In this document: piece by piece, positions 1 through 64,000 of the stretch
Layout: each line of letters starts with the position of its first letter
How positions within the stretch are numbered: the stretch's first letter is position 1
NCBI GenBank assembly: GCA_020854035.1
Contig: JADZGE010000058.1
Coordinates: forward strand, 43,001-107,000
Origin: Burkholderiales bacterium
GTDB lineage: Bacteria > Pseudomonadota > Gammaproteobacteria > Burkholderiales > SG8-41
Length of the DNA stretch: 64,000 bases
Direction of reading: 5' to 3'
The notes under the pieces: model-generated
The model's input: only the letters and a program-made list of their open reading frames with translations
The model's database searches: none
What the model was told of the DNA's origin: nothing
Translations under genes and position numbers: made by a program

Positions 1-877
1 CGATCACGATCTCCGCCTCCGCCGGCACCAGAAGATCGACCGTGCGCGCGCGAACGACGTTCACGGGCCCGCCGGCTACGCCGCCAGCGACGCCGATTTC
101 GTCGACATCGACCGGCAGCTTCATCGGCGCGACGAACGCAACGCACGGCGGGGAGCCGAGCGCGATAGCGCACGGCATCGCCCTGTCGCCGCGCCGCCGG
201 TGCTTGAGATAGTGGCGGTAGCCCCCTGCTCCTCCGATGCGCGTCGCCATGCGCACCACCAGCCGGTCCGGCGCCTTCAACCCGGCGCGGTAGGTGCCGT
301 GGTTATGGATGCCGGTCTCGGGGTCCTTCGTGATCACGTTGGTCGCCGTCAGCGTGGGCGCGCCGTCGAATCCCGGCGTCGAGACCGGTATCGGCAGCAT
401 GTCGAGTCCCCTGCCCGCTCCCCTCAGGGCCGCCCCGGTCAGCACCACGTCCTGGCAGGGCGCCCGCGTTACGACCCGGGGCGGGACGGGACCGGCGATC
501 GCGCATGCCCACTTCGGCTCGACGTCCTTCGCCTCCACCCCCATTCCGGCGCAGTAGATGGCGCGGTTTCCGGCGTAGGCGCCGACGACCACGGGGAAGC
601 GGTACTTGCGGCCGAGTCCGTCCACCACGTTGGTGAAAAGAAAAGCCCTGCGCTCGTGCTCCTCGACGCCGCCGACGTACTGCCAGCGCACGAGCGGGTG
701 CAGTTCGGCATCCTTGTCGATCGGGCGATCGATGGCGAGGAGGAGCCCGCGCCTTCGCAGCTCGTCCAGGTGTTCGCGCAGATCGCGGTAGCCGCGGGCG
801 GCGCGCCGCGCGGAACCGCGCTTCGCCGGCGGCGATCCACCGCGCCCCGGTGGTCCGCCGCGTCGCCCGGCGCTCAC
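1..877 (-). CDS. UbiD-family decarboxylase, N-terminal part (truncated by window edge)
   Basis: The minus frame stays open from a GTG at 877 to the window edge and is missing from the ORF track because it is partial. About 292 residues are present. The reading includes GYRDLREHLDEL near the start and a segment NHGTYRAGLKAPDRL, which matches the conserved N-terminal and NHG-YR region of UbiD-type decarboxylases. These use prenylated FMN to decarboxylate aromatic or unsaturated acids. The GTG overlaps the TGA of the upstream small membrane gene (GTGA), so the two are probably translationally coupled. The first 30 residues are rich in Arg, Gly and Pro, so a later start is possible. The catalytic Glu-Asp-Glu region lies beyond the window, so activity and substrate cannot be judged. 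Confidence 0.8.
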   Translation of the reverse strand, partial: MSAGRRGGPPGRGGSPPAKRGSARRAARGYRDLREHLDELRRRGLLLAIDRPIDKDAELHPLVRWQYVGGVEEHERRAFLFTNVVDGLGRKYRFPVVVGAYAGNRAIYCAGMGVEAKDVEPKWACAIAGPVPPRVVTRAPCQDVVLTGAALRGAGRGLDMLPIPVSTPGFDGAPTLTATNVITKDPETGIHNHGTYRAGLKAPDRLVVRMATRIGGAGGYRHYLKHRRRGDRAMPCAIALGSPPCVAFVAPMKLPVDVDEIGVAGGVAGGPVNVVRARTVDLLVPAEAEIVI

Positions 878-1263
878 TTCTTCGTCGCCTGCTCGGCGAT
901 CAGCTTCGCGACCTGCGACCCCTCCGTCACGGGTTCCAGCAGAATCACGTGGCGGCGGTTCACGATCATGCGATCGGGCGCGTGCCATTCCTGCCCGCGC
1001 TTGACCAGCACGTTCGCCACCTGCTTCGTTTCCGGATTGGTGCGGCTCTGGATGTAATGAACGTCGTGCAGCACGAGGTACTCGGAATCGAGGTTGTTCA
1101 GGCGCCCGAAGAATGCCTGCCCGTTCACGAGGAGCACGGCGTGAAAGGGAGTCGAGATCGAGGGCGGCGCTTGCAGGCGCCATCCCTGGTAGGCCACGAT
1201 CCCGGCCGCGGCGGCAAGGACAAACGCGGCAAGCGCCACTATCCACGCGAGCAGTTTCGGCAT
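874..1263 (-). CDS. Small single-pass membrane protein, function unknown
   Basis: A 129-residue protein. The ORF track begins further upstream, but the ATG at 1263 is preceded by GAGGGAGAGGGAA, a strong ribosome binding site, and is followed directly by a hydrophobic helix (LLAWIVALAAFVLAAAAG). The rest is a soluble domain with alternating strands (AVLLVNGQAFFGRL, EYLVLHDVHYIQ) and a basic tail ending TKK. The layout suggests an inner-membrane anchor with a small beta-rich domain, probably outside the cytoplasm. It overlaps the UbiD-like gene by 4 nt, so the pair is likely co-translated. I do not recognise a named family and assign no function. Confidence 0.7.
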   Translation of the reverse strand: MPKLLAWIVALAAFVLAAAAGIVAYQGWRLQAPPSISTPFHAVLLVNGQAFFGRLNNLDSEYLVLHDVHYIQSRTNPETKQVANVLVKRGQEWHAPDRMIVNRRHVILLEPVTEGSQVAKLIAEQATKK

Positions 1264-1389
1264 TTCCCTCTCCCTCACGATCGCGCCCGGCAAGGAACGG
1301 CGACGCGCCCGCGCCGCCCGGCGCACTCTGCGGCGGAATATGACCGGAGAAACCGGAAACCGCAAGGGTCCGGGGGGAGTTGCCGCGCG

Positions 1390-1565
1390 CCGGCGGCGCT
1401 CCTCGGGATCGGGCCGGTGTCGGAGTTTCTCTACGGCGCGGACTTCCCTTCCGCGACGGGGCCGAGGCAAATGGCGCGCTGGCGGCCTACGGCTTTTCCG
1501 CGGCGCAGATCGAGGCGATCAACCGGGGCAACGCCCTGCGGATCACGCCGCAAGTCAACGTTTGA
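1390..1565 (+). pseudogene. C-terminal remnant of a metal-dependent amidohydrolase, frameshifted
   Basis: Two plus frames join into one recognisable C-terminus. One frame gives SEFLYGADFP up to about 1448. The next frame continues with FRDGAEANGALAAYGFSAAQ and then NRGNALRI up to the stop at 1563-1565. Together this matches the end of TIM-barrel amidohydrolases of the ACMSD / 6-methylsalicylate decarboxylase type, where a GSDFP-like motif carries the metal Asp and the protein ends in GNALRLFP. One base appears lost near 1446-1450. No N-terminal part is visible upstream. It lies inside the gap between two minus-strand genes and is most likely a relic. Confidence 0.55.
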
Positions 1566-1584
1566 ACGACCCGGAACGAGAAAG

Positions 1585-1618
1585 GCCCGCGGGGCTGCCT
1601 CCCCCACGGGCCCCGCGG
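1585..1618 (-). terminator. Rho-independent terminator after the lectin gene
   Basis: An inverted repeat CCGCGGGGC / GCCCCGCGG (9 bp arms, 14-nt loop) lies 15 nt beyond the stop of the PEP-CTERM lectin gene. On the minus strand it is followed by GCCTTTCTCG. The stem is very GC-rich and the T tract is short, but position and orientation fit an intrinsic terminator. Confidence 0.6.
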
Positions 1619-1632
1619 TTCGAAAACCGCGC

Positions 1633-2493
1633 TTACGCGCGCAGCGCGTGGCGCCGCACCGCGGCGAAGCCGGCAAGGGCCAGCGCGAGCAGCACCGGGG
1701 TCGCGGGCGCGGGAACCCCGATATTGTCGATCGGCTGGTAGGTCGAATTGAACTGCCAGGCGATGACGTCGTGGTTGGCGCCGGCCGCTCCGGTCGCCGC
1801 GGTGAATCCGACGAAGGCATCCGTCGTGCCCAGGATGCCCGGCAGGTCCAGGCTCGCGAGAGAGAGGAACGCAGCCGAGGGCCGCGCGGGATTGGACCCT
1901 ACCGCAATTCGCACTTCCACGGTGTCGGTCGCCCCGTTGTAGTCCACCCACGCGGTCCACACGCTGCCGTCATTCATGTCCTGGACGACCGGTGCGAGGA
2001 CGACGGAACTGACGCTGCCGTTCAGGTCTATGCCCACGTGGTTGCTGCTGGAAGCGTCCCCGCTCCCGTTGTTCCACGTGTCGAACTCTATGCCGATGCT
2101 CGTGGGTATATTCTCGTAGCCGAGCCCACCGCCGCTGCTTCCAACATTGTTCGCGATGGGCTGTACCACGAAGACCAAGCCGTCCGCGCCGAAGCCCTGC
2201 CCGTCGAAGTTGAAGGGCTCCGTCATACGGAAGCGGAACGCCGTGCTGAACGAAGCATCCGCAGCCAGCGAAACGAGGTTCGTGGAGAATGCCGATCCCG
2301 CCTGCCCCATTTGAGAGGGCGTCAGCCGCAGGACCTGCCGCCCCTGGTCGTCCAGTACCGGTGCTGCTGCGTTCCCATTGATCTGCAGGCCCGCCGTCGA
2401 AGAAAAGTCGTTGAATAATATGGTGGTTGCCCCGGCGCTTCCCGTTCCCAGGGCCACCAGGCCGAGCAAAACATGTGCGATGCATCGAGTCAT
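1633..2493 (-). CDS. Secreted L-type lectin-like protein with PEP-CTERM-type sorting tail
   Basis: Read as 286 residues from the ATG at 2493, giving MTRCIAHVLLGLVALGTG then a signal-peptidase-like site near AGATT. The body contains IGIEFDTWNNG and SNHVGIDLNG, features of legume/L-type lectin domains where Asp and Asn bind Ca2+ next to the sugar site. The C-terminus is VPAPATPVLLALALAG followed by Arg/His residues: a PEP-CTERM-like tripartite signal (Pro-Ala-Pro, hydrophobic helix, basic end), normally processed by an exosortase. It is a probable cell-surface or exopolysaccharide-associated protein. No exosortase gene is in the window. The ORF track start is 19 codons further upstream, but those residues do not look like a signal peptide. 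Confidence 0.8.
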   Translation of the reverse strand: MTRCIAHVLLGLVALGTGSAGATTILFNDFSSTAGLQINGNAAAPVLDDQGRQVLRLTPSQMGQAGSAFSTNLVSLAADASFSTAFRFRMTEPFNFDGQGFGADGLVFVVQPIANNVGSSGGGLGYENIPTSIGIEFDTWNNGSGDASSSNHVGIDLNGSVSSVVLAPVVQDMNDGSVWTAWVDYNGATDTVEVRIAVGSNPARPSAAFLSLASLDLPGILGTTDAFVGFTAATGAAGANHDVIAWQFNSTYQPIDNIGVPAPATPVLLALALAGFAAVRRHALRA

Positions 2494-2708
2494 TGTTCTC
2501 ACTTCCCATGTGTATTGGAGGCAGTACCTACCCTCACGAACAGGAAGCAAAGTTCATGCCGAACAGAATAATTGATGTTGAAACAAGCGCTTCCACTACC
2601 GGATCCGGAATACCGGTGGCGTAACTGTAAAGTTTTCTGACAGCTCCGCCCCGCCTTGTGAGCCCTTCCCTGGCATGGGTAGCAAGGTCCTCGGGCGTCC
2701 CGTTCCGT

Positions 2709-3710
2709 TCAATATTGATCGAACATCCGCTGGACTTCGCGCGGGTCCGTGGTGCGGGTCAACGCGAGCGACAGCAGCACCGCGGATTTCTGCGGAGAGA
2801 GATTGTCCGCGACGACCATCCCGGGCTCGCTCCAATTGTTGTTCGGCACGACTCGCCCTTCCCCGACGCGCGAGCTCTGGACCACCACCGCGCGCCCGCT
2901 CGCGGCGATCGCCGCCAGCTCCTGCGCGAGGTTGCCCGTCGAGCCGGCGCCCGAGCCCGCCACGACGATGCCGCGCGCGCCCAGGCCGAGCGCGGCTTCG
3001 GCGCATCCCGGGCGGCTCCCGGTGTACACGTAGAGGATCTCGACCGGCGGCATCGCCGCGACGCCCTCGATTTCGAATTCGCTGCCAGCGCCCCGCCGCC
3101 GGACCGGCTCCCGGTAGTAGAGGACGCGGTCCGCGTCGGCGTAGCCGAGCAGCCCCATGTCGCGGCTGCGGAAAGTCTGCAGGCGGTAGGTGCTGGTCTT
3201 GGTCACTTCGCGCGCCGCGTTGATCTCGCCGTTCGTCACCACCACGGCGCCCTTGCCCGTGCTCCCGGGCGTGACCGCCACCCGGATCGCATCGATGAGA
3301 TTGACGGGGCCGTCGGCGCCGAGCGCGGTGTAGGGACGCTGCGCTCCCGTCACCACGACGGGCTTTGCGCTCCTCGCCGTGAGGCTCAGGAACCACGCCG
3401 TCTCCTCGAGCGTGTTGGTACCCTGGACGAGCACGAGCCCGTGGAGATCCTGCCGCGCGAGCAGCGCGTTCACGCGCACGGCGAGCCGGCGCAGGTCATC
3501 GAGCGTGGCGACCTCGTGCGGATTTCCCTCGTCCACTTCCACGCGCGCGATCGCGACAAGCTCCGGCAGCGTCTCGAGGAGCTCCTCGCCGGTCATCCGC
3601 GGGTTGCCGCTGCGGCTGTAGCGCGTGAAATCCATGCGGTTCGCGCCGCGGCTGTGCAGCGTCCCGGGCCCGATCAGCAGGCGCACCCGGGGAAGTTCGC
3701 TTCGCGTCAT
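2709..3710 (-). CDS. Asparaginase/glutaminase-family amidohydrolase with altered catalytic motif
   Basis: A 333-residue protein starting at the ATG at 3710, behind GAGGAG; the track start six codons upstream is a TTG. It has the asparaginase layout: an N-terminal nucleophile loop (here GPGTLHS instead of TGGTI), MDFTRYSRSGNP, the second motif QGTNTLEETAWF (usually HGTDTMEET), and KPVVVTGAQRP with ADGPVNLIDA. The nucleophilic Thr (T17) is kept, but the Asp of the Thr-Asp pair is Asn (N99) and the first loop differs. No signal peptide is seen, so it is probably cytoplasmic. It may act on another beta-amide, or be a weak asparaginase. It stands alone, about 120 nt after the kinase gene. Confidence 0.75.
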   Translation of the reverse strand: MTRSELPRVRLLIGPGTLHSRGANRMDFTRYSRSGNPRMTGEELLETLPELVAIARVEVDEGNPHEVATLDDLRRLAVRVNALLARQDLHGLVLVQGTNTLEETAWFLSLTARSAKPVVVTGAQRPYTALGADGPVNLIDAIRVAVTPGSTGKGAVVVTNGEINAAREVTKTSTYRLQTFRSRDMGLLGYADADRVLYYREPVRRRGAGSEFEIEGVAAMPPVEILYVYTGSRPGCAEAALGLGARGIVVAGSGAGSTGNLAQELAAIAASGRAVVVQSSRVGEGRVVPNNNWSEPGMVVADNLSPQKSAVLLSLALTRTTDPREVQRMFDQY

Positions 3711-3831
3711 CTCGATTTCACTCCTCAACGCCTTTCGGCAATACGCGGGCCGGATCGCCGGCGGATGCGCTCCGCGCCCATCCGGTATCGCACGGTCCGG
3801 GAAAATTCGTCGGGGCGCAACCGGCGAATTC

Positions 3832-5097
3832 CTATTGCTGGGAAATCCGCGCGTTCGCCATCGCGAGCCGCTCGACCAGCGTGCGCAGCAGGCCGTGCGC
3901 GATCTGGAGCCGGCAGCCTTCGCTCAGGCGCGCGATGCCGCTCGGTTCGAACTCGGCTACGACCGCGTCGGTCATGGCCTCGACCGTCGCGTGGCGCGTC
4001 GCCGCCGCGCCCAGTATGAATGCCATCTCGCCGAAACACTCGCCGGATTTCAGCAGGTTGAGTAGCCGCCCGCGCCGCGTCACCTTGAGATCGCCCCCTC
4101 CCAGGAGGTACATGCTGCTGCCGGCCTCGTCCTCGCGCAGTATCGTCGTGCGCGGGGGTAGCCGCGACCAGCGGCTGCCCTGCACCAGCTCCCACAGGTG
4201 CGCGTCGGAGAGCTTGCCGAAGATCTGGCTCTTGCACAGATAGTCGAATTTCTCGGAGTCCGCGATCTCCCGCTGGTAGACCGAGAGCCTCCCGACCTGG
4301 GCAAGTTCGAGCGCGAGCTCCGCCCACGTCGGGTAGCGATCCTCCGGCCGCTTGCTGATCATCCGCAGCACGATCTCGTCGAGCCGCTGCGGCACGCCGG
4401 TGCGCAGCTTCCCCGGCGGGGGCGGCACCTCGGTCGCGATCTTGCGGAAGAGCTCGTCGATGGTGCCGGCGGCGAAGGGCTTGCGCCCGCACAGGAGCTC
4501 GTAGAGCACGACACCCATCGCGTACATGTCGCTGTGATGCGTGAGCTCCCGGCCCGACATCTGCTCGGGGGACATGTAGCTCGGGGTCCCCACGATCTGG
4601 TCGGAATTGCCGGCCGATCGCAGCAGCGCCGAGCCGAAGTCGGCGACCTTGATGTTGGTGCCCTCGGAGACGAGGATGTTGGCGGGCTTGATGTCGCGAT
4701 GGATGACGCCTTGCCGGAACGCGTAATCGAGCGCGCTGCACGACTTGAACCCGATCTGGACGACATCGTTCACCGGCAGCAACCGATCGGCCTGGGTGAA
4801 CTTGAGCAGATTGCCGCCGGCGACGTATTCCATCGCGACGTAGCCGGCGTCGTCCTCCATCACCGCCTCGTAGATCGCGACGATGTGCGGGTGCGACAGG
4901 CGCCCGGCGAGCGCCGCCTCGTTCATGAACTGACCGCGCGTCAGCTCCCCCATGCGCGGATCGTGCAGGACCTTGCCGTCGAGCACCTTGAGGGCGACGT
5001 CCCGGCCCGCGAAGGTGTCGAGCGCGCAGTAAACGGTGCCCGAGGCGCCGGATCCGAGCGGGCGCTTCAGTTCGTACTTGCCGTAGCGGGTCTGCAT
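3832..5097 (-). CDS. Serine/threonine protein kinase with C-terminal cyclic-nucleotide-binding domain
   Basis: 421 residues. The Hanks-type kinase domain spans roughly residues 7-265: glycine loop GSGASGTVY, the VALKVL lysine, catalytic loop VIHRDIKPANIL, VADFGSALL (DFG) and GTPSYMSPEQ. The C-terminal part, about 300-400, resembles a cNMP domain, with MYLLGGGDLKVTRRGR and the phosphate cassette GECFGEMAFIL...RHATVEA, in which the conserved Arg is present. No transmembrane segment is seen, so the kinase is cytosolic and may be gated by a cyclic nucleotide. It probably phosphorylates Ser/Thr on unknown targets. The start ATGCAGACC lacks a strong Shine-Dalgarno sequence. No phosphatase or FHA partner is adjacent. 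Confidence 0.87.
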   Translation of the reverse strand: MQTRYGKYELKRPLGSGASGTVYCALDTFAGRDVALKVLDGKVLHDPRMGELTRGQFMNEAALAGRLSHPHIVAIYEAVMEDDAGYVAMEYVAGGNLLKFTQADRLLPVNDVVQIGFKSCSALDYAFRQGVIHRDIKPANILVSEGTNIKVADFGSALLRSAGNSDQIVGTPSYMSPEQMSGRELTHHSDMYAMGVVLYELLCGRKPFAAGTIDELFRKIATEVPPPPGKLRTGVPQRLDEIVLRMISKRPEDRYPTWAELALELAQVGRLSVYQREIADSEKFDYLCKSQIFGKLSDAHLWELVQGSRWSRLPPRTTILREDEAGSSMYLLGGGDLKVTRRGRLLNLLKSGECFGEMAFILGAAATRHATVEAMTDAVVAEFEPSGIARLSEGCRLQIAHGLLRTLVERLAMANARISQQ

Positions 5098-5437
5098 GCA
5101 GTCGGGACGGGACGACTGGCCCGGCGTCGTGGGAGCGCCAGTTTACGCCATGCGCCCGGCGGGCGTGACAGGACTTCCGGCCGCCCCGGGGCATCCGCGT
5201 TCTCCGCGGCTCTGCCCGGATTGCCGACCCGTCCTTGGCGAAGGCGCGTCACCTGGCCGGTGTTCCGACCCGGAACGCGGTGAGCCTGGCGGCGACCCGG
5301 ATGAAATGGTTCCGAGTCGCCGGAATCCGGGTCCAGCCGGTGAAACAGTCATCGACACGGGAGCGCCCGGCGCAGCCGTGCGCACGCCGCCGGGACGCGC
5401 TATCCTCGCCCATCCAGAACGACTTCGAGGAGCAGCC

Positions 5438-6403
5438 ATGCGCAGGTTGCCTGGACTCACGGCCGCACTCCTGCTCACCGCTTTTGCGGGGGGCGCCATC
5501 GCCCAGAACTTCCCCAGCCGCCCGGTGCGCCTCGTAGTGCCGCTCGCGCCCGGCGGCACCAATGACACCCTCGGTCGCATAGTCGCCGGGCCGCTCGGCG
5601 AGCGCCTCGGCCAGCAGTTCGTGGTCGACAACCGGCCCGGCGGGAACAGCCTCATCGGTTCGGCCATCGTTGCGCGCGCCCTGCCCGATGGGCACACGCT
5701 GCTCATCATGGGTGCCGGCCACTCGATCAATCCCAGCCTGCAGCGCTCGCTGCCCTACGACACCCTGAGGGACTTCGCGCCGGTCGGGCTGGTGGGCGGG
5801 GGGCCGTATCTCCTCGTGGTCCACCCGTCCGTTCCGGCGCAGGCGGCGAAAGAATTCGTTGCGTGGGTGAAGGGACGCCCGGGAAAGGTGAACTACGCTT
5901 CGGCCGGCGTCGGCAATCCCACGCACCTCTGCGGCGAACTTCTCAACCTCGCCGCGGGTATCGACATGACGCACGTACCGTACAAGGGTGGCGGCGCCGT
6001 GCTGCCCGACCTCGTCGCGGGACGGGTGTCGGCGTTCTTCTCGTCGATCTCCACGACGCAGGCCCACGTGCAGGCGGGGCGACTGCGCTCGATAGCGGTG
6101 ACGACGGTTCAACGCACGCCGTTCCTGCCCGAAGTGCCGACGTTCGTGGAAGCCGGGTTTCCCGGGGTCGTGGTGAACGCCTGGTACGGCATCCTCGCGA
6201 CGGGCGGGACGCCCCGCGCGATCGTCGACCGCCTGAGCGACGAGTTGCGCAAGGTGCTCGCCGAGCCGGCGGTCCGCGACCAGATCACGAAGCGCGGCAT
6301 CTCCCCCGAGGCGACGACCGCGAGCGAGTTCGACAAGCTCATCCGGGCGGACATGGTGAAGTGGGCAAAGGTGGTGAAGGCGGCGGGGATCCAGCCGGAG
6401 TAG
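5438..6403 (+). CDS. Bug/TctC-family periplasmic substrate-binding protein (1 of 9)
   Basis: 321 residues from the ATG at 5438, behind GAGGAGCAGCC; the longer ORF in the track includes non-coding upstream sequence. A signal peptide ends at about GGAIAQ, then comes the family opening SRPVRLVVPLAPGGTND and the later HVPYKGGG and LPEVPTFVEAG motifs. Bug proteins capture small carboxylates or amides in the periplasm. They either feed tripartite tricarboxylate (TctAB) transporters or act as sensors. No TctA or TctB gene is in the window. The SDR gene begins 31 nt downstream, followed by enoyl-CoA hydratase and acyl-CoA dehydrogenase genes on the same strand, which suggests an organic-acid ligand whose CoA ester is then degraded. 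Confidence 0.9.
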   Translation: MRRLPGLTAALLLTAFAGGAIAQNFPSRPVRLVVPLAPGGTNDTLGRIVAGPLGERLGQQFVVDNRPGGNSLIGSAIVARALPDGHTLLIMGAGHSINPSLQRSLPYDTLRDFAPVGLVGGGPYLLVVHPSVPAQAAKEFVAWVKGRPGKVNYASAGVGNPTHLCGELLNLAAGIDMTHVPYKGGGAVLPDLVAGRVSAFFSSISTTQAHVQAGRLRSIAVTTVQRTPFLPEVPTFVEAGFPGVVVNAWYGILATGGTPRAIVDRLSDELRKVLAEPAVRDQITKRGISPEATTASEFDKLIRADMVKWAKVVKAAGIQPE

Positions 6404-6434
6404 CGATCGGCCGCGGCGCCGCGGAGGATACGGG

Positions 6435-7241
6435 ATGCAACAGGACACGCCCCGGCGTTTCGCCGGCAAGGTCGCGATCGTGACGGGCGCGGGCAACGGC
6501 ATCGGCGTCCCGCTCGCGACGCGTCTCGCGGCGGAAGGTGCGGCGGTCGTGCTCGCGGACAAGGACCTCGCCGCCGCCGAAAAAGTGTGCGCGGACATCG
6601 TCGCCGGGGGCGGCAGGGCGGCCGCCTGCCGCGTTGACATCTGCGTGCCGCAGCAGGTGGAGGCGATGACGGCGTTTTGCCGGGAGCGTTTCGGCCCCGC
6701 GCACATCATGATGAACAACGCGGGCATCGGCGGCCAGCGGCATTTCCTCGAGACACCGCTCGAAACGCTCCAGAAGCTCCTCTCGACGAACCTCGTCGGC
6801 ACGTTCCTCTGTGCCCAGGCCGCGGCGCGCGACATGGCGGGGCTCGGCGGCGGCGCGATCGTCAATTTTTCGTCGCACTCGGGGCTCCTCGGCAGCAGCG
6901 GGCGCGCCGCGTACGCGGCCTCGAAGAGCGGCATCATCGGCATGACGCGTGTCATGGCGGTGGATCTCGCCGCGCACGGCATCCGGGTGAACGCGGTCGC
7001 CCCCGGCACGGTGGCGACCCCGCGCATCCGGGCAAGCCACAACGACGAACGCCGCGAGGCGTGGCTGAAGGCGATTCCCATGGCCCGCTACGGTGAACCC
7101 CACGAGATCGCGGCGGCCGCGATCTTCCTCGCGTCCGAGGACGCGGCCTACGTGACCGGCCAGACGATCGCCGTGGACGGCGGTTTCACGATCGCCGGAC
7201 TGCGCGTGAAGAACCTCGCGGCGCGCGATGGATCGTACTGA
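6435..7241 (+). CDS. Short-chain dehydrogenase/reductase
   Basis: 268 residues of classical SDR form. It has VTGAGNGIG (Rossmann glycine loop, near residue 17), the NNAG motif, a serine in the SSHSG strand, and the catalytic YAASKSG (Tyr-x3-Lys). The C-terminal part keeps VAPGTVATP and the usual DAAYVTGQTIAVDGG end. Such enzymes oxidise or reduce a secondary alcohol or ketone with NAD(P). It lies 31 nt after a Bug receptor and upstream of an enoyl-CoA hydratase and an acyl-CoA dehydrogenase. A 3-hydroxyacyl-CoA or cyclic-alcohol dehydrogenase role in that pathway is a reasonable inference, but the substrate cannot be read from sequence. Confidence 0.88.
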   Translation: MQQDTPRRFAGKVAIVTGAGNGIGVPLATRLAAEGAAVVLADKDLAAAEKVCADIVAGGGRAAACRVDICVPQQVEAMTAFCRERFGPAHIMMNNAGIGGQRHFLETPLETLQKLLSTNLVGTFLCAQAAARDMAGLGGGAIVNFSSHSGLLGSSGRAAYAASKSGIIGMTRVMAVDLAAHGIRVNAVAPGTVATPRIRASHNDERREAWLKAIPMARYGEPHEIAAAAIFLASEDAAYVTGQTIAVDGGFTIAGLRVKNLAARDGSY

Positions 7242-7435
7242 CGGACCGGCCTCGTCACGACCGGCTGACCGGGAGGGTCGGGCCAATCCTCGCGAGGCTC
7301 CGATGCGTTCCCTTGCGGCGCCGCCGAACCCGTTTGGCGCCATGGATCGCAAACGCGTGCCGCCCGCCCGCGCCTGATCCGCGCTGGCCAACCCCGCACC
7401 ACTCGAGAACAACCGATACGAGAGAGGCTGAAATC

Positions 7436-8221
7436 ATGAGCGAAGTCGCAGCGACCGAAGAAGTCGGCGTGAACCTCGAAGGGCACGTCGCGACCGTGGA
7501 GATCCGCCGCCCGCCCAACAACTTCCTCGACGTGGACCTGATCGAGGCGCTCGCCGGGGTGGTCGAAGCGCTCGACCGCGAGCCGCGGTGCCGCGCGCTT
7601 GTCCTCGCCGCGGCGGGCAAGCACTTCTCCGCGGGCGCGAACCTCATGCGGCGCCTGCACGCGGACCCGGGAGCCCAGGCCGAGCGCAAGCACCTCTACC
7701 ACGAAGCGCAGCGCCTCGTGCGGACGAGGAAGCCCATCGTCGCCGCGGTACACGGTTCCGCCATCGGCGCGGGACTCGGACTCGCGCTCGTCGCGGATTT
7801 CCGTGTCACCTGCAAGGAGGCGCGCCTCGCCGCGAACTTCTGCGCGCTCGGCTACCACCCCGGCTTCGGGCTGACGGCGACGTTGCCGCGGCTCGTCGGC
7901 CACCAGAAGGCGCAGTGGCTCTTCTACACCGGCCGGCGGCTCCCCGGCGACGAGGCGTACGCGCTGGGGCTGGCGGATCGGCTTGTCGCGCAGGACGAGG
8001 TGCGCGCGGCGGCACGGGAGATGGCGGCGGAGCTCGCGAAGATCGCCCCGCTCGCGCTGCAGGCGACGCGCCACACGATGCGCCTCGATCTCGTCCCGGC
8101 GTTCCGCGCCGCGACCGAGCGCGAGGCGCTCGAGCAGCAGGTGCTGCGTGGAACCGACGATTTCAGGGAAGGCGTGAAGGCGAGCAGCGAGCGGCGCGAA
8201 CCGAATTTCACCGGCACGTAG
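7436..8221 (+). CDS. Enoyl-CoA hydratase/isomerase family protein
   Basis: 261 residues from the ATG at 7436, behind GAGAGGCTGAAATC; the track ORF begins 41 codons earlier in non-coding sequence. Crotonase-fold signatures are clear: an oxyanion-hole strand in AAAGKHFSAGANL, then VHGSAIGAGLGLALVADFRV, then LGYHPGFGLTATLPRLVG. The usual second acidic residue position reads GFGLT, as in crotonase subclasses outside fatty-acid beta-oxidation, so hydration, isomerisation or C-C hydrolysis are all possible. It probably acts on a CoA thioester in the cytosol. The acyl-CoA dehydrogenase gene follows after 73 nt on the same strand. Confidence 0.87.
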   Translation: MSEVAATEEVGVNLEGHVATVEIRRPPNNFLDVDLIEALAGVVEALDREPRCRALVLAAAGKHFSAGANLMRRLHADPGAQAERKHLYHEAQRLVRTRKPIVAAVHGSAIGAGLGLALVADFRVTCKEARLAANFCALGYHPGFGLTATLPRLVGHQKAQWLFYTGRRLPGDEAYALGLADRLVAQDEVRAAAREMAAELAKIAPLALQATRHTMRLDLVPAFRAATEREALEQQVLRGTDDFREGVKASSERREPNFTGT

Positions 8222-8294
8222 CCATTCGCCGGTGCCGGCGAATTCATCGCCATGTTTGACCGCGGAATACCGGACAGGACCCTGGGAGACGACA

Positions 8295-9461
8295 GTGTAC
8301 GAGTTGACGCAGGAAGACCGGATGCTGAAGGATCTCGTCGCGAGGTTCGTGAACGACGAGTTGATGCCGCTGGAACAGAAGATACTCGCGCGCGACGCGG
8401 CCGGCGAAGGCCCGCTCAGCTTCGTGCGGGAGGAGCTGGAGCACCTCGACGCGCGCGCGAAGGAGCTCGGGCTGTGGGGACTCGACGCGCCCGCGGAGTT
8501 CGGCGGCTCCGACCTCCCGGTCACCTCCATGATCGGGGTGAACGAGGAACTCGGGCGCTGCAGCCTGATCTATCGCTTCCCGCCCGACTCGCCGAATCTC
8601 CACATGCTGATGAAGGTCTGCAGCGAGGAGCAGAAGGCCGAGTATCTCGCGCCCTACGCCCGCGGCGAGAAGCGCTCGGCGATCGCGATCTCGGAGCCGG
8701 GCGGTGGCGGCGACCCGGCCTCGATGCGGGCGCGCGCGCAGCGCGCGCGGGGAGGCTGGCTGATCAACGGCCGCAAGATCTGGGTGAGCGGGCTCGACCG
8801 CGCCGATTTCGTCATCGTCATGGCGGTAACCGACCCCGAGAAGCGCGCGCGCGGCGGGATCTCGGCCTTCCTCGTGGACAAGGGCACGCCGGGATTCACG
8901 ATCCTGCGCCGTATCCCGATGATCGGCGGGCGCACGACCTTCGAGCTCGCGTTCGACGATTGCTGGGTACCGGAATCGAAGCTGCTCGGCCAGGAAGGCA
9001 ATGGCTACGGCCCGATGCAGTTGCGGCTCTCCACGCGGCGCGTTCAGATCGGCGCGATCTGCGTCGGCCGCGCGAAGCGCGCGCTCGACATGCTGGTCGA
9101 ATGGGCGCCGCAGCGGAAAACCTTCGGGGTGCCGTTGTCCGAGCGCCAGGCGATACAGTGGTGGATGGCGGACGCCGCCACGAAGATACACGCTACCCGC
9201 CTCATGACCTACGACGCCGCGGAAAAGGTGACCCGCGGCGAGGAGGCCCGCACCGAGATCTCGATGCTGAAGGTGTTCGCCACCGAGATGGCGACCGAAA
9301 TCGTGGACCACGCGCAGCAGGCATTCGGCGCGATGGGCATGACGCGCGAGATGCCGTTCCACCTGATGGCGGCGCAGTTGCGAGTCATGCGCATCTACGA
9401 GGGGCCGACCGAAGTGCACCGGATGCTCGTCGCGCGGCACGTGCTGCAACGGCGATTCTGA
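8295..9461 (+). CDS. Acyl-CoA dehydrogenase
   Basis: 388 residues if read from the GTG at 8295, which sits behind GGGAGAC and gives VYELTQEDRMLKDLV, the normal N-terminal helix. The 21 extra residues in the track ORF are unlikely. The FAD-binding part shows AIAISEPGGGGDPASM, and the C-terminus has MRIYEGPTEVHRMLVAR, where the Glu of YEG is the usual catalytic base. The enzyme makes a 2,3-enoyl-CoA and passes electrons to electron-transfer flavoprotein. With the hydratase and SDR genes just upstream it completes a beta-oxidation-like set, apparently without a thiolase or CoA ligase in the window. Confidence 0.9.
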   Translation: MYELTQEDRMLKDLVARFVNDELMPLEQKILARDAAGEGPLSFVREELEHLDARAKELGLWGLDAPAEFGGSDLPVTSMIGVNEELGRCSLIYRFPPDSPNLHMLMKVCSEEQKAEYLAPYARGEKRSAIAISEPGGGGDPASMRARAQRARGGWLINGRKIWVSGLDRADFVIVMAVTDPEKRARGGISAFLVDKGTPGFTILRRIPMIGGRTTFELAFDDCWVPESKLLGQEGNGYGPMQLRLSTRRVQIGAICVGRAKRALDMLVEWAPQRKTFGVPLSERQAIQWWMADAATKIHATRLMTYDAAEKVTRGEEARTEISMLKVFATEMATEIVDHAQQAFGAMGMTREMPFHLMAAQLRVMRIYEGPTEVHRMLVARHVLQRRF

Positions 9462-9601
9462 TTCGCGCCTGCGTGCCGGACTCCGCCCGGGCGGCCGCGA
9501 TGCCGGAGCCGGCTCCGATGGTGATCGCCAAGGCCCGGACGCCCGCCCGGTTCATCCGCCTTCATCGGCATCCGAAGAAGGCGAAGCAAGTGCCATTCGG
9601 G

Positions 9602-10558
9602 TTACGCCCCGATTCTGCGCCGTGCCGCGTGGTACTCCGCTTCGAGCCGATCGACCAGCTCGGCGACGGCGGGAATGTCGTCGATATTGCCGACGCCCTG
9701 CCCCGCGCCCCAGATGTCTTTCCAGGTCGATGGCCGGTCTTCCCTCGTGAGGTAGCGCCCGGGCCCCTCGCCGGCCGGAAGTCGCGCCGGGTCGAGGCCC
9801 GCGTTGCGGATGCTCCCCGCGAGGTAGTTCCCGTGTACGCCCGAGAAGAAGGGCGTATAGACGATGTCGCCGGAGTTCGATGCCACGATCATCTGCTTGT
9901 AGCCCTCTTTCGCGAGCGACTCCCGCGTCGCGATGAAGCGCGTGCCGAGATAGGCGAGATCGCAGCCCATCGCTTCCGCCGCAAGCACGCCGGAGCCGTT
10001 CGTGATGGCGCCCGAGAGCACCAGCGGGCCCTCGAACATGCGCCGCAGCTCGTTCACGAGCGCGAACGGGTTGATCGTGCCGGCGTGTCCGCCCGCTCCA
10101 GCGCACACCGCAATGATGCCGTCGACGCCCGCTTCCAGCGCCTTCTCGGCGTGACGCACCTTGATGACGTCGTGCAGCACCATGCCGCCGTACTCGTGCA
10201 CGCGCGGCGCGATCGCCGCCGGCGCGGAGAGCGAAGTGATCACGATCGGCACCTCGTGCGCGAGGACCACCTCGAGGTCGGCGTCAAGGCGCGTGTTGGC
10301 CTTGTTGACGATCAGATTCACCGCGTAGGGCGCCGCCTTGCGTCCCGGCCGTTCCCGTTCGAACGCCGCGAGCTCGGTCTCGATGCGAGTGAGCCAGCGT
10401 TCGAGTTCGCCCTGCGGGCGCGCGTTCAGCGCGGGAAACGATCCGATGACGCCCGCCTTGCACTGCTCGATGACGAGCTCGGGGCCGCAGACGAGGAACA
10501 TGGGCGCGGCGAGCACCGGTATGCGCAGGCGGTCACGAATGCTGGATGGAATCGGCAT
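9602..10558 (-). CDS. Nitronate monooxygenase / 2-nitropropane dioxygenase-like flavoprotein
   Basis: 318 residues from the ATG at 10558 (MPIPSSIRDRLRIPVLAAPM); the longer track ORF adds shadow sequence. The fold is an FMN TIM barrel: an N-terminal strand RIPVLAAPMF, then VCAGAGGHAGTINPFAL, LSGAITNGSGVLAAEAMGCD and YLGTRFIATRES. AGGHAG is typical of nitronate monooxygenase and related FMN enzymes. Members oxidise alkyl nitronates or serve as enoyl reductases. It is convergent with the acyl-CoA dehydrogenase gene and downstream of a divergent SDR, so it may belong to the same organic-acid pathway. The exact reaction is not determined. Confidence 0.82.
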   Translation of the reverse strand: MPIPSSIRDRLRIPVLAAPMFLVCGPELVIEQCKAGVIGSFPALNARPQGELERWLTRIETELAAFERERPGRKAAPYAVNLIVNKANTRLDADLEVVLAHEVPIVITSLSAPAAIAPRVHEYGGMVLHDVIKVRHAEKALEAGVDGIIAVCAGAGGHAGTINPFALVNELRRMFEGPLVLSGAITNGSGVLAAEAMGCDLAYLGTRFIATRESLAKEGYKQMIVASNSGDIVYTPFFSGVHGNYLAGSIRNAGLDPARLPAGEGPGRYLTREDRPSTWKDIWGAGQGVGNIDDIPAVAELVDRLEAEYHAARRRIGA

Positions 10559-10647
10559 GGTCGTTGCGGTGAGATGACGGGGCCGGCCGCTCGCCCGGCA
10601 GCCGCCCGGTCCCGGCGGTGCGCCGGCGGGCGGGCGGCGTGCCGCGA

Positions 10648-11427
10648 TCAGTAGGTCCCGGGATAGGTTCCACCGTCGATGAGAAAATTCTGCCCCGTCA
10701 TGAACGCCGCCTGCGCGCTGCAGACATAGGCGCACAGATCACCGAACTCGGCCGGATCGCCGAAACGCCCCGCCGGTATCGCGCGGCTCCGCGCCTCCAG
10801 CAGCGCTTCGAGGCTCTGGCCGGCGGCTTGCGCGTTGACCGCCATGCGGGTCCTCAGGCGATCGGTCAGGAACTGCCCCGGCAGGATGTTGTTGATCGTC
10901 ACGTTGTGGCGCACCGTCTTGCGCGCGATCCCGGCCACGAAGCCGGTCAGCCCCGACCGGGCGGCGTTCGACAGGCCCAGTTCCTCGATCGGCGCCTTCA
11001 CGGAGTTCGACGTGATGTTGACGATGCGCCCGAACCCGCGCGCGATCATGCCGTCCACCGTCGCCTTGATCATCTCAATCGGCGCCAGCATGTTTGCGTC
11101 CACGGCCCGGATCCAGTCCTCGCGCGTCCAGTCGCGGAAATCCCCCGGCGGCGGCCCGCCCGCGTTGTTGACGAGGATGTCCGGTTCCGGGCATGCCGCG
11201 AGCGACGCCGCCCGCCCCTCGGGCGTCGCGATATCCGCCGCGACGGCCGTCACGCCGGCGCCCGTGGCGGCGCGGATCTCCGCGGCCGTGCGCTCGAGCG
11301 CTTCAAGCCCGCGCGCGACGATGGTGAGCCTCACGCCTTCCCGCGCGAGCGACATGGCGCAGCCCCTGCCGAGCCCCTTGCTCGCGGCGCAAACGAGCGC
11401 GCTCTTCCCCCTGATGCCGAGATCCAT
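10648..11427 (-). CDS. SDR-family oxidoreductase lacking the Tyr-x3-Lys motif
   Basis: 259 residues from the ATG at 11427 (MDLGIRGKSALVCAASKGLG); the 55 upstream residues in the track ORF are not SDR-like. The glycine loop ASKGLGRG, DILVNNAGG and the C-terminal AAFMTGQNFLIDGG are present. At the catalytic position the sequence reads LGLSNAARSGLTGF, so Tyr and Lys of the classical YxxxK are missing. SDRs with SNAAR at this position form a known divergent group whose reaction is unclear. It lies 89 nt upstream of the nitronate monooxygenase-like gene on the same strand and diverges from the Bug gene at 11519. Confidence 0.82.
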   Translation of the reverse strand: MDLGIRGKSALVCAASKGLGRGCAMSLAREGVRLTIVARGLEALERTAAEIRAATGAGVTAVAADIATPEGRAASLAACPEPDILVNNAGGPPPGDFRDWTREDWIRAVDANMLAPIEMIKATVDGMIARGFGRIVNITSNSVKAPIEELGLSNAARSGLTGFVAGIARKTVRHNVTINNILPGQFLTDRLRTRMAVNAQAAGQSLEALLEARSRAIPAGRFGDPAEFGDLCAYVCSAQAAFMTGQNFLIDGGTYPGTY

Positions 11428-11518
11428 CTCGATGTCCCGAGCGGCGTGGATGAACCCGTCCCCGAGCGGAACGGGAATGGTTCGATCGATGTTAGCATGA
11501 GCGTCACGGAGGATCCCG

Positions 11519-12502
11519 ATGCGGCATCCGTTCACTTCATGGACCGCCCACGGCCTGCTGTTCCTCGCCCTCGCGGGCGCGGCGGCGGCCACGGCTCACG
11601 CCCAGGGCTATCCCGCCAAGCCGGTGCGCATGATCGTGCCGTTCGCGCCGGGCGGGAACACCGACATCATCGCGCGGATCGTGGCGCCGGAGATGGCGAA
11701 GTCCCTCGGGCAGCAGATCGTGATCGAGAATCGCGGCGGCGCGGGCAGCTTGATCGGCACGGAAGCGGCCGCGAAGTCGCCCGCCGACGGCTACACGCTG
11801 CTCATGGTCTCGGCCGCGCACGTCATCAACCCGGCGATGGTGAAGAACCTGCCTTTCGACCCGGTGAAAAGCTTCGCGGCGATCTCCATGGTGGCCGACG
11901 TGCCGAGCGCGCTGGTGGTGCACCCATCGCTGCCGGTGACGACCGTCAAGCAGTTGATCGCGCTCGCGAGGGCGCGCCCCGGCGAACTGAATTACTCGAG
12001 CGCCGGCCGCGGCAGCATCGGCCACCTTTCCGCCGAACTGCTCGGTTCGATCGCGAAAATCAGGATGACCCACGTGCCCTACAAGGGCGCTGGCCCGGCG
12101 CTCGTGGACACCATGGCCGGTCACGTGCAACTCCTCCTGAGCAGCATGCCCGCCGTGATCGGGTTTTCGCGCGAGGGGAAACTCCGCATGATCGCCCAGG
12201 GCGGCGAGAAACGCTCCGCCGCCGCGAAGGACGTTCCGACCATGATCGAGTCGGGCGTGCCCGGATTCGTCGTGACCGCCGGGTTTGGTCTCTTCGCACC
12301 GGCCGGCACGCCGCGCCCGGCGATCGATCGCGTGCTCGCCGCGCTGAAGGCATCGCTCTCCGGCGCGGGGGTGCGCGAGCGCCTGTCCGGTCAGGGCGCC
12401 GAGCCCGTCGGGAGCACCCCGGAGGAATACGCCGCGTTCACCGCATCCGAGATCCGGAAGTGGGTGAAAGTCGCGCGCGGCGCCGGCATCCAGCCGGAGT
12501 GA
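11519..12502 (+). CDS. Bug/TctC-family periplasmic substrate-binding protein (2 of 9)
   Basis: 327 residues, ATG at 11519 behind GGAGGATCCC. The signal peptide runs through a long Ala-rich hydrophobic core and ends at AHAQ. Mature protein begins GYPAKPVRMIVPFAPGGNTD; HVPYKGAG is at mid-length and DVPTMIESGVPGF follows. The family fold is a two-lobed periplasmic binding protein. It is divergent from the SDR gene at 11427 and shares a short promoter region with it. The ligand is unknown; linkage to the SDR and nitronate monooxygenase-like genes suggests it is taken up for that pathway. Confidence 0.9.
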   Translation: MRHPFTSWTAHGLLFLALAGAAAATAHAQGYPAKPVRMIVPFAPGGNTDIIARIVAPEMAKSLGQQIVIENRGGAGSLIGTEAAAKSPADGYTLLMVSAAHVINPAMVKNLPFDPVKSFAAISMVADVPSALVVHPSLPVTTVKQLIALARARPGELNYSSAGRGSIGHLSAELLGSIAKIRMTHVPYKGAGPALVDTMAGHVQLLLSSMPAVIGFSREGKLRMIAQGGEKRSAAAKDVPTMIESGVPGFVVTAGFGLFAPAGTPRPAIDRVLAALKASLSGAGVRERLSGQGAEPVGSTPEEYAAFTASEIRKWVKVARGAGIQPE

Positions 12503-12526
12503 TCCGCGGCACGCCGCCTGGCACCG

Positions 12527-13135
12527 TCACCCGCGCCTCGCGTCCACCCCGTGGCGCGCGCGTTCGTCCCGGCCCGCCGGGTACGCGCTGAACGGCCCGT
12601 CGCGGTAGCGCCGCGACTGCACGTAGCCGAGCGCGCGCCGCAGCGTTTTCGGGTCCTTGTAGCCGTCGAGCCGCAGCGCGACGCCGGCCTCCATTCCCAG
12701 GAACACGATGGTCGGCGTGCCGCGCACCTTGAGATGGCGCGCCAGCGTCTGTTCGGTGTAGGTGGCCCCGTCGATCCATTTCGTCTCCTGCGCCCCGCGG
12801 ACGTTGACGGCGACGACGTCGAAATGCCGCTCCATGTATGCGCGAATCTCGCCCGAGGTGAAGCTCTCCCTCAGCATCTTCGCGCAGTACGGGCAGTCGT
12901 CGAGGTGCAGAAACACCATCACGTGCCGGCCGCGCTTGCGCGCGTCCGCGACCTCGTCGGGGAATTCGAGCAGGCTCGCCTTGAACCACGATGGCAGGGT
13001 GTAACTCTCGCCCTTCCCGGGCGCGCCCGGGCGAGCCTGCGCGAGTGGCGCGGGCGCAAACCCCAGGGCCGCCAGCGCGCCGAGCACCACCACCGCTCGC
13101 CGCGCGCCGTCCGCCCCGGTATCGCCGCTATTCAT
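12527..13135 (-). CDS. Exported thioredoxin-like protein (CPYC)
   Basis: 202 residues. The N-terminus has a hydrophobic segment (AVVVLGALAALGFAPA) followed by ALAQ-like residues, consistent with a signal peptide or anchor. A thioredoxin fold follows, with VMVFLHLDDCPYCAKMLRES; the redox pair is C81 and C84. The cis-Pro region is RGTPTIVFLGMEAG. The FLHLDDCPYC type resembles SoxW/thioredoxin-like periplasmic proteins. It starts 25 nt after the CmcJ/NvfI-like gene on the same strand and is convergent with the Bug gene, with only 24 nt between stops. A role in periplasmic thiol handling is inferred; the partner is unknown. Confidence 0.8.
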   Translation of the reverse strand: MNSGDTGADGARRAVVVLGALAALGFAPAPLAQARPGAPGKGESYTLPSWFKASLLEFPDEVADARKRGRHVMVFLHLDDCPYCAKMLRESFTSGEIRAYMERHFDVVAVNVRGAQETKWIDGATYTEQTLARHLKVRGTPTIVFLGMEAGVALRLDGYKDPKTLRRALGYVQSRRYRDGPFSAYPAGRDERARHGVDARRG

Positions 13136-13160
13136 GGCAAGCGCCGCGGCACGGCGGGCC

Positions 13161-13997
13161 TCATTCGAAGAACGCGAACGTCCGCGTCTCGATGCTCTCG
13201 CGCGGCGGCGCGTCCGCCGGCGTATCCGGGACGTCGAAGGCGCTGTGCGCGGTGAAGCGCGAGGGCTTCGCCGGGTCCGAATCGTATACCTTGAACACCA
13301 GCGCCTCGTCGCGCGTCATGCGCGGAAACCAGTACCACAGGTGCGCCGGGTCGTGCGCGATGTGGTAGACCTCGCCGGTGCGGTACCGATAGCGGCGCTC
13401 GACCAGGATGAATCCCTTGCGCGGGATGGAGCGCCCGTCGCAGATGCCGAGCGGGTCCGTCATCACCGGGCCGCGGATCGGCCGCCACACCTGGATGATC
13501 GCCCAGCGCTTGCGCAAGCGCCGTTCCGCCTCGGCGTCGCCGACGATCTCGCGCAGCCGCCGCGGGGCGGACGCCTCGGTGTAGTCGTTGTGCACCCCCT
13601 TGACCGTCGGGCGCGCCCCCACCGCCTTCTGCCCCTCCTCGTCGCTCACCCGCAGCGTGTGGTCGAAGACCACGACTTCGGACGCGCCGGAGCGCTGCCG
13701 GACGAGGGACTGCACCTCGGCGTCGTAGAGCCGCTTGCGCTCCCCCTCGTTCGTGAAGTCCACGACCTTCGTCGGGTGATCGACGAACACGAATCCGTGC
13801 GTATCGAGATCGAAGGTGTCGCGCAGCGGTCTCCCGTTCCGGACCGTCATCTCGTGCCGCCGGTACTGCGGCGGCACCGCCCGCGCCTCCATTTCCGGCC
13901 AGTCGATGTAGCGCACCGGCGGCACCCCGGTATCGACGACGTAGTTGAACCGGGCGCGTATCGTATCCGTTGCGGGTTTCCCGGCGAGTACCTGCAT
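13161..13997 (-). CDS. CmcJ/NvfI-family (Fe(II)/2-oxoglutarate-type) oxidoreductase
   Basis: 278 residues, ATG at 13997 behind GGGGGAGTG. The protein matches the CmcJ/NvfI (AsaB-like) group: RARFNYVVDTGVPPVRYIDWP at the N-terminus, VFVDHPTKVVDF, KGVHNDYTEASAPRR (His and Asp that would hold iron), IIQVWRPIRGPVMTDPLGIC and the late HIAHDPAHLWYWFPRMTRDE with another His. Members include fungal and bacterial hydroxylases, but many are untested. It is probably cytosolic. It is the first gene of a pair with the thioredoxin-like gene. The substrate is unknown. Confidence 0.78.
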   Translation of the reverse strand: MQVLAGKPATDTIRARFNYVVDTGVPPVRYIDWPEMEARAVPPQYRRHEMTVRNGRPLRDTFDLDTHGFVFVDHPTKVVDFTNEGERKRLYDAEVQSLVRQRSGASEVVVFDHTLRVSDEEGQKAVGARPTVKGVHNDYTEASAPRRLREIVGDAEAERRLRKRWAIIQVWRPIRGPVMTDPLGICDGRSIPRKGFILVERRYRYRTGEVYHIAHDPAHLWYWFPRMTRDEALVFKVYDSDPAKPSRFTAHSAFDVPDTPADAPPRESIETRTFAFFE

Positions 13998-14110
13998 GGC
14001 GCACTCCCCCGTCTGCGATTCCCCGCGCGATCATAACGCTTTTTGCGCGAACGGCGCGCGACTCGCCATCATCGGGCGTTTCACCGCCCGCGCCCGCGGA
14101 GCCCGCCGCC

Positions 14111-15364
14111 TCACCCCGCGAGGATCGCCGCGAGCGTGACAGCCACGACCGCGACGGCCCCGGCGGGCACGCCGTATCGCTCGAATCCCGCGACATCGTC
14201 CCCGACGATCACCTCGACCGGCACCTTCGTGAGCCTCAAGAGGTTGCCGGTCACCGAGTCCTGCACGAGGCGCGTGAGCGAGTTGCGCCGGGCGGTCCCG
14301 ACGACGATGTGATCCACGTCGAGGCGCTCGGCCGCCGCGTTGATCGCCTCCGCCTTCGGCCCGCGCTCCACGTGGCAGGTGTAGGGCACGCCCGCGCGGT
14401 CGAGCTCCAGCCGCGCGCCGCCGAGCGCCCGTCCGGCCTGCTCCTGATGGTAGTCGGCGAGATCGCCGCGGCTGAAGAAGCGCGCGACGTGCCGCGAGAG
14501 CGGCACCGTCACCGTGAGGAGATGCACCTCGAGCGGCGCGCCGGCCCTGAACTGTCCGGCCACGTGCCGCACCGCGCGCAGCGCGTTCACCGAGCCGTCC
14601 ACCGGTACCAGGACCTTCACCGCCTCGCCGCGGCGGCGTGCCGCCTCGGCAATGGCCGGGCTCCCCGGCTCCACGACATGCCGGACCACGCGCGCGCGGA
14701 GCGGCCGGTAGTTGAGGAAGAACCCGCCGCCGAGCACGCCGGAGAGGATCGTGGCGTAGGCGAGCCCCCGAATCCACCCGTGGCCCGCGATGGGTTCCCT
14801 GAGGAGCGGCTCGGAGAGCAGCATGGTCGCCGCGGTCCACGCGAGCACGCCCGCGCCGAGATAGATGATCGCGGGGAAGCGGTCGACCCAGGCGAGGATC
14901 AACTTGCTGCCCCAGATCACGATGGGGATGCTGATGAGGAGCCCCAGCACGACGAGGAGAAAGCTGCCGTGCGCCGCGCCCGCGACGGCGAGGACGTTGT
15001 CGAGGCCCATTACCGCGTCGGCGACGACGATGGTCTTCATCGCGCCCCAGAACGTCTGCGCGGCGGCGCTCTCGTGTCCCTCTCCTTCGTCCTGCACGAG
15101 GAGCCTCACCGCTATCCACACGAGGGCGAGCCCCCCGAGAGCGAGCAGCCCCGGGAGACGCAGGAGCCACACGACCACCAGCGTCATCGCGGTCCGGACC
15201 AGGATGGCGCCGAGGGTGCCCCAGACGATCGCGCGGTTACGCAGGCGCGCCGGCAGATTGCGCGCGGCAAGCGCGATCACGATCGCGTTGTCGCCCGCCA
15301 GCACGAGGTCGATGACGATGATCGCGGCCAGTGCCGCGAAGAAATCCGCAGAGAAGAACTCCAT
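14111..15364 (-). CDS. TerC-family membrane protein fused to a universal stress protein domain
   Basis: 417 residues from the ATG at 15364, with GGGAGGCGGG just upstream; the track ORF starts inside the riboswitch. Residues 1-205 form the TerC/Alx metal-transport domain with several helices and the conserved IIVIDLVLAGDNAIVIALAAR and VADAVMGLDNVLAVAGA acidic motifs. Residues ~230-395 form a UspA domain: VKVLVPVDGSVNALRAVRHV and IVVGTARRNSLTRLVQDSV (G-2x-G-like nucleotide loop variant). A C-terminal hydrophobic stretch follows (VPAGAVAVVAVTLAAILAG), so the USP domain is held at the inner membrane. TerC/Alx proteins export Mn2+. The upstream yybP-ykoY riboswitch supports control by manganese. 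Confidence 0.88.
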   Translation of the reverse strand: MEFFSADFFAALAAIIVIDLVLAGDNAIVIALAARNLPARLRNRAIVWGTLGAILVRTAMTLVVVWLLRLPGLLALGGLALVWIAVRLLVQDEGEGHESAAAQTFWGAMKTIVVADAVMGLDNVLAVAGAAHGSFLLVVLGLLISIPIVIWGSKLILAWVDRFPAIIYLGAGVLAWTAATMLLSEPLLREPIAGHGWIRGLAYATILSGVLGGGFFLNYRPLRARVVRHVVEPGSPAIAEAARRRGEAVKVLVPVDGSVNALRAVRHVAGQFRAGAPLEVHLLTVTVPLSRHVARFFSRGDLADYHQEQAGRALGGARLELDRAGVPYTCHVERGPKAEAINAAAERLDVDHIVVGTARRNSLTRLVQDSVTGNLLRLTKVPVEVIVGDDVAGFERYGVPAGAVAVVAVTLAAILAG

Positions 15365-15423
15365 GCCCGCCTCCCGTCCGTCCAGAGTTGACGACGACAC
15401 CTTCCGGACAGGGCTGGGCCGGG

Positions 15424-15558
15424 GTAGACCTTTGCCGCGCCGGCAAAGGTCTCGCTCGCAACCGTCGAGGCTGCCGGCGGGACCGGGGCATGCGCCCGGA
15501 TTGACGACCCCGCCGCTGGTCGCCGAGACGACCCTGGAGCTACTCCCCTTTGTAAGGG
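15424..15558 (-). promoter_or_regulatory. yybP-ykoY manganese riboswitch
   Basis: Read on the minus strand, the leader contains AAAGGGGAGTAGC, then GTCGTCAATCCGGGCGCATG, and GCGAGCGAGACCTTTGCC. These match the conserved loops and junction of the yybP-ykoY Mn2+ riboswitch. The 3' arm is an 11-bp perfect hairpin AGACCTTTGCC / GGCAAAGGTCT (15426-15452). It ends about 60 nt before the TerC-USP start codon, the expected target in proteobacteria. Whether it controls transcription or translation is not clear; no clean T-rich terminator follows. Confidence 0.88.
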
Positions 15559-15786
15559 TCCTGCTGCCCGCCACGGCCACCGCGAACGGCCACCGGAACG
15601 GACCGCGGCTTTCCGCCGCGCGCGAAAGTATAGGTCATGCGGCGGGTGTTCCGCAACGGGCAATTGCGGCTCCACGGGCGAGGCCGCGGCGGGCCGGACA
15701 TCGAATGGGCGGTAACCCGGGCCCGGATGCCGCGGATGAAACCGCGCGAAGCGGCGCTGCCAGGCGAAGCGCGCACCCCGGCACCT

Positions 15787-18320
<2,534 letters not shown>

Positions 18321-18333
<13 letters not shown>

Positions 18334-18652
18334 TTCCACTCCGCGATTTCGGCGCGGTCGGTGCCGTGCTCGAAAGCGTAGCCCAGGATGTCCAGGATCG
18401 CGTTCTTCATCCGTTCCTTGACGTGGGCGCCCGCCGAACGCAGCGCTTGTCGAACGCGCCCCCGCAGGCGTGCGAAAGCGAGTAGCCGAGTTCGCCGCCC
18501 TCGTGTATCGAGCCGGGCGTCTCCGGCGTCATGTGGCTGCCGATGTGCCCGGGGAAGGAGAACTGCCTGAAGAACTTGCGCAACCCCTCCTCGTCCTCGC
18601 TCTTGTCGGGGAGCGGTGCCGAGGTGACGAGGAGGTTGCGTTGCAGGGTCAT
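18321..18652 (-). pseudogene. Collapsed phosphoketolase gene (two internal deletions)
   Basis: The original start region appears intact: GGAGAGATC then ATG at 18652, reading [18 protein letters not shown]. It jumps to [15 protein letters not shown] and [20 protein letters not shown], which is the thiamine-diphosphate region around residue 110-165 of D-xylulose-5-P/fructose-6-P phosphoketolase. After AFD the frame changes and the sequence reads [12 protein letters not shown] and EIAEWKWPY, the family's C-terminus. About 90 residues are missing at the first junction and roughly 600 at the second, from a normal length near 790. The product cannot be an active phosphoketolase. Its position between transaldolase and glycogen phosphorylase genes suggests a former sugar-phosphate operon. 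Confidence 0.75.
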
Positions 18653-18708
18653 GATCTCTCCTGGGATGCGGTGCGAGCGCACATGACCGCCCGGCGCCGG
18701 TGGCCGCG

Positions 18709-19827
18709 CTACCCCGCCGGGTCCGCCCGTTCCACCGCCGCGAGCAGCGAATCGAAGGAGTGCGCGAAAAGCCGCACCCCGTCGGCAAGCAGCCCGTCCG
18801 TAATGTGCCCGAACGCCATGCCCGCGGCGGCGAGATCACGCATCAGCGCCTGCGCCGCCGGGACGTCCCCGGGCAGGGTCGGCCGCGCAACACCGTGGTC
18901 CCGGAATGCCTCCACGGTGGCCGCCGGCAAGGTGTTGACGGTGTCCGGACCGATCAGCTCCTCCACGTAGACTACGTCGCGGTAGGCCGGGTTCTTGGTG
19001 CTCGTGCTCGCCCAGAGGAGCCGCTGCGGCATCGCTCCGGCGCCGGCGAGGGCTTGCCAGCGCGGAGTCCGCGCGCACTCGCGGTAGATCGCGTAGGCAA
19101 GCCGCGCATTCGCGATCGCCGCGCGCCCGCGCAGCGCCGCGAGCCGGGCGCGGTCCCCGGGCGGCGCGGCGGCGACCAGCCGGTCGAGCCACCCGTCGAC
19201 GGCGGTATCGATGCGACTCACGAAGAAACTCGCGACGCCGGCTACTCCCGCGATGTCCGCCCCGGCCCCGCGCCCTCGCTCGAGACCGGCGAGATGCGCC
19301 CGCGCCGCAGCGCGGTAGCTGTCGAGGGAAAAGAGCAGCGTGACGTTGACGTTGAGGCCTTCGGCGATCAGCGTCTCGATCGCCGGCATGCCCTCGGGTG
19401 TGCCGGGCACCTTGATCATGAGGTTGGGCCGGGCAACCGCGCGCCAGAGTCGCCGCGCCTCCTCGATCGTGCCGCCGGTGTCGCGCGCGAGATGAGGCGA
19501 GACCTCCAGGCTCACGTAACCGTCGCGCCGCGCGGTCGCGTCGTAGACCGGCCGCAGCACGTCGGCCGTGGCGCGCACGTCCTCGATCGCCAGCGTCTCG
19601 CAGATCTGCCGCGGCGACAGGCCCCTGCCCCGAAGGTCGACGATGGCATCCCGGTACTCGCCCCCGCCCGTGATCGCCTTCTCGAAGATCGAGGGGTTGG
19701 AGGTGACGCCCTTGATGCCGTCCTCCGCAATCAGGCGCGCGAGCCCGCCGCCCGTGACGAGGCTCCTCTCGATGAAATCGAGCCACGGCGACTGGCCGTG
19801 TGCTTCGAGCTCGCGCAGCGGGTTCAC
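18709..19827 (-). CDS. tal: Transaldolase
   Basis: 372 residues from the GTG at 19827, which overlaps the stop of the upstream Cys-rich gene (GTGA). Family motifs: [15 protein letters not shown] near residue 40, and [15 protein letters not shown], whose Lys forms the Schiff base with the ketose. Later come [14 protein letters not shown] and [11 protein letters not shown]. The enzyme moves a dihydroxyacetone unit between sugar phosphates in the cytosol. Length and motifs match the TalB/Tal group used in the pentose phosphate pathway. It is followed after about 56 nt by the phosphoketolase remnant and then glgP, all on one strand. Confidence 0.93.
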
Positions 19828-20024
19828 TGCGGAGCGGCGGGCGGTGCGGGGGCCGGCGCGCCGCGACCCTGGCCGTTGCCTGGCCGCCCGGCATGGATGA
19901 AGTAGTGCGCGAGCGGGCAGGTGGCGCCCGTGCACCGGTGCAATGCGGCACAGGCGCGCTGCGGGCAGTCGAGAGCCACGTATTCACGGCAAAGCGGGCA
20001 ATACGCCAGCGGAGAATTGAACAT
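19824..20024 (-). CDS. Cys-rich 66-residue putative metal-binding protein
   Basis: Read from the ATG at 20024, preceded by GAAGGAGGGCGG; the track ORF starts further upstream. The protein has six Cys in its first 36 residues: C9-x2-C12, C20, C25, C31 and C36, with H29 and H40 nearby, in the segment YCPLCREYVALDCPQRAC. The second half is Gly/Pro/Ala-rich. The spacing suggests a zinc or iron-sulfur mini-domain. It is the first gene behind the FNR-type promoter and its stop overlaps the transaldolase start. I do not recognise the family; a redox-sensing or accessory role is only a guess. Confidence 0.7.
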   Translation of the reverse strand: MFNSPLAYCPLCREYVALDCPQRACAALHRCTGATCPLAHYFIHAGRPGNGQGRGAPAPAPPAAPQ

Positions 20025-20092
20025 GGCCGCCCTCCTTCGACACACGGTCAAGAAACGCTTCGCCGCGGCTGCCGCCGTCCGGCCCTGATTCA

Positions 20093-20133
20093 ATCATAGG
20101 CTCATTCACGCGCGGCGTCTTGATGTGGATCAA
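20093..20133 (-). promoter_or_regulatory. Class II FNR/ANR-type promoter
   Basis: A perfect FNR box TTGATGTGGATCAA (TTGAT-N4-ATCAA) lies at 20120-20133. On the minus strand a -10 like TATGAT is at 20098-20093. This puts the box centre about 40.5-41.5 bases before the predicted start of transcription near 20086, the standard class II geometry. The first downstream gene is the Cys-rich mini-protein at 20024, so the operon through tal and glgP should be induced under oxygen limitation. Confidence 0.72.
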
Positions 20134-20335
20134 CGGCGGTGCCGGACCGCCCGCCGTGCTCGTCCCGGCGTTGCGCTGCCGCGCACCGGCCGCCCTCCCT
20201 GTCATCTTCGTCGTTCGCGAAATCCCCTCGCGGCAACGCCACCCCGCCGCGTCTCAGGCTGGCGCCTACCCCGATTCCGGATTGGCCGGCGCCGCGCGCC
20301 CGCTACAATTGGCCGGAAAGGGAACCGCAATCCGC

Positions 20336-21292
20336 ATGCCCGGACTATCCGCAGCGCGCTTGTTTCCGGCCGTCCTGATCCTGGGCGCGTTGCTGCCGTT
20401 CGGCGCGGGCTGCACGCGGCAGCCGCCCGTCACGGGCGTGACCCCCATCAAGGCGGCGAATCCCGGAGCGTTGTGGCAGTACCTCCTCGGCCGGGATCCG
20501 GATGTCGAACTCTTCAGGCTGCGCGGCCCCTTTCGCGTGACCGGGCAGGACGACGTGCCGATCGAGGCGGCGCCGGGGACGACGGCAAGCGCGGATTTCT
20601 TTTTCTGCGCGGCCGGCGAGCGGCTGCCCCTCGTCGTCCTGCTCCACGGGCACGCGAACTCGAAGGACGATCACGTATTCCAGGCGCTGCACCTCGCGTC
20701 CTGGGGCATGCACGCCATGACCGTGCAACTCCCCAATCGCGGGCCGTGGATCGGCAACGGCAGGACGCTCGCGCGTGTGATCGAGTCCGTGCACCGCACG
20801 CCCGCTCTCGCCGGCGGCACGTTCGACCCGGACCGCATCATCCTTGTCGGACACTCCTTTGGCGCCACGGCCGTCGCCGCCGCGCTCGCCGAAGGCGCGC
20901 CCGCCATGGCGGCGGTGCTGCTCGACCCCGCCGGGATAGGCCGGCGGCTGCCATCCCTGCTCGCCAGGGTGCGCGTGCCCGTGATGGTGATCGGGGCCGA
21001 CGAGGAAATCTGGCCGACCCGCAACCGTGACTACTTCTTCCGGTTCATCCCGCGCGGCGTCGCGGAAATCTCCATCAGGGATGCGATCCATGAGGATGCG
21101 CAATACCCGACCGAGCGCGCCTCGCCGCCCGGCGATGGCCCCATCGCGACGGAGGAATCGCAGATCACGTTCGTCAGCGCCTTGACCGCCGCCGCGTTGA
21201 GCCTCTCCGCGACCGGCGGTCTCGACTACGCGTGGAGCAGTTTTCGAGCCGCTCTCGAAAGCGGCCGGTTCTTCAACGCGAGGAGGAAGTGA
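20336..21292 (+). CDS. Exported alpha/beta hydrolase, possible lipoprotein
   Basis: 318 residues from the ATG at 20336 (MPGLSAARLFPAVLILGALL). The signal sequence ends LPFGAGC with Cys26, a weak lipobox since position -3 is Gly, not Leu. The body is an alpha/beta hydrolase: LPLVVLLHGHANSKDD (oxyanion region) and ILVGHSFGATAV, where the Ser of GHSFG is the nucleophile. A probable catalytic His is in RDAIHEDAQYP near residue 247. It is likely tethered to or released into the periplasm and cleaves an ester or amide. The gene for an exported methyltransferase-like protein starts 6 nt later, so both probably form one unit. Confidence 0.78.
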   Translation: MPGLSAARLFPAVLILGALLPFGAGCTRQPPVTGVTPIKAANPGALWQYLLGRDPDVELFRLRGPFRVTGQDDVPIEAAPGTTASADFFFCAAGERLPLVVLLHGHANSKDDHVFQALHLASWGMHAMTVQLPNRGPWIGNGRTLARVIESVHRTPALAGGTFDPDRIILVGHSFGATAVAAALAEGAPAMAAVLLDPAGIGRRLPSLLARVRVPVMVIGADEEIWPTRNRDYFFRFIPRGVAEISIRDAIHEDAQYPTERASPPGDGPIATEESQITFVSALTAAALSLSATGGLDYAWSSFRAALESGRFFNARRK

Positions 21293-21297
21293 ACACC

Positions 21298-22191
21298 ATG
21301 ATTTCGATCGATGCCCGTCCGTGGCGGCCGGCCGCCGCGGTGATGCTGTTCGCCTGCCTCGCGGCGCCGCCCGCACCCTGGATGTCCGCCGCGCGAGCGC
21401 AGCGCCCCGTCGCGGAGCAATTCGAGGCCGAACTGACGAAGCAGGAAGGCATCTACCGCAGCCGGGGAAAGGACGTGCCCGGCGGCTACGTCACGGACCG
21501 GGGGCTCGCCAGGTACGGCGAGCACCTGCACACCGGGTTCGAGCGCGAGCTCGCGAGCCTCGGCGCGCACGAGCGGTGGCTCGACATCGGCGCCGGCAAC
21601 GGGCAGGCGATCCTCGACTACTATTCGCCGGCTCACGGGAAGGGCGCGGACCCCGCGCGCAAGGCGCGAGCGGTCGCCATCTCGATCGAGGACCGGCGCA
21701 CCGAAACGTGGCGCCGGCAGGCGGCCACCCTCGAGCGGGACCGGATCCGCTACCTCTTCGGCAAGCGCCTGCGCGAATACACGCTACGGGAGCTCGGCAG
21801 GTTCCGGATGATCACCGATGTCTACGGGGGTTTCTCCTACACCGAGGAGCTTTCGCTGTTCATGAAGCGGGTTCTCGATCTGCTCGATCTCGACGGCAGC
21901 TTCTACACGCTCGTGCAGAGCGTGCATCTCGAGGACGGATCGGACCCGCCCACCACGTACTACCTCACGAAAATAGCCGACGCCGCGGGGAACGACGTCA
22001 AGGTCTGCTCCTGGCTGAAGCGCGCCGCGTGCGTGAAGGTCTCGTGCGAATCGAGGAGCGACTGGCATACGCCGACCGAGTTGATCCACGTCCGCAAGGT
22101 CTGCGACGAGGTGTCCCTGCCCGCTCTCCTCCCGGTGCACTATGAAGCCGGCAACCCGCCGGAGCGGTGGTTCCGGCTGAAAGGCAGGTAG
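21298..22191 (+). CDS. SAM-methyltransferase-fold protein with predicted signal peptide
   Basis: 297 residues from the ATG at 21298, behind AGGAGGAAGTG; the track ORF reaches back into the hydrolase gene. The N-terminus (VMLFACLAAPPAPWMSAARAQ) looks like a Sec signal peptide. From residue 94 the class I motif WLDIGAGNGQAILDYY appears, followed by AVAISIEDRR and RFRMITDVYGGFSYTEELSL, which resemble Rossmann-fold methyltransferase motifs. S-adenosylmethionine is a cytosolic cofactor, so an exported member is unusual. Either the leader is a membrane anchor with the domain inside, the true start is downstream, or the fold no longer methylates. Confidence 0.7.
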   Translation: MISIDARPWRPAAAVMLFACLAAPPAPWMSAARAQRPVAEQFEAELTKQEGIYRSRGKDVPGGYVTDRGLARYGEHLHTGFERELASLGAHERWLDIGAGNGQAILDYYSPAHGKGADPARKARAVAISIEDRRTETWRRQAATLERDRIRYLFGKRLREYTLRELGRFRMITDVYGGFSYTEELSLFMKRVLDLLDLDGSFYTLVQSVHLEDGSDPPTTYYLTKIADAAGNDVKVCSWLKRAACVKVSCESRSDWHTPTELIHVRKVCDEVSLPALLPVHYEAGNPPERWFRLKGR

Positions 22192-22232
22192 CGGGTATTG
22201 CCCGGGGCACGCGGCGCGCCCGCGCCTGCGGT

Positions 22233-23216
22233 TCAATGACGCGCGTTCTTCAGGGCTTCCGGATTGACGACGTTCGTCGGCGCGCCCGCAAGGTACGCCG
22301 TGATCTGGTCGAAAGCGTAGGTGTAGTAGCTGTTCAGATTCGCCAGCGTGACGTATCCGAGATGCGGAGTGCATACCACGCTGTCAAGCGCCAGCAGCGG
22401 ATCGCGCGCATCGAGTACCGGCTCGTCGTCGAAAACGTCGACCGCGGCCATGCCGGGACGGCCCGCTTTCAGCGCCGCCGCCAGCGCCCCGCGCTCGATC
22501 AAGGCCGCGCGACTCGTGTTCACGAACAGCGAGGTGGGTTTCATTCGAGAGAGGTCCTTCCCGGTGACAATACCGGCCGATCCGGGATCGAGACGCACGG
22601 TGACGGCGAGAACGTCGGATTGCTCGAACAGCGCCTCGCGGCCGGCGGCGAAGGCGAGCCCGTCCGCGCGCGCGCGTTCCGCCGAACCTTCCCGGCCCCA
22701 CGCCAGCACGTGCATCCCGAATGCCTTGCCATAACCTGCCAGCATGGCACCGATGCGCCCGTAACCGAAGATGCCAAGCGTACCGCCGCGCAGGTCCCTG
22801 CCGGCGCTTGACTGCCAGCGGCCACCCTTCAGCGCCGCCATTTCCTGCGGAATGCGACGCATGGCGGCGATGATCAACCCCCACGTCAGCTCCGATGCGG
22901 CGTGGAAAGCCGATTCGGGCGGGGTCGTCGTGGCGACGATGATGCCACGCCGCGTGCAGGCCTCGACGTCGATGTGCGGGTAGACATTGCGCTGGCTGAT
23001 CATCTTCAGGCGCGGCAGGCGCTCGATCAGCGGCGCCCGGATGGCCGTGCGCTCGCGCAGCAACACCAGGATGTCGGTATCCCTCAACCGCTCGGCCAGC
23101 ACGCCCTGGTCCCTGACGTAGTCGTTCCAGACGGTTACGTCATGGCCGGCCAGGCTGGAGAAGCACGGCAGGCCACGTACCGCGTTGGCGTAGTCGTCGA
23201 GTATAGTGATGTTCAT
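22233..23216 (-). CDS. D-2-hydroxyacid dehydrogenase family protein
   Basis: 327 residues from the ATG at 23216 (MNITILDDYANAV). It has the NAD-binding GIFGYGRIGAMLAGYG, NTSRAALIERGALAAAL, a catalytic-type Arg in TVRLDPGSAG, Glu in DVFDDEPV and His in VCTPHLGYVT, so the Arg/Glu/His triad is intact. Members reduce 2-keto acids or oxidise D-2-hydroxyacids with NAD(P). It is the last gene of a minus-strand series with Bug, aldolase, Bug, aminotransferase and DapA-like genes, which suggests that a keto or hydroxy acid is made in that pathway. Confidence 0.9.
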   Translation of the reverse strand: MNITILDDYANAVRGLPCFSSLAGHDVTVWNDYVRDQGVLAERLRDTDILVLLRERTAIRAPLIERLPRLKMISQRNVYPHIDVEACTRRGIIVATTTPPESAFHAASELTWGLIIAAMRRIPQEMAALKGGRWQSSAGRDLRGGTLGIFGYGRIGAMLAGYGKAFGMHVLAWGREGSAERARADGLAFAAGREALFEQSDVLAVTVRLDPGSAGIVTGKDLSRMKPTSLFVNTSRAALIERGALAAALKAGRPGMAAVDVFDDEPVLDARDPLLALDSVVCTPHLGYVTLANLNSYYTYAFDQITAYLAGAPTNVVNPEALKNARH

Positions 23217-23283
23217 GGATCGAAACTCCCGTGGCCGGGGCCGAAACGCTTGAGCCGCACGAGCCCGGTTGAAAAGCCCGGAT

Positions 23284-24258
23284 CTATTCGGCCCTGGCAC
23301 CCGATGCCCGGACGGCATTGCCCCACTTGACGAGCTCCGATCTGAAGAATGCCGTGAACTCCCGGGGGCTGTCACCCACGATCTCCGCTCCACCATCGAT
23401 CATCCAGCGCCGCAGCTTCGAGTCGGTCAATCCGCGCACGATTTCCGCATGAAGCTTGCTGACGATCTCCGCCGGTGTTCCCGCCGGCACCACGACGCCG
23501 TACCAGGACGCGGTTTCGAAGCCCTTCACCCCTTGCTCGTCGAGCGATGCGAGCTCCGGCGCCGCGGCAACCCGCTTCAGGCTCGTCACGCCGAGCGCGC
23601 GCAGCCGGCCGCCCCTGACGTGCGGGAGAGTCGATACCAGCGCACCGAAACAGAGCTCGACGTTCCCGGCCGCGGTATCGATAAGCGCCGGGCCCGCTCC
23701 CTTGTACGGCACGTGGACAATCCTCACACCCGTCGCGGTCTTGAACAGCTCGCCCACGAGATGGTGCGTGCTCCCGGCCCCGGGGGAAGCGTAGCTCAAC
23801 TCGCCGGGTCGAGCCTTGGCAAGCGCCACCAATTCCCTGATGTCCCTGACCGGCAGCGAGGGATGCGCCACGACGATGCCAGGTACCTTGGCGATGTTCG
23901 TCACGAACGCGAAGTCGCGCATCGGATCGTACGAGAGCTTCTCGTAAAGAGTCGGATTGATGGCATTCGCCACGGTCGGCAGGAACAGCGTGTATCCATC
24001 CGGCGCGGAGCGTGCCAGCAGCTCGGAAGCGATGTTCGTCGCGGCACCCGGCCGGTGCTCGATCACCACTGGTTGGCCCCAGGCCTCGGTAAGCTTCGGC
24101 CCGACGGCGCGCGCGATCGGATCGGTGGCGCCACCGGGCGGATACCCGACGAGAAAGCGGATGCGCTTCGTGGGATAACCCTGGCCGTCGGCGTGTCCGG
24201 TTATCGTCAGCAGCAATGCCGTGAATACCAGGCCCGAGAGTCGTTTGGTTCGCTTCAC
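23284..24258 (-). CDS. Bug/TctC-family periplasmic substrate-binding protein (3 of 9)
   Basis: 324 residues, start GTG at 24258 behind AAAGGAG. Signal peptide with VFTALLLTITGHADGQ. Mature part GYPTKRIRFLVGYPPGGATD, the usual HVPYKGAG and a late APELASLDEQGVKGF in place of the commoner DVPT-ESG. This is the second receptor within one operon, next to the hydroxyacid dehydrogenase gene. The gene 5' of it in transcription is the class II aldolase, 209 nt away. The ligand is likely a carboxylic acid related to that pathway. Confidence 0.9.
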   Translation of the reverse strand: MKRTKRLSGLVFTALLLTITGHADGQGYPTKRIRFLVGYPPGGATDPIARAVGPKLTEAWGQPVVIEHRPGAATNIASELLARSAPDGYTLFLPTVANAINPTLYEKLSYDPMRDFAFVTNIAKVPGIVVAHPSLPVRDIRELVALAKARPGELSYASPGAGSTHHLVGELFKTATGVRIVHVPYKGAGPALIDTAAGNVELCFGALVSTLPHVRGGRLRALGVTSLKRVAAAPELASLDEQGVKGFETASWYGVVVPAGTPAEIVSKLHAEIVRGLTDSKLRRWMIDGGAEIVGDSPREFTAFFRSELVKWGNAVRASGARAE

Positions 24259-24467
24259 CGTGTGTTGCTCCTTTCGCGATCGCGGGGGATGCCGTCAGCG
24301 AGCGTCCCGCTGGCTTTTCGCCTTCCAGGAGATGGGCATGACCTCACGGCACTGGCAGGAGATAACAAGGTCGGATCACGAGTGCGCACGGGGCGTGGAA
24401 GCTCGGGGCCCCATGCCGCCGTTCCGCAAGGCGAATAACCGGGGGGAGACCCCTCGCTGATGCCCGC

Positions 24468-25244
24468 CTATTCGAGTAGTTCCTTGTTCTTCCGAAGAAC
24501 GCGGCGGGCGAAATAATGGAACGTCGCGCCGACGGCCTTGGGCTTGAGACGGTAGTCGTGCGCTTCCTTCGCCGCCTCCGGTTTGAGCTCCTTGATGGAC
24601 CCCACGGCACGCGCCAGCAATTGCATGCGGGCTGCGCGCTCGATGAAGACCGAAAGAACGGCTGCCTCTTCGATCGTAGCGCAGGCGCAGAGCTGCCCAT
24701 GATGGGCGAGGAGTATCGAGCGCTTGTTTCCCAGCGCGTCGTGAATGAGCTTTCCTTCCTCGTCGCCGATCGGCGGACCGGGCCATTCAGGCAGAAAGGC
24801 GCAGTCGTCGTAAAACATGGACGTGTCCATGTGCGCGGCCACGAGCCCCTCACCGAGCAACGACAGTGCCGAGATGTGGGGTGGGTGCGTGTGAATGATT
24901 GCATTCACTTGCGGGCGGTGGCGGTAGATCCACAGATGAAACCGGTTGGACGGATTCACCATGCCGTCGCCCTCGAGCAGATTGAGGTCGTTGTCGCAAA
25001 GGACGATGTTGCTCGCCTGCGCTTCGTCGAATCCCAGGCCAAAGCTCAACATCCAGTAGGTCCCGGGGGTTTCCCCGCGAGCCGTTATCTGGCCCGCGAG
25101 CGCCGACTCGTGCCCCTCGTCGGCCAGTATCCGGCACGACAGCGCCATTTTCTGCCGCAAAGTCCATTCCGGAGTGGGGAGATGCCTGTTCATCTCCTGA
25201 TCCGTGCGTTCGTGATAGGCCGCCTTGGGTCTCACTATCGCCAT
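24468..25244 (-). CDS. Class II aldolase/adducin-family protein
   Basis: 258 residues, ATG at 25244 behind GGAGGAGCAAG. Family features are INAIIHTHPPHISALSLLGE (two His of the metal site), LLAHHGQLCACATIEEAAV (third His region), and an N-terminal LSCRILADEGHESALAGQIT. Members are metal-dependent aldolases, epimerases or decarboxylases that act on sugar phosphates or on hydroxyaromatic acids; those of this length near Bug genes are often annotated as class II aldolase/adducin of unknown substrate. It lies between two Bug genes in operon A. A retro-aldol or decarboxylation step is the likeliest role. Confidence 0.85.
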   Translation of the reverse strand: MAIVRPKAAYHERTDQEMNRHLPTPEWTLRQKMALSCRILADEGHESALAGQITARGETPGTYWMLSFGLGFDEAQASNIVLCDNDLNLLEGDGMVNPSNRFHLWIYRHRPQVNAIIHTHPPHISALSLLGEGLVAAHMDTSMFYDDCAFLPEWPGPPIGDEEGKLIHDALGNKRSILLAHHGQLCACATIEEAAVLSVFIERAARMQLLARAVGSIKELKPEAAKEAHDYRLKPKAVGATFHYFARRVLRKNKELLE

Positions 25245-25286
25245 CTTGCTCCTCCGTCTGGAAACAGGTGAATATCGGACTGCGTG

Positions 25287-26255
25287 TCAATCGACGCGTG
25301 CGCCGGCTTCCCTGGCCGTCCTGCTCCACTTGACGAGTTCCTTGCGGACGTAGTCACCCAGTTCCTCGGGGCTGCTGCCGACCACCTCGGTACCCAGACC
25401 TTGGAACGTTTCCCTGACATCACGCTGCTTCAGGATCCTGACGATTTCCGAGTGGAGTTTCGCGATTGCCGCCTTCGGCGTGCCGGTTGGGGCATAAAAG
25501 CCGTACCAGTTCTCCGCCACGATATCCGGGAAGCCGAGTTCCGCGATGGTAGGCAGTTCAGGCATGACTGTCGAGCGTTGCGCGCTCGTCACCGCGAGCC
25601 CCCTCACCCGGCCCGCCTTGATGTGCGGTGACAGCGCGAGCATGGTCTCGAAGGCAAGAGTCACCTGTCCGCCCGCCAGATTGGCGACGGTAGGCCCCCC
25701 GCCCTTGAACGGCACGTGCACCATGTCGATTCCCGCCTGGCGCTTGAAGAGCTCGCCGGTCAGGTGAAATACGCTCCCGTTGCCGGAGGACCCGAAGTTG
25801 ATTTCTCCGGGTCTCTTCCTGGCGTATGCGATCAGCTCCTTGACGGACCTGACCGGCAACGACGGATGCGATGCCAGCACGATGGTGGCCGACGCGGCGA
25901 GCGTGATGGGGACGAAGTCCTTCGCCGTATCGTAGGCGAGCCTGCTGTAGATGCTGGGATTGATCACGTGGCTCGTCGGCGCCATCAGTATCGTGTATCC
26001 ATCGGCGGCCGACTTCGCGACCAGCTCGGTGCCGATCGTTCCGCCGGCCCCGCCCCGGTTATCGACGATCACCTGCTGGCCGAGGATACCGGACAACTTT
26101 GCCGCGACGGTCCTCCCGATGATGTCGGTGCCGCCGCCGGGCGGATAGGGAACGACGAGCCGTACCGGCTTCGCCGGATAGGACTGCGAATGAGCGCCGG
26201 AAACGGCCGTGGCCAGCGCGCCAAGGACGACGCAAACCAGGGGAACGTGCTTCAT
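25287..26255 (-). CDS. Bug/TctC-family periplasmic substrate-binding protein (4 of 9)
   Basis: 322 residues, ATG at 26255 behind GGGAGGAGACC. Signal peptide MKHVPLVCVVLGALATAV up to AHSQ; mature SYPAKPVRLVVPYPPGGGTD. The signature loop reads HVPFKGGG, with Phe in place of Tyr, and MPELPTIAELGF follows. It sits directly upstream of the aldolase gene (42 nt) and downstream of the aminotransferase gene (99 nt) in operon A, so it is expected to be made together with the enzymes. Confidence 0.9.
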   Translation of the reverse strand: MKHVPLVCVVLGALATAVSGAHSQSYPAKPVRLVVPYPPGGGTDIIGRTVAAKLSGILGQQVIVDNRGGAGGTIGTELVAKSAADGYTILMAPTSHVINPSIYSRLAYDTAKDFVPITLAASATIVLASHPSLPVRSVKELIAYARKRPGEINFGSSGNGSVFHLTGELFKRQAGIDMVHVPFKGGGPTVANLAGGQVTLAFETMLALSPHIKAGRVRGLAVTSAQRSTVMPELPTIAELGFPDIVAENWYGFYAPTGTPKAAIAKLHSEIVRILKQRDVRETFQGLGTEVVGSSPEELGDYVRKELVKWSRTAREAGARVD

Positions 26256-26354
26256 GGTCTCCTCCCATGCCGGCCGTCACTCGCGGGTGATCCTGGCGAG
26301 CTTCGCCGAGTTTACTTCATGGCCTTCCGTGGTTTCTCACGCGCGCGGCTTCCT

Positions 26355-27557
26355 TCAGGCCGCTTTCGACCTGCGATCGCGAGCGGTCTCGCTGGCGGAG
26401 CCGAGATACGCCATCGCGGCGTCGACACCGCCCTTCTGGTGCGGGACGCCGGCAAGCTCCAGGCCCATCTCGATACCCGCGAGAGTGCCCATCAGCATGA
26501 GGTCGTTGAAGTCGCCAAGGTGCCCTATGCGGAAGGCCTTGTCCCGCAGCCTGGTGAGCCCCGACCCGAGCGACATGTTGAAGCGGTCGAGCACGACATC
26601 GCGGAAATGAATTTCACTGTGTCCTTCCGGCATCAGAACCGCGGTGAGCGAGCTCGAATACTCGGCGGGGTTCAGACACACGATTTCGAGATTCCACGCG
26701 CGAACGGCGCAGCGCGTCGCTTCGGCATGACGGCGGTGGCGCTGGAAGACGTTCTCGAGACCTTCTTCTTCAAGCAGCATCCTGAGGGCCTCGCGCAGCC
26801 CGTAGAGCAGATTCGTTGCCGGCGTATACGGAAAGAAACCGCTCTTGCTGCCGGCGAGCATGTCGTCCCATGACCAGTAGGAGCGTGGCAGTCGCGCGCT
26901 TTTCGAGGCCGCGAGCGCCTTCTCGCTCACCGCGTTGAACGACAACCCGGGCGGCAGCATGAGCCCCTTCTGCGACCCGGCGACCGTCACGTCGACACCC
27001 CACTCGTCGTGGCAGTAGTCGATCGATGCGAGCGAGGAAATCGTATCCACCATGAATAGCGCCGGATGCCGCGCGCGGTCGATCGCCTTGCGCACTTCGG
27101 CGACGCGGGTGGTCACACCGGTCGACGTCTCGTTGTGCACCACCATCACCGCCTTGATCTCGTGAGCCCCGTCCTCGACCAACCGTGCCGTCACCTCAAC
27201 CGGATCGACACCGTGGCGCCAGTCCCCGGGGACGAAGACGGGCTCCAGCCCGAGGCGTTTGGCCATGTTGAACCAGAGGGTCGCAAAATGCCCGGTCTCG
27301 ACCATGAGGACCCGGTCGCCCGGCGAAAGCGTGTTGACGAGCGCCGCCTCCCACGCGCCGGTACCCGAAGCCGGGAAGATGATCACATCCTGACTGGTCT
27401 TGAACACCCGCTTGAGCCCGGCGAGTACGGCCTGGCCGAGTCGCTGGAATTCGGGTCCGCGATGATCGATGGTGGGATTGTCCATGGCGCGCAGAATGCG
27501 CTCCGGAACGTTCGTCGGTCCCGGAATCTGCAGGAAGTGGCGCCCCGCGTGCCTCAT
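26355..27557 (-). CDS. Class V aminotransferase (serine/alanine-glyoxylate type)
   Basis: 400 residues from the ATG at 27557 (MRHAGRHFLQIPGPTNVPER), behind GGAGGGCAC. This N-terminus, HRGPEFQRL, the GTGAWEAALVNTLSPGD loop and DVTVAGSQKGLMLPPGL with the PLP Lys are those of the alanine/serine-glyoxylate aminotransferase family. The enzyme moves an amino group between an amino acid and glyoxylate or another 2-oxo acid. The gene is in operon A, after the DapA-like lyase, which could supply the 2-oxo acid or aldehyde. The exact substrate pair is not determined. Confidence 0.9.
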   Translation of the reverse strand: MRHAGRHFLQIPGPTNVPERILRAMDNPTIDHRGPEFQRLGQAVLAGLKRVFKTSQDVIIFPASGTGAWEAALVNTLSPGDRVLMVETGHFATLWFNMAKRLGLEPVFVPGDWRHGVDPVEVTARLVEDGAHEIKAVMVVHNETSTGVTTRVAEVRKAIDRARHPALFMVDTISSLASIDYCHDEWGVDVTVAGSQKGLMLPPGLSFNAVSEKALAASKSARLPRSYWSWDDMLAGSKSGFFPYTPATNLLYGLREALRMLLEEEGLENVFQRHRRHAEATRCAVRAWNLEIVCLNPAEYSSSLTAVLMPEGHSEIHFRDVVLDRFNMSLGSGLTRLRDKAFRIGHLGDFNDLMLMGTLAGIEMGLELAGVPHQKGGVDAAMAYLGSASETARDRRSKAA

Positions 27558-27799
27558 GTGCCCTCCAATGCCCTCAAGACCATCCGGTTCCCGGTCGAGC
27601 CCGCTCCCGCGCACCGCCCTTCGTCACCGGGCGCAGGCGGTCGAAAACCAGCCCCAAAAGCGGCACCTCGACGATACCGCCTGCTTCGCCATCCCGTCCC
27701 GACGAGCCGGCCGGGCGAGCGGCAACCGTGACCGGCCCGTGCGCCCGCGGCAAGCGGGTCACACAGTCCCCTCTCGAGCGATTCGGGGCGACTCCACTC

Positions 27800-28720
27800 T
27801 CACGCGTACGCCTTTTCCTTGATCACGCCGCACTTGGCGAGAAGCCTCTCCAGCGTCTTGTAATCGTTCTCGGGCAACCGCTTCAGCGGCAGCCGCGGCG
27901 GACCAAGAGGCTTGTCCATGAGCTCGGCGGCCGCCTTTACCGAACGACAGAGGCTCTTCTCGGCGTAGAAATCGCAGAGGGGCAGGATGCGATTGAAACT
28001 CTTCCGGGCACTGTCGTAGTTCTTGCGGATCACGGCTTCCTGAAAAACCTCGACGCAAAGATTGGGAATGGTATTCGCGATACCCGTAGTCCAGCCCGTC
28101 GCACCTGTCGCGAACGCGGCGAGCCCCAGCGACTGGTGACCGATCGACACGCTCATCCTGCCATCCGTCAGCTGGAGTATGTCCTGTACGCGCCGGATGT
28201 CGCCGGAACTCTCCTTGACGGATACGAAGTGACTGAACTCCTTGTTCAGCCTGGCGATGAACTTCGGTTGCATGTCGACCTTCGTGGTACCGGGATTGTT
28301 GTAAACCATCACCGGAATGCTGACCGCACGCGCGATGGCGCGATAGTGATCGAACAACTCGTCTTCGGTCGGAAGCCAGTAGGACTGGGGATTGACGATG
28401 ATCGCGTCGGCCCCCGCACGCTCCGCGTGTTTGCTGAGCGCCACGGCGACCCGGGTCGAAATCGCCGCCGTCCCGATCACGACGGGAACCCGCTTTCCGG
28501 CGGCGTCGATGGTGGCCTCCGCCACCAGCTGCCGCTCGCTCTCGGACATCAGGGCGAACTCGCCGGTGCTCCCGAGCGCCGTGATTCCGTGTACTTTTCC
28601 GGCCGTGATGAGCTCATCGACATGCGCCCGGAGCCGCGCCGCGTCGACCTCCTCGCCGTCCGCGGTGAACGGCGTGGCCATGAAAGGGTAAACACCGGTA
28701 AAAAGTGACTGGGATGACAT
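27800..28720 (-). CDS. Dihydrodipicolinate synthase (DapA/NAL)-family lyase
   Basis: 306 residues from the ATG at 28720 (MSSQSLFTGVYPFMATPF). It has GSTGEFALMSESERQLV (family GxxGE motif), VMVYNNPGTTKVDM with the catalytic Tyr and SVKESSGDIRR, whose Lys forms the Schiff base with a 2-oxo acid. It lacks lysine-biosynthesis context, so it is more likely a catabolic aldolase, such as one cleaving or forming a hydroxy-oxo acid. It is the first gene of operon A, and a palindromic GntR-type operator lies 66-84 nt upstream of its start codon. Confidence 0.88.
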   Translation of the reverse strand: MSSQSLFTGVYPFMATPFTADGEEVDAARLRAHVDELITAGKVHGITALGSTGEFALMSESERQLVAEATIDAAGKRVPVVIGTAAISTRVAVALSKHAERAGADAIIVNPQSYWLPTEDELFDHYRAIARAVSIPVMVYNNPGTTKVDMQPKFIARLNKEFSHFVSVKESSGDIRRVQDILQLTDGRMSVSIGHQSLGLAAFATGATGWTTGIANTIPNLCVEVFQEAVIRKNYDSARKSFNRILPLCDFYAEKSLCRSVKAAAELMDKPLGPPRLPLKRLPENDYKTLERLLAKCGVIKEKAYA

Positions 28721-28785
28721 CGGGTGCTCCTCTGCTTTGGTTTGACAACGTCCCGCGTTCGGCGGTGCCGCGCGCCCGGGTGGGC

Positions 28786-28804
28786 TTGGTATACCATATA
28801 CCAA
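28786..28804. promoter_or_regulatory. Palindromic GntR/FCD operator A
   Basis: The sequence TTGGTATACCATATACCAA is a perfect palindrome with 8-bp arms TTGGTATA / TATACCAA and a 3-nt centre. It lies between the DapA-like gene (start 28720) and the divergent GntR gene (start 28973). The core GTATACCATATACC differs by one base from a second element at 34834-34847 beside a paralogous regulator. FCD-type GntR proteins bind short GT-AC palindromes, so this is the probable binding site for the adjacent regulator. Confidence 0.7.
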
Positions 28805-28972
28805 ATACCGGGAGTTGGCAACGCGACCGGGCGGCAGGGCCGCCCCGGGACATCGTGACGGGCGACACCTCGGCCGCGGGCCGCTGCCGCGCCGCCGGAC
28901 CGCGTTGCGCCACCGCCACGATGGTCTATGATCCAGCTTGAGAAAGCGAGTGCTTTCTCAAAGGGATGAGCA

Positions 28973-29674
28973 ATGATCGAAACGACGGCTAAACGGGGCC
29001 TTCGGCCGCAGGACCCTCGGGACTGGGCGCCGGTCGTTCGCCCCGCGCTCCAGGAAGAAGTCGTGGCGCGCATCCGGCAATTGATCGACGATGGTGTCCT
29101 GATGCCGGGGAGCCGCATCCCGGAACGACAGCTCTGCGCACAGCTCGGAATATCGCGTACCCCGTTAAGAGAGGCATTCCGCACCCTCGCGACCGCCGGG
29201 CTGATCGAGGTCCAGCCGCGCCGTGGGGCCACCGTCAAGCGCCTGCAGCCGGACGAGATCGACCACATGTTCGAGGCGCTCGAAGCACTCGAGGGCGTCG
29301 CCGGGGAACTCGCCTGCGAGCGCATATCGGACGAAGAACTCTCGGCAATCGAAGTACTGCACGGGAAGATGATGTCGTGCTACCACCGGCGCCGGCAGCG
29401 CCGTTTCTTCGAGATCAATCAGGAAATCCACGAACGAATCGTCAAGGCCGCGGCCAATCCGGTCTTGTCCCGCGTGTATGAAGGCTTGAGCGGCCAGATC
29501 CGGCGGATCCGCTACCTCGGGAAAAGCACCGACAGGCAGTGGGCCATCGCGGCCGAGGAACATGAAGCCATCATGCAGGCACTGAAGGCGAGGAACAGGC
29601 GGCGGTTGGGCGCAACCTTGCGTGCGCACTTGAAGAACAAGCGACAACGCGTCAAGTCCCTGCTCGGGACGTAG
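28973..29674 (+). CDS. GntR-family (FCD domain) transcriptional regulator
   Basis: 233 residues. Winged helix at about 20-90 (LCAQLGISRTPLREAFRTLA is the recognition region), then an FCD effector domain with DHMFEALEALEGVAGELAC, FFEINQEIHERIV and EEHEAIMQALKARN, where Asp/His residues often bind a metal and carboxylate ligand. The two regulators in this window (here and at 35001) share most of these motifs and are clear paralogs. It is divergent from the DapA-like gene with operator A between them, so it probably controls operon A and itself in response to a pathway acid. Some residual activator function cannot be excluded. Confidence 0.88.
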   Translation: MIETTAKRGLRPQDPRDWAPVVRPALQEEVVARIRQLIDDGVLMPGSRIPERQLCAQLGISRTPLREAFRTLATAGLIEVQPRRGATVKRLQPDEIDHMFEALEALEGVAGELACERISDEELSAIEVLHGKMMSCYHRRRQRRFFEINQEIHERIVKAAANPVLSRVYEGLSGQIRRIRYLGKSTDRQWAIAAEEHEAIMQALKARNRRRLGATLRAHLKNKRQRVKSLLGT

Positions 29675-29748
29675 CGTCCCGACCCGAGGGTTTCCTTTTC
29701 GGCTCGCCGTGAAGCGAGGATGCGGGGGCGCCTCCTTCCGCCGGACAA

Positions 29749-30729
29749 TCATTGCGGCTGGATTCCCGCGGCGACGGCGATCTTGCGGTACTTCTCGATT
29801 TCCGCTCTCTGCAACTGGGCAAGCTGCTCGGCGCTGCTGCCGGCCGCCTCGGCGCCGGCCTCGATCATGCGTTGCCTGTATTCGGGCGACTTGATGATCC
29901 TTACCATCTCGGTGTTGAGCCTGTCGACAATGTCCCTGGGTGTTTTCGCCGGGACCCACGCCGCAAACCACACCACGATGTCGAATCCCGACAGACCTGA
30001 TTCATTCATGGTGGGCACCTCGGGAAGCGCGCTGACGCGCTGCAGGGACGTGAGCGCCAGCGCCCGGAGCTTGCCTGCCCTCACGTTGGGAATCGCCGAC
30101 AACAGCGCCACGAATCCGGCCGGCACCTCGCCCCCGACAAGGCCTATCAGCGCGGGCGCCCCGCCCTTGTATGCCACGTGCATCATGTCGAGCTTGAGCG
30201 TCGACTTCATGTACTCGCCGGCGAAATGATGCACCGTGCCGATGCCGATCGACGCATAGCTCAGCGCACCCGGTTTGGCGCGTGCAAGCGCCACCAGCTC
30301 TTTCACCGACTTCACGGGCAATGACGGGTGCGTCATGAAGACCAGCGGGGAGATCGAGGCCAGCGTTACCGGCTGGAAATCCTTTACCGGGTCGTAACTC
30401 ATGTTCTTGTACGCCACCAGGTTGGTCGACATCTCCATGGCGGCGCCCACGAGCACGGTGTAGCCGTCGGGCGCGCTCTTGGCGACGATATCCGCGCCGA
30501 TCATCCCGCTCGCCCCGCTCCGGTTCTCGACCACCATCGGCTTGCCCCAGCGTTCCGTGAGCTTCTGCGCGATCGGGCGTGCCGTGAGATCGGTGCCACC
30601 GCCCGCCGCGTAGGACACCACGAAGCGGACGGCTTTCGCCGGGTACTCTTGCGCCCCCGCGGGCACGATCACGAACGCCGCGAGGAGCGGGAGCGCTCCA
30701 CGCGACAACCCTTTGCAACGTTCTTTCAT
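29749..30729 (-). CDS. Bug/TctC-family periplasmic substrate-binding protein (5 of 9)
   Basis: 326 residues from the ATG at 30729 behind GGAGGAGAAC; the track start 26 codons upstream is in the intergenic region. Signal peptide GALPLLAAFVIVPAGAQ; mature EYPAKAVRFVVSYAAGGGTD. The signature loop is HVAYKGGA, with Ala in place of Pro, a mild deviation from the family. It is the last gene of operon B, 74 nt after the amidohydrolase gene, and is convergent with the GntR gene at 28973. Confidence 0.9.
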   Translation of the reverse strand: MKERCKGLSRGALPLLAAFVIVPAGAQEYPAKAVRFVVSYAAGGGTDLTARPIAQKLTERWGKPMVVENRSGASGMIGADIVAKSAPDGYTVLVGAAMEMSTNLVAYKNMSYDPVKDFQPVTLASISPLVFMTHPSLPVKSVKELVALARAKPGALSYASIGIGTVHHFAGEYMKSTLKLDMMHVAYKGGAPALIGLVGGEVPAGFVALLSAIPNVRAGKLRALALTSLQRVSALPEVPTMNESGLSGFDIVVWFAAWVPAKTPRDIVDRLNTEMVRIIKSPEYRQRMIEAGAEAAGSSAEQLAQLQRAEIEKYRKIAVAAGIQPQ

Positions 30730-30803
30730 GTTCTCCTCCGTCCCGTGATGTCGATATGCCGCACGGACTGTTCCCATTCCAGCGAGGCTCAACTTCAATC
30801 CGT

Positions 30804-31826
30804 TCATTCATCCGCCCGAAACCGGTCTTGCGCTTGCCCCATTCCGAAAAATGCGCATGCCGTTCGGTGGCGCAACCAGTCGCCGCTTTCCTCCGTGATG
30901 CGCGGCTGCTCTCTCCAGTCCGCCCGCGGGTCGGACAGTTCCATGTCGAAAGGAAAATCACTGCCGAGCATTACGCGGTCGGCGCCCACCGTCTCGATCA
31001 GAAAAGCAAGCGGCCCGGGGCCATGAATGATCGTATCGTAGTAGAACCGGCGCAAGTACTCGCTTGGTTTCCCCAGTGCCCGCCGGCACTCGGGGCGGAC
31101 CGCGAAGCCGCGGTCCAGCCGTCCCATGATGTACGGCAGGAAGCCCCCCGCCTGGCCCAGGCAGAGCTTCAGGTTCGGAAAGCGGTCAAGGACACCCGAA
31201 AAAACCAGACGCGCCGCCGCCAACGTGGTGTCCGCGGGAAATCCGACGAGATTCTGCAGGTGGAATTCCCGCATCCGGTCGCTCCCGACGACGTTGTGAG
31301 GATGAATGAGTACGGCAAGCCCCAGCGACTCGAGAGCCTCGAAAATCGGCCAGAACCGTTCGTCGTCCAGATCAACGCCGTTGACGTTCGAGCCTATCTC
31401 GACGCCGCAGAGCCCGCTCCGCTTGATGCTGTCGCATTCGCGAAGCGCGAGTTTCGCGTCATGCATCGGGACCGTGCCGAGCCCGGCGAAACGGCCCGCG
31501 CTGCCGTTGACGATCTCCGCGATCGCGTCATTCTCGGCCCGGATGATGCCGTAGCTCGCCTGCGGGTCGGCCCAGTAATAGAAAAGAAAGGGAGGCGGCG
31601 TCAGGACCTGGGTGGAAATGCCGTGACCGGCGAGATACCGGCGCCTGAAGTCGAGGTCGTAGAAACCCGGTCCGATCGGTCCCCACGGGCGCTCCGGAGT
31701 GATCACGAAAATCCGGCCGTCGTCCCGCACCTGCACCGGCGTGCCATAGCGAGCGCCGTCCCGTCGCAGGAGATCGAGGATGCTCGCCGGCAGAAAATGA
31801 CTGTGCGCGTCAATGCAGATGCTCAC
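30804..31826 (-). CDS. ACMSD-like amidohydrolase (decarboxylase or hydrolase)
   Basis: 340 residues, ATG at 31826. It has the amidohydrolase metal motif IDAHSHFLP (H-x-H) at the start, VLIHPHNVVG in the middle, LCLGQAGGFLPYIMGRLDRG and the C-terminal VMLGSDFPFDMEL with the metal-binding Asp. This set matches the aminocarboxymuconate-semialdehyde decarboxylase (ACMSD) group of zinc decarboxylases and hydrolases. It is in operon B between two Bug genes. A decarboxylation of an unsaturated or aromatic acid would fit, but the reaction cannot be fixed from sequence. Confidence 0.87.
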   Translation of the reverse strand: MSICIDAHSHFLPASILDLLRRDGARYGTPVQVRDDGRIFVITPERPWGPIGPGFYDLDFRRRYLAGHGISTQVLTPPPFLFYYWADPQASYGIIRAENDAIAEIVNGSAGRFAGLGTVPMHDAKLALRECDSIKRSGLCGVEIGSNVNGVDLDDERFWPIFEALESLGLAVLIHPHNVVGSDRMREFHLQNLVGFPADTTLAAARLVFSGVLDRFPNLKLCLGQAGGFLPYIMGRLDRGFAVRPECRRALGKPSEYLRRFYYDTIIHGPGPLAFLIETVGADRVMLGSDFPFDMELSDPRADWREQPRITEESGDWLRHRTACAFFGMGQAQDRFRADE

Positions 31827-31996
31827 GTAATACCTGCCTCCTTGCCGGGTCGCTGGCTCAACACGACCGCGATCCTGCGCGCGGGGGAAGACTCCTTCAT
31901 CGGCTACGCCGCGATGGACGCCCGGATGACGGCTTCAACCCATGCGCGAGCGGGCGGAACCCGGGCCGGATGAAGAGTCAGGAGGCCGCGCGTGCA

Positions 31997-32971
31997 TCAG
32001 TCTGCACGGGCTCCCGCGGCCCTGGCTACCTTGCCCCAACGTTCGATTTCGTTTTGAACGAACGCACCGAACTGCTGCGGCGGTTCGCCGCCCGGTGTCG
32101 CGCCTTGGCTGATCCAGACATCCTTCAGTGACTGACTGTCGAGCGCGCGCACGATCTCCCCGTGCATTCGGTCGATGATGGCCTGAGGCGTGCCCTTGCG
32201 CGCCCACACGGCATACCACGTGCCGATCACGAACTCCGGAAGGCCGGCTTCCGCCGTTGTCGGGATTTCGCCAAAGCCGGGCGCGCGCTGCTTCGAAGCG
32301 ACGGCAAGCGCCCTCACCTTGCCGCCGCGGATCGCTCCCGCCGAGGCGCCGAGCGCGTCGACCATCATGTGGATCTCCCCTCCAATGAGCGCTGCCATGG
32401 CGGGCCCGTTTCCCTTGTACGGTATGTGCAGTATGTCGGTCTTCGTCAATATCTTGAACATCTCGCCCGAGACATGGTGGGAAGTGCCATTGCCACCCGA
32501 GCCGAAGGAGTACCTGCCGGGTTGTGACTGTAACGTGGCGATCAGCTCCTTCAGACTGAAGACACGCAGGCGGTCGGGATTCACCTCGATCACCTGCGGC
32601 ATGTGCGCGATCGAGGTGACCGGGGAGAAATCGCGCTCGAGGTCGTAATCGAGCCTCGTGTACACGCTCGGCGCGATCGCGTGGTGCACCGCCCCCATGA
32701 AGAACGTGTAGCCGTCGGGCGCCGCGCGCGAGGCCACCGTCGCGCCGACGTTGCCGCCGGCGCCGGCGTTATTCTGGATGACGAACGATCTCCCGGTCTG
32801 CTTCAGCAATTGCGCGGCCAGCGGGCGCGCAAACGCGTCGGTACCACCGCCCGGGGGAAACGGAACGATCAGGATAACCGGCCTGCCGGGCCAGTCCGTC
32901 TGTGCGCAAGCGGGCAACGACAATCCGGCGGCTACATATGCAATGACGATCAGCACGGCAGCTCGTGGCAT
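31997..32971 (-). CDS. Bug/TctC-family periplasmic substrate-binding protein (6 of 9)
   Basis: 324 residues from the ATG at 32971 behind GGCGGAGAG; a GTG two codons upstream is in frame. Signal peptide VLIVIAYVAAGLSLPACAQ; mature TDWPGRPVILIVPFPPGGGTD. The loop motif is HIPYKGNG and the region usually reading DVPT is GEIPTTAEAGLPEF. It follows the nitrilase gene by 106 nt in operon B. It is the only receptor here with a Trp in its opening motif and an Asp-Trp just after the cleavage site. Confidence 0.9.
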   Translation of the reverse strand: MPRAAVLIVIAYVAAGLSLPACAQTDWPGRPVILIVPFPPGGGTDAFARPLAAQLLKQTGRSFVIQNNAGAGGNVGATVASRAAPDGYTFFMGAVHHAIAPSVYTRLDYDLERDFSPVTSIAHMPQVIEVNPDRLRVFSLKELIATLQSQPGRYSFGSGGNGTSHHVSGEMFKILTKTDILHIPYKGNGPAMAALIGGEIHMMVDALGASAGAIRGGKVRALAVASKQRAPGFGEIPTTAEAGLPEFVIGTWYAVWARKGTPQAIIDRMHGEIVRALDSQSLKDVWISQGATPGGEPPQQFGAFVQNEIERWGKVARAAGARAD

Positions 32972-33077
32972 TGTCACTCTCCGCCTTCGTGTCGCGCCTT
33001 CACCGCGGGCCGGGACGCAATGCCCGGTATTCCATCCATTGCCTGACGCGGAGACCTCTCGCCGGCTGGGCGATCTC

Positions 33078-34733
33078 TCACGCCGCGGGTCCGGCGGGCT
33101 CGTTGAATTTCGCGTAAAACTGGGGGCGTCGATTCCTGATGAGATCCGTTCCGGGGCGAATCTGCTTGTCGCGCGCCCACGCCAGGTTCAGATACTGGAA
33201 AACATAGTCCGTCTGTCCCTGGCCCGCCCGCGACGCGATCGCCCCGTTGGGGAGAATTACCTTGCTGTCCCCGGCGCAGGGCGCATCCAGGCGGTTTGCC
33301 GCGACGACGAAAATCTTGTTCTCCAGGGCGCGCTCTCGCGAGAACAGAGCGGATTCGCGAGGGTGGCGCCAAGCCGAGGGCATCAGGATAACGTCCGCGC
33401 CGAGACAGGTGAGAATACGCGCGACTTCGCAGAAGCGCACTTCGTGCCCGAGCATGATCCCGGCATTGCCGAACGGCAGCTCGAGCACGCAGTAGTCGTT
33501 GCCCGCGGTGGCCCATCGTGCCTCGCTTTCGGTCAGGTGCACCTTGCGGTAGCGGGTGGCGACGTTGCCGTCGGCTCCCACGACGAACGCGGTATGGTAG
33601 AGCCGGCCGCCGTCCTGTTCGACGAGGCTCAATACGTAATTGGCTCCCCATTGCTTCGCCGCCCTGCCGAACTCATCGAGTGCCCTCGGCGTCAACGCCG
33701 CCGATTGCCGGAGCTGCTCGGAGCCGGCATCCGGTCGGCACAGAAAAAGCTCGGGAAAGACAATGAGTCTCGCGTTCTCGCGCGCGGCCTCCCAGCCGGT
33801 GCGCACCGCCAGATCCAGCGTCGCGCGATCGTCGCCGCCGGTATTGGTAACCTGCAGCGCGGCGACGAGCACGGCGAGCCTGGCCGGCACCACGGGCGTA
33901 TTCACGATTCGCGATATCGGCAGCGACTCGTACGGCGAGGTCAGAATTCCATAGGTGTCGGGTCGGCGCCCCCGCAGAATACCGCCGGCGCCCGCACGCA
34001 CTCGCCTGACGGCGTCAAGATCGATGTCGCCGTACACGATCTCCTCTTTTTCGCCACTGCCATGCGCGACTTCCGTCCCATCCGGGGCGATGATGAGCGT
34101 ATGCCCGGGATACGTCAGCCCCTCTTCCTTCCCGAACTTGTCGGCACTGATGATCCATGCCTCGCTCTCGTTGCCGCGCGTCGGCACGTGCATCTCGTGC
34201 TGCTCGTGGGTGGTGGAATTCGTGATATGCAGGAGAATCTCCGCACCGTTGAGCGTCAGCGCCCGCGCCCCTTCCGGGATGCGTGCATCGGCGCAGATGA
34301 ACATGCCGATCTTGCCGATTTCGGTATCGAATACCGGATATCCCGTCGTCCCCCACGTGAAGAAATCGGGATCGAAATCGAAAAGAAAGTTCTTCTGGTA
34401 GCGTCCGATCAAACCGTCCGGCCCGACCAGAGCGGCCGAGTTGAACACCTTCTCGCCATCCTTTTCCGACAATCCGATCGCCACGTATACCTTGAGGCGG
34501 GCCGCGAGCCTGGCGATTTCGGTGGTGAATTCGCCGGGAATCGGATCTGCGCATTGGACCGCGTGGACCTGGTCCTTCCACACGTAGCCGGAGTTCATGC
34601 ATTCGGGGAACACAATGAGCTTCGCCCCGCGTCCGGCCGCCTCTTCGATTGCCCGCACCACGGTGGTGAGGTTCCGCCTGGGGTCAGCCAGCGTCGAGAA
34701 CGTCTGGATAGCCGCAGCCTTGAACTTGGTCAT
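33078..34733 (-). CDS. Tandem nitrilase-superfamily protein, second domain lacking the Cys nucleophile
   Basis: 551 residues formed by two carbon-nitrogen hydrolase domains. Domain 1 (about 1-275) has the full triad: E44 in VFPECMNSG, K114 in RYQKNFLFD and C148 in MFICADARIPE. Domain 2 (about 285-535) has E328 in VFPELFLC and K397 in RYRKVHLTE, but at the nucleophile position it reads GIMLGHEVRFCE, so the Cys is replaced by Gly429. Domain 1 could hydrolyse a nitrile, amide or carbamoyl bond; domain 2 is probably structural or regulatory. It is the first gene of operon B, opposite a GntR gene with operator B between. Confidence 0.88.
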   Translation of the reverse strand: MTKFKAAAIQTFSTLADPRRNLTTVVRAIEEAAGRGAKLIVFPECMNSGYVWKDQVHAVQCADPIPGEFTTEIARLAARLKVYVAIGLSEKDGEKVFNSAALVGPDGLIGRYQKNFLFDFDPDFFTWGTTGYPVFDTEIGKIGMFICADARIPEGARALTLNGAEILLHITNSTTHEQHEMHVPTRGNESEAWIISADKFGKEEGLTYPGHTLIIAPDGTEVAHGSGEKEEIVYGDIDLDAVRRVRAGAGGILRGRRPDTYGILTSPYESLPISRIVNTPVVPARLAVLVAALQVTNTGGDDRATLDLAVRTGWEAARENARLIVFPELFLCRPDAGSEQLRQSAALTPRALDEFGRAAKQWGANYVLSLVEQDGGRLYHTAFVVGADGNVATRYRKVHLTESEARWATAGNDYCVLELPFGNAGIMLGHEVRFCEVARILTCLGADVILMPSAWRHPRESALFSRERALENKIFVVAANRLDAPCAGDSKVILPNGAIASRAGQGQTDYVFQYLNLAWARDKQIRPGTDLIRNRRPQFYAKFNEPAGPAA

Positions 34734-34831
34734 CGCCAGCCTTTCGGATTATTGCCCGTCTCGAACTGCGGAACCGCGCCTCGGGGTGCAGCTCGATCGC
34801 CCCACTCGGAAGTTGCCGTGCGCGCGGCATC

Positions 34832-34847
34832 TTGTATACGATATACC
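34832..34847. promoter_or_regulatory. GntR/FCD operator B
   Basis: The sequence TTGTATACGATATACC lies between the tandem nitrilase gene (start 34733) and the divergent GntR gene (start 35001). Its core GTATACGATATACC matches 13 of 14 positions in operator A, with GTATAC itself a palindrome. The outer right arm is less symmetrical than in A. It is about 101 nt from the nitrilase start codon and 154 nt from the regulator start codon. Confidence 0.6.
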
Positions 34848-35000
34848 GCGTGCCCTGTCTAGCCGATTTTCGAGGCGAAGTCAAGAAAAATGAACCCGCA
34901 TCTCGTACCCGCGCAGGATTACGGGAAAGAAGGGCGCGCCTCCGCCCGCGTGACAACCTCCAGCGGGTTGTGATAACAGGTTGAAAACCTGAGTAGAACC

Positions 35001-35777
35001 ATGGACCCTGCCGAACCGAAATCGCGGGGAACTCGCGCCGAGATCGCCCGGATCCGCCGTAAACCGCTGCCGGACGAGGTGGCGGCCCGCTTGCGTCAGT
35101 TGATCTCGGACGGGAACCTCAGGCCGGGCACACGGATGTACGAGAAACCGCTCTCCGAGCAGCTCGGCGTGTCGCGTACCCCTCTTCGAGAAGCGTTCAA
35201 AGTGCTGGCCACAGAAGGCCTGCTCGAAATCGTGCCCCACAGGGGAGCCATCATCGCCACGCTCACCCTGCGGGACCTCGACCACATGTTCACCGTCCTC
35301 GGCGCGCTGGAAGCTCTGGCGGGGGAACTGGCGTGTTCGAACATCTCGGAAGGAGCGCTCGAGGAAATTCGTGTGCTCCATGAAAAGATGTTCAAGTGCC
35401 ACGCGGCCCGCAAGCGCGTCGAGTACTTCCGGATCAACCAGTCCATCCACGAGAGAATCATCGATGCCGCCGGTAACCCCGTCCTGTCCAGCGTGTACGC
35501 GAGCCTGAGCGGCAGGATTCGGCATGCGAGATATACCCCCGCAATTTCCGATGCGGCCTGGGCACAAGGCGCGAAGGATCATGAAATGATTCTGGCCGCG
35601 CTCGTAGCGCGCGACTCGGGGCGCCTGAACCGCATCCTCACGGATCACCTCCGGCACAAGCGCGATGGTGTGAAAGCCGCGCTGGCTCCCCGAGCCGGGA
35701 AGGACTGGCTCTCCCCGGAGCCGGCGTTGGCGGCTGAATCGTCCCGAGGCAGCGAGAGCGCCCCGCTGCTCAGATGA
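35001..35777 (+). CDS. GntR-family (FCD domain) transcriptional regulator, paralog of 28973
   Basis: 258 residues. The winged helix has LSEQLGVSRTPLREAFKVLA; the FCD part has DHMFTVLGALEALAGELAC, YFRINQSIHERIIDAAGNPV and KDHEMILAALVARD. It differs from the 28973 protein mainly at the ends, with a longer C-terminal tail. It is divergent from the tandem nitrilase and the likely regulator of operon B through operator B. Its stop overlaps the convergent RidA gene by 8 nt. Because the operators share a core, cross-talk between both regulators is plausible. Confidence 0.88.
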   Translation: MDPAEPKSRGTRAEIARIRRKPLPDEVAARLRQLISDGNLRPGTRMYEKPLSEQLGVSRTPLREAFKVLATEGLLEIVPHRGAIIATLTLRDLDHMFTVLGALEALAGELACSNISEGALEEIRVLHEKMFKCHAARKRVEYFRINQSIHERIIDAAGNPVLSSVYASLSGRIRHARYTPAISDAAWAQGAKDHEMILAALVARDSGRLNRILTDHLRHKRDGVKAALAPRAGKDWLSPEPALAAESSRGSESAPLLR

Positions 35778-36189
35778 CGGCGATCCCCTGGATCTCGATG
35801 ACGCACCCCGGCCGCGCGAAGTTCGACACGGTGACCAGCGCGCTGCATGGGTCGCGCCCCTCGTCGAAATACCCCCGGCGCATCTGCACGAAGCGATCGC
35901 CATTGCGCGGATCGTTGATGAACACGGTCATCGTGACCAGGTTCCCGAGCGTGCCGCCGGCCCGCTCCAGCGTTCGCCTGATCAACTCGAATATCGTGCG
36001 CGCCTGCGGTTCGAATTTCCCGCTGATGTCGTTGCCGTCGAGGTCCACAAGGGTGGTCTGCCCGGCGAGCCATACGATCCGCCCGCCTTCCGTGATGATC
36101 GCGGGCGAAAAACTGCGTGCCTTCTGCCAATCCGTAGGCTGGAGGTATTCGACCCTGACAGGAGACGGTGTTGCGGCGGCGGCTGACAT
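35770..36189 (-). CDS. RidA-family protein (Rid/YjgF)
   Basis: 139 residues from the ATG at 36189 behind GGGAGGAATGAC; the track start is 62 codons upstream. The family layout is present: FSPAIITEGGRIVWLAGQTT, the middle QARTIFELIRRTLERAGGTL, LVTMTVFINDPRNGDRF and C-terminal SNFARPGCVIEIQGIAVI. The usual Arg-x-x-V motif is replaced here by NFARPG. Members deaminate reactive enamines/imines or act in catabolic ring-nitrogen pathways. It is the last gene of the ferredoxin unit. A second RidA is at 43199. Confidence 0.85.
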   Translation of the reverse strand: MSAAAATPSPVRVEYLQPTDWQKARSFSPAIITEGGRIVWLAGQTTLVDLDGNDISGKFEPQARTIFELIRRTLERAGGTLGNLVTMTVFINDPRNGDRFVQMRRGYFDEGRDPCSALVTVSNFARPGCVIEIQGIAVI

Positions 36190-36378
36190 GTCATTCCTCC
36201 CTCGTGAAGAGTTCGAATTCTCGCATGATCTCGAGAACCGACCGATTCGATGAATCGGCAACGCCGGCAACCGCGCGGGCATGCCGGCCGCGGGTGGGCC
36301 CCCACAGCCCGTACAGGAACTCCGAGGCACCATCCATGACGGCGAACCGGCGCGTGAACCCGGGTGCCGGGACAACCA

Positions 36379-37404
36379 TCATGGCGCGCCAATTCCGGCA
36401 CGACGCACGATGTCGCCCCATTTCTTGACTTCGTTCCGGACAAAGTGCCCGAATTCCTCCGGCGAATTGCCGACAGGCTCCACCCCCAGCGCCAGGAACC
36501 GATCCCGCGTTTCCTGCGATTTCAGCCCGTTGACGATCGTCCCATGCAGCAGGGAGAGTACCGCTGGCGGTGTATTCGCCGGAGCGAACACGCCGAACCA
36601 CCCGTCGAGTTCGTAGCCCGGGACTCCGGACTCCGCGATGGTGGGAATATCGGGAGCGATGCTGGATCGCTTCGCGGTGGTGACCCCAAGCGCGCGCAGC
36701 CTGCCCTGGCGGACGAGCGGCATGGTCTGGAGGATATTGACGAACGTCATGGTCACGCGCCCACCGAGTACGTCGACGGTTGCGGGACTGGCGCCTTTGT
36801 AGGGGACATGCGCGATCTCGATGCGCGCGATTGCGCGCAGCAGCTCGCCGCTCAGGTGCGCCCCGGTCCCCGTTCCCGCGGATGCGTAATTGAGCTCGCC
36901 GGGCAGCTTCTTCGCCAGCGCGATGAGTTGCTGCACGTTCTTCACCGGCATCGACGGGTGTACCACGAGAAGATACGGCGTCATCGCTACCTGGCTTATT
37001 GGCGCAAAACCCTTCACCGTGTCATAAGGAACGTTCTTCTGAAGCGTGGCGTTCACGGCGAGTGCGAATGCCCCCATCAGCAATGTGTATCCGTCGGGTG
37101 CCGCACGTGCGACCGCGGCGCTGCCGACGACACTTCCCGCGCCCGGGCGGTTGTCCACTATCACGGGCTGGCCCAGCCCTTCCAGCAGCATTTCACCCAC
37201 GGCCCGCGCCAGCAGGTCGGTGGCCCCACCGGCGGTATAGCCCACGACCAGCCGTATCGGCCTGGCGGGATATTGCTGCGCGTGCGCCGTGCCGGCCGGC
37301 AGCGCGCCGATCAGCAGGAGACAGGCGAAAATCGCATGAAGCGGCGCTGTCACCAGCCCCGCGCCCACGAACCCTGTCGCCCCGCCGGCTACGCCGCATC
37401 GCAT
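36379..37404 (-). CDS. Bug/TctC-family periplasmic substrate-binding protein (7 of 9)
   Basis: Up to 341 residues from the ATG at 37404; its ribosome site (GGGAGACAACAAGCTC) is poorly spaced, and a GTG at the start of VTAPLHAIFACLLLIGAL may be the true start. The signal peptide ends GTAHAQ, then QYPARPIRLVVGYTAGGATD, HVPYKGAS and IPTIAESGVPGYELDGW. It follows the FprA-like gene by 41 nt and precedes RidA by 189 nt. The start codon is the least certain of the nine receptors. Confidence 0.87.
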   Translation of the reverse strand: MRCGVAGGATGFVGAGLVTAPLHAIFACLLLIGALPAGTAHAQQYPARPIRLVVGYTAGGATDLLARAVGEMLLEGLGQPVIVDNRPGAGSVVGSAAVARAAPDGYTLLMGAFALAVNATLQKNVPYDTVKGFAPISQVAMTPYLLVVHPSMPVKNVQQLIALAKKLPGELNYASAGTGTGAHLSGELLRAIARIEIAHVPYKGASPATVDVLGGRVTMTFVNILQTMPLVRQGRLRALGVTTAKRSSIAPDIPTIAESGVPGYELDGWFGVFAPANTPPAVLSLLHGTIVNGLKSQETRDRFLALGVEPVGNSPEEFGHFVRNEVKKWGDIVRRAGIGAP

Positions 37405-37444
37405 GAGCTTGTTGTCTCCCGGGTCGCCAACCCGCCGATCCGCG

Positions 37445-38824
37445 CTAATCGCACGCCGCGCCACACACCGCGAGCATCTCCTGCACCCGAGTCATCTTTT
37501 CCCTCGGCTTGCCCTTGGCCCGGCCCGTTCGGACTTCGGTCTCGTCGATCCGCAGCCATTCTTCATACGTTACGTGCCGCTTGCCGCGCGCCGCAAGCAT
37601 GGCCGCAAGGCCCGCGGATCCGGATTTCGGCATCGTATCCAGGCCCGGCAGATCCGAAAGCAGGCTTGCGACCGTCGCGACGCTGTCTGCCCGGTTGGTG
37701 CCGATGATCCCCGTTGCACCGCGCTTGATCCATCCCGTCGCATACAGCCCACGGATGGCGTTTCCGCTTGGGTCGATCAGCCTGCCGTCACGGTGCGGGA
37801 TGGTTCCGCGCGCGTCATCAAAGGGCAGGCCGGCGATGGGCACGCCATGGTATCCGATCGAGCGGAAGACAAGGCCACACGGCATGTCGATGAATTCTTC
37901 CGTATCGACCGCCGCCTGCCGGAAGGGCTCGCCGGTGAGCCTCGTTCTGGCAAAACGGACACCTTCGACGCGCCGGTGACCCGATATCTGCCTGGGGTTC
38001 CTGAAGAAATGGAAATAGCAGCGGCGATGCGCGTCGGAACTGCCCGAGGCGAAGCGCCGGAAGGTCTCCAGGTTTTTTGCCAGGTTGCGGCTCATCTTGT
38101 CGGCTGCCTCGATGCGGCACGTTTCCGACAGGTCGAGGTCACCCGGATGCACCACCGCGGAGCATTGCGCGATCTCGCCGATTTCGCTTAATTCCTGCGA
38201 AGTGAATTTCGCCTGTGCCGGGCCCCTGCGGCCCACGATGTGCACCTCCCTGATCCTGCTCTTCGCGAGCGCGTCCAGCGCATGCGCCGCGATATCGGTG
38301 TGCCTGAGGTGATCGACTGGTTTGACGAGTATCCGGGCGATATCGAGCGCGACATTGCCCTGCCCGATGATCACCGCGACCTCCTGGGCAAGGTCGAAGG
38401 TGCACGCGTGGTAATCGGGGTGGCCGTTATACCACCCCACGAACTCCGAGGCCGGGTGACTCCCCGGGAGCTTCTCCCCGGGGATACCGAGCCTCCGATC
38501 GGTCCCCGCGCCGCAGGCAAGTACGACGGCGTGATGGGTGTCCATCAACTCGCCCATGCCTATGTCGCGGTCGACGTGGACGTTACCGAGGAAGAAAAAG
38601 GCCGCCGACCTCGCGATACGATCGTACACGAGGATCGGTTGCTTCAGCTTCGGATGATCGGGGGCGACCCCGCTGCGCACCAGGCCATAGGGAACCGGCA
38701 AGCGCTCGATCATCGTCACTTCGACGATGCGCCCCGATCGCAGCAGCGCCTCCGCCGCGTAAAAGCCGCTCGGGCCGCTGCCGATGATGGCGACCTTCAG
38801 CGGCAACTCGGTCGATCCCGGCAT
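37445..38824 (-). CDS. FprA-type NADPH-ferredoxin (adrenodoxin-like) reductase
   Basis: 459 residues. FAD site VAIIGSGPSGFYAAEALL, then VPYGLVRSGVAPDHPKLK, the characteristic loop of FprA/adrenodoxin reductases, NADP-type fold around VIIGQGNVALDIARIL and the C-terminal FRSIGYHGVPIAGLPFDD and GLYATGWIKRGATGIIGTNR motifs. It passes electrons from NAD(P)H to a ferredoxin. Its gene starts 11 nt after the 7Fe ferredoxin gene, so they probably form one electron-transfer chain, perhaps serving the damaged molybdopterin oxidoreductase or a partner encoded elsewhere. No oxygenase is encoded nearby. Confidence 0.92.
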   Translation of the reverse strand: MPGSTELPLKVAIIGSGPSGFYAAEALLRSGRIVEVTMIERLPVPYGLVRSGVAPDHPKLKQPILVYDRIARSAAFFFLGNVHVDRDIGMGELMDTHHAVVLACGAGTDRRLGIPGEKLPGSHPASEFVGWYNGHPDYHACTFDLAQEVAVIIGQGNVALDIARILVKPVDHLRHTDIAAHALDALAKSRIREVHIVGRRGPAQAKFTSQELSEIGEIAQCSAVVHPGDLDLSETCRIEAADKMSRNLAKNLETFRRFASGSSDAHRRCYFHFFRNPRQISGHRRVEGVRFARTRLTGEPFRQAAVDTEEFIDMPCGLVFRSIGYHGVPIAGLPFDDARGTIPHRDGRLIDPSGNAIRGLYATGWIKRGATGIIGTNRADSVATVASLLSDLPGLDTMPKSGSAGLAAMLAARGKRHVTYEEWLRIDETEVRTGRAKGKPREKMTRVQEMLAVCGAACD

Positions 38825-38835
38825 CGGGACAACCG

Positions 38836-39141
38836 TCAGAAACCCAACGCCGCCCGCTTCGCCGCCGCCGTGGGCAACGGGTCGGCGCCCTCCGTCACAA
38901 GGGGCAGTACCGCGGCCCGCTCGCGATTAATGCCGATCCATTCCGCCTTTTCCGGCGGGAGATCGTTCTCGAGGTAGATCGCCTGCACGGGGCATACCGG
39001 AATACAGGCACAGCAATCGATACAGGCGTCGCTGTCTATGTAGACCATCCTCTCGTCGCCGTGAAAACAGGCAACGGGGCAGACCTTTACGCATTCGGTG
39101 AAACGACATCCCTCGCAATTGTCGGTAACAATTACCGCCAT
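38836..39141 (-). CDS. 7Fe ferredoxin ([3Fe-4S][4Fe-4S])
   Basis: 101 residues, ATG at 39141 behind GGGAGATTCC. The Cys spacing NCEGCRFTECVKVCPVACF and ACIDCCACIPVCPVQAIYLE is that of FdxA-type ferredoxins, with one 3Fe and one 4Fe cluster. The last third (KAEWIGINRE...) is the usual helical extension of proteobacterial FdxA. It is soluble and cytosolic. It forms an operon with the FprA-like reductase and, upstream, a Bug gene. In such units it is the direct partner of the reductase. Confidence 0.92.
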   Translation of the reverse strand: MAVIVTDNCEGCRFTECVKVCPVACFHGDERMVYIDSDACIDCCACIPVCPVQAIYLENDLPPEKAEWIGINRERAAVLPLVTEGADPLPTAAAKRAALGF

Positions 39142-39192
39142 GGAATCTCCCGGATGCGGAAGCAGGACCGCGCGCGCGCCACTGTCACCTCG

Positions 39193-40173
39193 CTATTCCA
39201 CTTTCGCGTTGGCCTGGCGCACGACCTTTTCCCAGAACGCGAGGTTCGTCCTGATGTAGGAACGGAAGTTCTCGGGAGTCGATATCAGCGGACTTGCGCC
39301 AAGCGCCGCGAAGCGCTCCAGCAGAGCGGGTTGTGGCTCGGCGAGAAACGCCGCGAGAGCGCCGTTCAGTTTCCGTACCACCGGGCCCGGCGTGCCACCG
39401 GGCGCAAGCACGCCGTACCACTGATCGACGTCGTAACCTTCGATTCCGGACTCGGAAACGCTGGGGATATCCGGCACGAACGGCATCCTCTTTTCCGTGG
39501 TCACCGCGAGCGCCCGGAGCCTGCCGCTATTCAGAAACGCGATGCACGCGGGAAGACTCGACATCGTGAAATCGACCCTGCCGCCCAGCAGATCCGCCAG
39601 GGCCGGGGCAAGGCCCTTGTAGGGCACGTGCTGTATTCGCACCTTGGTCATGCTTTTCAGCAGCTCTCCCGCAAGATGGCCGACGCTGCCATTGCCCCCG
39701 GTCGAGTAGTTGAGCTGCCCCGGTTTCGCTCTCGCGAGCGCGAGGAGTTCCTTGATCGAGCGCACGGGCAGGGACGGGCGGACGACGACGACGAAAGGCG
39801 ACGACACCACCCTCGCGACGGGCGAAAAATCCCTGATGGGGTCGTACGGCGCGTTCGCATAGAGGTTCGGATTGATCGTGAAGCTCGATGTCGCAAAAAG
39901 TATCGTGTAGCCGTCCGCCGTGGCCTTGGCCGCCATTCCGGTGGCGGTCGAAGAACCGGCTCCGGGCCGGTTGTCGACAACAACCTGTGAAGCGAGCTTG
40001 CCGCCGAGCTCCGCGGATATGAGGCGCGCCATGATATCGGCGCCTCCCCCCGGCGGAAAGCCCACGATCATTCGTATCGGTCTGTCGGGATACGCTTCGG
40101 CCCCGCTCGAGGCCGCTCCCAGGCAGGCGCCTGCAGCGGCCGCGGCGAGAAACAGATGGCCGGCGATCGTCAT
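39193..40173 (-). CDS. Bug/TctC-family periplasmic substrate-binding protein (8 of 9)
   Basis: 326 residues from the ATG at 40173. The track shows one 911-residue ORF, but the Bug part starts with its own signal peptide (MTIAGHLFLAAAAAGACLG) ending AEAYPDRPIRMIVGFPPGGG. The motif is HVPYKGLA and IPSVSESGIEGYDVDQW follows. Its ATG overlaps the TGA that ends the molybdopterin oxidoreductase reading frame (ATGA), a translational-coupling arrangement. The long fusion ORF arises only because the enzyme gene is frameshifted. Confidence 0.9.
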   Translation of the reverse strand: MTIAGHLFLAAAAAGACLGAASSGAEAYPDRPIRMIVGFPPGGGADIMARLISAELGGKLASQVVVDNRPGAGSSTATGMAAKATADGYTILFATSSFTINPNLYANAPYDPIRDFSPVARVVSSPFVVVVRPSLPVRSIKELLALARAKPGQLNYSTGGNGSVGHLAGELLKSMTKVRIQHVPYKGLAPALADLLGGRVDFTMSSLPACIAFLNSGRLRALAVTTEKRMPFVPDIPSVSESGIEGYDVDQWYGVLAPGGTPGPVVRKLNGALAAFLAEPQPALLERFAALGASPLISTPENFRSYIRTNLAFWEKVVRQANAKVE

Positions 40174-41862
40174 GGCGCACCCCCGGCCGCGCCGACCGCG
40201 GGACGCGGAATCTCGTGCGGTTCGGCGCGCGCGATTCGACAGGCCGTGTTCCGCGCTTCGGCCGAGCCGGAGATCGGATCCCACGGCGGACCATAGGGAA
40301 TGGCGACGTCGATATTGAAAGTGAGCGCGCCGTGATCGGCACCCTCGATCTCCGGGTACCACCATCCCATGCCGGTCGCCACCACCCCGTCCGGGACCTC
40401 GTCCGTGATCAGCGCCTTCAGCAAAGCCCTTCTCGATATCGCTTCTTGCCTCTCCCATGGCCGGCAGCACCCGCTGCACCACCGAAAGACAGGGCCCGCT
40501 CTGATCCACCGAAACGTCATCTTCCTCGAGCTGCGTCGTCTTCGGCAGCACGAAGTCCGCGAGTTCCGCGGTCGGCGTGATGTGATCGGTCGCGACGACC
40601 AGCAGGTCGAGCCTGCCGAGCGCCGCGATCGTATCGCGGATATCCGGGTACGTGCAGACGATGTTGACCCCGCTTGCATACAGGGCCTTGACGGGATAGG
40701 GCTCTCCCGTCAACACGGCGCGAATCAGCGAGGGGTTGTGCGAGGACTTCGACCAGCTGTCCGGGCCGCACCAGAGCGGAAACCGCTCGCCACCGATGAT
40801 GGTCCGCTCTATCTCTTCGGGCAGGCGGAAAGTCCGATCGTTGATGATATTGAAGTAATCACGAAAACCCGCCTGCTGTTTCGGCAGGCGGTTGGTACCC
40901 TCGCGGTCGAGATTTCCCGTGAGGGCGAGAAGCGCGTGATAACCGATCGTCGTCCTTACGCCGTTCGCCTGCGCGTCCACTCCGTGGCCAAGAATCAGGC
41001 ATCCCGGCTTCGTCGTCGCGAAGGTTCGCGCGGCGTGCACGATGGTGTCGACCGGCAAACCCGTGATTCCGGATGCGACCGCGGGCGGATAGCGCGCCGC
41101 GCGTTCCCGCAGGCGCTCCTCACCCGTGCACCACTCCCCGACAAAATCGCGGTCCTGCAGGTCTTCATCGAAGATCACGTGGATCATCGATAGCGCGAGC
41201 GCCGCATCGGTACCCGGCTTGATTCGCAGCCATTGGTCCGACATGTTCGCGACCTGCGTGCCTCGCGGATCCACGACGATGATCCGCGCGCCCGCTCTCC
41301 TCGCCTGCTTGATATTCATCCATTGCACCACGTTCGAATCGGACGGGCTTTCCCCGATCACGAGAACGCAGCGCGCCCTGGCGAGCTCGTTTCCCGGCTG
41401 CGCGCTCGCGCCGGTCAGCATGGCCGCGGTATAGCGGCAACCCTGGCACAGATCCTGGTTGATCATGTAGTTGGGCGAGCCGATGCTGCGCAGGAGCTGC
41501 GTCATCGCGACCCCGCGGCTCACGAAATGATTCGATACTGCGCCGGCAATCGCCGTGGCGCCGAATTCGGACTTGACGCGCCGCATTTGTTCGGCGATCG
41601 CGTCGAACGCTTCGTCCCAGGAGATTCTCCGCCACTTGCCGTCCCCGCGCTCGCCGGCACGGCGCAAGGGATACAGAGGCCGGTCGGCGTGCTCGCGAGC
41701 GACAATGGGCGCGTTCATTCCCTTGACGCAGAACGCCCCCCGCGAGCCCGGATGCCCCGGATTGCCGGTTATGCGTACGACGCGGCCGTCCTCGACGTGG
41801 ACGAGCGCGCCGCACCGAACCGAGCACTCCTTGCAGGTGGTCGGAATCACTCTGGTCGTCAT
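40170..41862 (-). pseudogene. Molybdopterin oxidoreductase with internal deletion and frameshift
   Basis: Read from the ATG at 41862 (MTTRVIPTTCKEC). The [4Fe-4S] motif C-x2-C-x3-C-x27-C (CKECSVRC...FCVKG), GRVVRITGNPGHP, and a DLCQGCRYTAAML segment with a probable Mo-ligand Cys are present. The first frame is good to about GEARSDIE near 40437, then turns to shadow sequence. The next frame continues from there as ALLKALITDEVPDGVVATGMG, WWYPEIEG and IARAEPHEIPRP to the TGA at 40170-40172. This is the family's C-terminal molydopterin-binding end. At least 100 residues between these parts are missing and the frame shifts at the junction, so the product is unlikely to be active. Confidence 0.75.
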
Positions 41863-42003
41863 GAATGCCCCCCACGAACAATCACGATATCGAGAAGCCG
41901 TGCGATGCGTCTCTCGCGATACGCCCAAGCGAGCTTCTTCCGTTGACGCGCCGCAGTCTCACGAGCTTCGACCGGGTGAATGCTATTTCCGCGCGCATAG
42001 GCG

Positions 42004-42031
42004 ATCAAAGACTATAATCGCATGAGTTGAT
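42004..42031. promoter_or_regulatory. Inverted repeat around a -10-like box in the LysR/molybdopterin divergent region
   Basis: ATCAA (42004-42008) and TTGAT (42027-42031) form a spaced inverted repeat with TATAAT at 42013-42018 in between. It lies just upstream of the LysR gene start (42043) and opposite the molybdopterin oxidoreductase gene (start 41862). LysR regulators often bind such sites to control their own gene and the divergent one. No good -35 box was found for TATAAT at the normal distance, so the promoter call is weak. Confidence 0.4.
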
Positions 42032-42042
42032 ACATCTTTCGC

Positions 42043-42981
42043 ATGATGGCGTTTATGCATCTGAAACAATTGCTGTTTCTGCGCGAGGTGGTCGACAGGC
42101 AGTTCAGCGTATCGGAGGCCGCCGCGGCGCTGCACACCTCGCAGCCGAGCGTGAGCCGGCAGGTTCACGCGCTCGAAGACGAGCTGGGGGTGAAGATCTT
42201 CGTGAGGCGGAAGAAGCGCTTTCGGGGTCTCACCAAGCCGGGAACGGAAATCCTCCGGGTCGCGCGGCGGATCCTCCGGGAAACCGACAGCCTTCGCAAC
42301 CTCGGCAGGGACTACCTTGACCGGGATTCGGGGACGCTCACCATCAGCACTTCGCACACCCAGGCCCGTTATGTGCTGCCTCGCGTGGTCCAGTCCTTTA
42401 CCAGAGCGCATCCCGGGGTCAGCGTCATTCTTCGTCAGGGCACCCCGCTGCAGACGATGGAGTGGGTACAAAGCGGCGAAGCAGACCTGTCGCTGTCGTC
42501 GGAATCGGGTCGCCATCCGGAAGATGTCGTGCTGTTGCCCTGCCACGATCACCACAAGATCGTCCTGGTTCCGCGTGGACATCCGTTGCTTGCGGTAAGA
42601 CCTCTCACGTTGCAGGCATTGGCGGATTACCCCCTCATTACCTACGACTCCCAGTTCCTGACCAACTCGGTTGTCCTGGCTGCGTTTGACTCGCATCACC
42701 TGCAGCCGAAGGTTGTGCTCAGCGCCACGGACGTGGACGTCATGAAGACCTACGTCAAGTCGGGGCTCGGTATCGCGATCGTTGTCGAACTTGCCTATGA
42801 CGAAAAGGAAGATCCGACGCTACGCGCTCTCGATGCCCGGCATCTGTTCGCCCCCAGCCGCATCAGCATCGGCGTGGCGAGGAACGGGTACTTGCGAAGT
42901 TATGCCTTTGACTTCATCAGGCTGTACTCGCCTGCGCTCACCAGAGCGAACGTCGAGCGCGCCATCTTCGAAGGCGAGTAG
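42043..42981 (+). CDS. LysR-family regulator, CysB-like
   Basis: Up to 312 residues; ATG codons at 42043, 42046 and 42055 are all possible, and the last gives MHLKQLLFLREVV, the usual CysB-type start. The HTH is FSVSEAAAALHTSQPSVSRQVHALEDELG, followed by KKRFRGLTKPG, typical of CysB/Cbl. The effector domain has TISTSHTQARYVLPRVVQSF and ATDVDVMKTYVKSGLGIAIV, which match the sulfur-sensing group. It is divergent from the molybdopterin oxidoreductase gene and upstream of RidA. The target may be a sulfur- or nitrogen-linked pathway rather than cysteine synthesis. Confidence 0.9.
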   Translation: MMAFMHLKQLLFLREVVDRQFSVSEAAAALHTSQPSVSRQVHALEDELGVKIFVRRKKRFRGLTKPGTEILRVARRILRETDSLRNLGRDYLDRDSGTLTISTSHTQARYVLPRVVQSFTRAHPGVSVILRQGTPLQTMEWVQSGEADLSLSSESGRHPEDVVLLPCHDHHKIVLVPRGHPLLAVRPLTLQALADYPLITYDSQFLTNSVVLAAFDSHHLQPKVVLSATDVDVMKTYVKSGLGIAIVVELAYDEKEDPTLRALDARHLFAPSRISIGVARNGYLRSYAFDFIRLYSPALTRANVERAIFEGE

Positions 42982-43198
42982 AAGCCGGGCGGCGGATTCC
43001 AGTCGCGTTGCGCGCCGCGGCGCGCGGCGGTCATTCGCCTCGCGCATGATCTCATACGGATTTCATCCTTGCCTCGTACCCGGGACTTCATGATAATCGT
43101 CCGGCGGGAGGAGCTTGCGGCCGGCATTCGACGGGATCTCCGGGTTCGACGAATGCGGCCCCGGTTGAACGCTGGATCCGGAAACGCTCGAGGTAACG

Positions 43199-43642
43199 GT
43201 GTTGGAAAAGGCTGTCGTTCGAAGCGACGTCCCCGAAACCGGCGGCCCCTTCAACCTCGGGGTGACATTCGGGCCGTTGCTGTTCATTTCGGGCCTGCCC
43301 CCGTTCACGGAAGACTATTGCGCGACGCTGCGGGCCAGTCGTGAACGCGGCGAAAGACCGCCTCCCTATGAACCGGCGCCCTTTCATGAGCAGGTGACCA
43401 TCGTGCTCGATCACGTAAAACGCGTTGCCGAAGCTGCCGGTTCGAACATGGATTGCCTGCTGAAGGTGAACGTCTGGCTGAAGGATCAGACGCGAATGGA
43501 GGAATTCGACCGGATCTATCGCACGTACTTCAGCGGGCCCGATTCGCTGCCCGCCCGCACGAGGATTCAGGCGGGCCGCACGCCGATGGATTGCGACCTG
43601 GAAGTCGAGGCGATCGGATACATCCCGGGCGCCTCGTGGTGA
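43199..43642 (+). CDS. RidA-family protein, second copy
   Basis: 147 residues, GTG start at 43199 with GAGGTAACG upstream. Family features: GVTFGPLLFISGLPPF, VLDHVKRVAEAAGSNMDCLL, KVNVWLKDQTRMEEFDRIY, and C-terminal CDLEVEAIGYIPG. An insertion CATLRASRERGERPPPYEP sits after the first strand and is longer than usual. The active-site Arg (as in RTR-type) reads PARTRIQAGRTPM. Likely acts on a reactive imine or related metabolite. The Bug gene follows about 94 nt downstream on the same strand. Confidence 0.85.
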   Translation: MLEKAVVRSDVPETGGPFNLGVTFGPLLFISGLPPFTEDYCATLRASRERGERPPPYEPAPFHEQVTIVLDHVKRVAEAAGSNMDCLLKVNVWLKDQTRMEEFDRIYRTYFSGPDSLPARTRIQAGRTPMDCDLEVEAIGYIPGASW

Positions 43643-43736
43643 TGAGTATTCAACGCCCGAACCGGCGCGAACGAGACGATCGGAGACGCAATTCCTGCCG
43701 AATCCCGCGCTGTGCCGCGGCATTGCGGAGGAAGTC

Positions 43737-44711
43737 ATGATCGTCGAACGAAATGCAGCGCGCGGCGCGGTTTTTCTCGCGCTCCTCTGCTTTTTGGCGA
43801 GCGGCACACTCGCGCAGGAGTTTCCCGACCGGCCGATACGCTTCATCGCCGGATACCCGCCCGGCAGCCAGAGCGATACCGTCGCGCGCCTCCTGGGACA
43901 GGGGCTCACCCAGTTGTGGGGACAGCAGGTGATTGTCGATAACCGGCCGGGAGCGGCGGGAAACATTGCCGCGGAGATAACGGCAAGGGCGCAGCCCGAC
44001 GGCTACACGATGCTGCTGGTGGCGACCAACCACACCATTGTTTCGAGTCTTTACCGGAAATTGTCGTTCGACCCCGTCAGGGACTTCGAACCCGTGGCTC
44101 TGGTCTCCACCACGCCCACGATCCTGATAGTCAATCCGTCGCTGCCGGTGAAATCCGTGGCGGATTTCATCGCGTTCGCCAGGGCGAAGCCGGGCGAGCT
44201 GAGTTACGGCTCGTCCGGAACCGGCGCTTCGCCTCACCTGGTCATGGAGTTGTTCAAGACCATCGGCGGACTCGATATCGTGCACGTCCCGTACAAGGGA
44301 ATACCGCAGGCCCTCGTGGATCTGCTGGCCGGGCGGATTCATACGATGTTCTCCACCGTGGCGCCGGCGATGCCCTACGTGAGATCCGGCAAGGTCAGGG
44401 CGCTGGGGGTCTCGACCGCGGGGCGTTCGCGGGCGGCGCCGGATGTGCCGGCGATATCGGAGAGTCTGCCCGGATTCGATGCCGCGTCATGGCAGGGCGT
44501 CCTGGTGCCGGCGGCAACGCCCAAACGAATCGTTCAACGGCTTAACGCCGCGATCGTCAGGATCGTGCGCACGCCCGAAGTCAACCAGCGCATGGTCGCG
44601 TTGGGCTATAACCCCGTCGGGAGCACCCCTGACGAGCTTGGCGCCTTCATCCGGTCGGAAACGACGAAGTGGTCCAAGGTCGCCAAGGCCTCGGGAGCCC
44701 GTCTGGATTAG
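43737..44711 (+). CDS. Bug/TctC-family periplasmic substrate-binding protein (9 of 9)
   Basis: 324 residues, ATG at 43737, with GGAGGAAGTC upstream. Signal peptide FLALLCFLASGTLAQ, mature EFPDRPIRFIAGYPPGSQSD; the family Gly-Gly after PPG is Ser-Gln here, a change in the first ligand loop. HVPYKGIP and APDVPAISESLPGF follow. It is the most divergent of the nine in this opening. The dihydroxyphthalate-decarboxylase-like gene begins 45 nt after its stop, so the two may share a phthalate- or dicarboxylate-type substrate. Confidence 0.9.
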   Translation: MIVERNAARGAVFLALLCFLASGTLAQEFPDRPIRFIAGYPPGSQSDTVARLLGQGLTQLWGQQVIVDNRPGAAGNIAAEITARAQPDGYTMLLVATNHTIVSSLYRKLSFDPVRDFEPVALVSTTPTILIVNPSLPVKSVADFIAFARAKPGELSYGSSGTGASPHLVMELFKTIGGLDIVHVPYKGIPQALVDLLAGRIHTMFSTVAPAMPYVRSGKVRALGVSTAGRSRAAPDVPAISESLPGFDAASWQGVLVPAATPKRIVQRLNAAIVRIVRTPEVNQRMVALGYNPVGSTPDELGAFIRSETTKWSKVAKASGARLD

Positions 44712-44756
44712 TTGCGGACCCCGGACGCGCGCAGTCTGCGGGTATCCGGGAGCGAC

Positions 44757-45359
44757 ATGCCGGTCGAGATGAACGACATCGCGCATGCCATGCAGACCGT
44801 CGAGCTTGCCGGGGCGGATTACGAACATACCCCGAGTCTCGATGGCGTAGTCGACGGGGTCGTCATCAAGTACACAGCGCGGCCGGTCACGGAGATTTTC
44901 GGCAGCATGATCGGCGGGCGCAGCTTCGAGGCGTGCGAGTTTTCTCTCTCCAGCCATATTCCTCTCAAGGACCGCGGCGCCGAGTGGCTGGAAGCAATAC
45001 CGGTATTCCCCAACCGCGGTTTCCGCCACGGCACGCTTGTCGTAAGACGTGAGAGCGACCTCGTCGATCCTGTCCAGCTTCGCGGCCGGAAGATCGGAGT
45101 CTTTCATGCGTATGCCGGCGCCAAGGCGAGCGCCTACGGGAGGCGCGTGGGTGCAACGATGATCCCCTGGGGCAAACGCATGTCGACCGACGTGTTCGAT
45201 TTCTTCGGTGGCGATCCGTTGCCGTACGGGCTCACGGAAGCCAATCGAAAGGTGATTGCCAAGCTGGTCGAGTACCTGCACGAACAGAAGCTGATATCGG
45301 GCAGACCGGACGTCGACGCCTTGTTCGTGCGAGGCAGCATGGCATACCGGGAACGGTGA
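44757..45359 (+). CDS. 4,5-dihydroxyphthalate decarboxylase-like/ABC-binding fold protein, internally shortened
   Basis: 200 residues from the ATG at 44757 behind GGGAGCGAC; the track start at 44712 is a TTG. The N-terminal half (ADYEHTPSLDGVV, FEACEFSLSSHIPL, AIPVFPNRGFRHGTL, DLRGRKIGV-like) and the C-terminal end (MIPWGKRMST, PYGLTEANRKVIAKLVEYLH, PDVDALF) match both ends of the ~330-residue 4,5-dihydroxyphthalate decarboxylase family. A middle block of about 120-130 residues is missing just after GRKIGVFHAY, and the frame is kept. Half of the second lobe is therefore absent, and normal activity is doubtful. Confidence 0.72.
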   Translation: MPVEMNDIAHAMQTVELAGADYEHTPSLDGVVDGVVIKYTARPVTEIFGSMIGGRSFEACEFSLSSHIPLKDRGAEWLEAIPVFPNRGFRHGTLVVRRESDLVDPVQLRGRKIGVFHAYAGAKASAYGRRVGATMIPWGKRMSTDVFDFFGGDPLPYGLTEANRKVIAKLVEYLHEQKLISGRPDVDALFVRGSMAYRER

Positions 45360-45471
45360 TACGGCGGGCGGCCCGCTGTAGTCCGACGGGTCGAGCGGGT
45401 GCGCGCCGGTGACACCCCGACGCGGGAGGCCGCCGGAGAATTCCCGCCCGGGCGCAAGTAGAATTCGCGCC

Positions 45472-46260
45472 ATGCCCATCGATACGCGCCATCCCCGGCA
45501 GATCCGGGAGGACATCCGCAACGGCCGCCTGCGCGGGGTCACGGCGGGACTCGGCCGCAACTACGTCCAGGCGAATCTCGCCGTCCTGCCGAAGGAGCAC
45601 GCCTACGATTTCCTGCTCTTCTGCCAGCGCAATCCGCGTGCCTGTCCCATCGTCGAAGTGACCGACGCGGGATCCCCGGAGCCCGTGGCGGTCGCGCCCG
45701 GGGCCGATGTCCGGACCGACATATCGCGCTTTCGCATCTACCGTCACGGGGAACTTGCCGGGGAAGTGACCGACGCGCGGCCGTACTGGCGCGATGACCT
45801 CGTCGCCTTCCTGCTCGGCTGCTCGTTCACTTTCGAGTGGGCGATGATCGAGGCGGGCGTGCGGTTGTGGCACGTCGAGCACGGGAAGGGCGTCGCGATG
45901 TGGTCGACCTCGATCCCGTGCCGGCCGGCGGGCATTTTCCATGGTCCCATGGTGGTTTCGATGCGGCCGATCCGGGGCGGCGATCTCGCGAGGGCGGTCA
46001 CGGCGAGCGCGCGCTTTCCCGGCGCCCACGGCGCGCCCGTACACATCGGCGACCCGGCCGCGATCGGCATCCGTGACATCGCCCGGCCCGACTGGGGCGA
46101 CCCGCAGGAGATCGCGCCGGGCGACGTGCCCGTCTTCTGGGCCTGCGGGGTCACGCCGCAGGCCGTCGCGCTCGCCTCGAAGCTGCCGTTCATGATCACG
46201 CACAGTCCGGGGCACATGTTCATCACCGATCTCCCCAACTCCGCCCTCGCCGCGCTGTGA
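45472..46260 (+). CDS. Putative hydro-lyase / D-glutamate cyclase family (DUF1445)
   Basis: 262 residues from the ATG at 45472; the track start is 21 codons upstream. Conserved segments are IREDIRNGRLRGVTAGLG and FLLFCQRNPRACPIVEVTD, then DLVAFLLGCSFTFEWAM, IFHGPMVVSMRP, and the C-terminal PVFWACGVTPQAVALASK and THSPGHMFITDL. This is the DUF1445 family, which includes mammalian D-glutamate cyclase. It is usually linked to 5-oxoprolinase genes. Its stop overlaps the start of the PxpB gene by 4 nt (GTGA), so the three genes form a coupled operon. Confidence 0.9.
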   Translation: MPIDTRHPRQIREDIRNGRLRGVTAGLGRNYVQANLAVLPKEHAYDFLLFCQRNPRACPIVEVTDAGSPEPVAVAPGADVRTDISRFRIYRHGELAGEVTDARPYWRDDLVAFLLGCSFTFEWAMIEAGVRLWHVEHGKGVAMWSTSIPCRPAGIFHGPMVVSMRPIRGGDLARAVTASARFPGAHGAPVHIGDPAAIGIRDIARPDWGDPQEIAPGDVPVFWACGVTPQAVALASKLPFMITHSPGHMFITDLPNSALAAL

Positions 46261-46973
46261 GCGTCGCGTTCCGCCCGGCGGGTGATCTCGCGCTGCTCAT
46301 CGAGTTCGAGGAGGAAATCAGCGTGCGCGTGAACTCGCGCGTGCGCATGCTCGAAGCCCTCATCCGGGAGGCACGGATCGCGGGAGTCGTCGAGACGGTG
46401 CCGGCGTTTCGCTCGCTCCTCGTGCACTACGATCCGCTGCGCGTCGATGAGGAGACGCTGCGCGCGTCGATCTCGAGCCTGCTGCCGCAAACCGGGAGCG
46501 CGAAGCCGCCGGCGTCGCGTCGCGTCGAGATCCCGTGCTGCTACGACGACCCCGAGCTTGGATTCGAACTCGCCGCGGCCGCCCGGAGCCTCGGCATGTC
46601 CGCGTCCGGGCTGGCCGAGCTGCACAGCAGCGATGCCCACCTCGTGTACTTCCTCGGGTTCGCGCCGGGACAGCCGTACCTCACCGGCACGGCGCGGCAG
46701 ATCGCGATTCCGCGCCTCGAGACTCCGCGCACGACCACTCCGGCGGGCAGCGTCGGGATCGGCGGCATCCAGTCCTGCATCTACGCCGTCGCGAGCCCCG
46801 GCGGCTTCTGGGTGCTCGGCCGCACGCCGCTGGCGATCTACGATCCGGCCGCACCCGACCCGGTCCTGCTGCGCCCGGGAGATATCGTGACGTTCAGAAG
46901 AATCGAGCGCGCCGAGTACGAGCGCATCGGCGCCGCGGTCGCCGCGCGCACCTACCGTCCCGCAATCACGTGA
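46257..46973 (+). CDS. pxpB: 5-oxoprolinase subunit PxpB (KipI-like)
   Basis: 238 residues, GTG start overlapping the upstream stop. Family motifs are RPAGDLALLIEFEEEIS, VVETVPAFRSLLVHYDP, and HLVYFLGFAPGQPYLTG followed by RLETPRTTTPAGSVGIGG with the usual GGIQ. PxpB and PxpC together form the ATP-dependent part of 5-oxoprolinase, which opens 5-oxoproline to glutamate with PxpA. The next gene's start overlaps its stop by 4 nt. No pxpA gene is in the window. Confidence 0.93.
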   Translation: MSVAFRPAGDLALLIEFEEEISVRVNSRVRMLEALIREARIAGVVETVPAFRSLLVHYDPLRVDEETLRASISSLLPQTGSAKPPASRRVEIPCCYDDPELGFELAAAARSLGMSASGLAELHSSDAHLVYFLGFAPGQPYLTGTARQIAIPRLETPRTTTPAGSVGIGGIQSCIYAVASPGGFWVLGRTPLAIYDPAAPDPVLLRPGDIVTFRRIERAEYERIGAAVAARTYRPAIT

Positions 46974-47905
46974 TCGGTATCCTCGACGCGGGCGCGCACA
47001 CGAGCGTTCAGGATCTTGGCCGGCCCGGCCAGCTCTGCTACGGCATACCGCCGTCGGGAGCGGTCGACCGCTACGCCTTCGTCCTCGCCAATCGCCTGGT
47101 CGGCAATGCCGACGGCGCGGCCGCCCTGGAATGCACCCTCCTCGGTCCCCGCTTCGAGGTGGACGCGCCGTGCGCGATGGCGGTGACCGGCGCGCCGATG
47201 CCCGTGACCGTCAACGGCTTCGAAGCCCCCGGCTGGACCACGCTGCCACTCAAGCCGGGAGATGTCGTGAAGCTCGGCTCGGCCCGCTCCGGCGTGCGGA
47301 GCTACGTCGCTTTTTCGGGCGGCGTGGATGTTCCCGTCGTGATGGGCTCGCGGTCGACCTACGTGCGGGGCAGGCTCGGCGGATTCGAGGGGCGTGCGCT
47401 GCGGAAAGGGGATCGGCTGCGGATATTCGCGGCGTGCCCGCCTCCGGCGCGGCGCATCGTCCGGCACGCGCTGCCCGACTACGAGGCCGAACCGGCGGTC
47501 CGCGTGGTCCTCGGACCCCAGGCGGATCGTTTCGCACCGGATGGCGTTGCCGCGCTGCTCGGTAACCCGTACGAGATGCTGCCCCAGTCGGATCGCATGG
47601 GCGCGCGCTTGCGCGGAGCGCGGATCGCCCACTCGCGGGGTCACGACATCATCTCGGACGGCATCGCGGCGGGCTCGATCCAGGTCCCGGGCGACTGCCA
47701 GCCCATCGTCCTTCTCGCCGACCGGCAATCCACCGGGGGCTACCCGAAGCTTGCGACGGTCTGTTCCTTCGATCTCGGGCGCGTCGCACAGGTGCGGCCC
47801 GGGCGATCGCTCCGTTTCCGCGCGGTCACCCTCGGGGAAGCGCATGAACTCTTGCGTAAGTCGTGCGCCGTACTCGCGTCCGAGTTACACGAGACTGTCC
47901 GCTGA
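46970..47905 (+). CDS. pxpC: 5-oxoprolinase subunit PxpC (KipA-like)
   Basis: 311 residues from the GTG at 46970 (VIGILDAGAHTSVQDLGRPG); the track ORF starts much earlier in the wrong context. The motif QDLGRPGQLCYGIPPSGAVD, ECTLLGPRFEV, RSYVAFSGGVDVPVVMGSRS and ISDGIAAGSIQVPGDCQPIV identify the KipA/biotin-dependent-carboxylase-like family, PxpC. It works with PxpB in the cytosol. The missing PxpA partner may be encoded elsewhere or replaced by the DUF1445 protein upstream. After it comes about 160 nt of non-coding sequence. Confidence 0.93.
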   Translation: MIGILDAGAHTSVQDLGRPGQLCYGIPPSGAVDRYAFVLANRLVGNADGAAALECTLLGPRFEVDAPCAMAVTGAPMPVTVNGFEAPGWTTLPLKPGDVVKLGSARSGVRSYVAFSGGVDVPVVMGSRSTYVRGRLGGFEGRALRKGDRLRIFAACPPPARRIVRHALPDYEAEPAVRVVLGPQADRFAPDGVAALLGNPYEMLPQSDRMGARLRGARIAHSRGHDIISDGIAAGSIQVPGDCQPIVLLADRQSTGGYPKLATVCSFDLGRVAQVRPGRSLRFRAVTLGEAHELLRKSCAVLASELHETVR

Positions 47906-48067
47906 GCGCGGGCGCCGGCCACCCGGGGCGCGGCGCCGGCGATTCGCCGGGGCGTCGCGCCACGACGATTCATTTCGTCGATCTCGAACCGCATGGCATT
48001 CAACCCATGATTCGTGGCGGGCGCAAGATGGCGAGCGGCAAGCGATCGTCAACCGTCCGCCGAACGC

Positions 48068-49048
48068 TCAGCAAAGCACCGACAGGGAAACCGGCCCCTT
48101 CGTTTCGATCGACCGCAATATCGCCTCGAGCGTGGCGACGTCGGCAAGCATGTGTTCGACGGGGATCGGGTAGGGTTGCCGGCCCGCCACGGCATCCGCG
48201 AACGCTTCGAGCTCGCAGCGCAGCGCATCGACCGGCTCGAAGCTGAGATGCCGCGGCCGGGCGCCGCAGGCGCGGAGCACCAGGTCGTTCTGCTCCAGCG
48301 CCTCGGCCGAGCCTTCCGTTCCGAACACGTGCACCCGCCAGTACTGGGGCGTGGTGCGAACCGCGCACAGCACCCCGCTCACGTCGTTCTCGAACTGGAG
48401 CAGCACGGAAACGGTATCGACCGGCTCCGGCCGCGGCGGTCGCTCGATCAGCCGGGCGTGGACCGAGCGCACCGGGCCGACCAGATTGACGAACGCATCG
48501 AGCACGTGCACGCCCGTCGCGGTCATGCCCCCGCCGGGCGACTCGGTGGCGAGCTCGCGCCAGCCCGCGTAGAAGTTGCGAGTGGTCTCGTTGCTGAAAT
48601 GCCCCTCGACGTGAAGGATTTCGCCCAGCTCGCCGCTCTCGACCACGCGCTTCAGCTCCCGCATCGACGGCCAGAATCGCTTGTCGTGTCCCAGCCCGAG
48701 CGGCACGCCGGCCGCCCCGCACGCTTCGACCGCGCGCACGGCATCGGCTCGCCTCAACGCCAGCGGCTTCTCGCAGAACACCGCCTTGCGCGCGGCCGCC
48801 GCCGCGATGATCTGTCCGGCGTGCAGCGAGTGCGGCGTGGTCAGAACGACCGCCTGAACCGCCGCGTCGGCGAGCGCGCCTTCCAGGTCGGTCGAGATCT
48901 CGAGACCGTGCCGGCCGGCGAACTCCCGCGCGGCTTCCGGCCGCCGCGCGACACAGCGAACGAAGCGCAGGCGCTCGCTCCTGCCCTGTACCGCATCGAC
49001 GATGTTTCTTCCCCATCGGCCGAGACCGACGATCGCCGCATTGATCAA
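48068..49048 (-). CDS. Gfo/Idh/MocA-family oxidoreductase
   Basis: 326 residues if read from the TTG at 49048, with GGGAG seven bases upstream, giving INAAIVGLGRWGRNIVDAVQ directly after the start. The track ORF from 49390 adds poor sequence. Rossmann loop GLGRWGRN, the sugar-acid family motif VFCEKPLALRRADAVR (EKP), DKRFWPSMREL and HVLDAFVNLVGPVRS are present. Such enzymes oxidise or reduce sugar, inositol or related hydroxyls with NAD(P). The gene stands alone and converges with pxpC. The start codon is less certain than the family. Confidence 0.87.
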   Translation of the reverse strand: MINAAIVGLGRWGRNIVDAVQGRSERLRFVRCVARRPEAAREFAGRHGLEISTDLEGALADAAVQAVVLTTPHSLHAGQIIAAAAARKAVFCEKPLALRRADAVRAVEACGAAGVPLGLGHDKRFWPSMRELKRVVESGELGEILHVEGHFSNETTRNFYAGWRELATESPGGGMTATGVHVLDAFVNLVGPVRSVHARLIERPPRPEPVDTVSVLLQFENDVSGVLCAVRTTPQYWRVHVFGTEGSAEALEQNDLVLRACGARPRHLSFEPVDALRCELEAFADAVAGRQPYPIPVEHMLADVATLEAILRSIETKGPVSLSVLC

Positions 49049-49457
49049 AGCGCGCTCCCGTGGATTGCCCGCCGCAACTATACCGCAGCCGCGCGCGGCG
49101 CCATGCAGCCGTCCCCGCCCGGGGCGTGCCGCGCCGGCAGTGGATCGCGTGCCGGCCGGGGACCTTTTCCGCGACGACAACCGCACTGGATGCCGGCTCG
49201 CATTCGCCCTGCGGCGCGGGGAGGCTACACGCAACCTGCGGACAGGGGGAGGCGGGCGCCGGGCGGACCATCCCCTGGCGGGGCGTGCGGCGGGGGTTGC
49301 GTAGCGTAACCGGGATATGTCACGCTTTGCGCCGATTGTGCCGCGAGCACGCCATGGATCGCCCGTGGCCACCCGCGCGTATGATCGCACGCCGGTAACT
49401 GCTCGTCCCCGTGCGTGGTGACACCAATGGTTGCGTCTCGACGCAGGGAGTCACGAC
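49049..49457. other. Intergenic region between divergent oxidoreductase and YceI genes
   Basis: No convincing ORF on either strand. It is GC-rich with an imperfect 17-bp palindrome GGTTGCGTAGCGTAACC at 49295-49311 (arms GGTTGCG / CGTAACC, 6 of 7 complementary), about 150 nt upstream of the YceI start. It could be an operator, but nothing else supports this. Confidence 0.4.
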
Positions 49458-50024
49458 ATGATGCACAGACCCGTTTTCCTCGCGCTACTCGGCCTCGGCG
49501 TGCCGGCCATCGCGGCGGATACTCGTTACACGCTGGACAACAGCCACACCTACCCGCGCTGGGAAGCAAGCCACTTCGGCTTCTCGACCCACCGCGGACA
49601 GTTCAACAAGACGAGCGGCAGGCTGGTGCTCGACCCGGACGCCGGCAGCGGCAGCATCGAGGTGACGGTGGAGACGGCTTCGGTCAGCACCGGCGACGCC
49701 AAGTTCGACGCGCATCTGAAGTCCGCGGATTTTTTCGACACGGCGAACCATCCCGCGATGACGTTCAAGTCGAATATGATGAAGTTCGAGGGTGGCAAGC
49801 CGGTCTCCGCGACGGGAGATTTCACCATGCTAGGCGTGACGCGGCCGGTGACGCTGCGCATCGCGCAGGTGAAGTGCGCCATGCATCCGATCGTCAAGAA
49901 GGAGGCCTGCGGCGCGGAAGTGACGGGCACCGTCAGGCGCTCGGCTCACGGCATGAAATTCGGCATCCCGGGGTTGAGCGACGACATCAAGTTGACGATC
50001 CAGGTCGAAGCCATCAAGGACTGA
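49458..50024 (+). CDS. YceI-family periplasmic protein
   Basis: 188 residues from the ATG at 49458; the track start 9 codons upstream is not a signal peptide. The signal MMHRPVFLALLGLGVPAIAA is followed by DTRYTLDNSHTYPRWEASH, FGFSTHRGQFNKTSGRLVLD, ADFFDTANHPAMTFKS, and GDFTMLGVTRPVTLRI, all features of the YceI lipocalin-like fold that binds polyisoprenoids or fatty acids. An extra pair of Cys (KCAMHPIVKKEACGAEV) is present, possibly a disulfide in the periplasm. Its stop overlaps a weak minus-strand ORF. Confidence 0.9.
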   Translation: MMHRPVFLALLGLGVPAIAADTRYTLDNSHTYPRWEASHFGFSTHRGQFNKTSGRLVLDPDAGSGSIEVTVETASVSTGDAKFDAHLKSADFFDTANHPAMTFKSNMMKFEGGKPVSATGDFTMLGVTRPVTLRIAQVKCAMHPIVKKEACGAEVTGTVRRSAHGMKFGIPGLSDDIKLTIQVEAIKD

Positions 50025-50430
50025 GATCCGCCGCGCGAGTAGACCCTTCCCTGGCTTCGTTACGGACTGCCGGTCGCCGGAGGTGGGGCCACGCGGCGCC
50101 CTCTTCGGGGTGATTCCAGTCCGCGGCAAGGGCCGGTTCGCCGAGCAGGGCGCCCGCGTCAACCTGGCCGGCCCTGTCCTCGTCGAGGATCGTGACGACC
50201 GCGCGCCGCGGCGCGGCCTCGAACAGGCGGGCCGCGAGATAGCCAACTGCCTGACCGGGGCAGTACCCTTGACGGATGGACGTGCAATCTTCAGCATTGA
50301 AGACTTCGCGTCCGCCCGCATCAACCGGAAGGATGGAACGCTCGTCGAGCCGCACCCATGTGCCACCGCCGTGCCACTCGCTGATTCCGTGCGCTGCAGG
50401 ATTGCCTTTTCCCGCCAGGTAGCGTAGCAA
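50014..50430 (-). CDS. Hypothetical protein, weak support
   Basis: A minus frame of up to 138 residues from a TTG at 50430, with no ATG in frame and no good ribosome site. It contains ARLFEAAPRRAVVTILDEDR and EPALAADWNHPEEGAAW, which look more protein-like than the other five frames here. It would overlap the YceI stop by 11 nt and diverge from the large regulator, whose start is 18 nt away. It may be real, a remnant, or chance. I do not recognise a family. Confidence 0.3.
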   Translation of the reverse strand: MLRYLAGKGNPAAHGISEWHGGGTWVRLDERSILPVDAGGREVFNAEDCTSIRQGYCPGQAVGYLAARLFEAAPRRAVVTILDEDRAGQVDAGALLGEPALAADWNHPEEGAAWPHLRRPAVRNEAREGSTRAADLSP

Positions 50431-50448
50431 GGCCGAAAGGTCACGAAC

Positions 50449-52746
50449 ATGCCGGATCCGGGCGAAAAAATGGCGAACGGGTGGGGTACTACCCTGGGCG
50501 CAAGACGGCGAACCGACGCAGTCGAACCCGCATGGGCCGCGAACGGGCACTTCGCGATTGACGCGGACCGGCGCATCGTCGAATGGGACGACGCGATGGC
50601 GCGCCTGCTCGGCATGTCGCGAGAGGAGGCGCTGGGCACCTCTTGTAACTGCGCGATCGGCGGCAAGAACGATTTCGGTCGTGACGTGTGCGGGTCGGCC
50701 TGTGCCGCCTTGCGGAGACTGGCCGCGGGGAACGTCGCCGGCACATCGCGGTTGCTCGTACGCAGGATCGACGGCCAGCGCCTTCGGCTGGCTTGTGACC
50801 TCACGACTCTTCCATCCGGCGGCGCGCTGGGGAGGCTGCATCCCGCCGACGATGCGGGGCCCGATCTCGCTCACGACCTCGCCGGCATCGCGGCGCTCGC
50901 CACGCGTGTGTCGGAGGAGCCGTTGCAGCAGGGCCTGCGCCTCACGCTCGATTTCCTGCTGCACGCGACCGCCGCCGACGCCGGCGAGGCGTTTCTCGCG
51001 GAGCCGCATGGCCGCGGCATGGTGCGCACCTGCCACCGCGGCTGCTTCGGGCGCGTGTTCGACGAGTTGCTGCGCTTCGATCCCGGCGAAGGCTTCCCCG
51101 GCCTTGTGCTCTCGCACGGCCGGCCGGTCTACACCGAGCACCTTCCGCAGGACGCGCGGTTCCTGCGCACGCACGTAAAGCAGGAAGGGTTCAGCACCTA
51201 CGTGTGCAGCCCGCTCTCCAGCCGCAGCGATACCCTCGGATGCCTCGCGCTCGCCTTCCGCCGCTCCGACATCGATCTCGAGCGCGTGCTCAATCTGCTG
51301 CGCTGGGCCGGCACACCGATGGGGCTCGCGGCCGACACGGCGCTCGCCCGGCTGCGCGACGCGGCAGGAACCCCGCTGCAGGGTGCGGGAGACGATCCAT
51401 GGCGGCGGCTGCCGCAGGCACTGCGGGCCGTGCTGCAGCAGATGGTGCGAACGAGTCGCGCCGATGGCGGCGAGCTCTACCTGCCGTGGCCGGACCTGGA
51501 GGTACGCGCGCTCGTGCCGGATGCCGCCGCCGTGCCGCGCTGCCCGACGATGAGCGCGGGCACGATCCGGCGCTGTCCGGGCTTCGACACCGGCACGAGC
51601 ACCCTCCTGCACGGCCGCCGCGTGAGCTGGCCGGCCGCGTGCCGCGGCGCTCCGCGCCCGGGTGGCGCCTGGTGCTGCATCCCGATGTCCTGCGAAGGCG
51701 AGTCGCTGGGCATGATCCGCCTGCGCTATCGCCGCCTGCGTCCGTCGCCGCCGCACGAGAACATCGCCCCGCTCGAGGGGATCGCTTCGCTCGCCGCGGA
51801 GAAACTGCGCGAGCTGCGCGGCCGGATCGCCCGGACTCCCCGCGCGGACACGGCGCTGCACGAGTGGCTGCAACGCGCGGTGGAGGTACCGGGAACGGGC
51901 ACGCCGGCGCGAGCCCCGCGGCGCGCTTTGCCCGTCCCCGGCGGCGCGCGCTGCGACGGGGCGCGCCTCGAGATCCGCTGCTTTGCTCGCCTGGAACTCA
52001 TGGTGGAGGGCGCCCGGGTCGCCCCGGCAGCAATCCGGCGCAAGCGGGTCCTGACGCTGCTCGGCATCCTGCTCACCCATCACGATCAGCCGCAATCCCG
52101 GGACGCGCTGATCGAGATGCTGTGGCCAGGCGCGGATCCGCAAGTGCGCAGCGGGCAGTTCCACGTGCTGGTCCACGAGCTGCGCAGGCTGCTCGATCCC
52201 GCAGGCCGTGCGAACGAGCACCCGTACGTGCGCAATCGGGCCGACCGTTACGCATTCGATACGCAATCGCCGTGCTGGATCGACACGCTGGAATTCCGCA
52301 CGCTGCTCGAGCTCGGGCGCAAGGCGGAAGCCGCGAACGAGCTGCAAGCCGCGATCGGGGCCTACGAGTCGGCCGCCGATCTCTATCGGGGCGACTACCT
52401 GCAGGACGAACCGTTCGCTCAGTGGTGCTGGCAGACGCGCGAGCAGTTGCGCGAGGCCTGCCTCGGCATGCTCAACCGGCTGACGGCGCTGTCGGGAAGG
52501 CTTGGACACTGGGAGAAGAGCGCGGCATGGTCGCGGCGCGCGCTGCTGCTCGACCCGTTGCGCGAGGAGATGCATCGTGCGCTGATGTACGCACTGTGGG
52601 CGGCGGGGCGGCGCGACGAGGCCGCACGGCAGTACGAGGCATGCGCACACCTGCTGCGCGAGCAGCTCGACCTCGCTCCGCTCCCCGAAACCGAGCAGCT
52701 CTTCGCGCGCATCCGCGCCGCCCCCCGGCCCGATGCCGGCCACTGA
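50449..52746 (+). CDS. Large transcriptional regulator: Cys-containing PAS-like, two GAF-like, BTAD output
   Basis: 765 residues. A PAS-like region (32-110) has HFAIDADRRIVEWDDAMARL and then four Cys, C66, C68, C81 and C85 (SCNCAIGG...DVCGSAC). Residues ~150-310 and ~325-490 look like GAF domains (LRLTLDFLLHATAADAGEAF and LPQALRAVLQQMVRTSRADG). The end is SARP-like: winged helix about 507-605 (RKRVLTLLGILLTHHDQPQSRDALIEMLWPG) and a BTAD tetratricopeptide region about 610-755 with REQLREACLGMLNRLTAL. It probably senses redox or small ligands and activates genes, but no target is obvious. Its closest neighbours are YceI and an FAD-oxidoreductase remnant. Confidence 0.82.
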   Translation: MPDPGEKMANGWGTTLGARRRTDAVEPAWAANGHFAIDADRRIVEWDDAMARLLGMSREEALGTSCNCAIGGKNDFGRDVCGSACAALRRLAAGNVAGTSRLLVRRIDGQRLRLACDLTTLPSGGALGRLHPADDAGPDLAHDLAGIAALATRVSEEPLQQGLRLTLDFLLHATAADAGEAFLAEPHGRGMVRTCHRGCFGRVFDELLRFDPGEGFPGLVLSHGRPVYTEHLPQDARFLRTHVKQEGFSTYVCSPLSSRSDTLGCLALAFRRSDIDLERVLNLLRWAGTPMGLAADTALARLRDAAGTPLQGAGDDPWRRLPQALRAVLQQMVRTSRADGGELYLPWPDLEVRALVPDAAAVPRCPTMSAGTIRRCPGFDTGTSTLLHGRRVSWPAACRGAPRPGGAWCCIPMSCEGESLGMIRLRYRRLRPSPPHENIAPLEGIASLAAEKLRELRGRIARTPRADTALHEWLQRAVEVPGTGTPARAPRRALPVPGGARCDGARLEIRCFARLELMVEGARVAPAAIRRKRVLTLLGILLTHHDQPQSRDALIEMLWPGADPQVRSGQFHVLVHELRRLLDPAGRANEHPYVRNRADRYAFDTQSPCWIDTLEFRTLLELGRKAEAANELQAAIGAYESAADLYRGDYLQDEPFAQWCWQTREQLREACLGMLNRLTALSGRLGHWEKSAAWSRRALLLDPLREEMHRALMYALWAAGRRDEAARQYEACAHLLREQLDLAPLPETEQLFARIRAAPRPDAGH

Positions 52747-52777
52747 GCGCCGCACGAAGACTCCCCCCTTCAGCCCC

Positions 52778-53064
52778 CTACGGCCACGGCGCTTGCGCGG
52801 CTCGCTCGATTTCGTGCTTCTCCCGGCAGAAGCGTGGGGACGAGGGCTCCAGGCTCACCGCAGGTGCGGGAATTCCGTGGAAATATCCGGCGCCGTAAGC
52901 ACCCGTGCCATCGCCCACCTCGATGCAGCAGAGGCCATGACCCTCGAGCCGGCGCCCGGCTTGCCGGCGATCTCCGCGGCAATGTTCTCGGCGACGACAC
53001 GGGCCTGCCCGTCGGCGAACACTCCTGCCCCGGGCACGAACATGCCGATCGGCAGTCGGATCAC
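52778..53064 (-). pseudogene. C-terminal remnant of an NAD(P)/FAD oxidoreductase (SQR/FCSD-like), frameshifted
   Basis: Two minus frames join. One reads RLPIGMFVPGAGVFADGQAR then VVAENIAAEIAGKPG. The other continues EGHGLCCIEVGDGTGAYGAG and YFHGIPAPAVSLEPSSPRF to a stop at about 52780. Together this is the C-terminal end of flavoproteins related to sulfide:quinone oxidoreductase, where GHG-C-EVGDG-AAYG is a typical late motif. A one-base shift lies near 52945-52955. No N-terminal part is seen before the aconitase stop (53173). It is a relic. Confidence 0.6.
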
Positions 53065-53172
53065 AGTGGCGCCGCCGTGTCCATTCGAAGAGCTGGTTCA
53101 GTACGCCAGAATCGCGGCCGAAGACCGAGACCGTCGGCGCTCGGCCGGAGCAGGCGTGCTCCGAGAACCCCC

Positions 53173-56001
53173 TCACGCAGGGCGAGTGCCGTCTGCCAGT
53201 TGCTCCAGAACATACGGCATGATTCCACCGGCGGAGAAGTAAGCCACCTCGATCGGCGTGTCGATCCGAAGCTGCAGCGGCACCGCTTCGCGCCGCCCGT
53301 CGCGGCGTTCGATGCGGAGCTTCGCGCTTCCACGCGGCCGCAACGCGCCGTCGAGCTCGACATCGAAGCGCTCGCTGCCATCCAGGGCGAGCGTTCTCGC
53401 GCTCACGCCTTCCCCGAGCTGGCAGGGCAGCACGCCCATGCCGATGAGGTTGACGCGGTGGATGCGCTCGAACCCGCGGGCGATCACGGCGCGTACGCCG
53501 AGGAGACGCGTGCCCTTGGCGGCCCAGTCGCGCGAGCTGCCCGAGCCGTAGTCCTGTCCCGCGATCACGACCAGCGGCACGCCCTCGGCGCGGTAGCGCT
53601 CGGCGGCGTCGTAGATGCCCATGCGCTCGCCTTCCGGCTGGTGCACGGTGACGCCGCCCTCGACACCGGGCACCATGAGGTTGTGAACGCGCACGTTGGC
53701 GAACGTGCCGCGCACCATCACCTCGTGGTTGCCGCGGCGCGCGCCGTAGCTGTTGAAGTCGGCTTCCGCCACCCCGTGTTCGAGCAGGTAGTGGCCGGCG
53801 GGCGAGGCCGGCCGGATGGCACCCGCCGGGCTGATGTGGTCGGTGGTGATCGAATCGTCGAGGATGGCGAGGGCACGCGCACCGGATACCGCGGCCGACG
53901 GCGGTTGCGCCATCGCCGCGCTGAAATACGGCGGTTCGCGGATATAGAGCGAGCCCGGCTCCCACTCGTAGAGGAGCCCGTTGCCGACGGGGATGTCGTT
54001 CCACATCGGGTTCTGGCGTGCGAAGCCGCCGTACACGCGGCGGTACTCCCGCGGATCGAAGGCACTAGCGAGGAGAGCATCGATTTCCCGCGCCGACGGC
54101 CAGAGCTCGCGCAGGAAGACATCGCGCCCGCCCGCGCTCGCCAGCGGCTCGCGCGTAAGGTCGATGTCGATGCGCCCGGCGAGGGCGAACGCGACCACCA
54201 GCGGCGGGTTCATGAGGAAGTTCGCCTTCACGCTCTGGTGAATGCGCGCCTCGAAGTTGCGGTTGCCCGACAGTACGCTGGCGACGATGAGGTCCTCGTT
54301 CACCACCGTTTCCTCGAGCTCCCGGTCGAGCGGGCCGGAGTTCCCGATGCAGGTCGTGCAGCCGAAGCCGACGAGCTGAAAGCCCAGCTGGTCCAGGTAG
54401 GGCTGCAGCCCGGTTTTCGCCAGGTACTCGCTCACCACGCGCGAGCCCGGGGCGAGCGAGGTCTTCACCCAGGGCTTGACGGTGAGCCCGCGTTCGACCG
54501 CCTTGCGCGCAAGCAGGCCCGCCGCGAGCATGACCACCGGGTTCGAAGTGTTGGTGCACGAAGTGATCGCCGCGATGACCACATCGCCGTGCTGCAGCTC
54601 GCAGGCCGCGGGACGCGCGTGCCGTGGCGCCTGCTCCCCGGGCCGGTTCGGCGTCGGCCGGTTGTTCATCATCTCGGCCTCGGTCTGCGGGTTGGTGTCC
54701 TGCGTGTGTCCCGCGGGAAGCACGTCCCCGGATTGCTCGCCGCCCCCCGGCCGCGGCGGCGGGCCGTCCCCGAGCCGCACGGCTGCGCGCCGCGTCGCCT
54801 GCGGCTTGCCGTAGCCGTCCGCGCCGTGTAGCAGGGAGAGAAACCGCTCCTTGAGCTCGCCCAGGCCGATCCGGTCCTGGGGGCGCCTGGGGCCGGCGAC
54901 CGAGGGCTCGATCGCCGCGAGATCGACGTCGATCACCTGCGAGTAGTCGCACTGGCCCTTCCCCGGCATGCCGAACAGCCCCTGCGCGCTGAAGTAGCGC
55001 CGCACGGTCTCGACCTGCTCGTCGCTGCGCCCGGTCGCCTTCAGGTAGCGGCAGGTCTCGCCGTCCACCGGGAAAAAGCCGATCGTGGCGCCGTATTCCG
55101 GCGCCATGTTGCCGAGCGTCGCGCGCTCGGAGACGGAAAGGCGCGCGGCGCCCTCGCCGTGAAACTCGACGAACTTGCCGACCACGCGCGCCTGACGCAG
55201 GACCTCGGTGATGCGCAGCACGAGATCGGTGGCGGTCGCCCCCGGTCGCAGCTCGCCGTGCAGGTGCACGCCGACAACATCGGGCAGGAGGAGGTACACC
55301 GGCTGGCCCAGCATCGCCGCCTCGGCCTCGATCCCGCCCACGCCCCAGCCGAGCACGGCGAGCCCATTCACCATCGTGGTGTGCGAGTCGGTGCCGACCA
55401 GCGTGTCCGGATACAGCACGCCGTCCTTCTCCAGCACGCCGTGCGCCAGGAACTCGAGATTCACCTGGTGGCAGATGCCGAATCCCGGCGGCACGATGCG
55501 CAACCCATCGAAGGCCTGCGCGCCCCATTTGAGGAAGCGGTAGCGCTCGTCGTTGCGCCGGAACTCCATCTCCATGTTGAGCCGCAGCGCTTGCTGCTGG
55601 CCGAAGTAATCGACCTGGACGGAGTGGTCGATGACGAGATCGACCGGCACCGCCGGCTGCACGCGCCGCACGTCGCGCCCGCGCCGGACCATCGCCCCAC
55701 GCATCGCGGCGAGATCGACGAGCAGCGGCACTCCGGTGAAGTCCTGCAGGAGCACGCGCGCCACGACGAACGGTACTTCCGCGGTGCGCGTTGCGGCCGG
55801 CTGCCATCGGGCGAGCGCCTCGATATCTCCCTCGCCGATGCGCCGGCCATCGGCGTTGCGCAGCACCGACTCGAGCACGATGCGCAGGCTGACGGGCAGC
55901 CGGGAGAGCCGCACACCGGCTTTTTTTTCGAGCAGCGGGAGCGAGTAATAGGCCACGGTCTTCCCGGACGGGAGCTCCAGACGCCGGCGCACCTCGATCA
56001 T
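53173..56001 (-). CDS. acnA: Aconitate hydratase A
   Basis: 942 residues. All key motifs are present: [58 protein letters not shown] and [12 protein letters not shown] (three cluster Cys), then [16 protein letters not shown] with catalytic Ser/Arg and [15 protein letters not shown]. It interconverts citrate and isocitrate with a [4Fe-4S] cluster. An extra Pro/Gly-rich linker (residues ~390-470) precedes the Cys motif, making it about 50 residues longer than E. coli AcnA. The gene starts 54 nt after the broken aceE, probably in one transcript. Confidence 0.96.
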
Positions 56002-56055
56002 GGTTCTTCCCCTTCAATGAGACAGGCTTCGGGGCTCCCGCTCCGGTCGTCCCGG

Positions 56056-58375
56056 TCAAACCGTTACAGGGTTCGGGCTTTCGGGATCGATCCCGTAGTT
56101 GCGGATCGCTTCACTCACTCTTGCCGGCGACACCGCTTTGATGTCGGAGAGGGCTTTCATCGCGGCGACGGCCACGTAGTGGCGGTCGATCTCGAAGAAC
56201 CTGCGCAACTTCTCGCGCGTATCCGAGCGGCCGAATCCATCGGTACCGAGGGCGGAGACGTGGCGGCCGGGAAGAAACGGGGAGATCTGGTGAGAAAAAA
56301 GCTTGATGTAGTCTGTCGCTGCGATAATCGGCCCGTCGCGGTCCTTGAGGCAGGCCTGCAGGTGCGATACGCGCGGCGCGTGCCCGGGGTGCAGCATGTT
56401 CCAGCGCTCCACCGCCAGGGCATCGCGCCTCAGCTCGTTGAAACTCGTGGCGCTCCAGGTGTCCGCCGAAACGCCGAAATCGCGTTCGAGCAGTTCGGCG
56501 GCGGCGATGACTTCGCGCAGGATCGTTCCGCTGCCGAGCAGCTGGACCTTTGGGGCACCCTTGCGCGTCTCGCCTTCGCGCAGCAAATACATGCCTTTCA
56601 GGATCGCTTTCTCCACGCCCCCGGGCATCGGCGGGTGCGCGTAATTCTCGTTCATCACGGTGATGTAGTAATAGATATCCTCCTGCTCCCGATACATCCT
56701 GCGCAGGCCGTCCTGGATGATCACGGCGAGCTCGTAGCAAAACGCCGGATCGTACGAAATACAGCCCGGTATCGTCGACGCAAGGATGTGGCTGTGGCCA
56801 TATTCGTGCTGCAGGCCTTCACCGTTTAGCGTCGTGCGTCCCGCCGTGCCGCCGAGGAGAAATCCCCGCGCACGCATATCGCCTGCGGCCCAGGCGAAAT
56901 CGCCCATTCGCTGGAAGCCGAACATCGAGTAGAAGATGTAGAACGGGATCATCGGCTGGCCGTGCGTGCTGTAGGACGTCGCGGCCGCGATCCACGAACA
57001 CATCGCGCCTGCCTCGGTGATGCCTTCCTCGAGAATCTGGCCCTTTTTGTCTTCCCTGTAGTACATCAACTGTTCCGAATCCTGGGGACGATAGAGCTGG
57101 CCCACCGGGGAGTAGATACCGAGCTGACGGAACATCCCTTCCATGCCGAAGGTGCGTGATGTTCTGGCCCTCGCCCGACTCGCCCATGCCGTAGCCTTTG
57201 ACCGTCTTCGCCAGAATAACGGTGGGTTGACCCTCGTGCCGGATCGCCGCCGCATAGGCGGCGTAGACCTTGTGCGGGTCGTGACCACCGCGGTTCAAGC
57301 GCCAGATATCGTCGTCCGACATGTGCGCCACCATGTCCAGGAGCTCGGGGTATTTCCCGAAGAAATGCTTGCGCACGTACGCACCGTCGTTCGCCTTGAA
57401 GGCTTGGTATTCGCCGTCGACGCATTCCTCCATGCGCCTGAGCAGCAGGCCTTCGGTATCCCGCGCCAGCAGCGGATCCCAGTACGAACCCCAGATGACC
57501 TTGATGACGTTCCACCCCGCTCCGCGAAAAACCGATTCCAGCTCCTGGATGATCTTGCCATTGCCGCGCACGGGACCATCGAGCCGCTGCAGGTTGCAGT
57601 TGATGACGAAGATCAGATTGTCAAGCCGCTCGCGTGCCGCGACGGAGATTGCGCCAAGGGATTCCGGCTCGTCCATCTCGCCATCGCCCAGGAATGCCCA
57701 TACCTTGCGGCCCTCCGTATCGACAATGCCCCGAGCTTGAAGATATTTCATGAAGCGCCCCTGGTAGATGGCCATCAGGGGCCCGAGTCCCATGGATACG
57801 ATCGGGAACTGCCAGAAATCGGGCATCAGCCACGGGTGCGGGTACGAGGACAATCCCTTGCCGCCAACCTCCCGGCGAAAATGCTTCAACTGCTCCTCGG
57901 TGAGGCGCCCTTCGAGAAACGCGCGGGCGTAGATGCCCGGGGAGGAGTGCCCTTGCAGGTAGACCAGGTCGCCGCCATGCTTATCCGAAGGGGCATGAAA
58001 GAAATGGTTGAAGCCGACATCGTACAAAGTTGCAGCCGAAGAGAATGTGGCGATGTGTCCGCCGATACCGTGGGATTCCTTGTTCGCGCGTACCACCATC
58101 GCCATTGCGTTCCAACGCACCAGCGAGCGGATCTTGTGCTCGAGCGCCGCGTCGCCCGGCGAGCGCTGTCCCCGTGAGGGCGGAATGGTGTTGATGTACG
58201 GCGTGTTGGCGCTGTAGCGGATGTCAGCGCCGTTGCGCCGCGCTTTCTCCATCAGTTTCTCGAGCAGGAAACTCGCGCGTGCCGCGCCCTCGCGCTCCAG
58301 CACCGAATCGAGCGCCTCGAGCCACTCTCTTGTTTCCAGCGGATCCGTATCGGGATTCATGTTCTCGATGTCCAT
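56056..58375 (-). pseudogene. aceE: Pyruvate dehydrogenase E1 (aceE) with internal deletion and frameshift
   Basis: Two overlapping frames are the ends of AceE. The first, from about 58375, has [37 protein letters not shown] (thiamine-diphosphate motif) and [19 protein letters not shown]. The second starts [20 protein letters not shown] and runs through EGLQHEYGHSHILAS to FGRSDTREKLRRFFEID. In E. coli AceE about 110 residues lie between the two parts; here they abut at 57150-57160 with the six bases CGCACC shared by both ends, and the frame is lost. Active E1 cannot be made from this gene without a second copy. No aceF or lpd is seen next to it. Confidence 0.82.
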
Positions 58376-59055
58376 GGCTCGCATCGTTCGAGGGCCACCA
58401 GCCGGCGGCGCAGGTCATGCGATCAGCCGCGATGACCTGCTCCAGCATCCCGTCGAACCCAGGCAGCCAGTCCTTCGTGCGGATCTCGCCGGGGGGCGTG
58501 GCGGATGTCTCTTGATGATTCTGCGGTCGGATCGAAGTCGTCAACCGGGATCAAGACCGTATGCATCTCAGTGCCTGCCGCACGTAGGACATGCCGGCGA
58601 AGGGCAAGGTTCCCACACGCCGAGCAGCTGGCGTGGCTTCCATGACCACGCGACGTTGTGGATCGCTGCCTCTGGCTTTCTCGCGGTGCAGCGGTTCAAA
58701 GCAGGCATCGAGAAAGCCTTGTCCTCTACCGCGAACGCTCTCCCTGTCCCGAGATCACCACCCACGTGCGAGCCGGACGAGCACGGCGCCACGTGCCCGA
58801 CTCGATCCCGGCGCTGCGATATCGAATTGCCCGCGAACTCGTGCGCCTTCTGCCTCGCTGCCGCTGCTGCGGCTCGTTGAGTGCCCTACGCGGCAGCGGC
58901 GCCCGCTGCCGGTGGGCGCCATCTTCGGACAGCCATCGGCGCCGGGAGATTTCACATTCAATACGCCCGCGCGCGACGTTGTGACATCAACCGGGGGACG
59001 GTGAGCGCGACGGACGTGGTGGTGGCGCGGGCGACGCAGTGATCGGGAGAGGCGC
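58376..59055. other. Region without an intact gene
   Basis: No intact gene is seen in 680 nt. On the minus strand an ATG at 58566 opens MHTVLIPVDDFDP, like the first strand of a universal stress protein, but it soon loses any match and stops. The other frames are Arg/Ser-rich shadows. It may hold decayed stress genes, in keeping with the CBS and OsmC genes nearby. Confidence 0.35.
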
Positions 59056-59217
59056 ATGGAACACTTCCTGCTGGGTGGGTTGCTGATCGGCGGTCCGATC
59101 GCAATCTCCGGCGCGATCACCATCGCATGCTTCGTGGCCATGTTCGTGATGCTGTTCCGGCGCGCCGGGTGGGATGCGCGGAACCCGAAGCATCACGTGC
59201 CGCGCGACGATCGATGA
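59056..59217 (+). CDS. Small membrane protein, 53 residues
   Basis: Too short for the ORF track. ATG at 59056 with GGGAGAGG upstream. It reads MEHFLLGGLLIGGPIAISGA followed by more hydrophobic residues (ITIACFVAMFVMLF), then the charged tail RRAGWDARNPKHHVPRDDR. One or two transmembrane helices with a positively charged C-terminus inside are expected. I do not recognise the family. Similar small proteins often sit beside stress or respiratory genes, but no function is assigned. Confidence 0.55.
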   Translation: MEHFLLGGLLIGGPIAISGAITIACFVAMFVMLFRRAGWDARNPKHHVPRDDR

Positions 59218-59450
59218 GGATTCCCTCGTGCGCGGATTCCGGGCTTCGCGATGAACGCCCTCGGCGCCGAGGAGCCGTTCGAGCCGCGGCGCGCGAAGTC
59301 ACCCGCACCGATCCCGGTGCGGCTGTGGGTACTGTCGCTGGTGATCGTGGCGAGGGCGGTGTGGAGGTGTCCCGTTGCGAGGATCATACCTGATGCGGGG
59401 TTGCATTCCGGGCGGTATGCGGCTCTGGTCATCGGGCATGGATACACTCC

Positions 59451-59789
59451 TCATGCGTGGGTTGCATGGCTCATGACATCGATCGCCAGCGCGGAGTGGG
59501 CGTAAGCGCCTCCCGCGCGCATTTCTGCCGCGACCCAGATCGCCTCCATGATTTCCTCCTCGGTCGCACCGCGCTTCAGCGCCCCCGCGGTGTGCCCGCG
59601 GATACAGTACGGGCATTGCGTGACATGTGCGACGGCTACTGCGATCAGCTGCTTGGTCTTCTCTGAAAGCGCACCTTCCGCGAATACGGCCTTGCCGAAA
59701 GCCTGGAACGCCTCGAGTTGCCTGGGCGCGAGCTGCTTGCGCTTCCCGGCGATTTCGCGGGTCGAGGCGGGATAAAGGGTTTGTTCCAC
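59451..59789 (-). CDS. AhpD-like carboxymuconolactone decarboxylase-family protein
   Basis: 112 residues, GTG start at 59789 with CGGGAG upstream. The core is KTKQLIAVAVAHVTQCPYCIRGH, with C59, C62 and H66, the redox-active Cys pair of AhpD-like proteins, followed by GALKRGATEEEIMEAIWVAA. These small helical proteins reduce peroxiredoxin or act in hydroperoxide stress; some are decarboxylases. It is about 140 nt upstream of the OsmC stop in the same orientation, so both may be stress-linked. Confidence 0.9.
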   Translation of the reverse strand: MEQTLYPASTREIAGKRKQLAPRQLEAFQAFGKAVFAEGALSEKTKQLIAVAVAHVTQCPYCIRGHTAGALKRGATEEEIMEAIWVAAEMRAGGAYAHSALAIDVMSHATHA

Positions 59790-59927
59790 GAGGATCTCCC
59801 GATCAATAACCGGAAAACTCTTCCGTCCGGATGCGGCCTTCGTTCACGGCGGCGTCGCCCGGAATCCTTCTCCACGAAGCCAGCATCGACGCCGTTCCCG
59901 ACCGGCACGGGTAATGGATCGCGCCGG

Positions 59928-60353
59928 TTACTTGAGGGTCGCCGCGAGCGTGATCTCCGTGCCGGCGAGAGCCTGTGACACCGGGCATCCCGCTTTCGCG
60001 GCCTCGGCCCATTGCATGAAGGCGGCGCGATCGATGCCCGGTACTTTCGCCTCGCAGACGAGATGGCTCCCCTTGATTCTGAAGCCACCGTCCTGCGGGG
60101 AAATGGTGACCTGCGCGGTGGCGTCGATGTAATCGGGCTTGAAGCCGGCATTTCCCAGCATCAGCGACAGCGCCATCGCGAAGCAGCCGGCGTGCGCCGC
60201 ACCGAGGAGTTCCTCGGGATTCGTTCCACCGCCGCTTTCGAAGCGGGAGCTGAACGAGTACGGCGCCTTGAACGCCCCCTTCCCGAAGCAGACCTGGCCC
60301 CTGCCTTCCTTGATGCTCCCTTCCCAGCGTGCATGCGCTTCGCGTGTAGCCAT
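59928..60353 (-). CDS. OsmC/Ohr-family peroxiredoxin-like protein
   Basis: 141 residues from the ATG at 60353 with GGAAAGGACC upstream; the track ORF is longer. Both redox Cys are present: C57 in LLGAAHAGCFAMALSLML and C123 in AKAGCPVSQALAGTEITL. The opening (HARWEGSIKEGRGQVCFGKG) is typical of OsmC. It reduces organic hydroperoxides with a lipoyl or thiol donor. It stands upstream of the AhpD-like gene in one possible transcript and is divergent from the CBS remnant at 60474. Confidence 0.92.
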   Translation of the reverse strand: MATREAHARWEGSIKEGRGQVCFGKGAFKAPYSFSSRFESGGGTNPEELLGAAHAGCFAMALSLMLGNAGFKPDYIDATAQVTISPQDGGFRIKGSHLVCEAKVPGIDRAAFMQWAEAAKAGCPVSQALAGTEITLAATLK

Positions 60354-60473
60354 TGCGGTCCTTTCCCAACGTATCGCTCTCGATGTTGAGACCGCGCCGG
60401 CGCAATTTCGTTTCATCCGTCTTGAACGCTCAGGAGCGCATCGGAAAGCCCGAGAAATCATGACCTCACCATC

Positions 60474-60625
60474 ATGACGCGCGCAGTCGCGACCGTACCG
60501 CCCGATACGCCGGTCATGGAGATCCCCACACTGCCCGAATCCCGGAGCATCAAACGGGTCCCGGTCACGCACGAGGACCGGGTCGCTGGCATCATCAGCC
60601 GATCGAAGTCGGCGATTCCGGCGCG
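60474..60625 (+). pseudogene. CBS-domain protein remnant
   Basis: The plus frame reads MTRAVATVPPDTPVMEIPTL and then SIKRVPVTHEDRVAGIISRS, which is a single CBS motif (usual form MT-x-V-T-V-x-P-D-T-x-V, R-I-K-R-V-P-V, G-x-I-S-R). After this it loses match and ends as Arg/Ser-rich shadow. CBS proteins in betaproteobacteria usually have two such motifs and often a BON domain. Only half of one pair is visible, so this is called a remnant. It is divergent from the OsmC gene. Confidence 0.5.
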
Positions 60626-61019
60626 ACACGGCTGGCCATGTACGGCGGGCTTGTACGGTTATCGAAGGCGCGGCACGATGTGGACACGCACGTCACCATC
60701 ATCCCGAATCACGGCAAGCGTCGGGTGAACCATGGGCATCGGCGCGCTCTACGTTTCGGCGCAAGTCCACGACGACCGGGACGCACTTTCCGACAACCAG
60801 CTCAAGTGGTTCGCCGCCGCCACCGCGGGCACGGCCAGGCTCGCCGCATCGCCGCATCCACACCCCCTTGCGTCTCGGTCTTTGACACAACGCTCACGAA
60901 CTCGCCGCTTCGGGTTCACGGCCCCGCCCGGCGACTTTCCCGCCCGACTGGAAGTGCAATGGAAGCGCGTGCCCCTATGATCCCCACGGCGTCGGAACAT
61001 CGCGGTCCGGGGGTGGAGG
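60626..61019. other. Region before the cytochrome c gene, no gene seen
   Basis: About 390 nt. A plus ORF at 60732 reads VSAQVHDDRDALSDNQLKWF but has no recognisable family and a basic, low-complexity end. No FNR box (TTGAT-N4-ATCAA) was found here, although nar genes are usually controlled that way. Confidence 0.3.
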
Positions 61020-61928
61020 ATGGCGAGCAGGGCGAGCACACCGCGGCAAAGGCTGTCCGTCGCCACGCTCGCGGCGATCGCGGGTGTGGCCGCCGCGCTG
61101 GCGGGTCCGGCGAACACCGCCGGCGCCGGGACGGCGTCGGGCCAGCGGATCTTCCAGCAGAGCTGCTCCGCCTGCCACACCATCGGCGGAGGTGACCTGG
61201 TCGGCCCCGACCTGAAGGGCGTCACCGCGACGCGTCCGCGCGAGTGGCTCGAGCGCTGGATCGCCGCGCCCGACCGCATGCTCGCCGCGAAGGACCCGGT
61301 TGCGACCGAGCTGCTGCGCCGCTTCCACGACGTGCCGATGCCGAACCTGCAGCTCGGCGCTGCCGAGGTGAGCGCGGTCCTCGCCTACCTCGAGAGCGCC
61401 GCGCCAGGTCCTGCGGCTCAGGCCGCGCCGGCCTCGAGCACGAGCGAGGTCGCTGGCGACGCGCCGATCGGCAAGGAGCTTTTCACCGGCACCCGGCGCT
61501 TTGCCAACGCCGGACCGCCGTGCATGGCCTGCCACAGCGTCTCCGGCATCGGCGCGTTCGGCGGCGGCCAGCTCGGCCCCGACCTGACCACGGTGGTGAC
61601 GCGCCTCGGCGGGCCGGGCGCAGTCGATGCCTATCTCACCGGCTCGCCGACCTGGACCATGCGGGCAATCTGGTCGCGCCGGCCGATGACGGGCGAGGAG
61701 CGCGCCGACGTGATCGCGTTCCTGCGCGATGCGGCGGTGACCGAGCGCCCGGCGCAGGCAATCTGGCAGCTCGCGGGGCTCGCTCTACTGGGGCTTGCGA
61801 TCCTGCTCGCGCTTGCCGGCTGGTTCGGGCGCGGGCGGCTGCGCGATGGCGTGCGGCGCCCGATGCTCGCGAGATCACGGCACGCCGGCGCCGCGCGCGG
61901 CGCGGCGGGCGCAGCGAGGAGAAGCTGA
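61020..61928 (+). CDS. Diheme c-type cytochrome with C-terminal membrane anchor (NarC-like position)
   Basis: 302 residues. Signal-like N-terminus with [20 protein letters not shown]. Two CxxCH heme sites: C49-S-A-C52-H53 ([20 protein letters not shown]) and C168-M-A-C171-H172 ([20 protein letters not shown]). Later a transmembrane helix ([20 protein letters not shown]) and a basic tail. It is a membrane-anchored periplasmic electron carrier. The stop overlaps the ATG of narG by one base (TGATG). A diheme cytochrome c gene just before narG resembles narC of Thermus-type nar operons, so it probably hands electrons to or from the nitrate reductase. Confidence 0.9.
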
Positions 61929-64000
61929 TGGGCTGGATACTCGACCTCGTCAAACCCGAGGCGCGCAGGTGGGAGGAGTTCTACCGCAACCGCTGGCAGC
62001 ACGACAACATCGTGCGCAGCACGCACGGCGTGAACTGCACCGGCGGCTGCTCCTGGGCGGTATACGTGAAGGACGGCATCATCACCTGGGAGATGCAGCA
62101 GACCGACTACCCGATGCTCGAGGCCGGCCTGCCGCCCTACGAGCCGCGCGGCTGCCAGCGCGGCATCTCGGCCTCGTGGTACGTCTACAGCCCGATCCGG
62201 GTGAAGTACCCCTACATCCGCGGCACGCTGCTCGACCTGTGGCGCGAAGCAAGAGCCGCGCACGCCGATCCGCTGCTCGCCTGGGGCGCGCTGGTCGAAG
62301 ATCCGGGGAAGCGCGTGCGCTTCCAGCAGGCGCGCGGCAAGGGCGGTTTTCGCCGCGCCGGGTGGGACGAGGTGGCCGAACTGATCGCCGCCGCGTGTTT
62401 GTACACGGCGCGCAAGTGGGGGCCGGATCGGGTGTTCGGCTTCTCGCCGATCCCGGCGATGTCGTTCCTCTCCTACGCCGGCGGTTCGCGTTTCCTGCAG
62501 CTCTTCGGCGGCGTGAACATGAGCTTCTACGACTGGTACGCCGATCTGCCCAACGCGTTTCCCGAGATCTGGGGCGACCAGACCGACGTGTGCGAGAGCG
62601 CCGACTGGTACAACGCGAAGTTCATCGTCTCGATGGGCTCGAACCTGAACATGACGCGCACCCCGGACGTACACTTCATTTCGGAGGCGCGCCACGAGGG
62701 GGCGAAGTTCGTGGTGATCGCGCCGGACTTCAGCCAGGTGGCCAAGTATGCCGACTGGTGGATCCCGATCCAGGCCGGGCAGGACACGGCGCTCTGGATG
62801 GCGGTCGACCACGTGATCCTGAAGGAGTTCTACGCCGAGCGCCGGGTGCCATACTTCGAGGACTACCTCAAGCGCTACACCGACTGCCCGTTCCTGGTCG
62901 AGCTGCTGCCCGACGGCAAGGCCTGCCGCACCGGGCGGCTCCTGCGCGCCAGGCGCCTCGCGCGTTACCGGGACGTCGAGAACGGCGACTGGAAGATGCT
63001 GATGCTCGATGCGAGGAGCGGCGAGCCGCGCATGCCCAAGGGGCAGGTGGGATTTCGCTGGGGCCCGGAAAAGGGCAAGTGGAACCTGTCGCTGGAAGAC
63101 GGTCTCGACAACAGCCCGATCGATCCGCTGTTGAGCTTCCTCGAGCGCCCGGACGCCATGATCCCGGTCGCGTTCGACGATTTCGCCGGCAACGGCACCG
63201 TCACCCGCAACGTGCCGGCGCGGCGTATCGCCACCCCGGACGGAGAAGCGCTCGTGACCACCGGCTTCGACCTGCTGATGGCCCAGTTCGGCGTCGGCCG
63301 CGGGCTCGCCGGCGACTACCCGTCGAACTACGACGAGGACGCGCCCTACACGCCCGCCTGGCAGGAGAAGCACACCGGCATCGGCCGCGATACGGTGATC
63401 CGCCTCGCGCGCGAGTTCGCGGCGAACGCCGAGGCGACGCGAGGCCGCTCGATGATCATCGTCGGCGCGAGCGTCAACCACTGGTACTACAACAACCTCT
63501 CCTACCGCGCCCCGATCACCGCGCTCATCCTGTGCGGCTGCTGCGGCCGCAACGGCGGCGGCATGAACCACTACGTCGGCCAGGAGAAGCTCGCCCCGAT
63601 CGCTCCCTGGACCACGCTCGCCTTCGCGCTCGACTGGCTGAAGCCGCCGCGGCGCGTGCAATCGCCGATCTGGCACTACGCCAACAGCGACCAGTGGCGC
63701 TACGAGGCGGAGTTCACGGAGTACGGCATGGCGCCGCAGAACGCGCGCTGGGCGAGGGGCCATGCGCTTGACCTCGAAGCGAAGGCCGTGCGCCTGGGCT
63801 GGATGCCTTACGCGCCGCACTTCAACCGCAACCCGCTCGACATCGTGCGCGAGGCCGAGAGCGCCGGCGCGAAGGGCGAAGCCGAGATCGTCGCGCGCGT
63901 CGTCGGGCAGATCGGTCGCAAGGAGATCCTCTTCGCGGTGGAGGACCCCGACGCCGAGGAGAACTGGCCGCGCGTGTGGTTCATCTGGCGCGGCAACGCC
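61928..64000 (+). CDS. narG: Respiratory nitrate reductase alpha subunit, 5' part (runs off window)
   Basis: 691 codons, open to the window end; the track shows only shadow ORFs here. The Fe-S motif is H33-x3-C37-x3-C41-x34-C76 ([12 protein letters not shown]...RGCQRG), the NarG-type cluster with one His ligand. The Mo ligand Asp is D206 in [10 protein letters not shown]. Further matches are [44 protein letters not shown] and [20 protein letters not shown]. No twin-arginine signal is visible, so the active site faces the cytoplasm, as in classic NarG. The rest of the operon (narH, narJ, narI) is outside the window. Confidence 0.93.

Follow-up and report, generated by a model that had tools for sequence, protein, structure and literature searches.

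The window, that is, the whole stretch of 64,000 nucleotides that was analysed, carries a DnrS-like regulator gene in one unbroken frame (50449-52746, plus strand; 765 aa) and, 8.3 kb downstream on the same contig, narC and narG genes with a candidate operator in front of them. The features are as follows.

50449-52746, plus strand: DnrS-like regulator with PAS-GAF-GAF-DNA-binding-BTAD architecture, 765 aa; start codon at 50449 or 50470
50539-50844, plus strand: PAS domain, aa 31-132 (Pfam PAS, 26.9 bits), carrying C66, C81, C85 and C116
50866-51342, plus strand: GAF1, aa 140-298 (Pfam GAF_2, 47.7 bits)
51397-51834, plus strand: GAF2, aa 317-462 (AlphaFold2 and Foldseek), carrying C365, C376, C398 and C410
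51967-52257, plus strand: OmpR-type winged-helix DNA-binding domain, aa 507-603 (Trans_reg_C, 24.7 bits; EmbR fold match)
52279-52719, plus strand: BTAD, aa 611-757 (Pfam BTAD, 91.9 bits)
53173-60629, minus strand: housekeeping genes acnA, aceE, CMD and OsmC between regulator and narC, outside the system
60949-60981, plus strand: proposed operator/promoter of narC, TGGAAG-N5-TGGAAG-N10-TATGAT, with the -10 box at 60976-60981
61020-61928, plus strand: narC-like c-type cytochrome (Cytochrom_C, 62.1 bits), 66% identical to narC of locus L106
61955-64000, plus strand: narG of the Thermus/Chloroflexota type (TIGR01580, 886 bits), cut by the contig end

A sequence-only reading of this DNA had described the regulator as a PAS, two GAF and a SARP-like BTAD module. 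Pfam upholds the PAS (aa 31-65, 26.9 bits against a cut-off of 22.6), the first GAF (GAF_2, aa 159-283, 47.7 bits) and the BTAD (PF03704, aa 611-756, 91.9 bits against 22.1), and places Trans_reg_C (PF00486, aa 533-589) slightly below its cut-off (24.7 bits against 26.2). The second GAF had no Pfam match in the regulator and is supported by fold alone. An AlphaFold2 model of the full protein, built with 14 family members, reached a mean pLDDT of 83.9, with ordered blocks at residues 27-132, 140-298, 317-462 and 507-757 and a disordered linker at 466-503. Modelled separately, residues 312-465 (pLDDT 85.8, pTM 0.84) gave solved GAF domains as the best Foldseek matches, with GAF-A of DosS at the top (E 2.5e-5, 14% identity); the models thus support two GAF domains, the second by fold only. 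The C-terminal part superposes on EmbR (2ff4; 3.3 Å over 256 columns, TMt 0.58), and the sequence matches of the regulator in the PDB are AfsR (E 7e-7) and EmbR. The output is of the SARP type, with an OmpR-type domain ahead of a BTAD. The reading frame is more than a chance ORF: homologues built in the same way are present in several phyla, and at the DNA level one in a Burkholderiaceae metagenome-assembled genome (MAG) is 73% identical to this gene.

The immediate neighbours say little. A "relic flavoprotein" had been proposed next door, and we rejected it: the 425-bp gap upstream of the regulator has no Pfam match on either strand, and beyond it lies an intact gene for a GFO/IDH/MocA oxidoreductase. 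The other neighbour had been recognised correctly as an exported lipid-binding protein; it is a YceI protein (137 bits). Neither carries weight, because neither is conserved beside the relative at locus L067, where we found a Bug receptor, a CoA transferase and a hydantoinase and nothing in common with the window. A further molybdopterin oxidoreductase (40006-41928, minus strand; PF00384, 156 bits, plus an Fe4S4 domain) lies 8.5 kb upstream of the regulator. Among the housekeeping genes, pyruvate dehydrogenase E1 (56056-58384, minus strand) is split into two overlapping frames of 521 and 410 aa, reflecting a frameshift in the gene or in the assembly.

Judged by homology, the closest characterised relative of the regulator is DnrS of Thermus. 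When the sensory half was searched against plasmid records (tblastn), the top match was Thermus DnrS, with 37% identity over 224 aa (aa 61-284; E 8e-24); the whole regulator covered 57% (E 4e-21), with 32% identity overall in the alignment. The matched gene, which codes for a GAF-BTAD protein, precedes narCGHJI and has a Crp-type gene as its neighbour, the two forming dnrST; the next matches were Deinococcus proteins from clusters with a molybdopterin oxidoreductase and a nitrate/nitrite transporter. DnrS is an activator that is needed for nar expression in Thermus and requires anoxia (PMC5748679, PMC6282519, PMC7694296); an oxygen-sensitive conformation has been shown for Thermus DnrS only (PMC7694296). 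In the open-access literature, only the Thermus work brought "bacterial transcriptional activator domain", GAF and nitrate reductase together in one paper. Homology over the sensory and BTAD halves, together with linkage to narCGHJI, places the protein in the DnrS family by sequence. No crp-type dnrT gene follows the regulator (acnA, encoded on the opposite strand, comes next), and because this bicistronic partner is missing we call it DnrS-like and do not class it with the dnrST systems.

When GTDB genomes were scanned with the sensory half, 17 loci came back, from the Burkholderiaceae MAG (69%), Chloroflexota, Schekmanbacteria, Deinococcota, CPR1 and Thermaceae; L082 and L083 are histidine kinases judged by sequence. 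Most of the relatives adjoin narCGHJI or an operon that looks Nxr-like. No full-length homologue was found among 149 genomes of the same genus, family and order. BTAD output, which the sequence-only reading had held to be less common in betaproteobacteria, is in itself not rare here: 32 of 149 order-level genomes match the protein, mostly via the BTAD of unrelated large regulators; other matches there were to the Cys-bearing PAS of small PAS-LuxR proteins. This PAS is also fused straight to a BTAD with no GAFs (L038, L040-L043; about 400 aa) and to a LuxR-type HTH, and fusion loci also include L022, L023 and L028; it thus appears, by sequence comparison, to be a portable sensory module in proteobacteria. 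The large BTAD-ATPase regulators of proteobacteria share the BTAD output, and the Cys-PAS-BTAD proteins both the BTAD and the Cys-PAS; both lack GAFs and have no full-length similarity to the regulator.

The sensory part has two conserved four-cysteine sets, one in the PAS and one in GAF2. We counted cysteines in an alignment of 24 family members, with denominators that vary by position. In the PAS, C66 is conserved in 19/20, C81 in 18/19, C85 in 20/20 and C116 in 17/20; in GAF2, C365 is conserved in 18/20, C376 in 22/23, C398 in 23/23 and C410 in 23/24, with the spacing C-X10-C-X21-C-X11-C. The four PAS cysteines first singled out (C66, C68, C81 and C85) are all present, and three are conserved, whereas C68 is private to this protein (one of 15 PAS-bearing members, missing in the other 14); that set was also incomplete, having passed over C116 and the whole GAF2 set. 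The underlying idea of a cysteine-based metal or redox sensor stands, as does the domain reading; of the conditions that the sequence-only reading had set for its own refutation, none applies to the domains, and lack of conservation applies to C68 alone of its four cysteines. Neither set is indispensable across the family, because natural variants lack one set or single cysteines: the Deinococcus members and one from Chloroflexota (G538) have no PAS and keep all or most GAF2 cysteines, L068 keeps the PAS set but has few of the GAF2 cysteines left, and single PAS cysteines are missing in G608, G560, L071 and L072.

Four conserved cysteines in a sensory domain are what the sequence of an NreB/FNR-like Fe-S oxygen sensor would present, and precedents exist in the [4Fe-4S] PAS of NreB and the [2Fe-2S] cysteine cluster of AirS (PMC4601167). 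The most likely role of the PAS and GAF2 cysteines is to bind a putative iron-sulfur cluster that oxygen destroys, or else to form a thiol-based redox centre of another kind. A real if lesser possibility is that regulator and target are the same and the sensor is not an Fe-S protein, working instead as a thiol/disulfide switch or carrying structural zinc, with redox or a GAF1-bound small molecule as the signal. The incomplete conservation of the cysteines would fit, as would GAF1, the best conserved region of the family alignment and one that could bind a ligand, and the DosS GAF-A-like fold of GAF2. Fe-S is favoured instead by the NreB and AirS precedents and by the finding of two four-cysteine sets in a protein with a link to anaerobic respiration.

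The narG of the window is 85% identical to that of L106, 76% to that of a Chloroflexota relative (G516) and 65% to Thermus narG, but only 51% to the canonical narG of its own genome. Some narG occurs in 54 of the 149 order-level relatives, this genome included; none of the others has the window type (best 61% over a partial match, mostly about 52%), and among the 149 the regulator is confined to this genome, as is this narG type. L106, which belongs to the genome of the closest regulator relative and which we kept unjoined from the separate sequence L067, has the regulator directly upstream of narC, in the one-strand order dnrS-like>narC>narG>ppi (FKBP isomerase)>narH>narJ>narI. The regulator also adjoins nar directly in L070/G518 and L072, in L162 and in G538, as does the second regulator of G519 (L142/L109), and a narG above the curated cut-off was present in 8/8 genomes with a full-length relative picked by the sensory half. 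Downstream of the regulator in G557 comes an operon rich in cytochromes that includes a type II molybdoenzyme, a beta subunit and a chaperone and looks Nxr-like, and in L158 the regulator stands beside a type II molybdoenzyme. This L158 operon (1050-9592, minus strand; Chloroflexota) encodes an 1183-aa type II molybdoenzyme, a beta subunit, a c-type cytochrome, a TorD-like chaperone and a membrane subunit that matches nothing in NCBIfam; it carries the same operator and may be Nxr-like or a periplasmic nitrate reductase. An exclusive tie of regulator to narG in Chloroflexota did not hold at first sight, as four regulator genomes have no narG; of these, however, G557 and G608 have an Nxr-like operon, or the first gene of one, next to the regulator, and the locus leads in G531 into a narC-like cytochrome at the contig end and in G560 into the companion gene described below, also at a contig end.

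Regulator and NarG trees both group the window with G515 and G516, and Thermus with Calidithermus, and differ at deeper nodes, with a weak overall correlation (Mantel r 0.29, p 0.06). Congruence is restricted to these two groups, and strict co-inheritance is therefore not claimed. Regulator and narCG were likely transferred into this lineage from a Chloroflexota-like source. The assembly is of draft quality, with 86% completeness, 5.8% contamination and narG cut by the contig end, and the linkage of regulator and narC is physical if the assembly is right. Neither NirK nor NirS was found in it, and nitrate respiration, not nitrite reduction by those enzymes, is therefore the expected target.

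Comparison of the regions upstream of narC revealed a direct repeat. The window site reads TGGAAG-TGCAA-TGGAAG-CGCGTGCCCC-TATGAT. Sites of the same geometry precede narC in L106 (TGGAAG-CGTAC-GGGAAG-N10-CAAGAT, one mismatch in the repeat), L107 (TGGAAG-N5-TGGAAG-N10-TAAGAA), L109 (-10 GAAAAT), L072 (TGTAAG-N5-TGTAAG-N10-TAAAGT) and L108 (TGTAAG-N5-TGTAAG-N10-TATCCT), and the nar operon in L089 (-10 TAGAGT). In L068 a triple repeat, resembling the three-heptamer operator of PimR (PMC5930380), stands before the regulator gene itself, and the repeat adjoins the regulator gene in 4/4 further Chloroflexota loci, none of which was used to derive the motif. TGKAAG-N5-TGKAAG occurs once in the 5.03-Mb genome of the window, at narC, once in G518 (at nar), three times in G516 (narC and regulator) and twice in G519 (both on the nar contig). 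In SARP operators the direct repeats are spaced at 11 bp, and 8 bp separate the 3' repeat from the -10 box (PMC10936776). If the repeat unit is taken to be the 8-mer TGGAAGYG, the site in the window matches this spacing exactly; the predicted sites at narC here and in the relatives have the layout of SARP operators. In the window and in L067 alike, no repeat was found ahead of the regulator gene, and none of the TGGAAG consensus at the Thermus, Deinococcus and Calidithermus promoters; because the Thermus and Deinococcus promoters lack it, the operator is not family-wide. Upstream of dnrS in Thermus and other Thermaceae (L034, L073, L076, L077, L079, L078 and L080) lies a palindrome-like GGGACAT-N-TGTCCTA, which could be a site of DnrT or another dimeric regulator.

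That the narC repeat belongs to another OmpR-type response regulator, a class II direct-repeat activator, is unlikely. TGTAAG-N5-TGTAAG-N10-TANNNT is indeed frequent in order-level relatives that lack the DnrS-like regulator (25 sites in 20 of them, against 3 in a reversed control), where a different OmpR-type regulator probably uses it as operator; given this frequency of the TGTAAG form, specificity is limited to the TGGAAG form. The TGGAAG form with a -10 box gave one site among the 149 relatives searched, in this genome, where narC alone has it, and the repeat tracks the regulator gene in L068, L142 and L158-L161.

A still smaller chance attaches to another local target (acnA/aceE or YceI), or to an orphan passenger whose nearness to narC is accidental. 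Counting against narC as the target are the 8.3 kb and unrelated genes in between, the missing dnrT-like gene and the missing operator at the regulator's own gene. On the other side, the regulator adjoins narCGHJI in the closest relative and in Chloroflexota, Deinococcota and CPR1 loci, the operator at narC is unique, and the regulator co-occurs with this narG type only.

The reading that we prefer, with a probability of about 0.7, is that the regulator is a DnrS-type one-component, redox- or oxygen-responsive activator of the horizontally acquired narC operon. DnrS-like identity, the two cysteine sets, linkage to nar/nxr operons and operator geometry are its sequence-derived side; from them we infer direct binding to the repeat, activation rather than repression, an oxygen or redox signal and an Fe-S centre. 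The regulator would be cytoplasmic, and under oxygen the sensor would keep the DNA-binding half inactive. At low oxygen, one or more intact cysteine-ligated centres in PAS-GAF1-GAF2 would free the OmpR-type and BTAD half, and two protomers would bind the 11-bp-spaced TGGAAG-N5-TGGAAG as a side-by-side dimer. At the narC promoter, which has no good -35 box, the repeat would take the place of that box, and the bound regulator would recruit RNA polymerase and turn on the narCGHJI nitrate reductase operon. A heme-based sensor like DosS/DosT is most improbable: in fold, GAF2 does come closest to the heme GAF of DosS, but likeness at 14% identity speaks for fold only, and a 17-member alignment contains no invariant or nearly invariant His that could serve as the conserved proximal ligand of a heme GAF.

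The protein is like DnrS of Thermus thermophilus, encoded in the dnrST operon of the nitrate respiration conjugative element, in its GAF-GAF-BTAD core with an N-terminal Cys-bearing module, in three PAS cysteines, C116 and the four GAF2 cysteines, and in its tie to narCGHJI; it differs in a recognisable full PAS fold, longer C-terminal helices, the absence of an adjoining dnrT and another promoter repeat. With the SARPs AfsR and EmbR it shares the OmpR-type domain plus BTAD and, as predicted for the site here, 11-bp-spaced direct repeats upstream of a -10 box, but its SARP module is C-terminal behind PAS-GAF-GAF, it has no ATPase or FHA part, and its predicted target is anaerobic respiration instead of antibiotic synthesis. 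NreB, a staphylococcal PAS histidine kinase with a [4Fe-4S] cluster, also has a four-cysteine PAS and a role in nitrate respiration control (predicted here); compared at the PAS only, it contrasts with a one-component activator that has no kinase. The staphylococcal histidine kinase AirS likewise has four cysteines in its sensory part, with a Cys-X7-Cys-X-Cys-X17-Cys [2Fe-2S] motif (PMC4601167) that differs from the C-X10-C-X21-C-X11-C here, as does the output.

The regulator is a real and well-supported DnrS-like activator, of a kind already known; what it adds is the two cysteine sets, the spread over phyla and a predicted operator. How DnrS senses oxygen has been open since its description, because the Thermus protein is unstable and has not been obtainable in active form (PMC5748679, PMC7694296). 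New here are relatives in other phyla, two four-cysteine candidate centres, natural variants that lack one set and a predicted DNA target; the variants and the target open sensor and output each to testing. DnrS-type control also appears to extend across several phyla, with nitrate reductase and Nxr-like operons as its targets, and a recent review of nitrate-respiration control contains neither "DnrS" nor "Thermus" in its text (PMC8139620). The DnrS kinship, the narC-narG pair at the window end and the direct repeat at narC had been absent from the context given by the sequence-only reading. More speculatively, the family might form a cross-phylum class of one-component SARP activators with dual Fe-S (PAS and GAF2) oxygen sensing that travels with the TGKAAG-N5-TGKAAG operator and NarG/Nxr-type operons, a portable anoxia switch standing in for FNR and NarXL on an acquired operon, the Burkholderiales copy and its nitrate reductase having been acquired together from a Chloroflexota-like donor.

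A small conserved protein, about 70-85 aa long, follows the regulator or operator in nar loci of Chloroflexota and Deinococcota, at the following positions.

L089, 394-606, plus strand: small conserved protein
L142, 1952-2161, minus strand: small conserved protein
L159, 293-502, minus strand: small conserved protein
L160, 780-1031, minus strand: small conserved protein
L161, 7796-8002, plus strand: small conserved protein
L162, 9541-9795, plus strand: small conserved protein
L033, 1325-1522, plus strand: small conserved protein

It has no Pfam family and is absent from the window. Its consensus is SFVITLWLEP...EWRWRV.HVQSGEE.YFRRL.DLLSYIE, and a relative of it lies near the Cys-PAS-BTAD genes of proteobacteria (L038, L040-L043).
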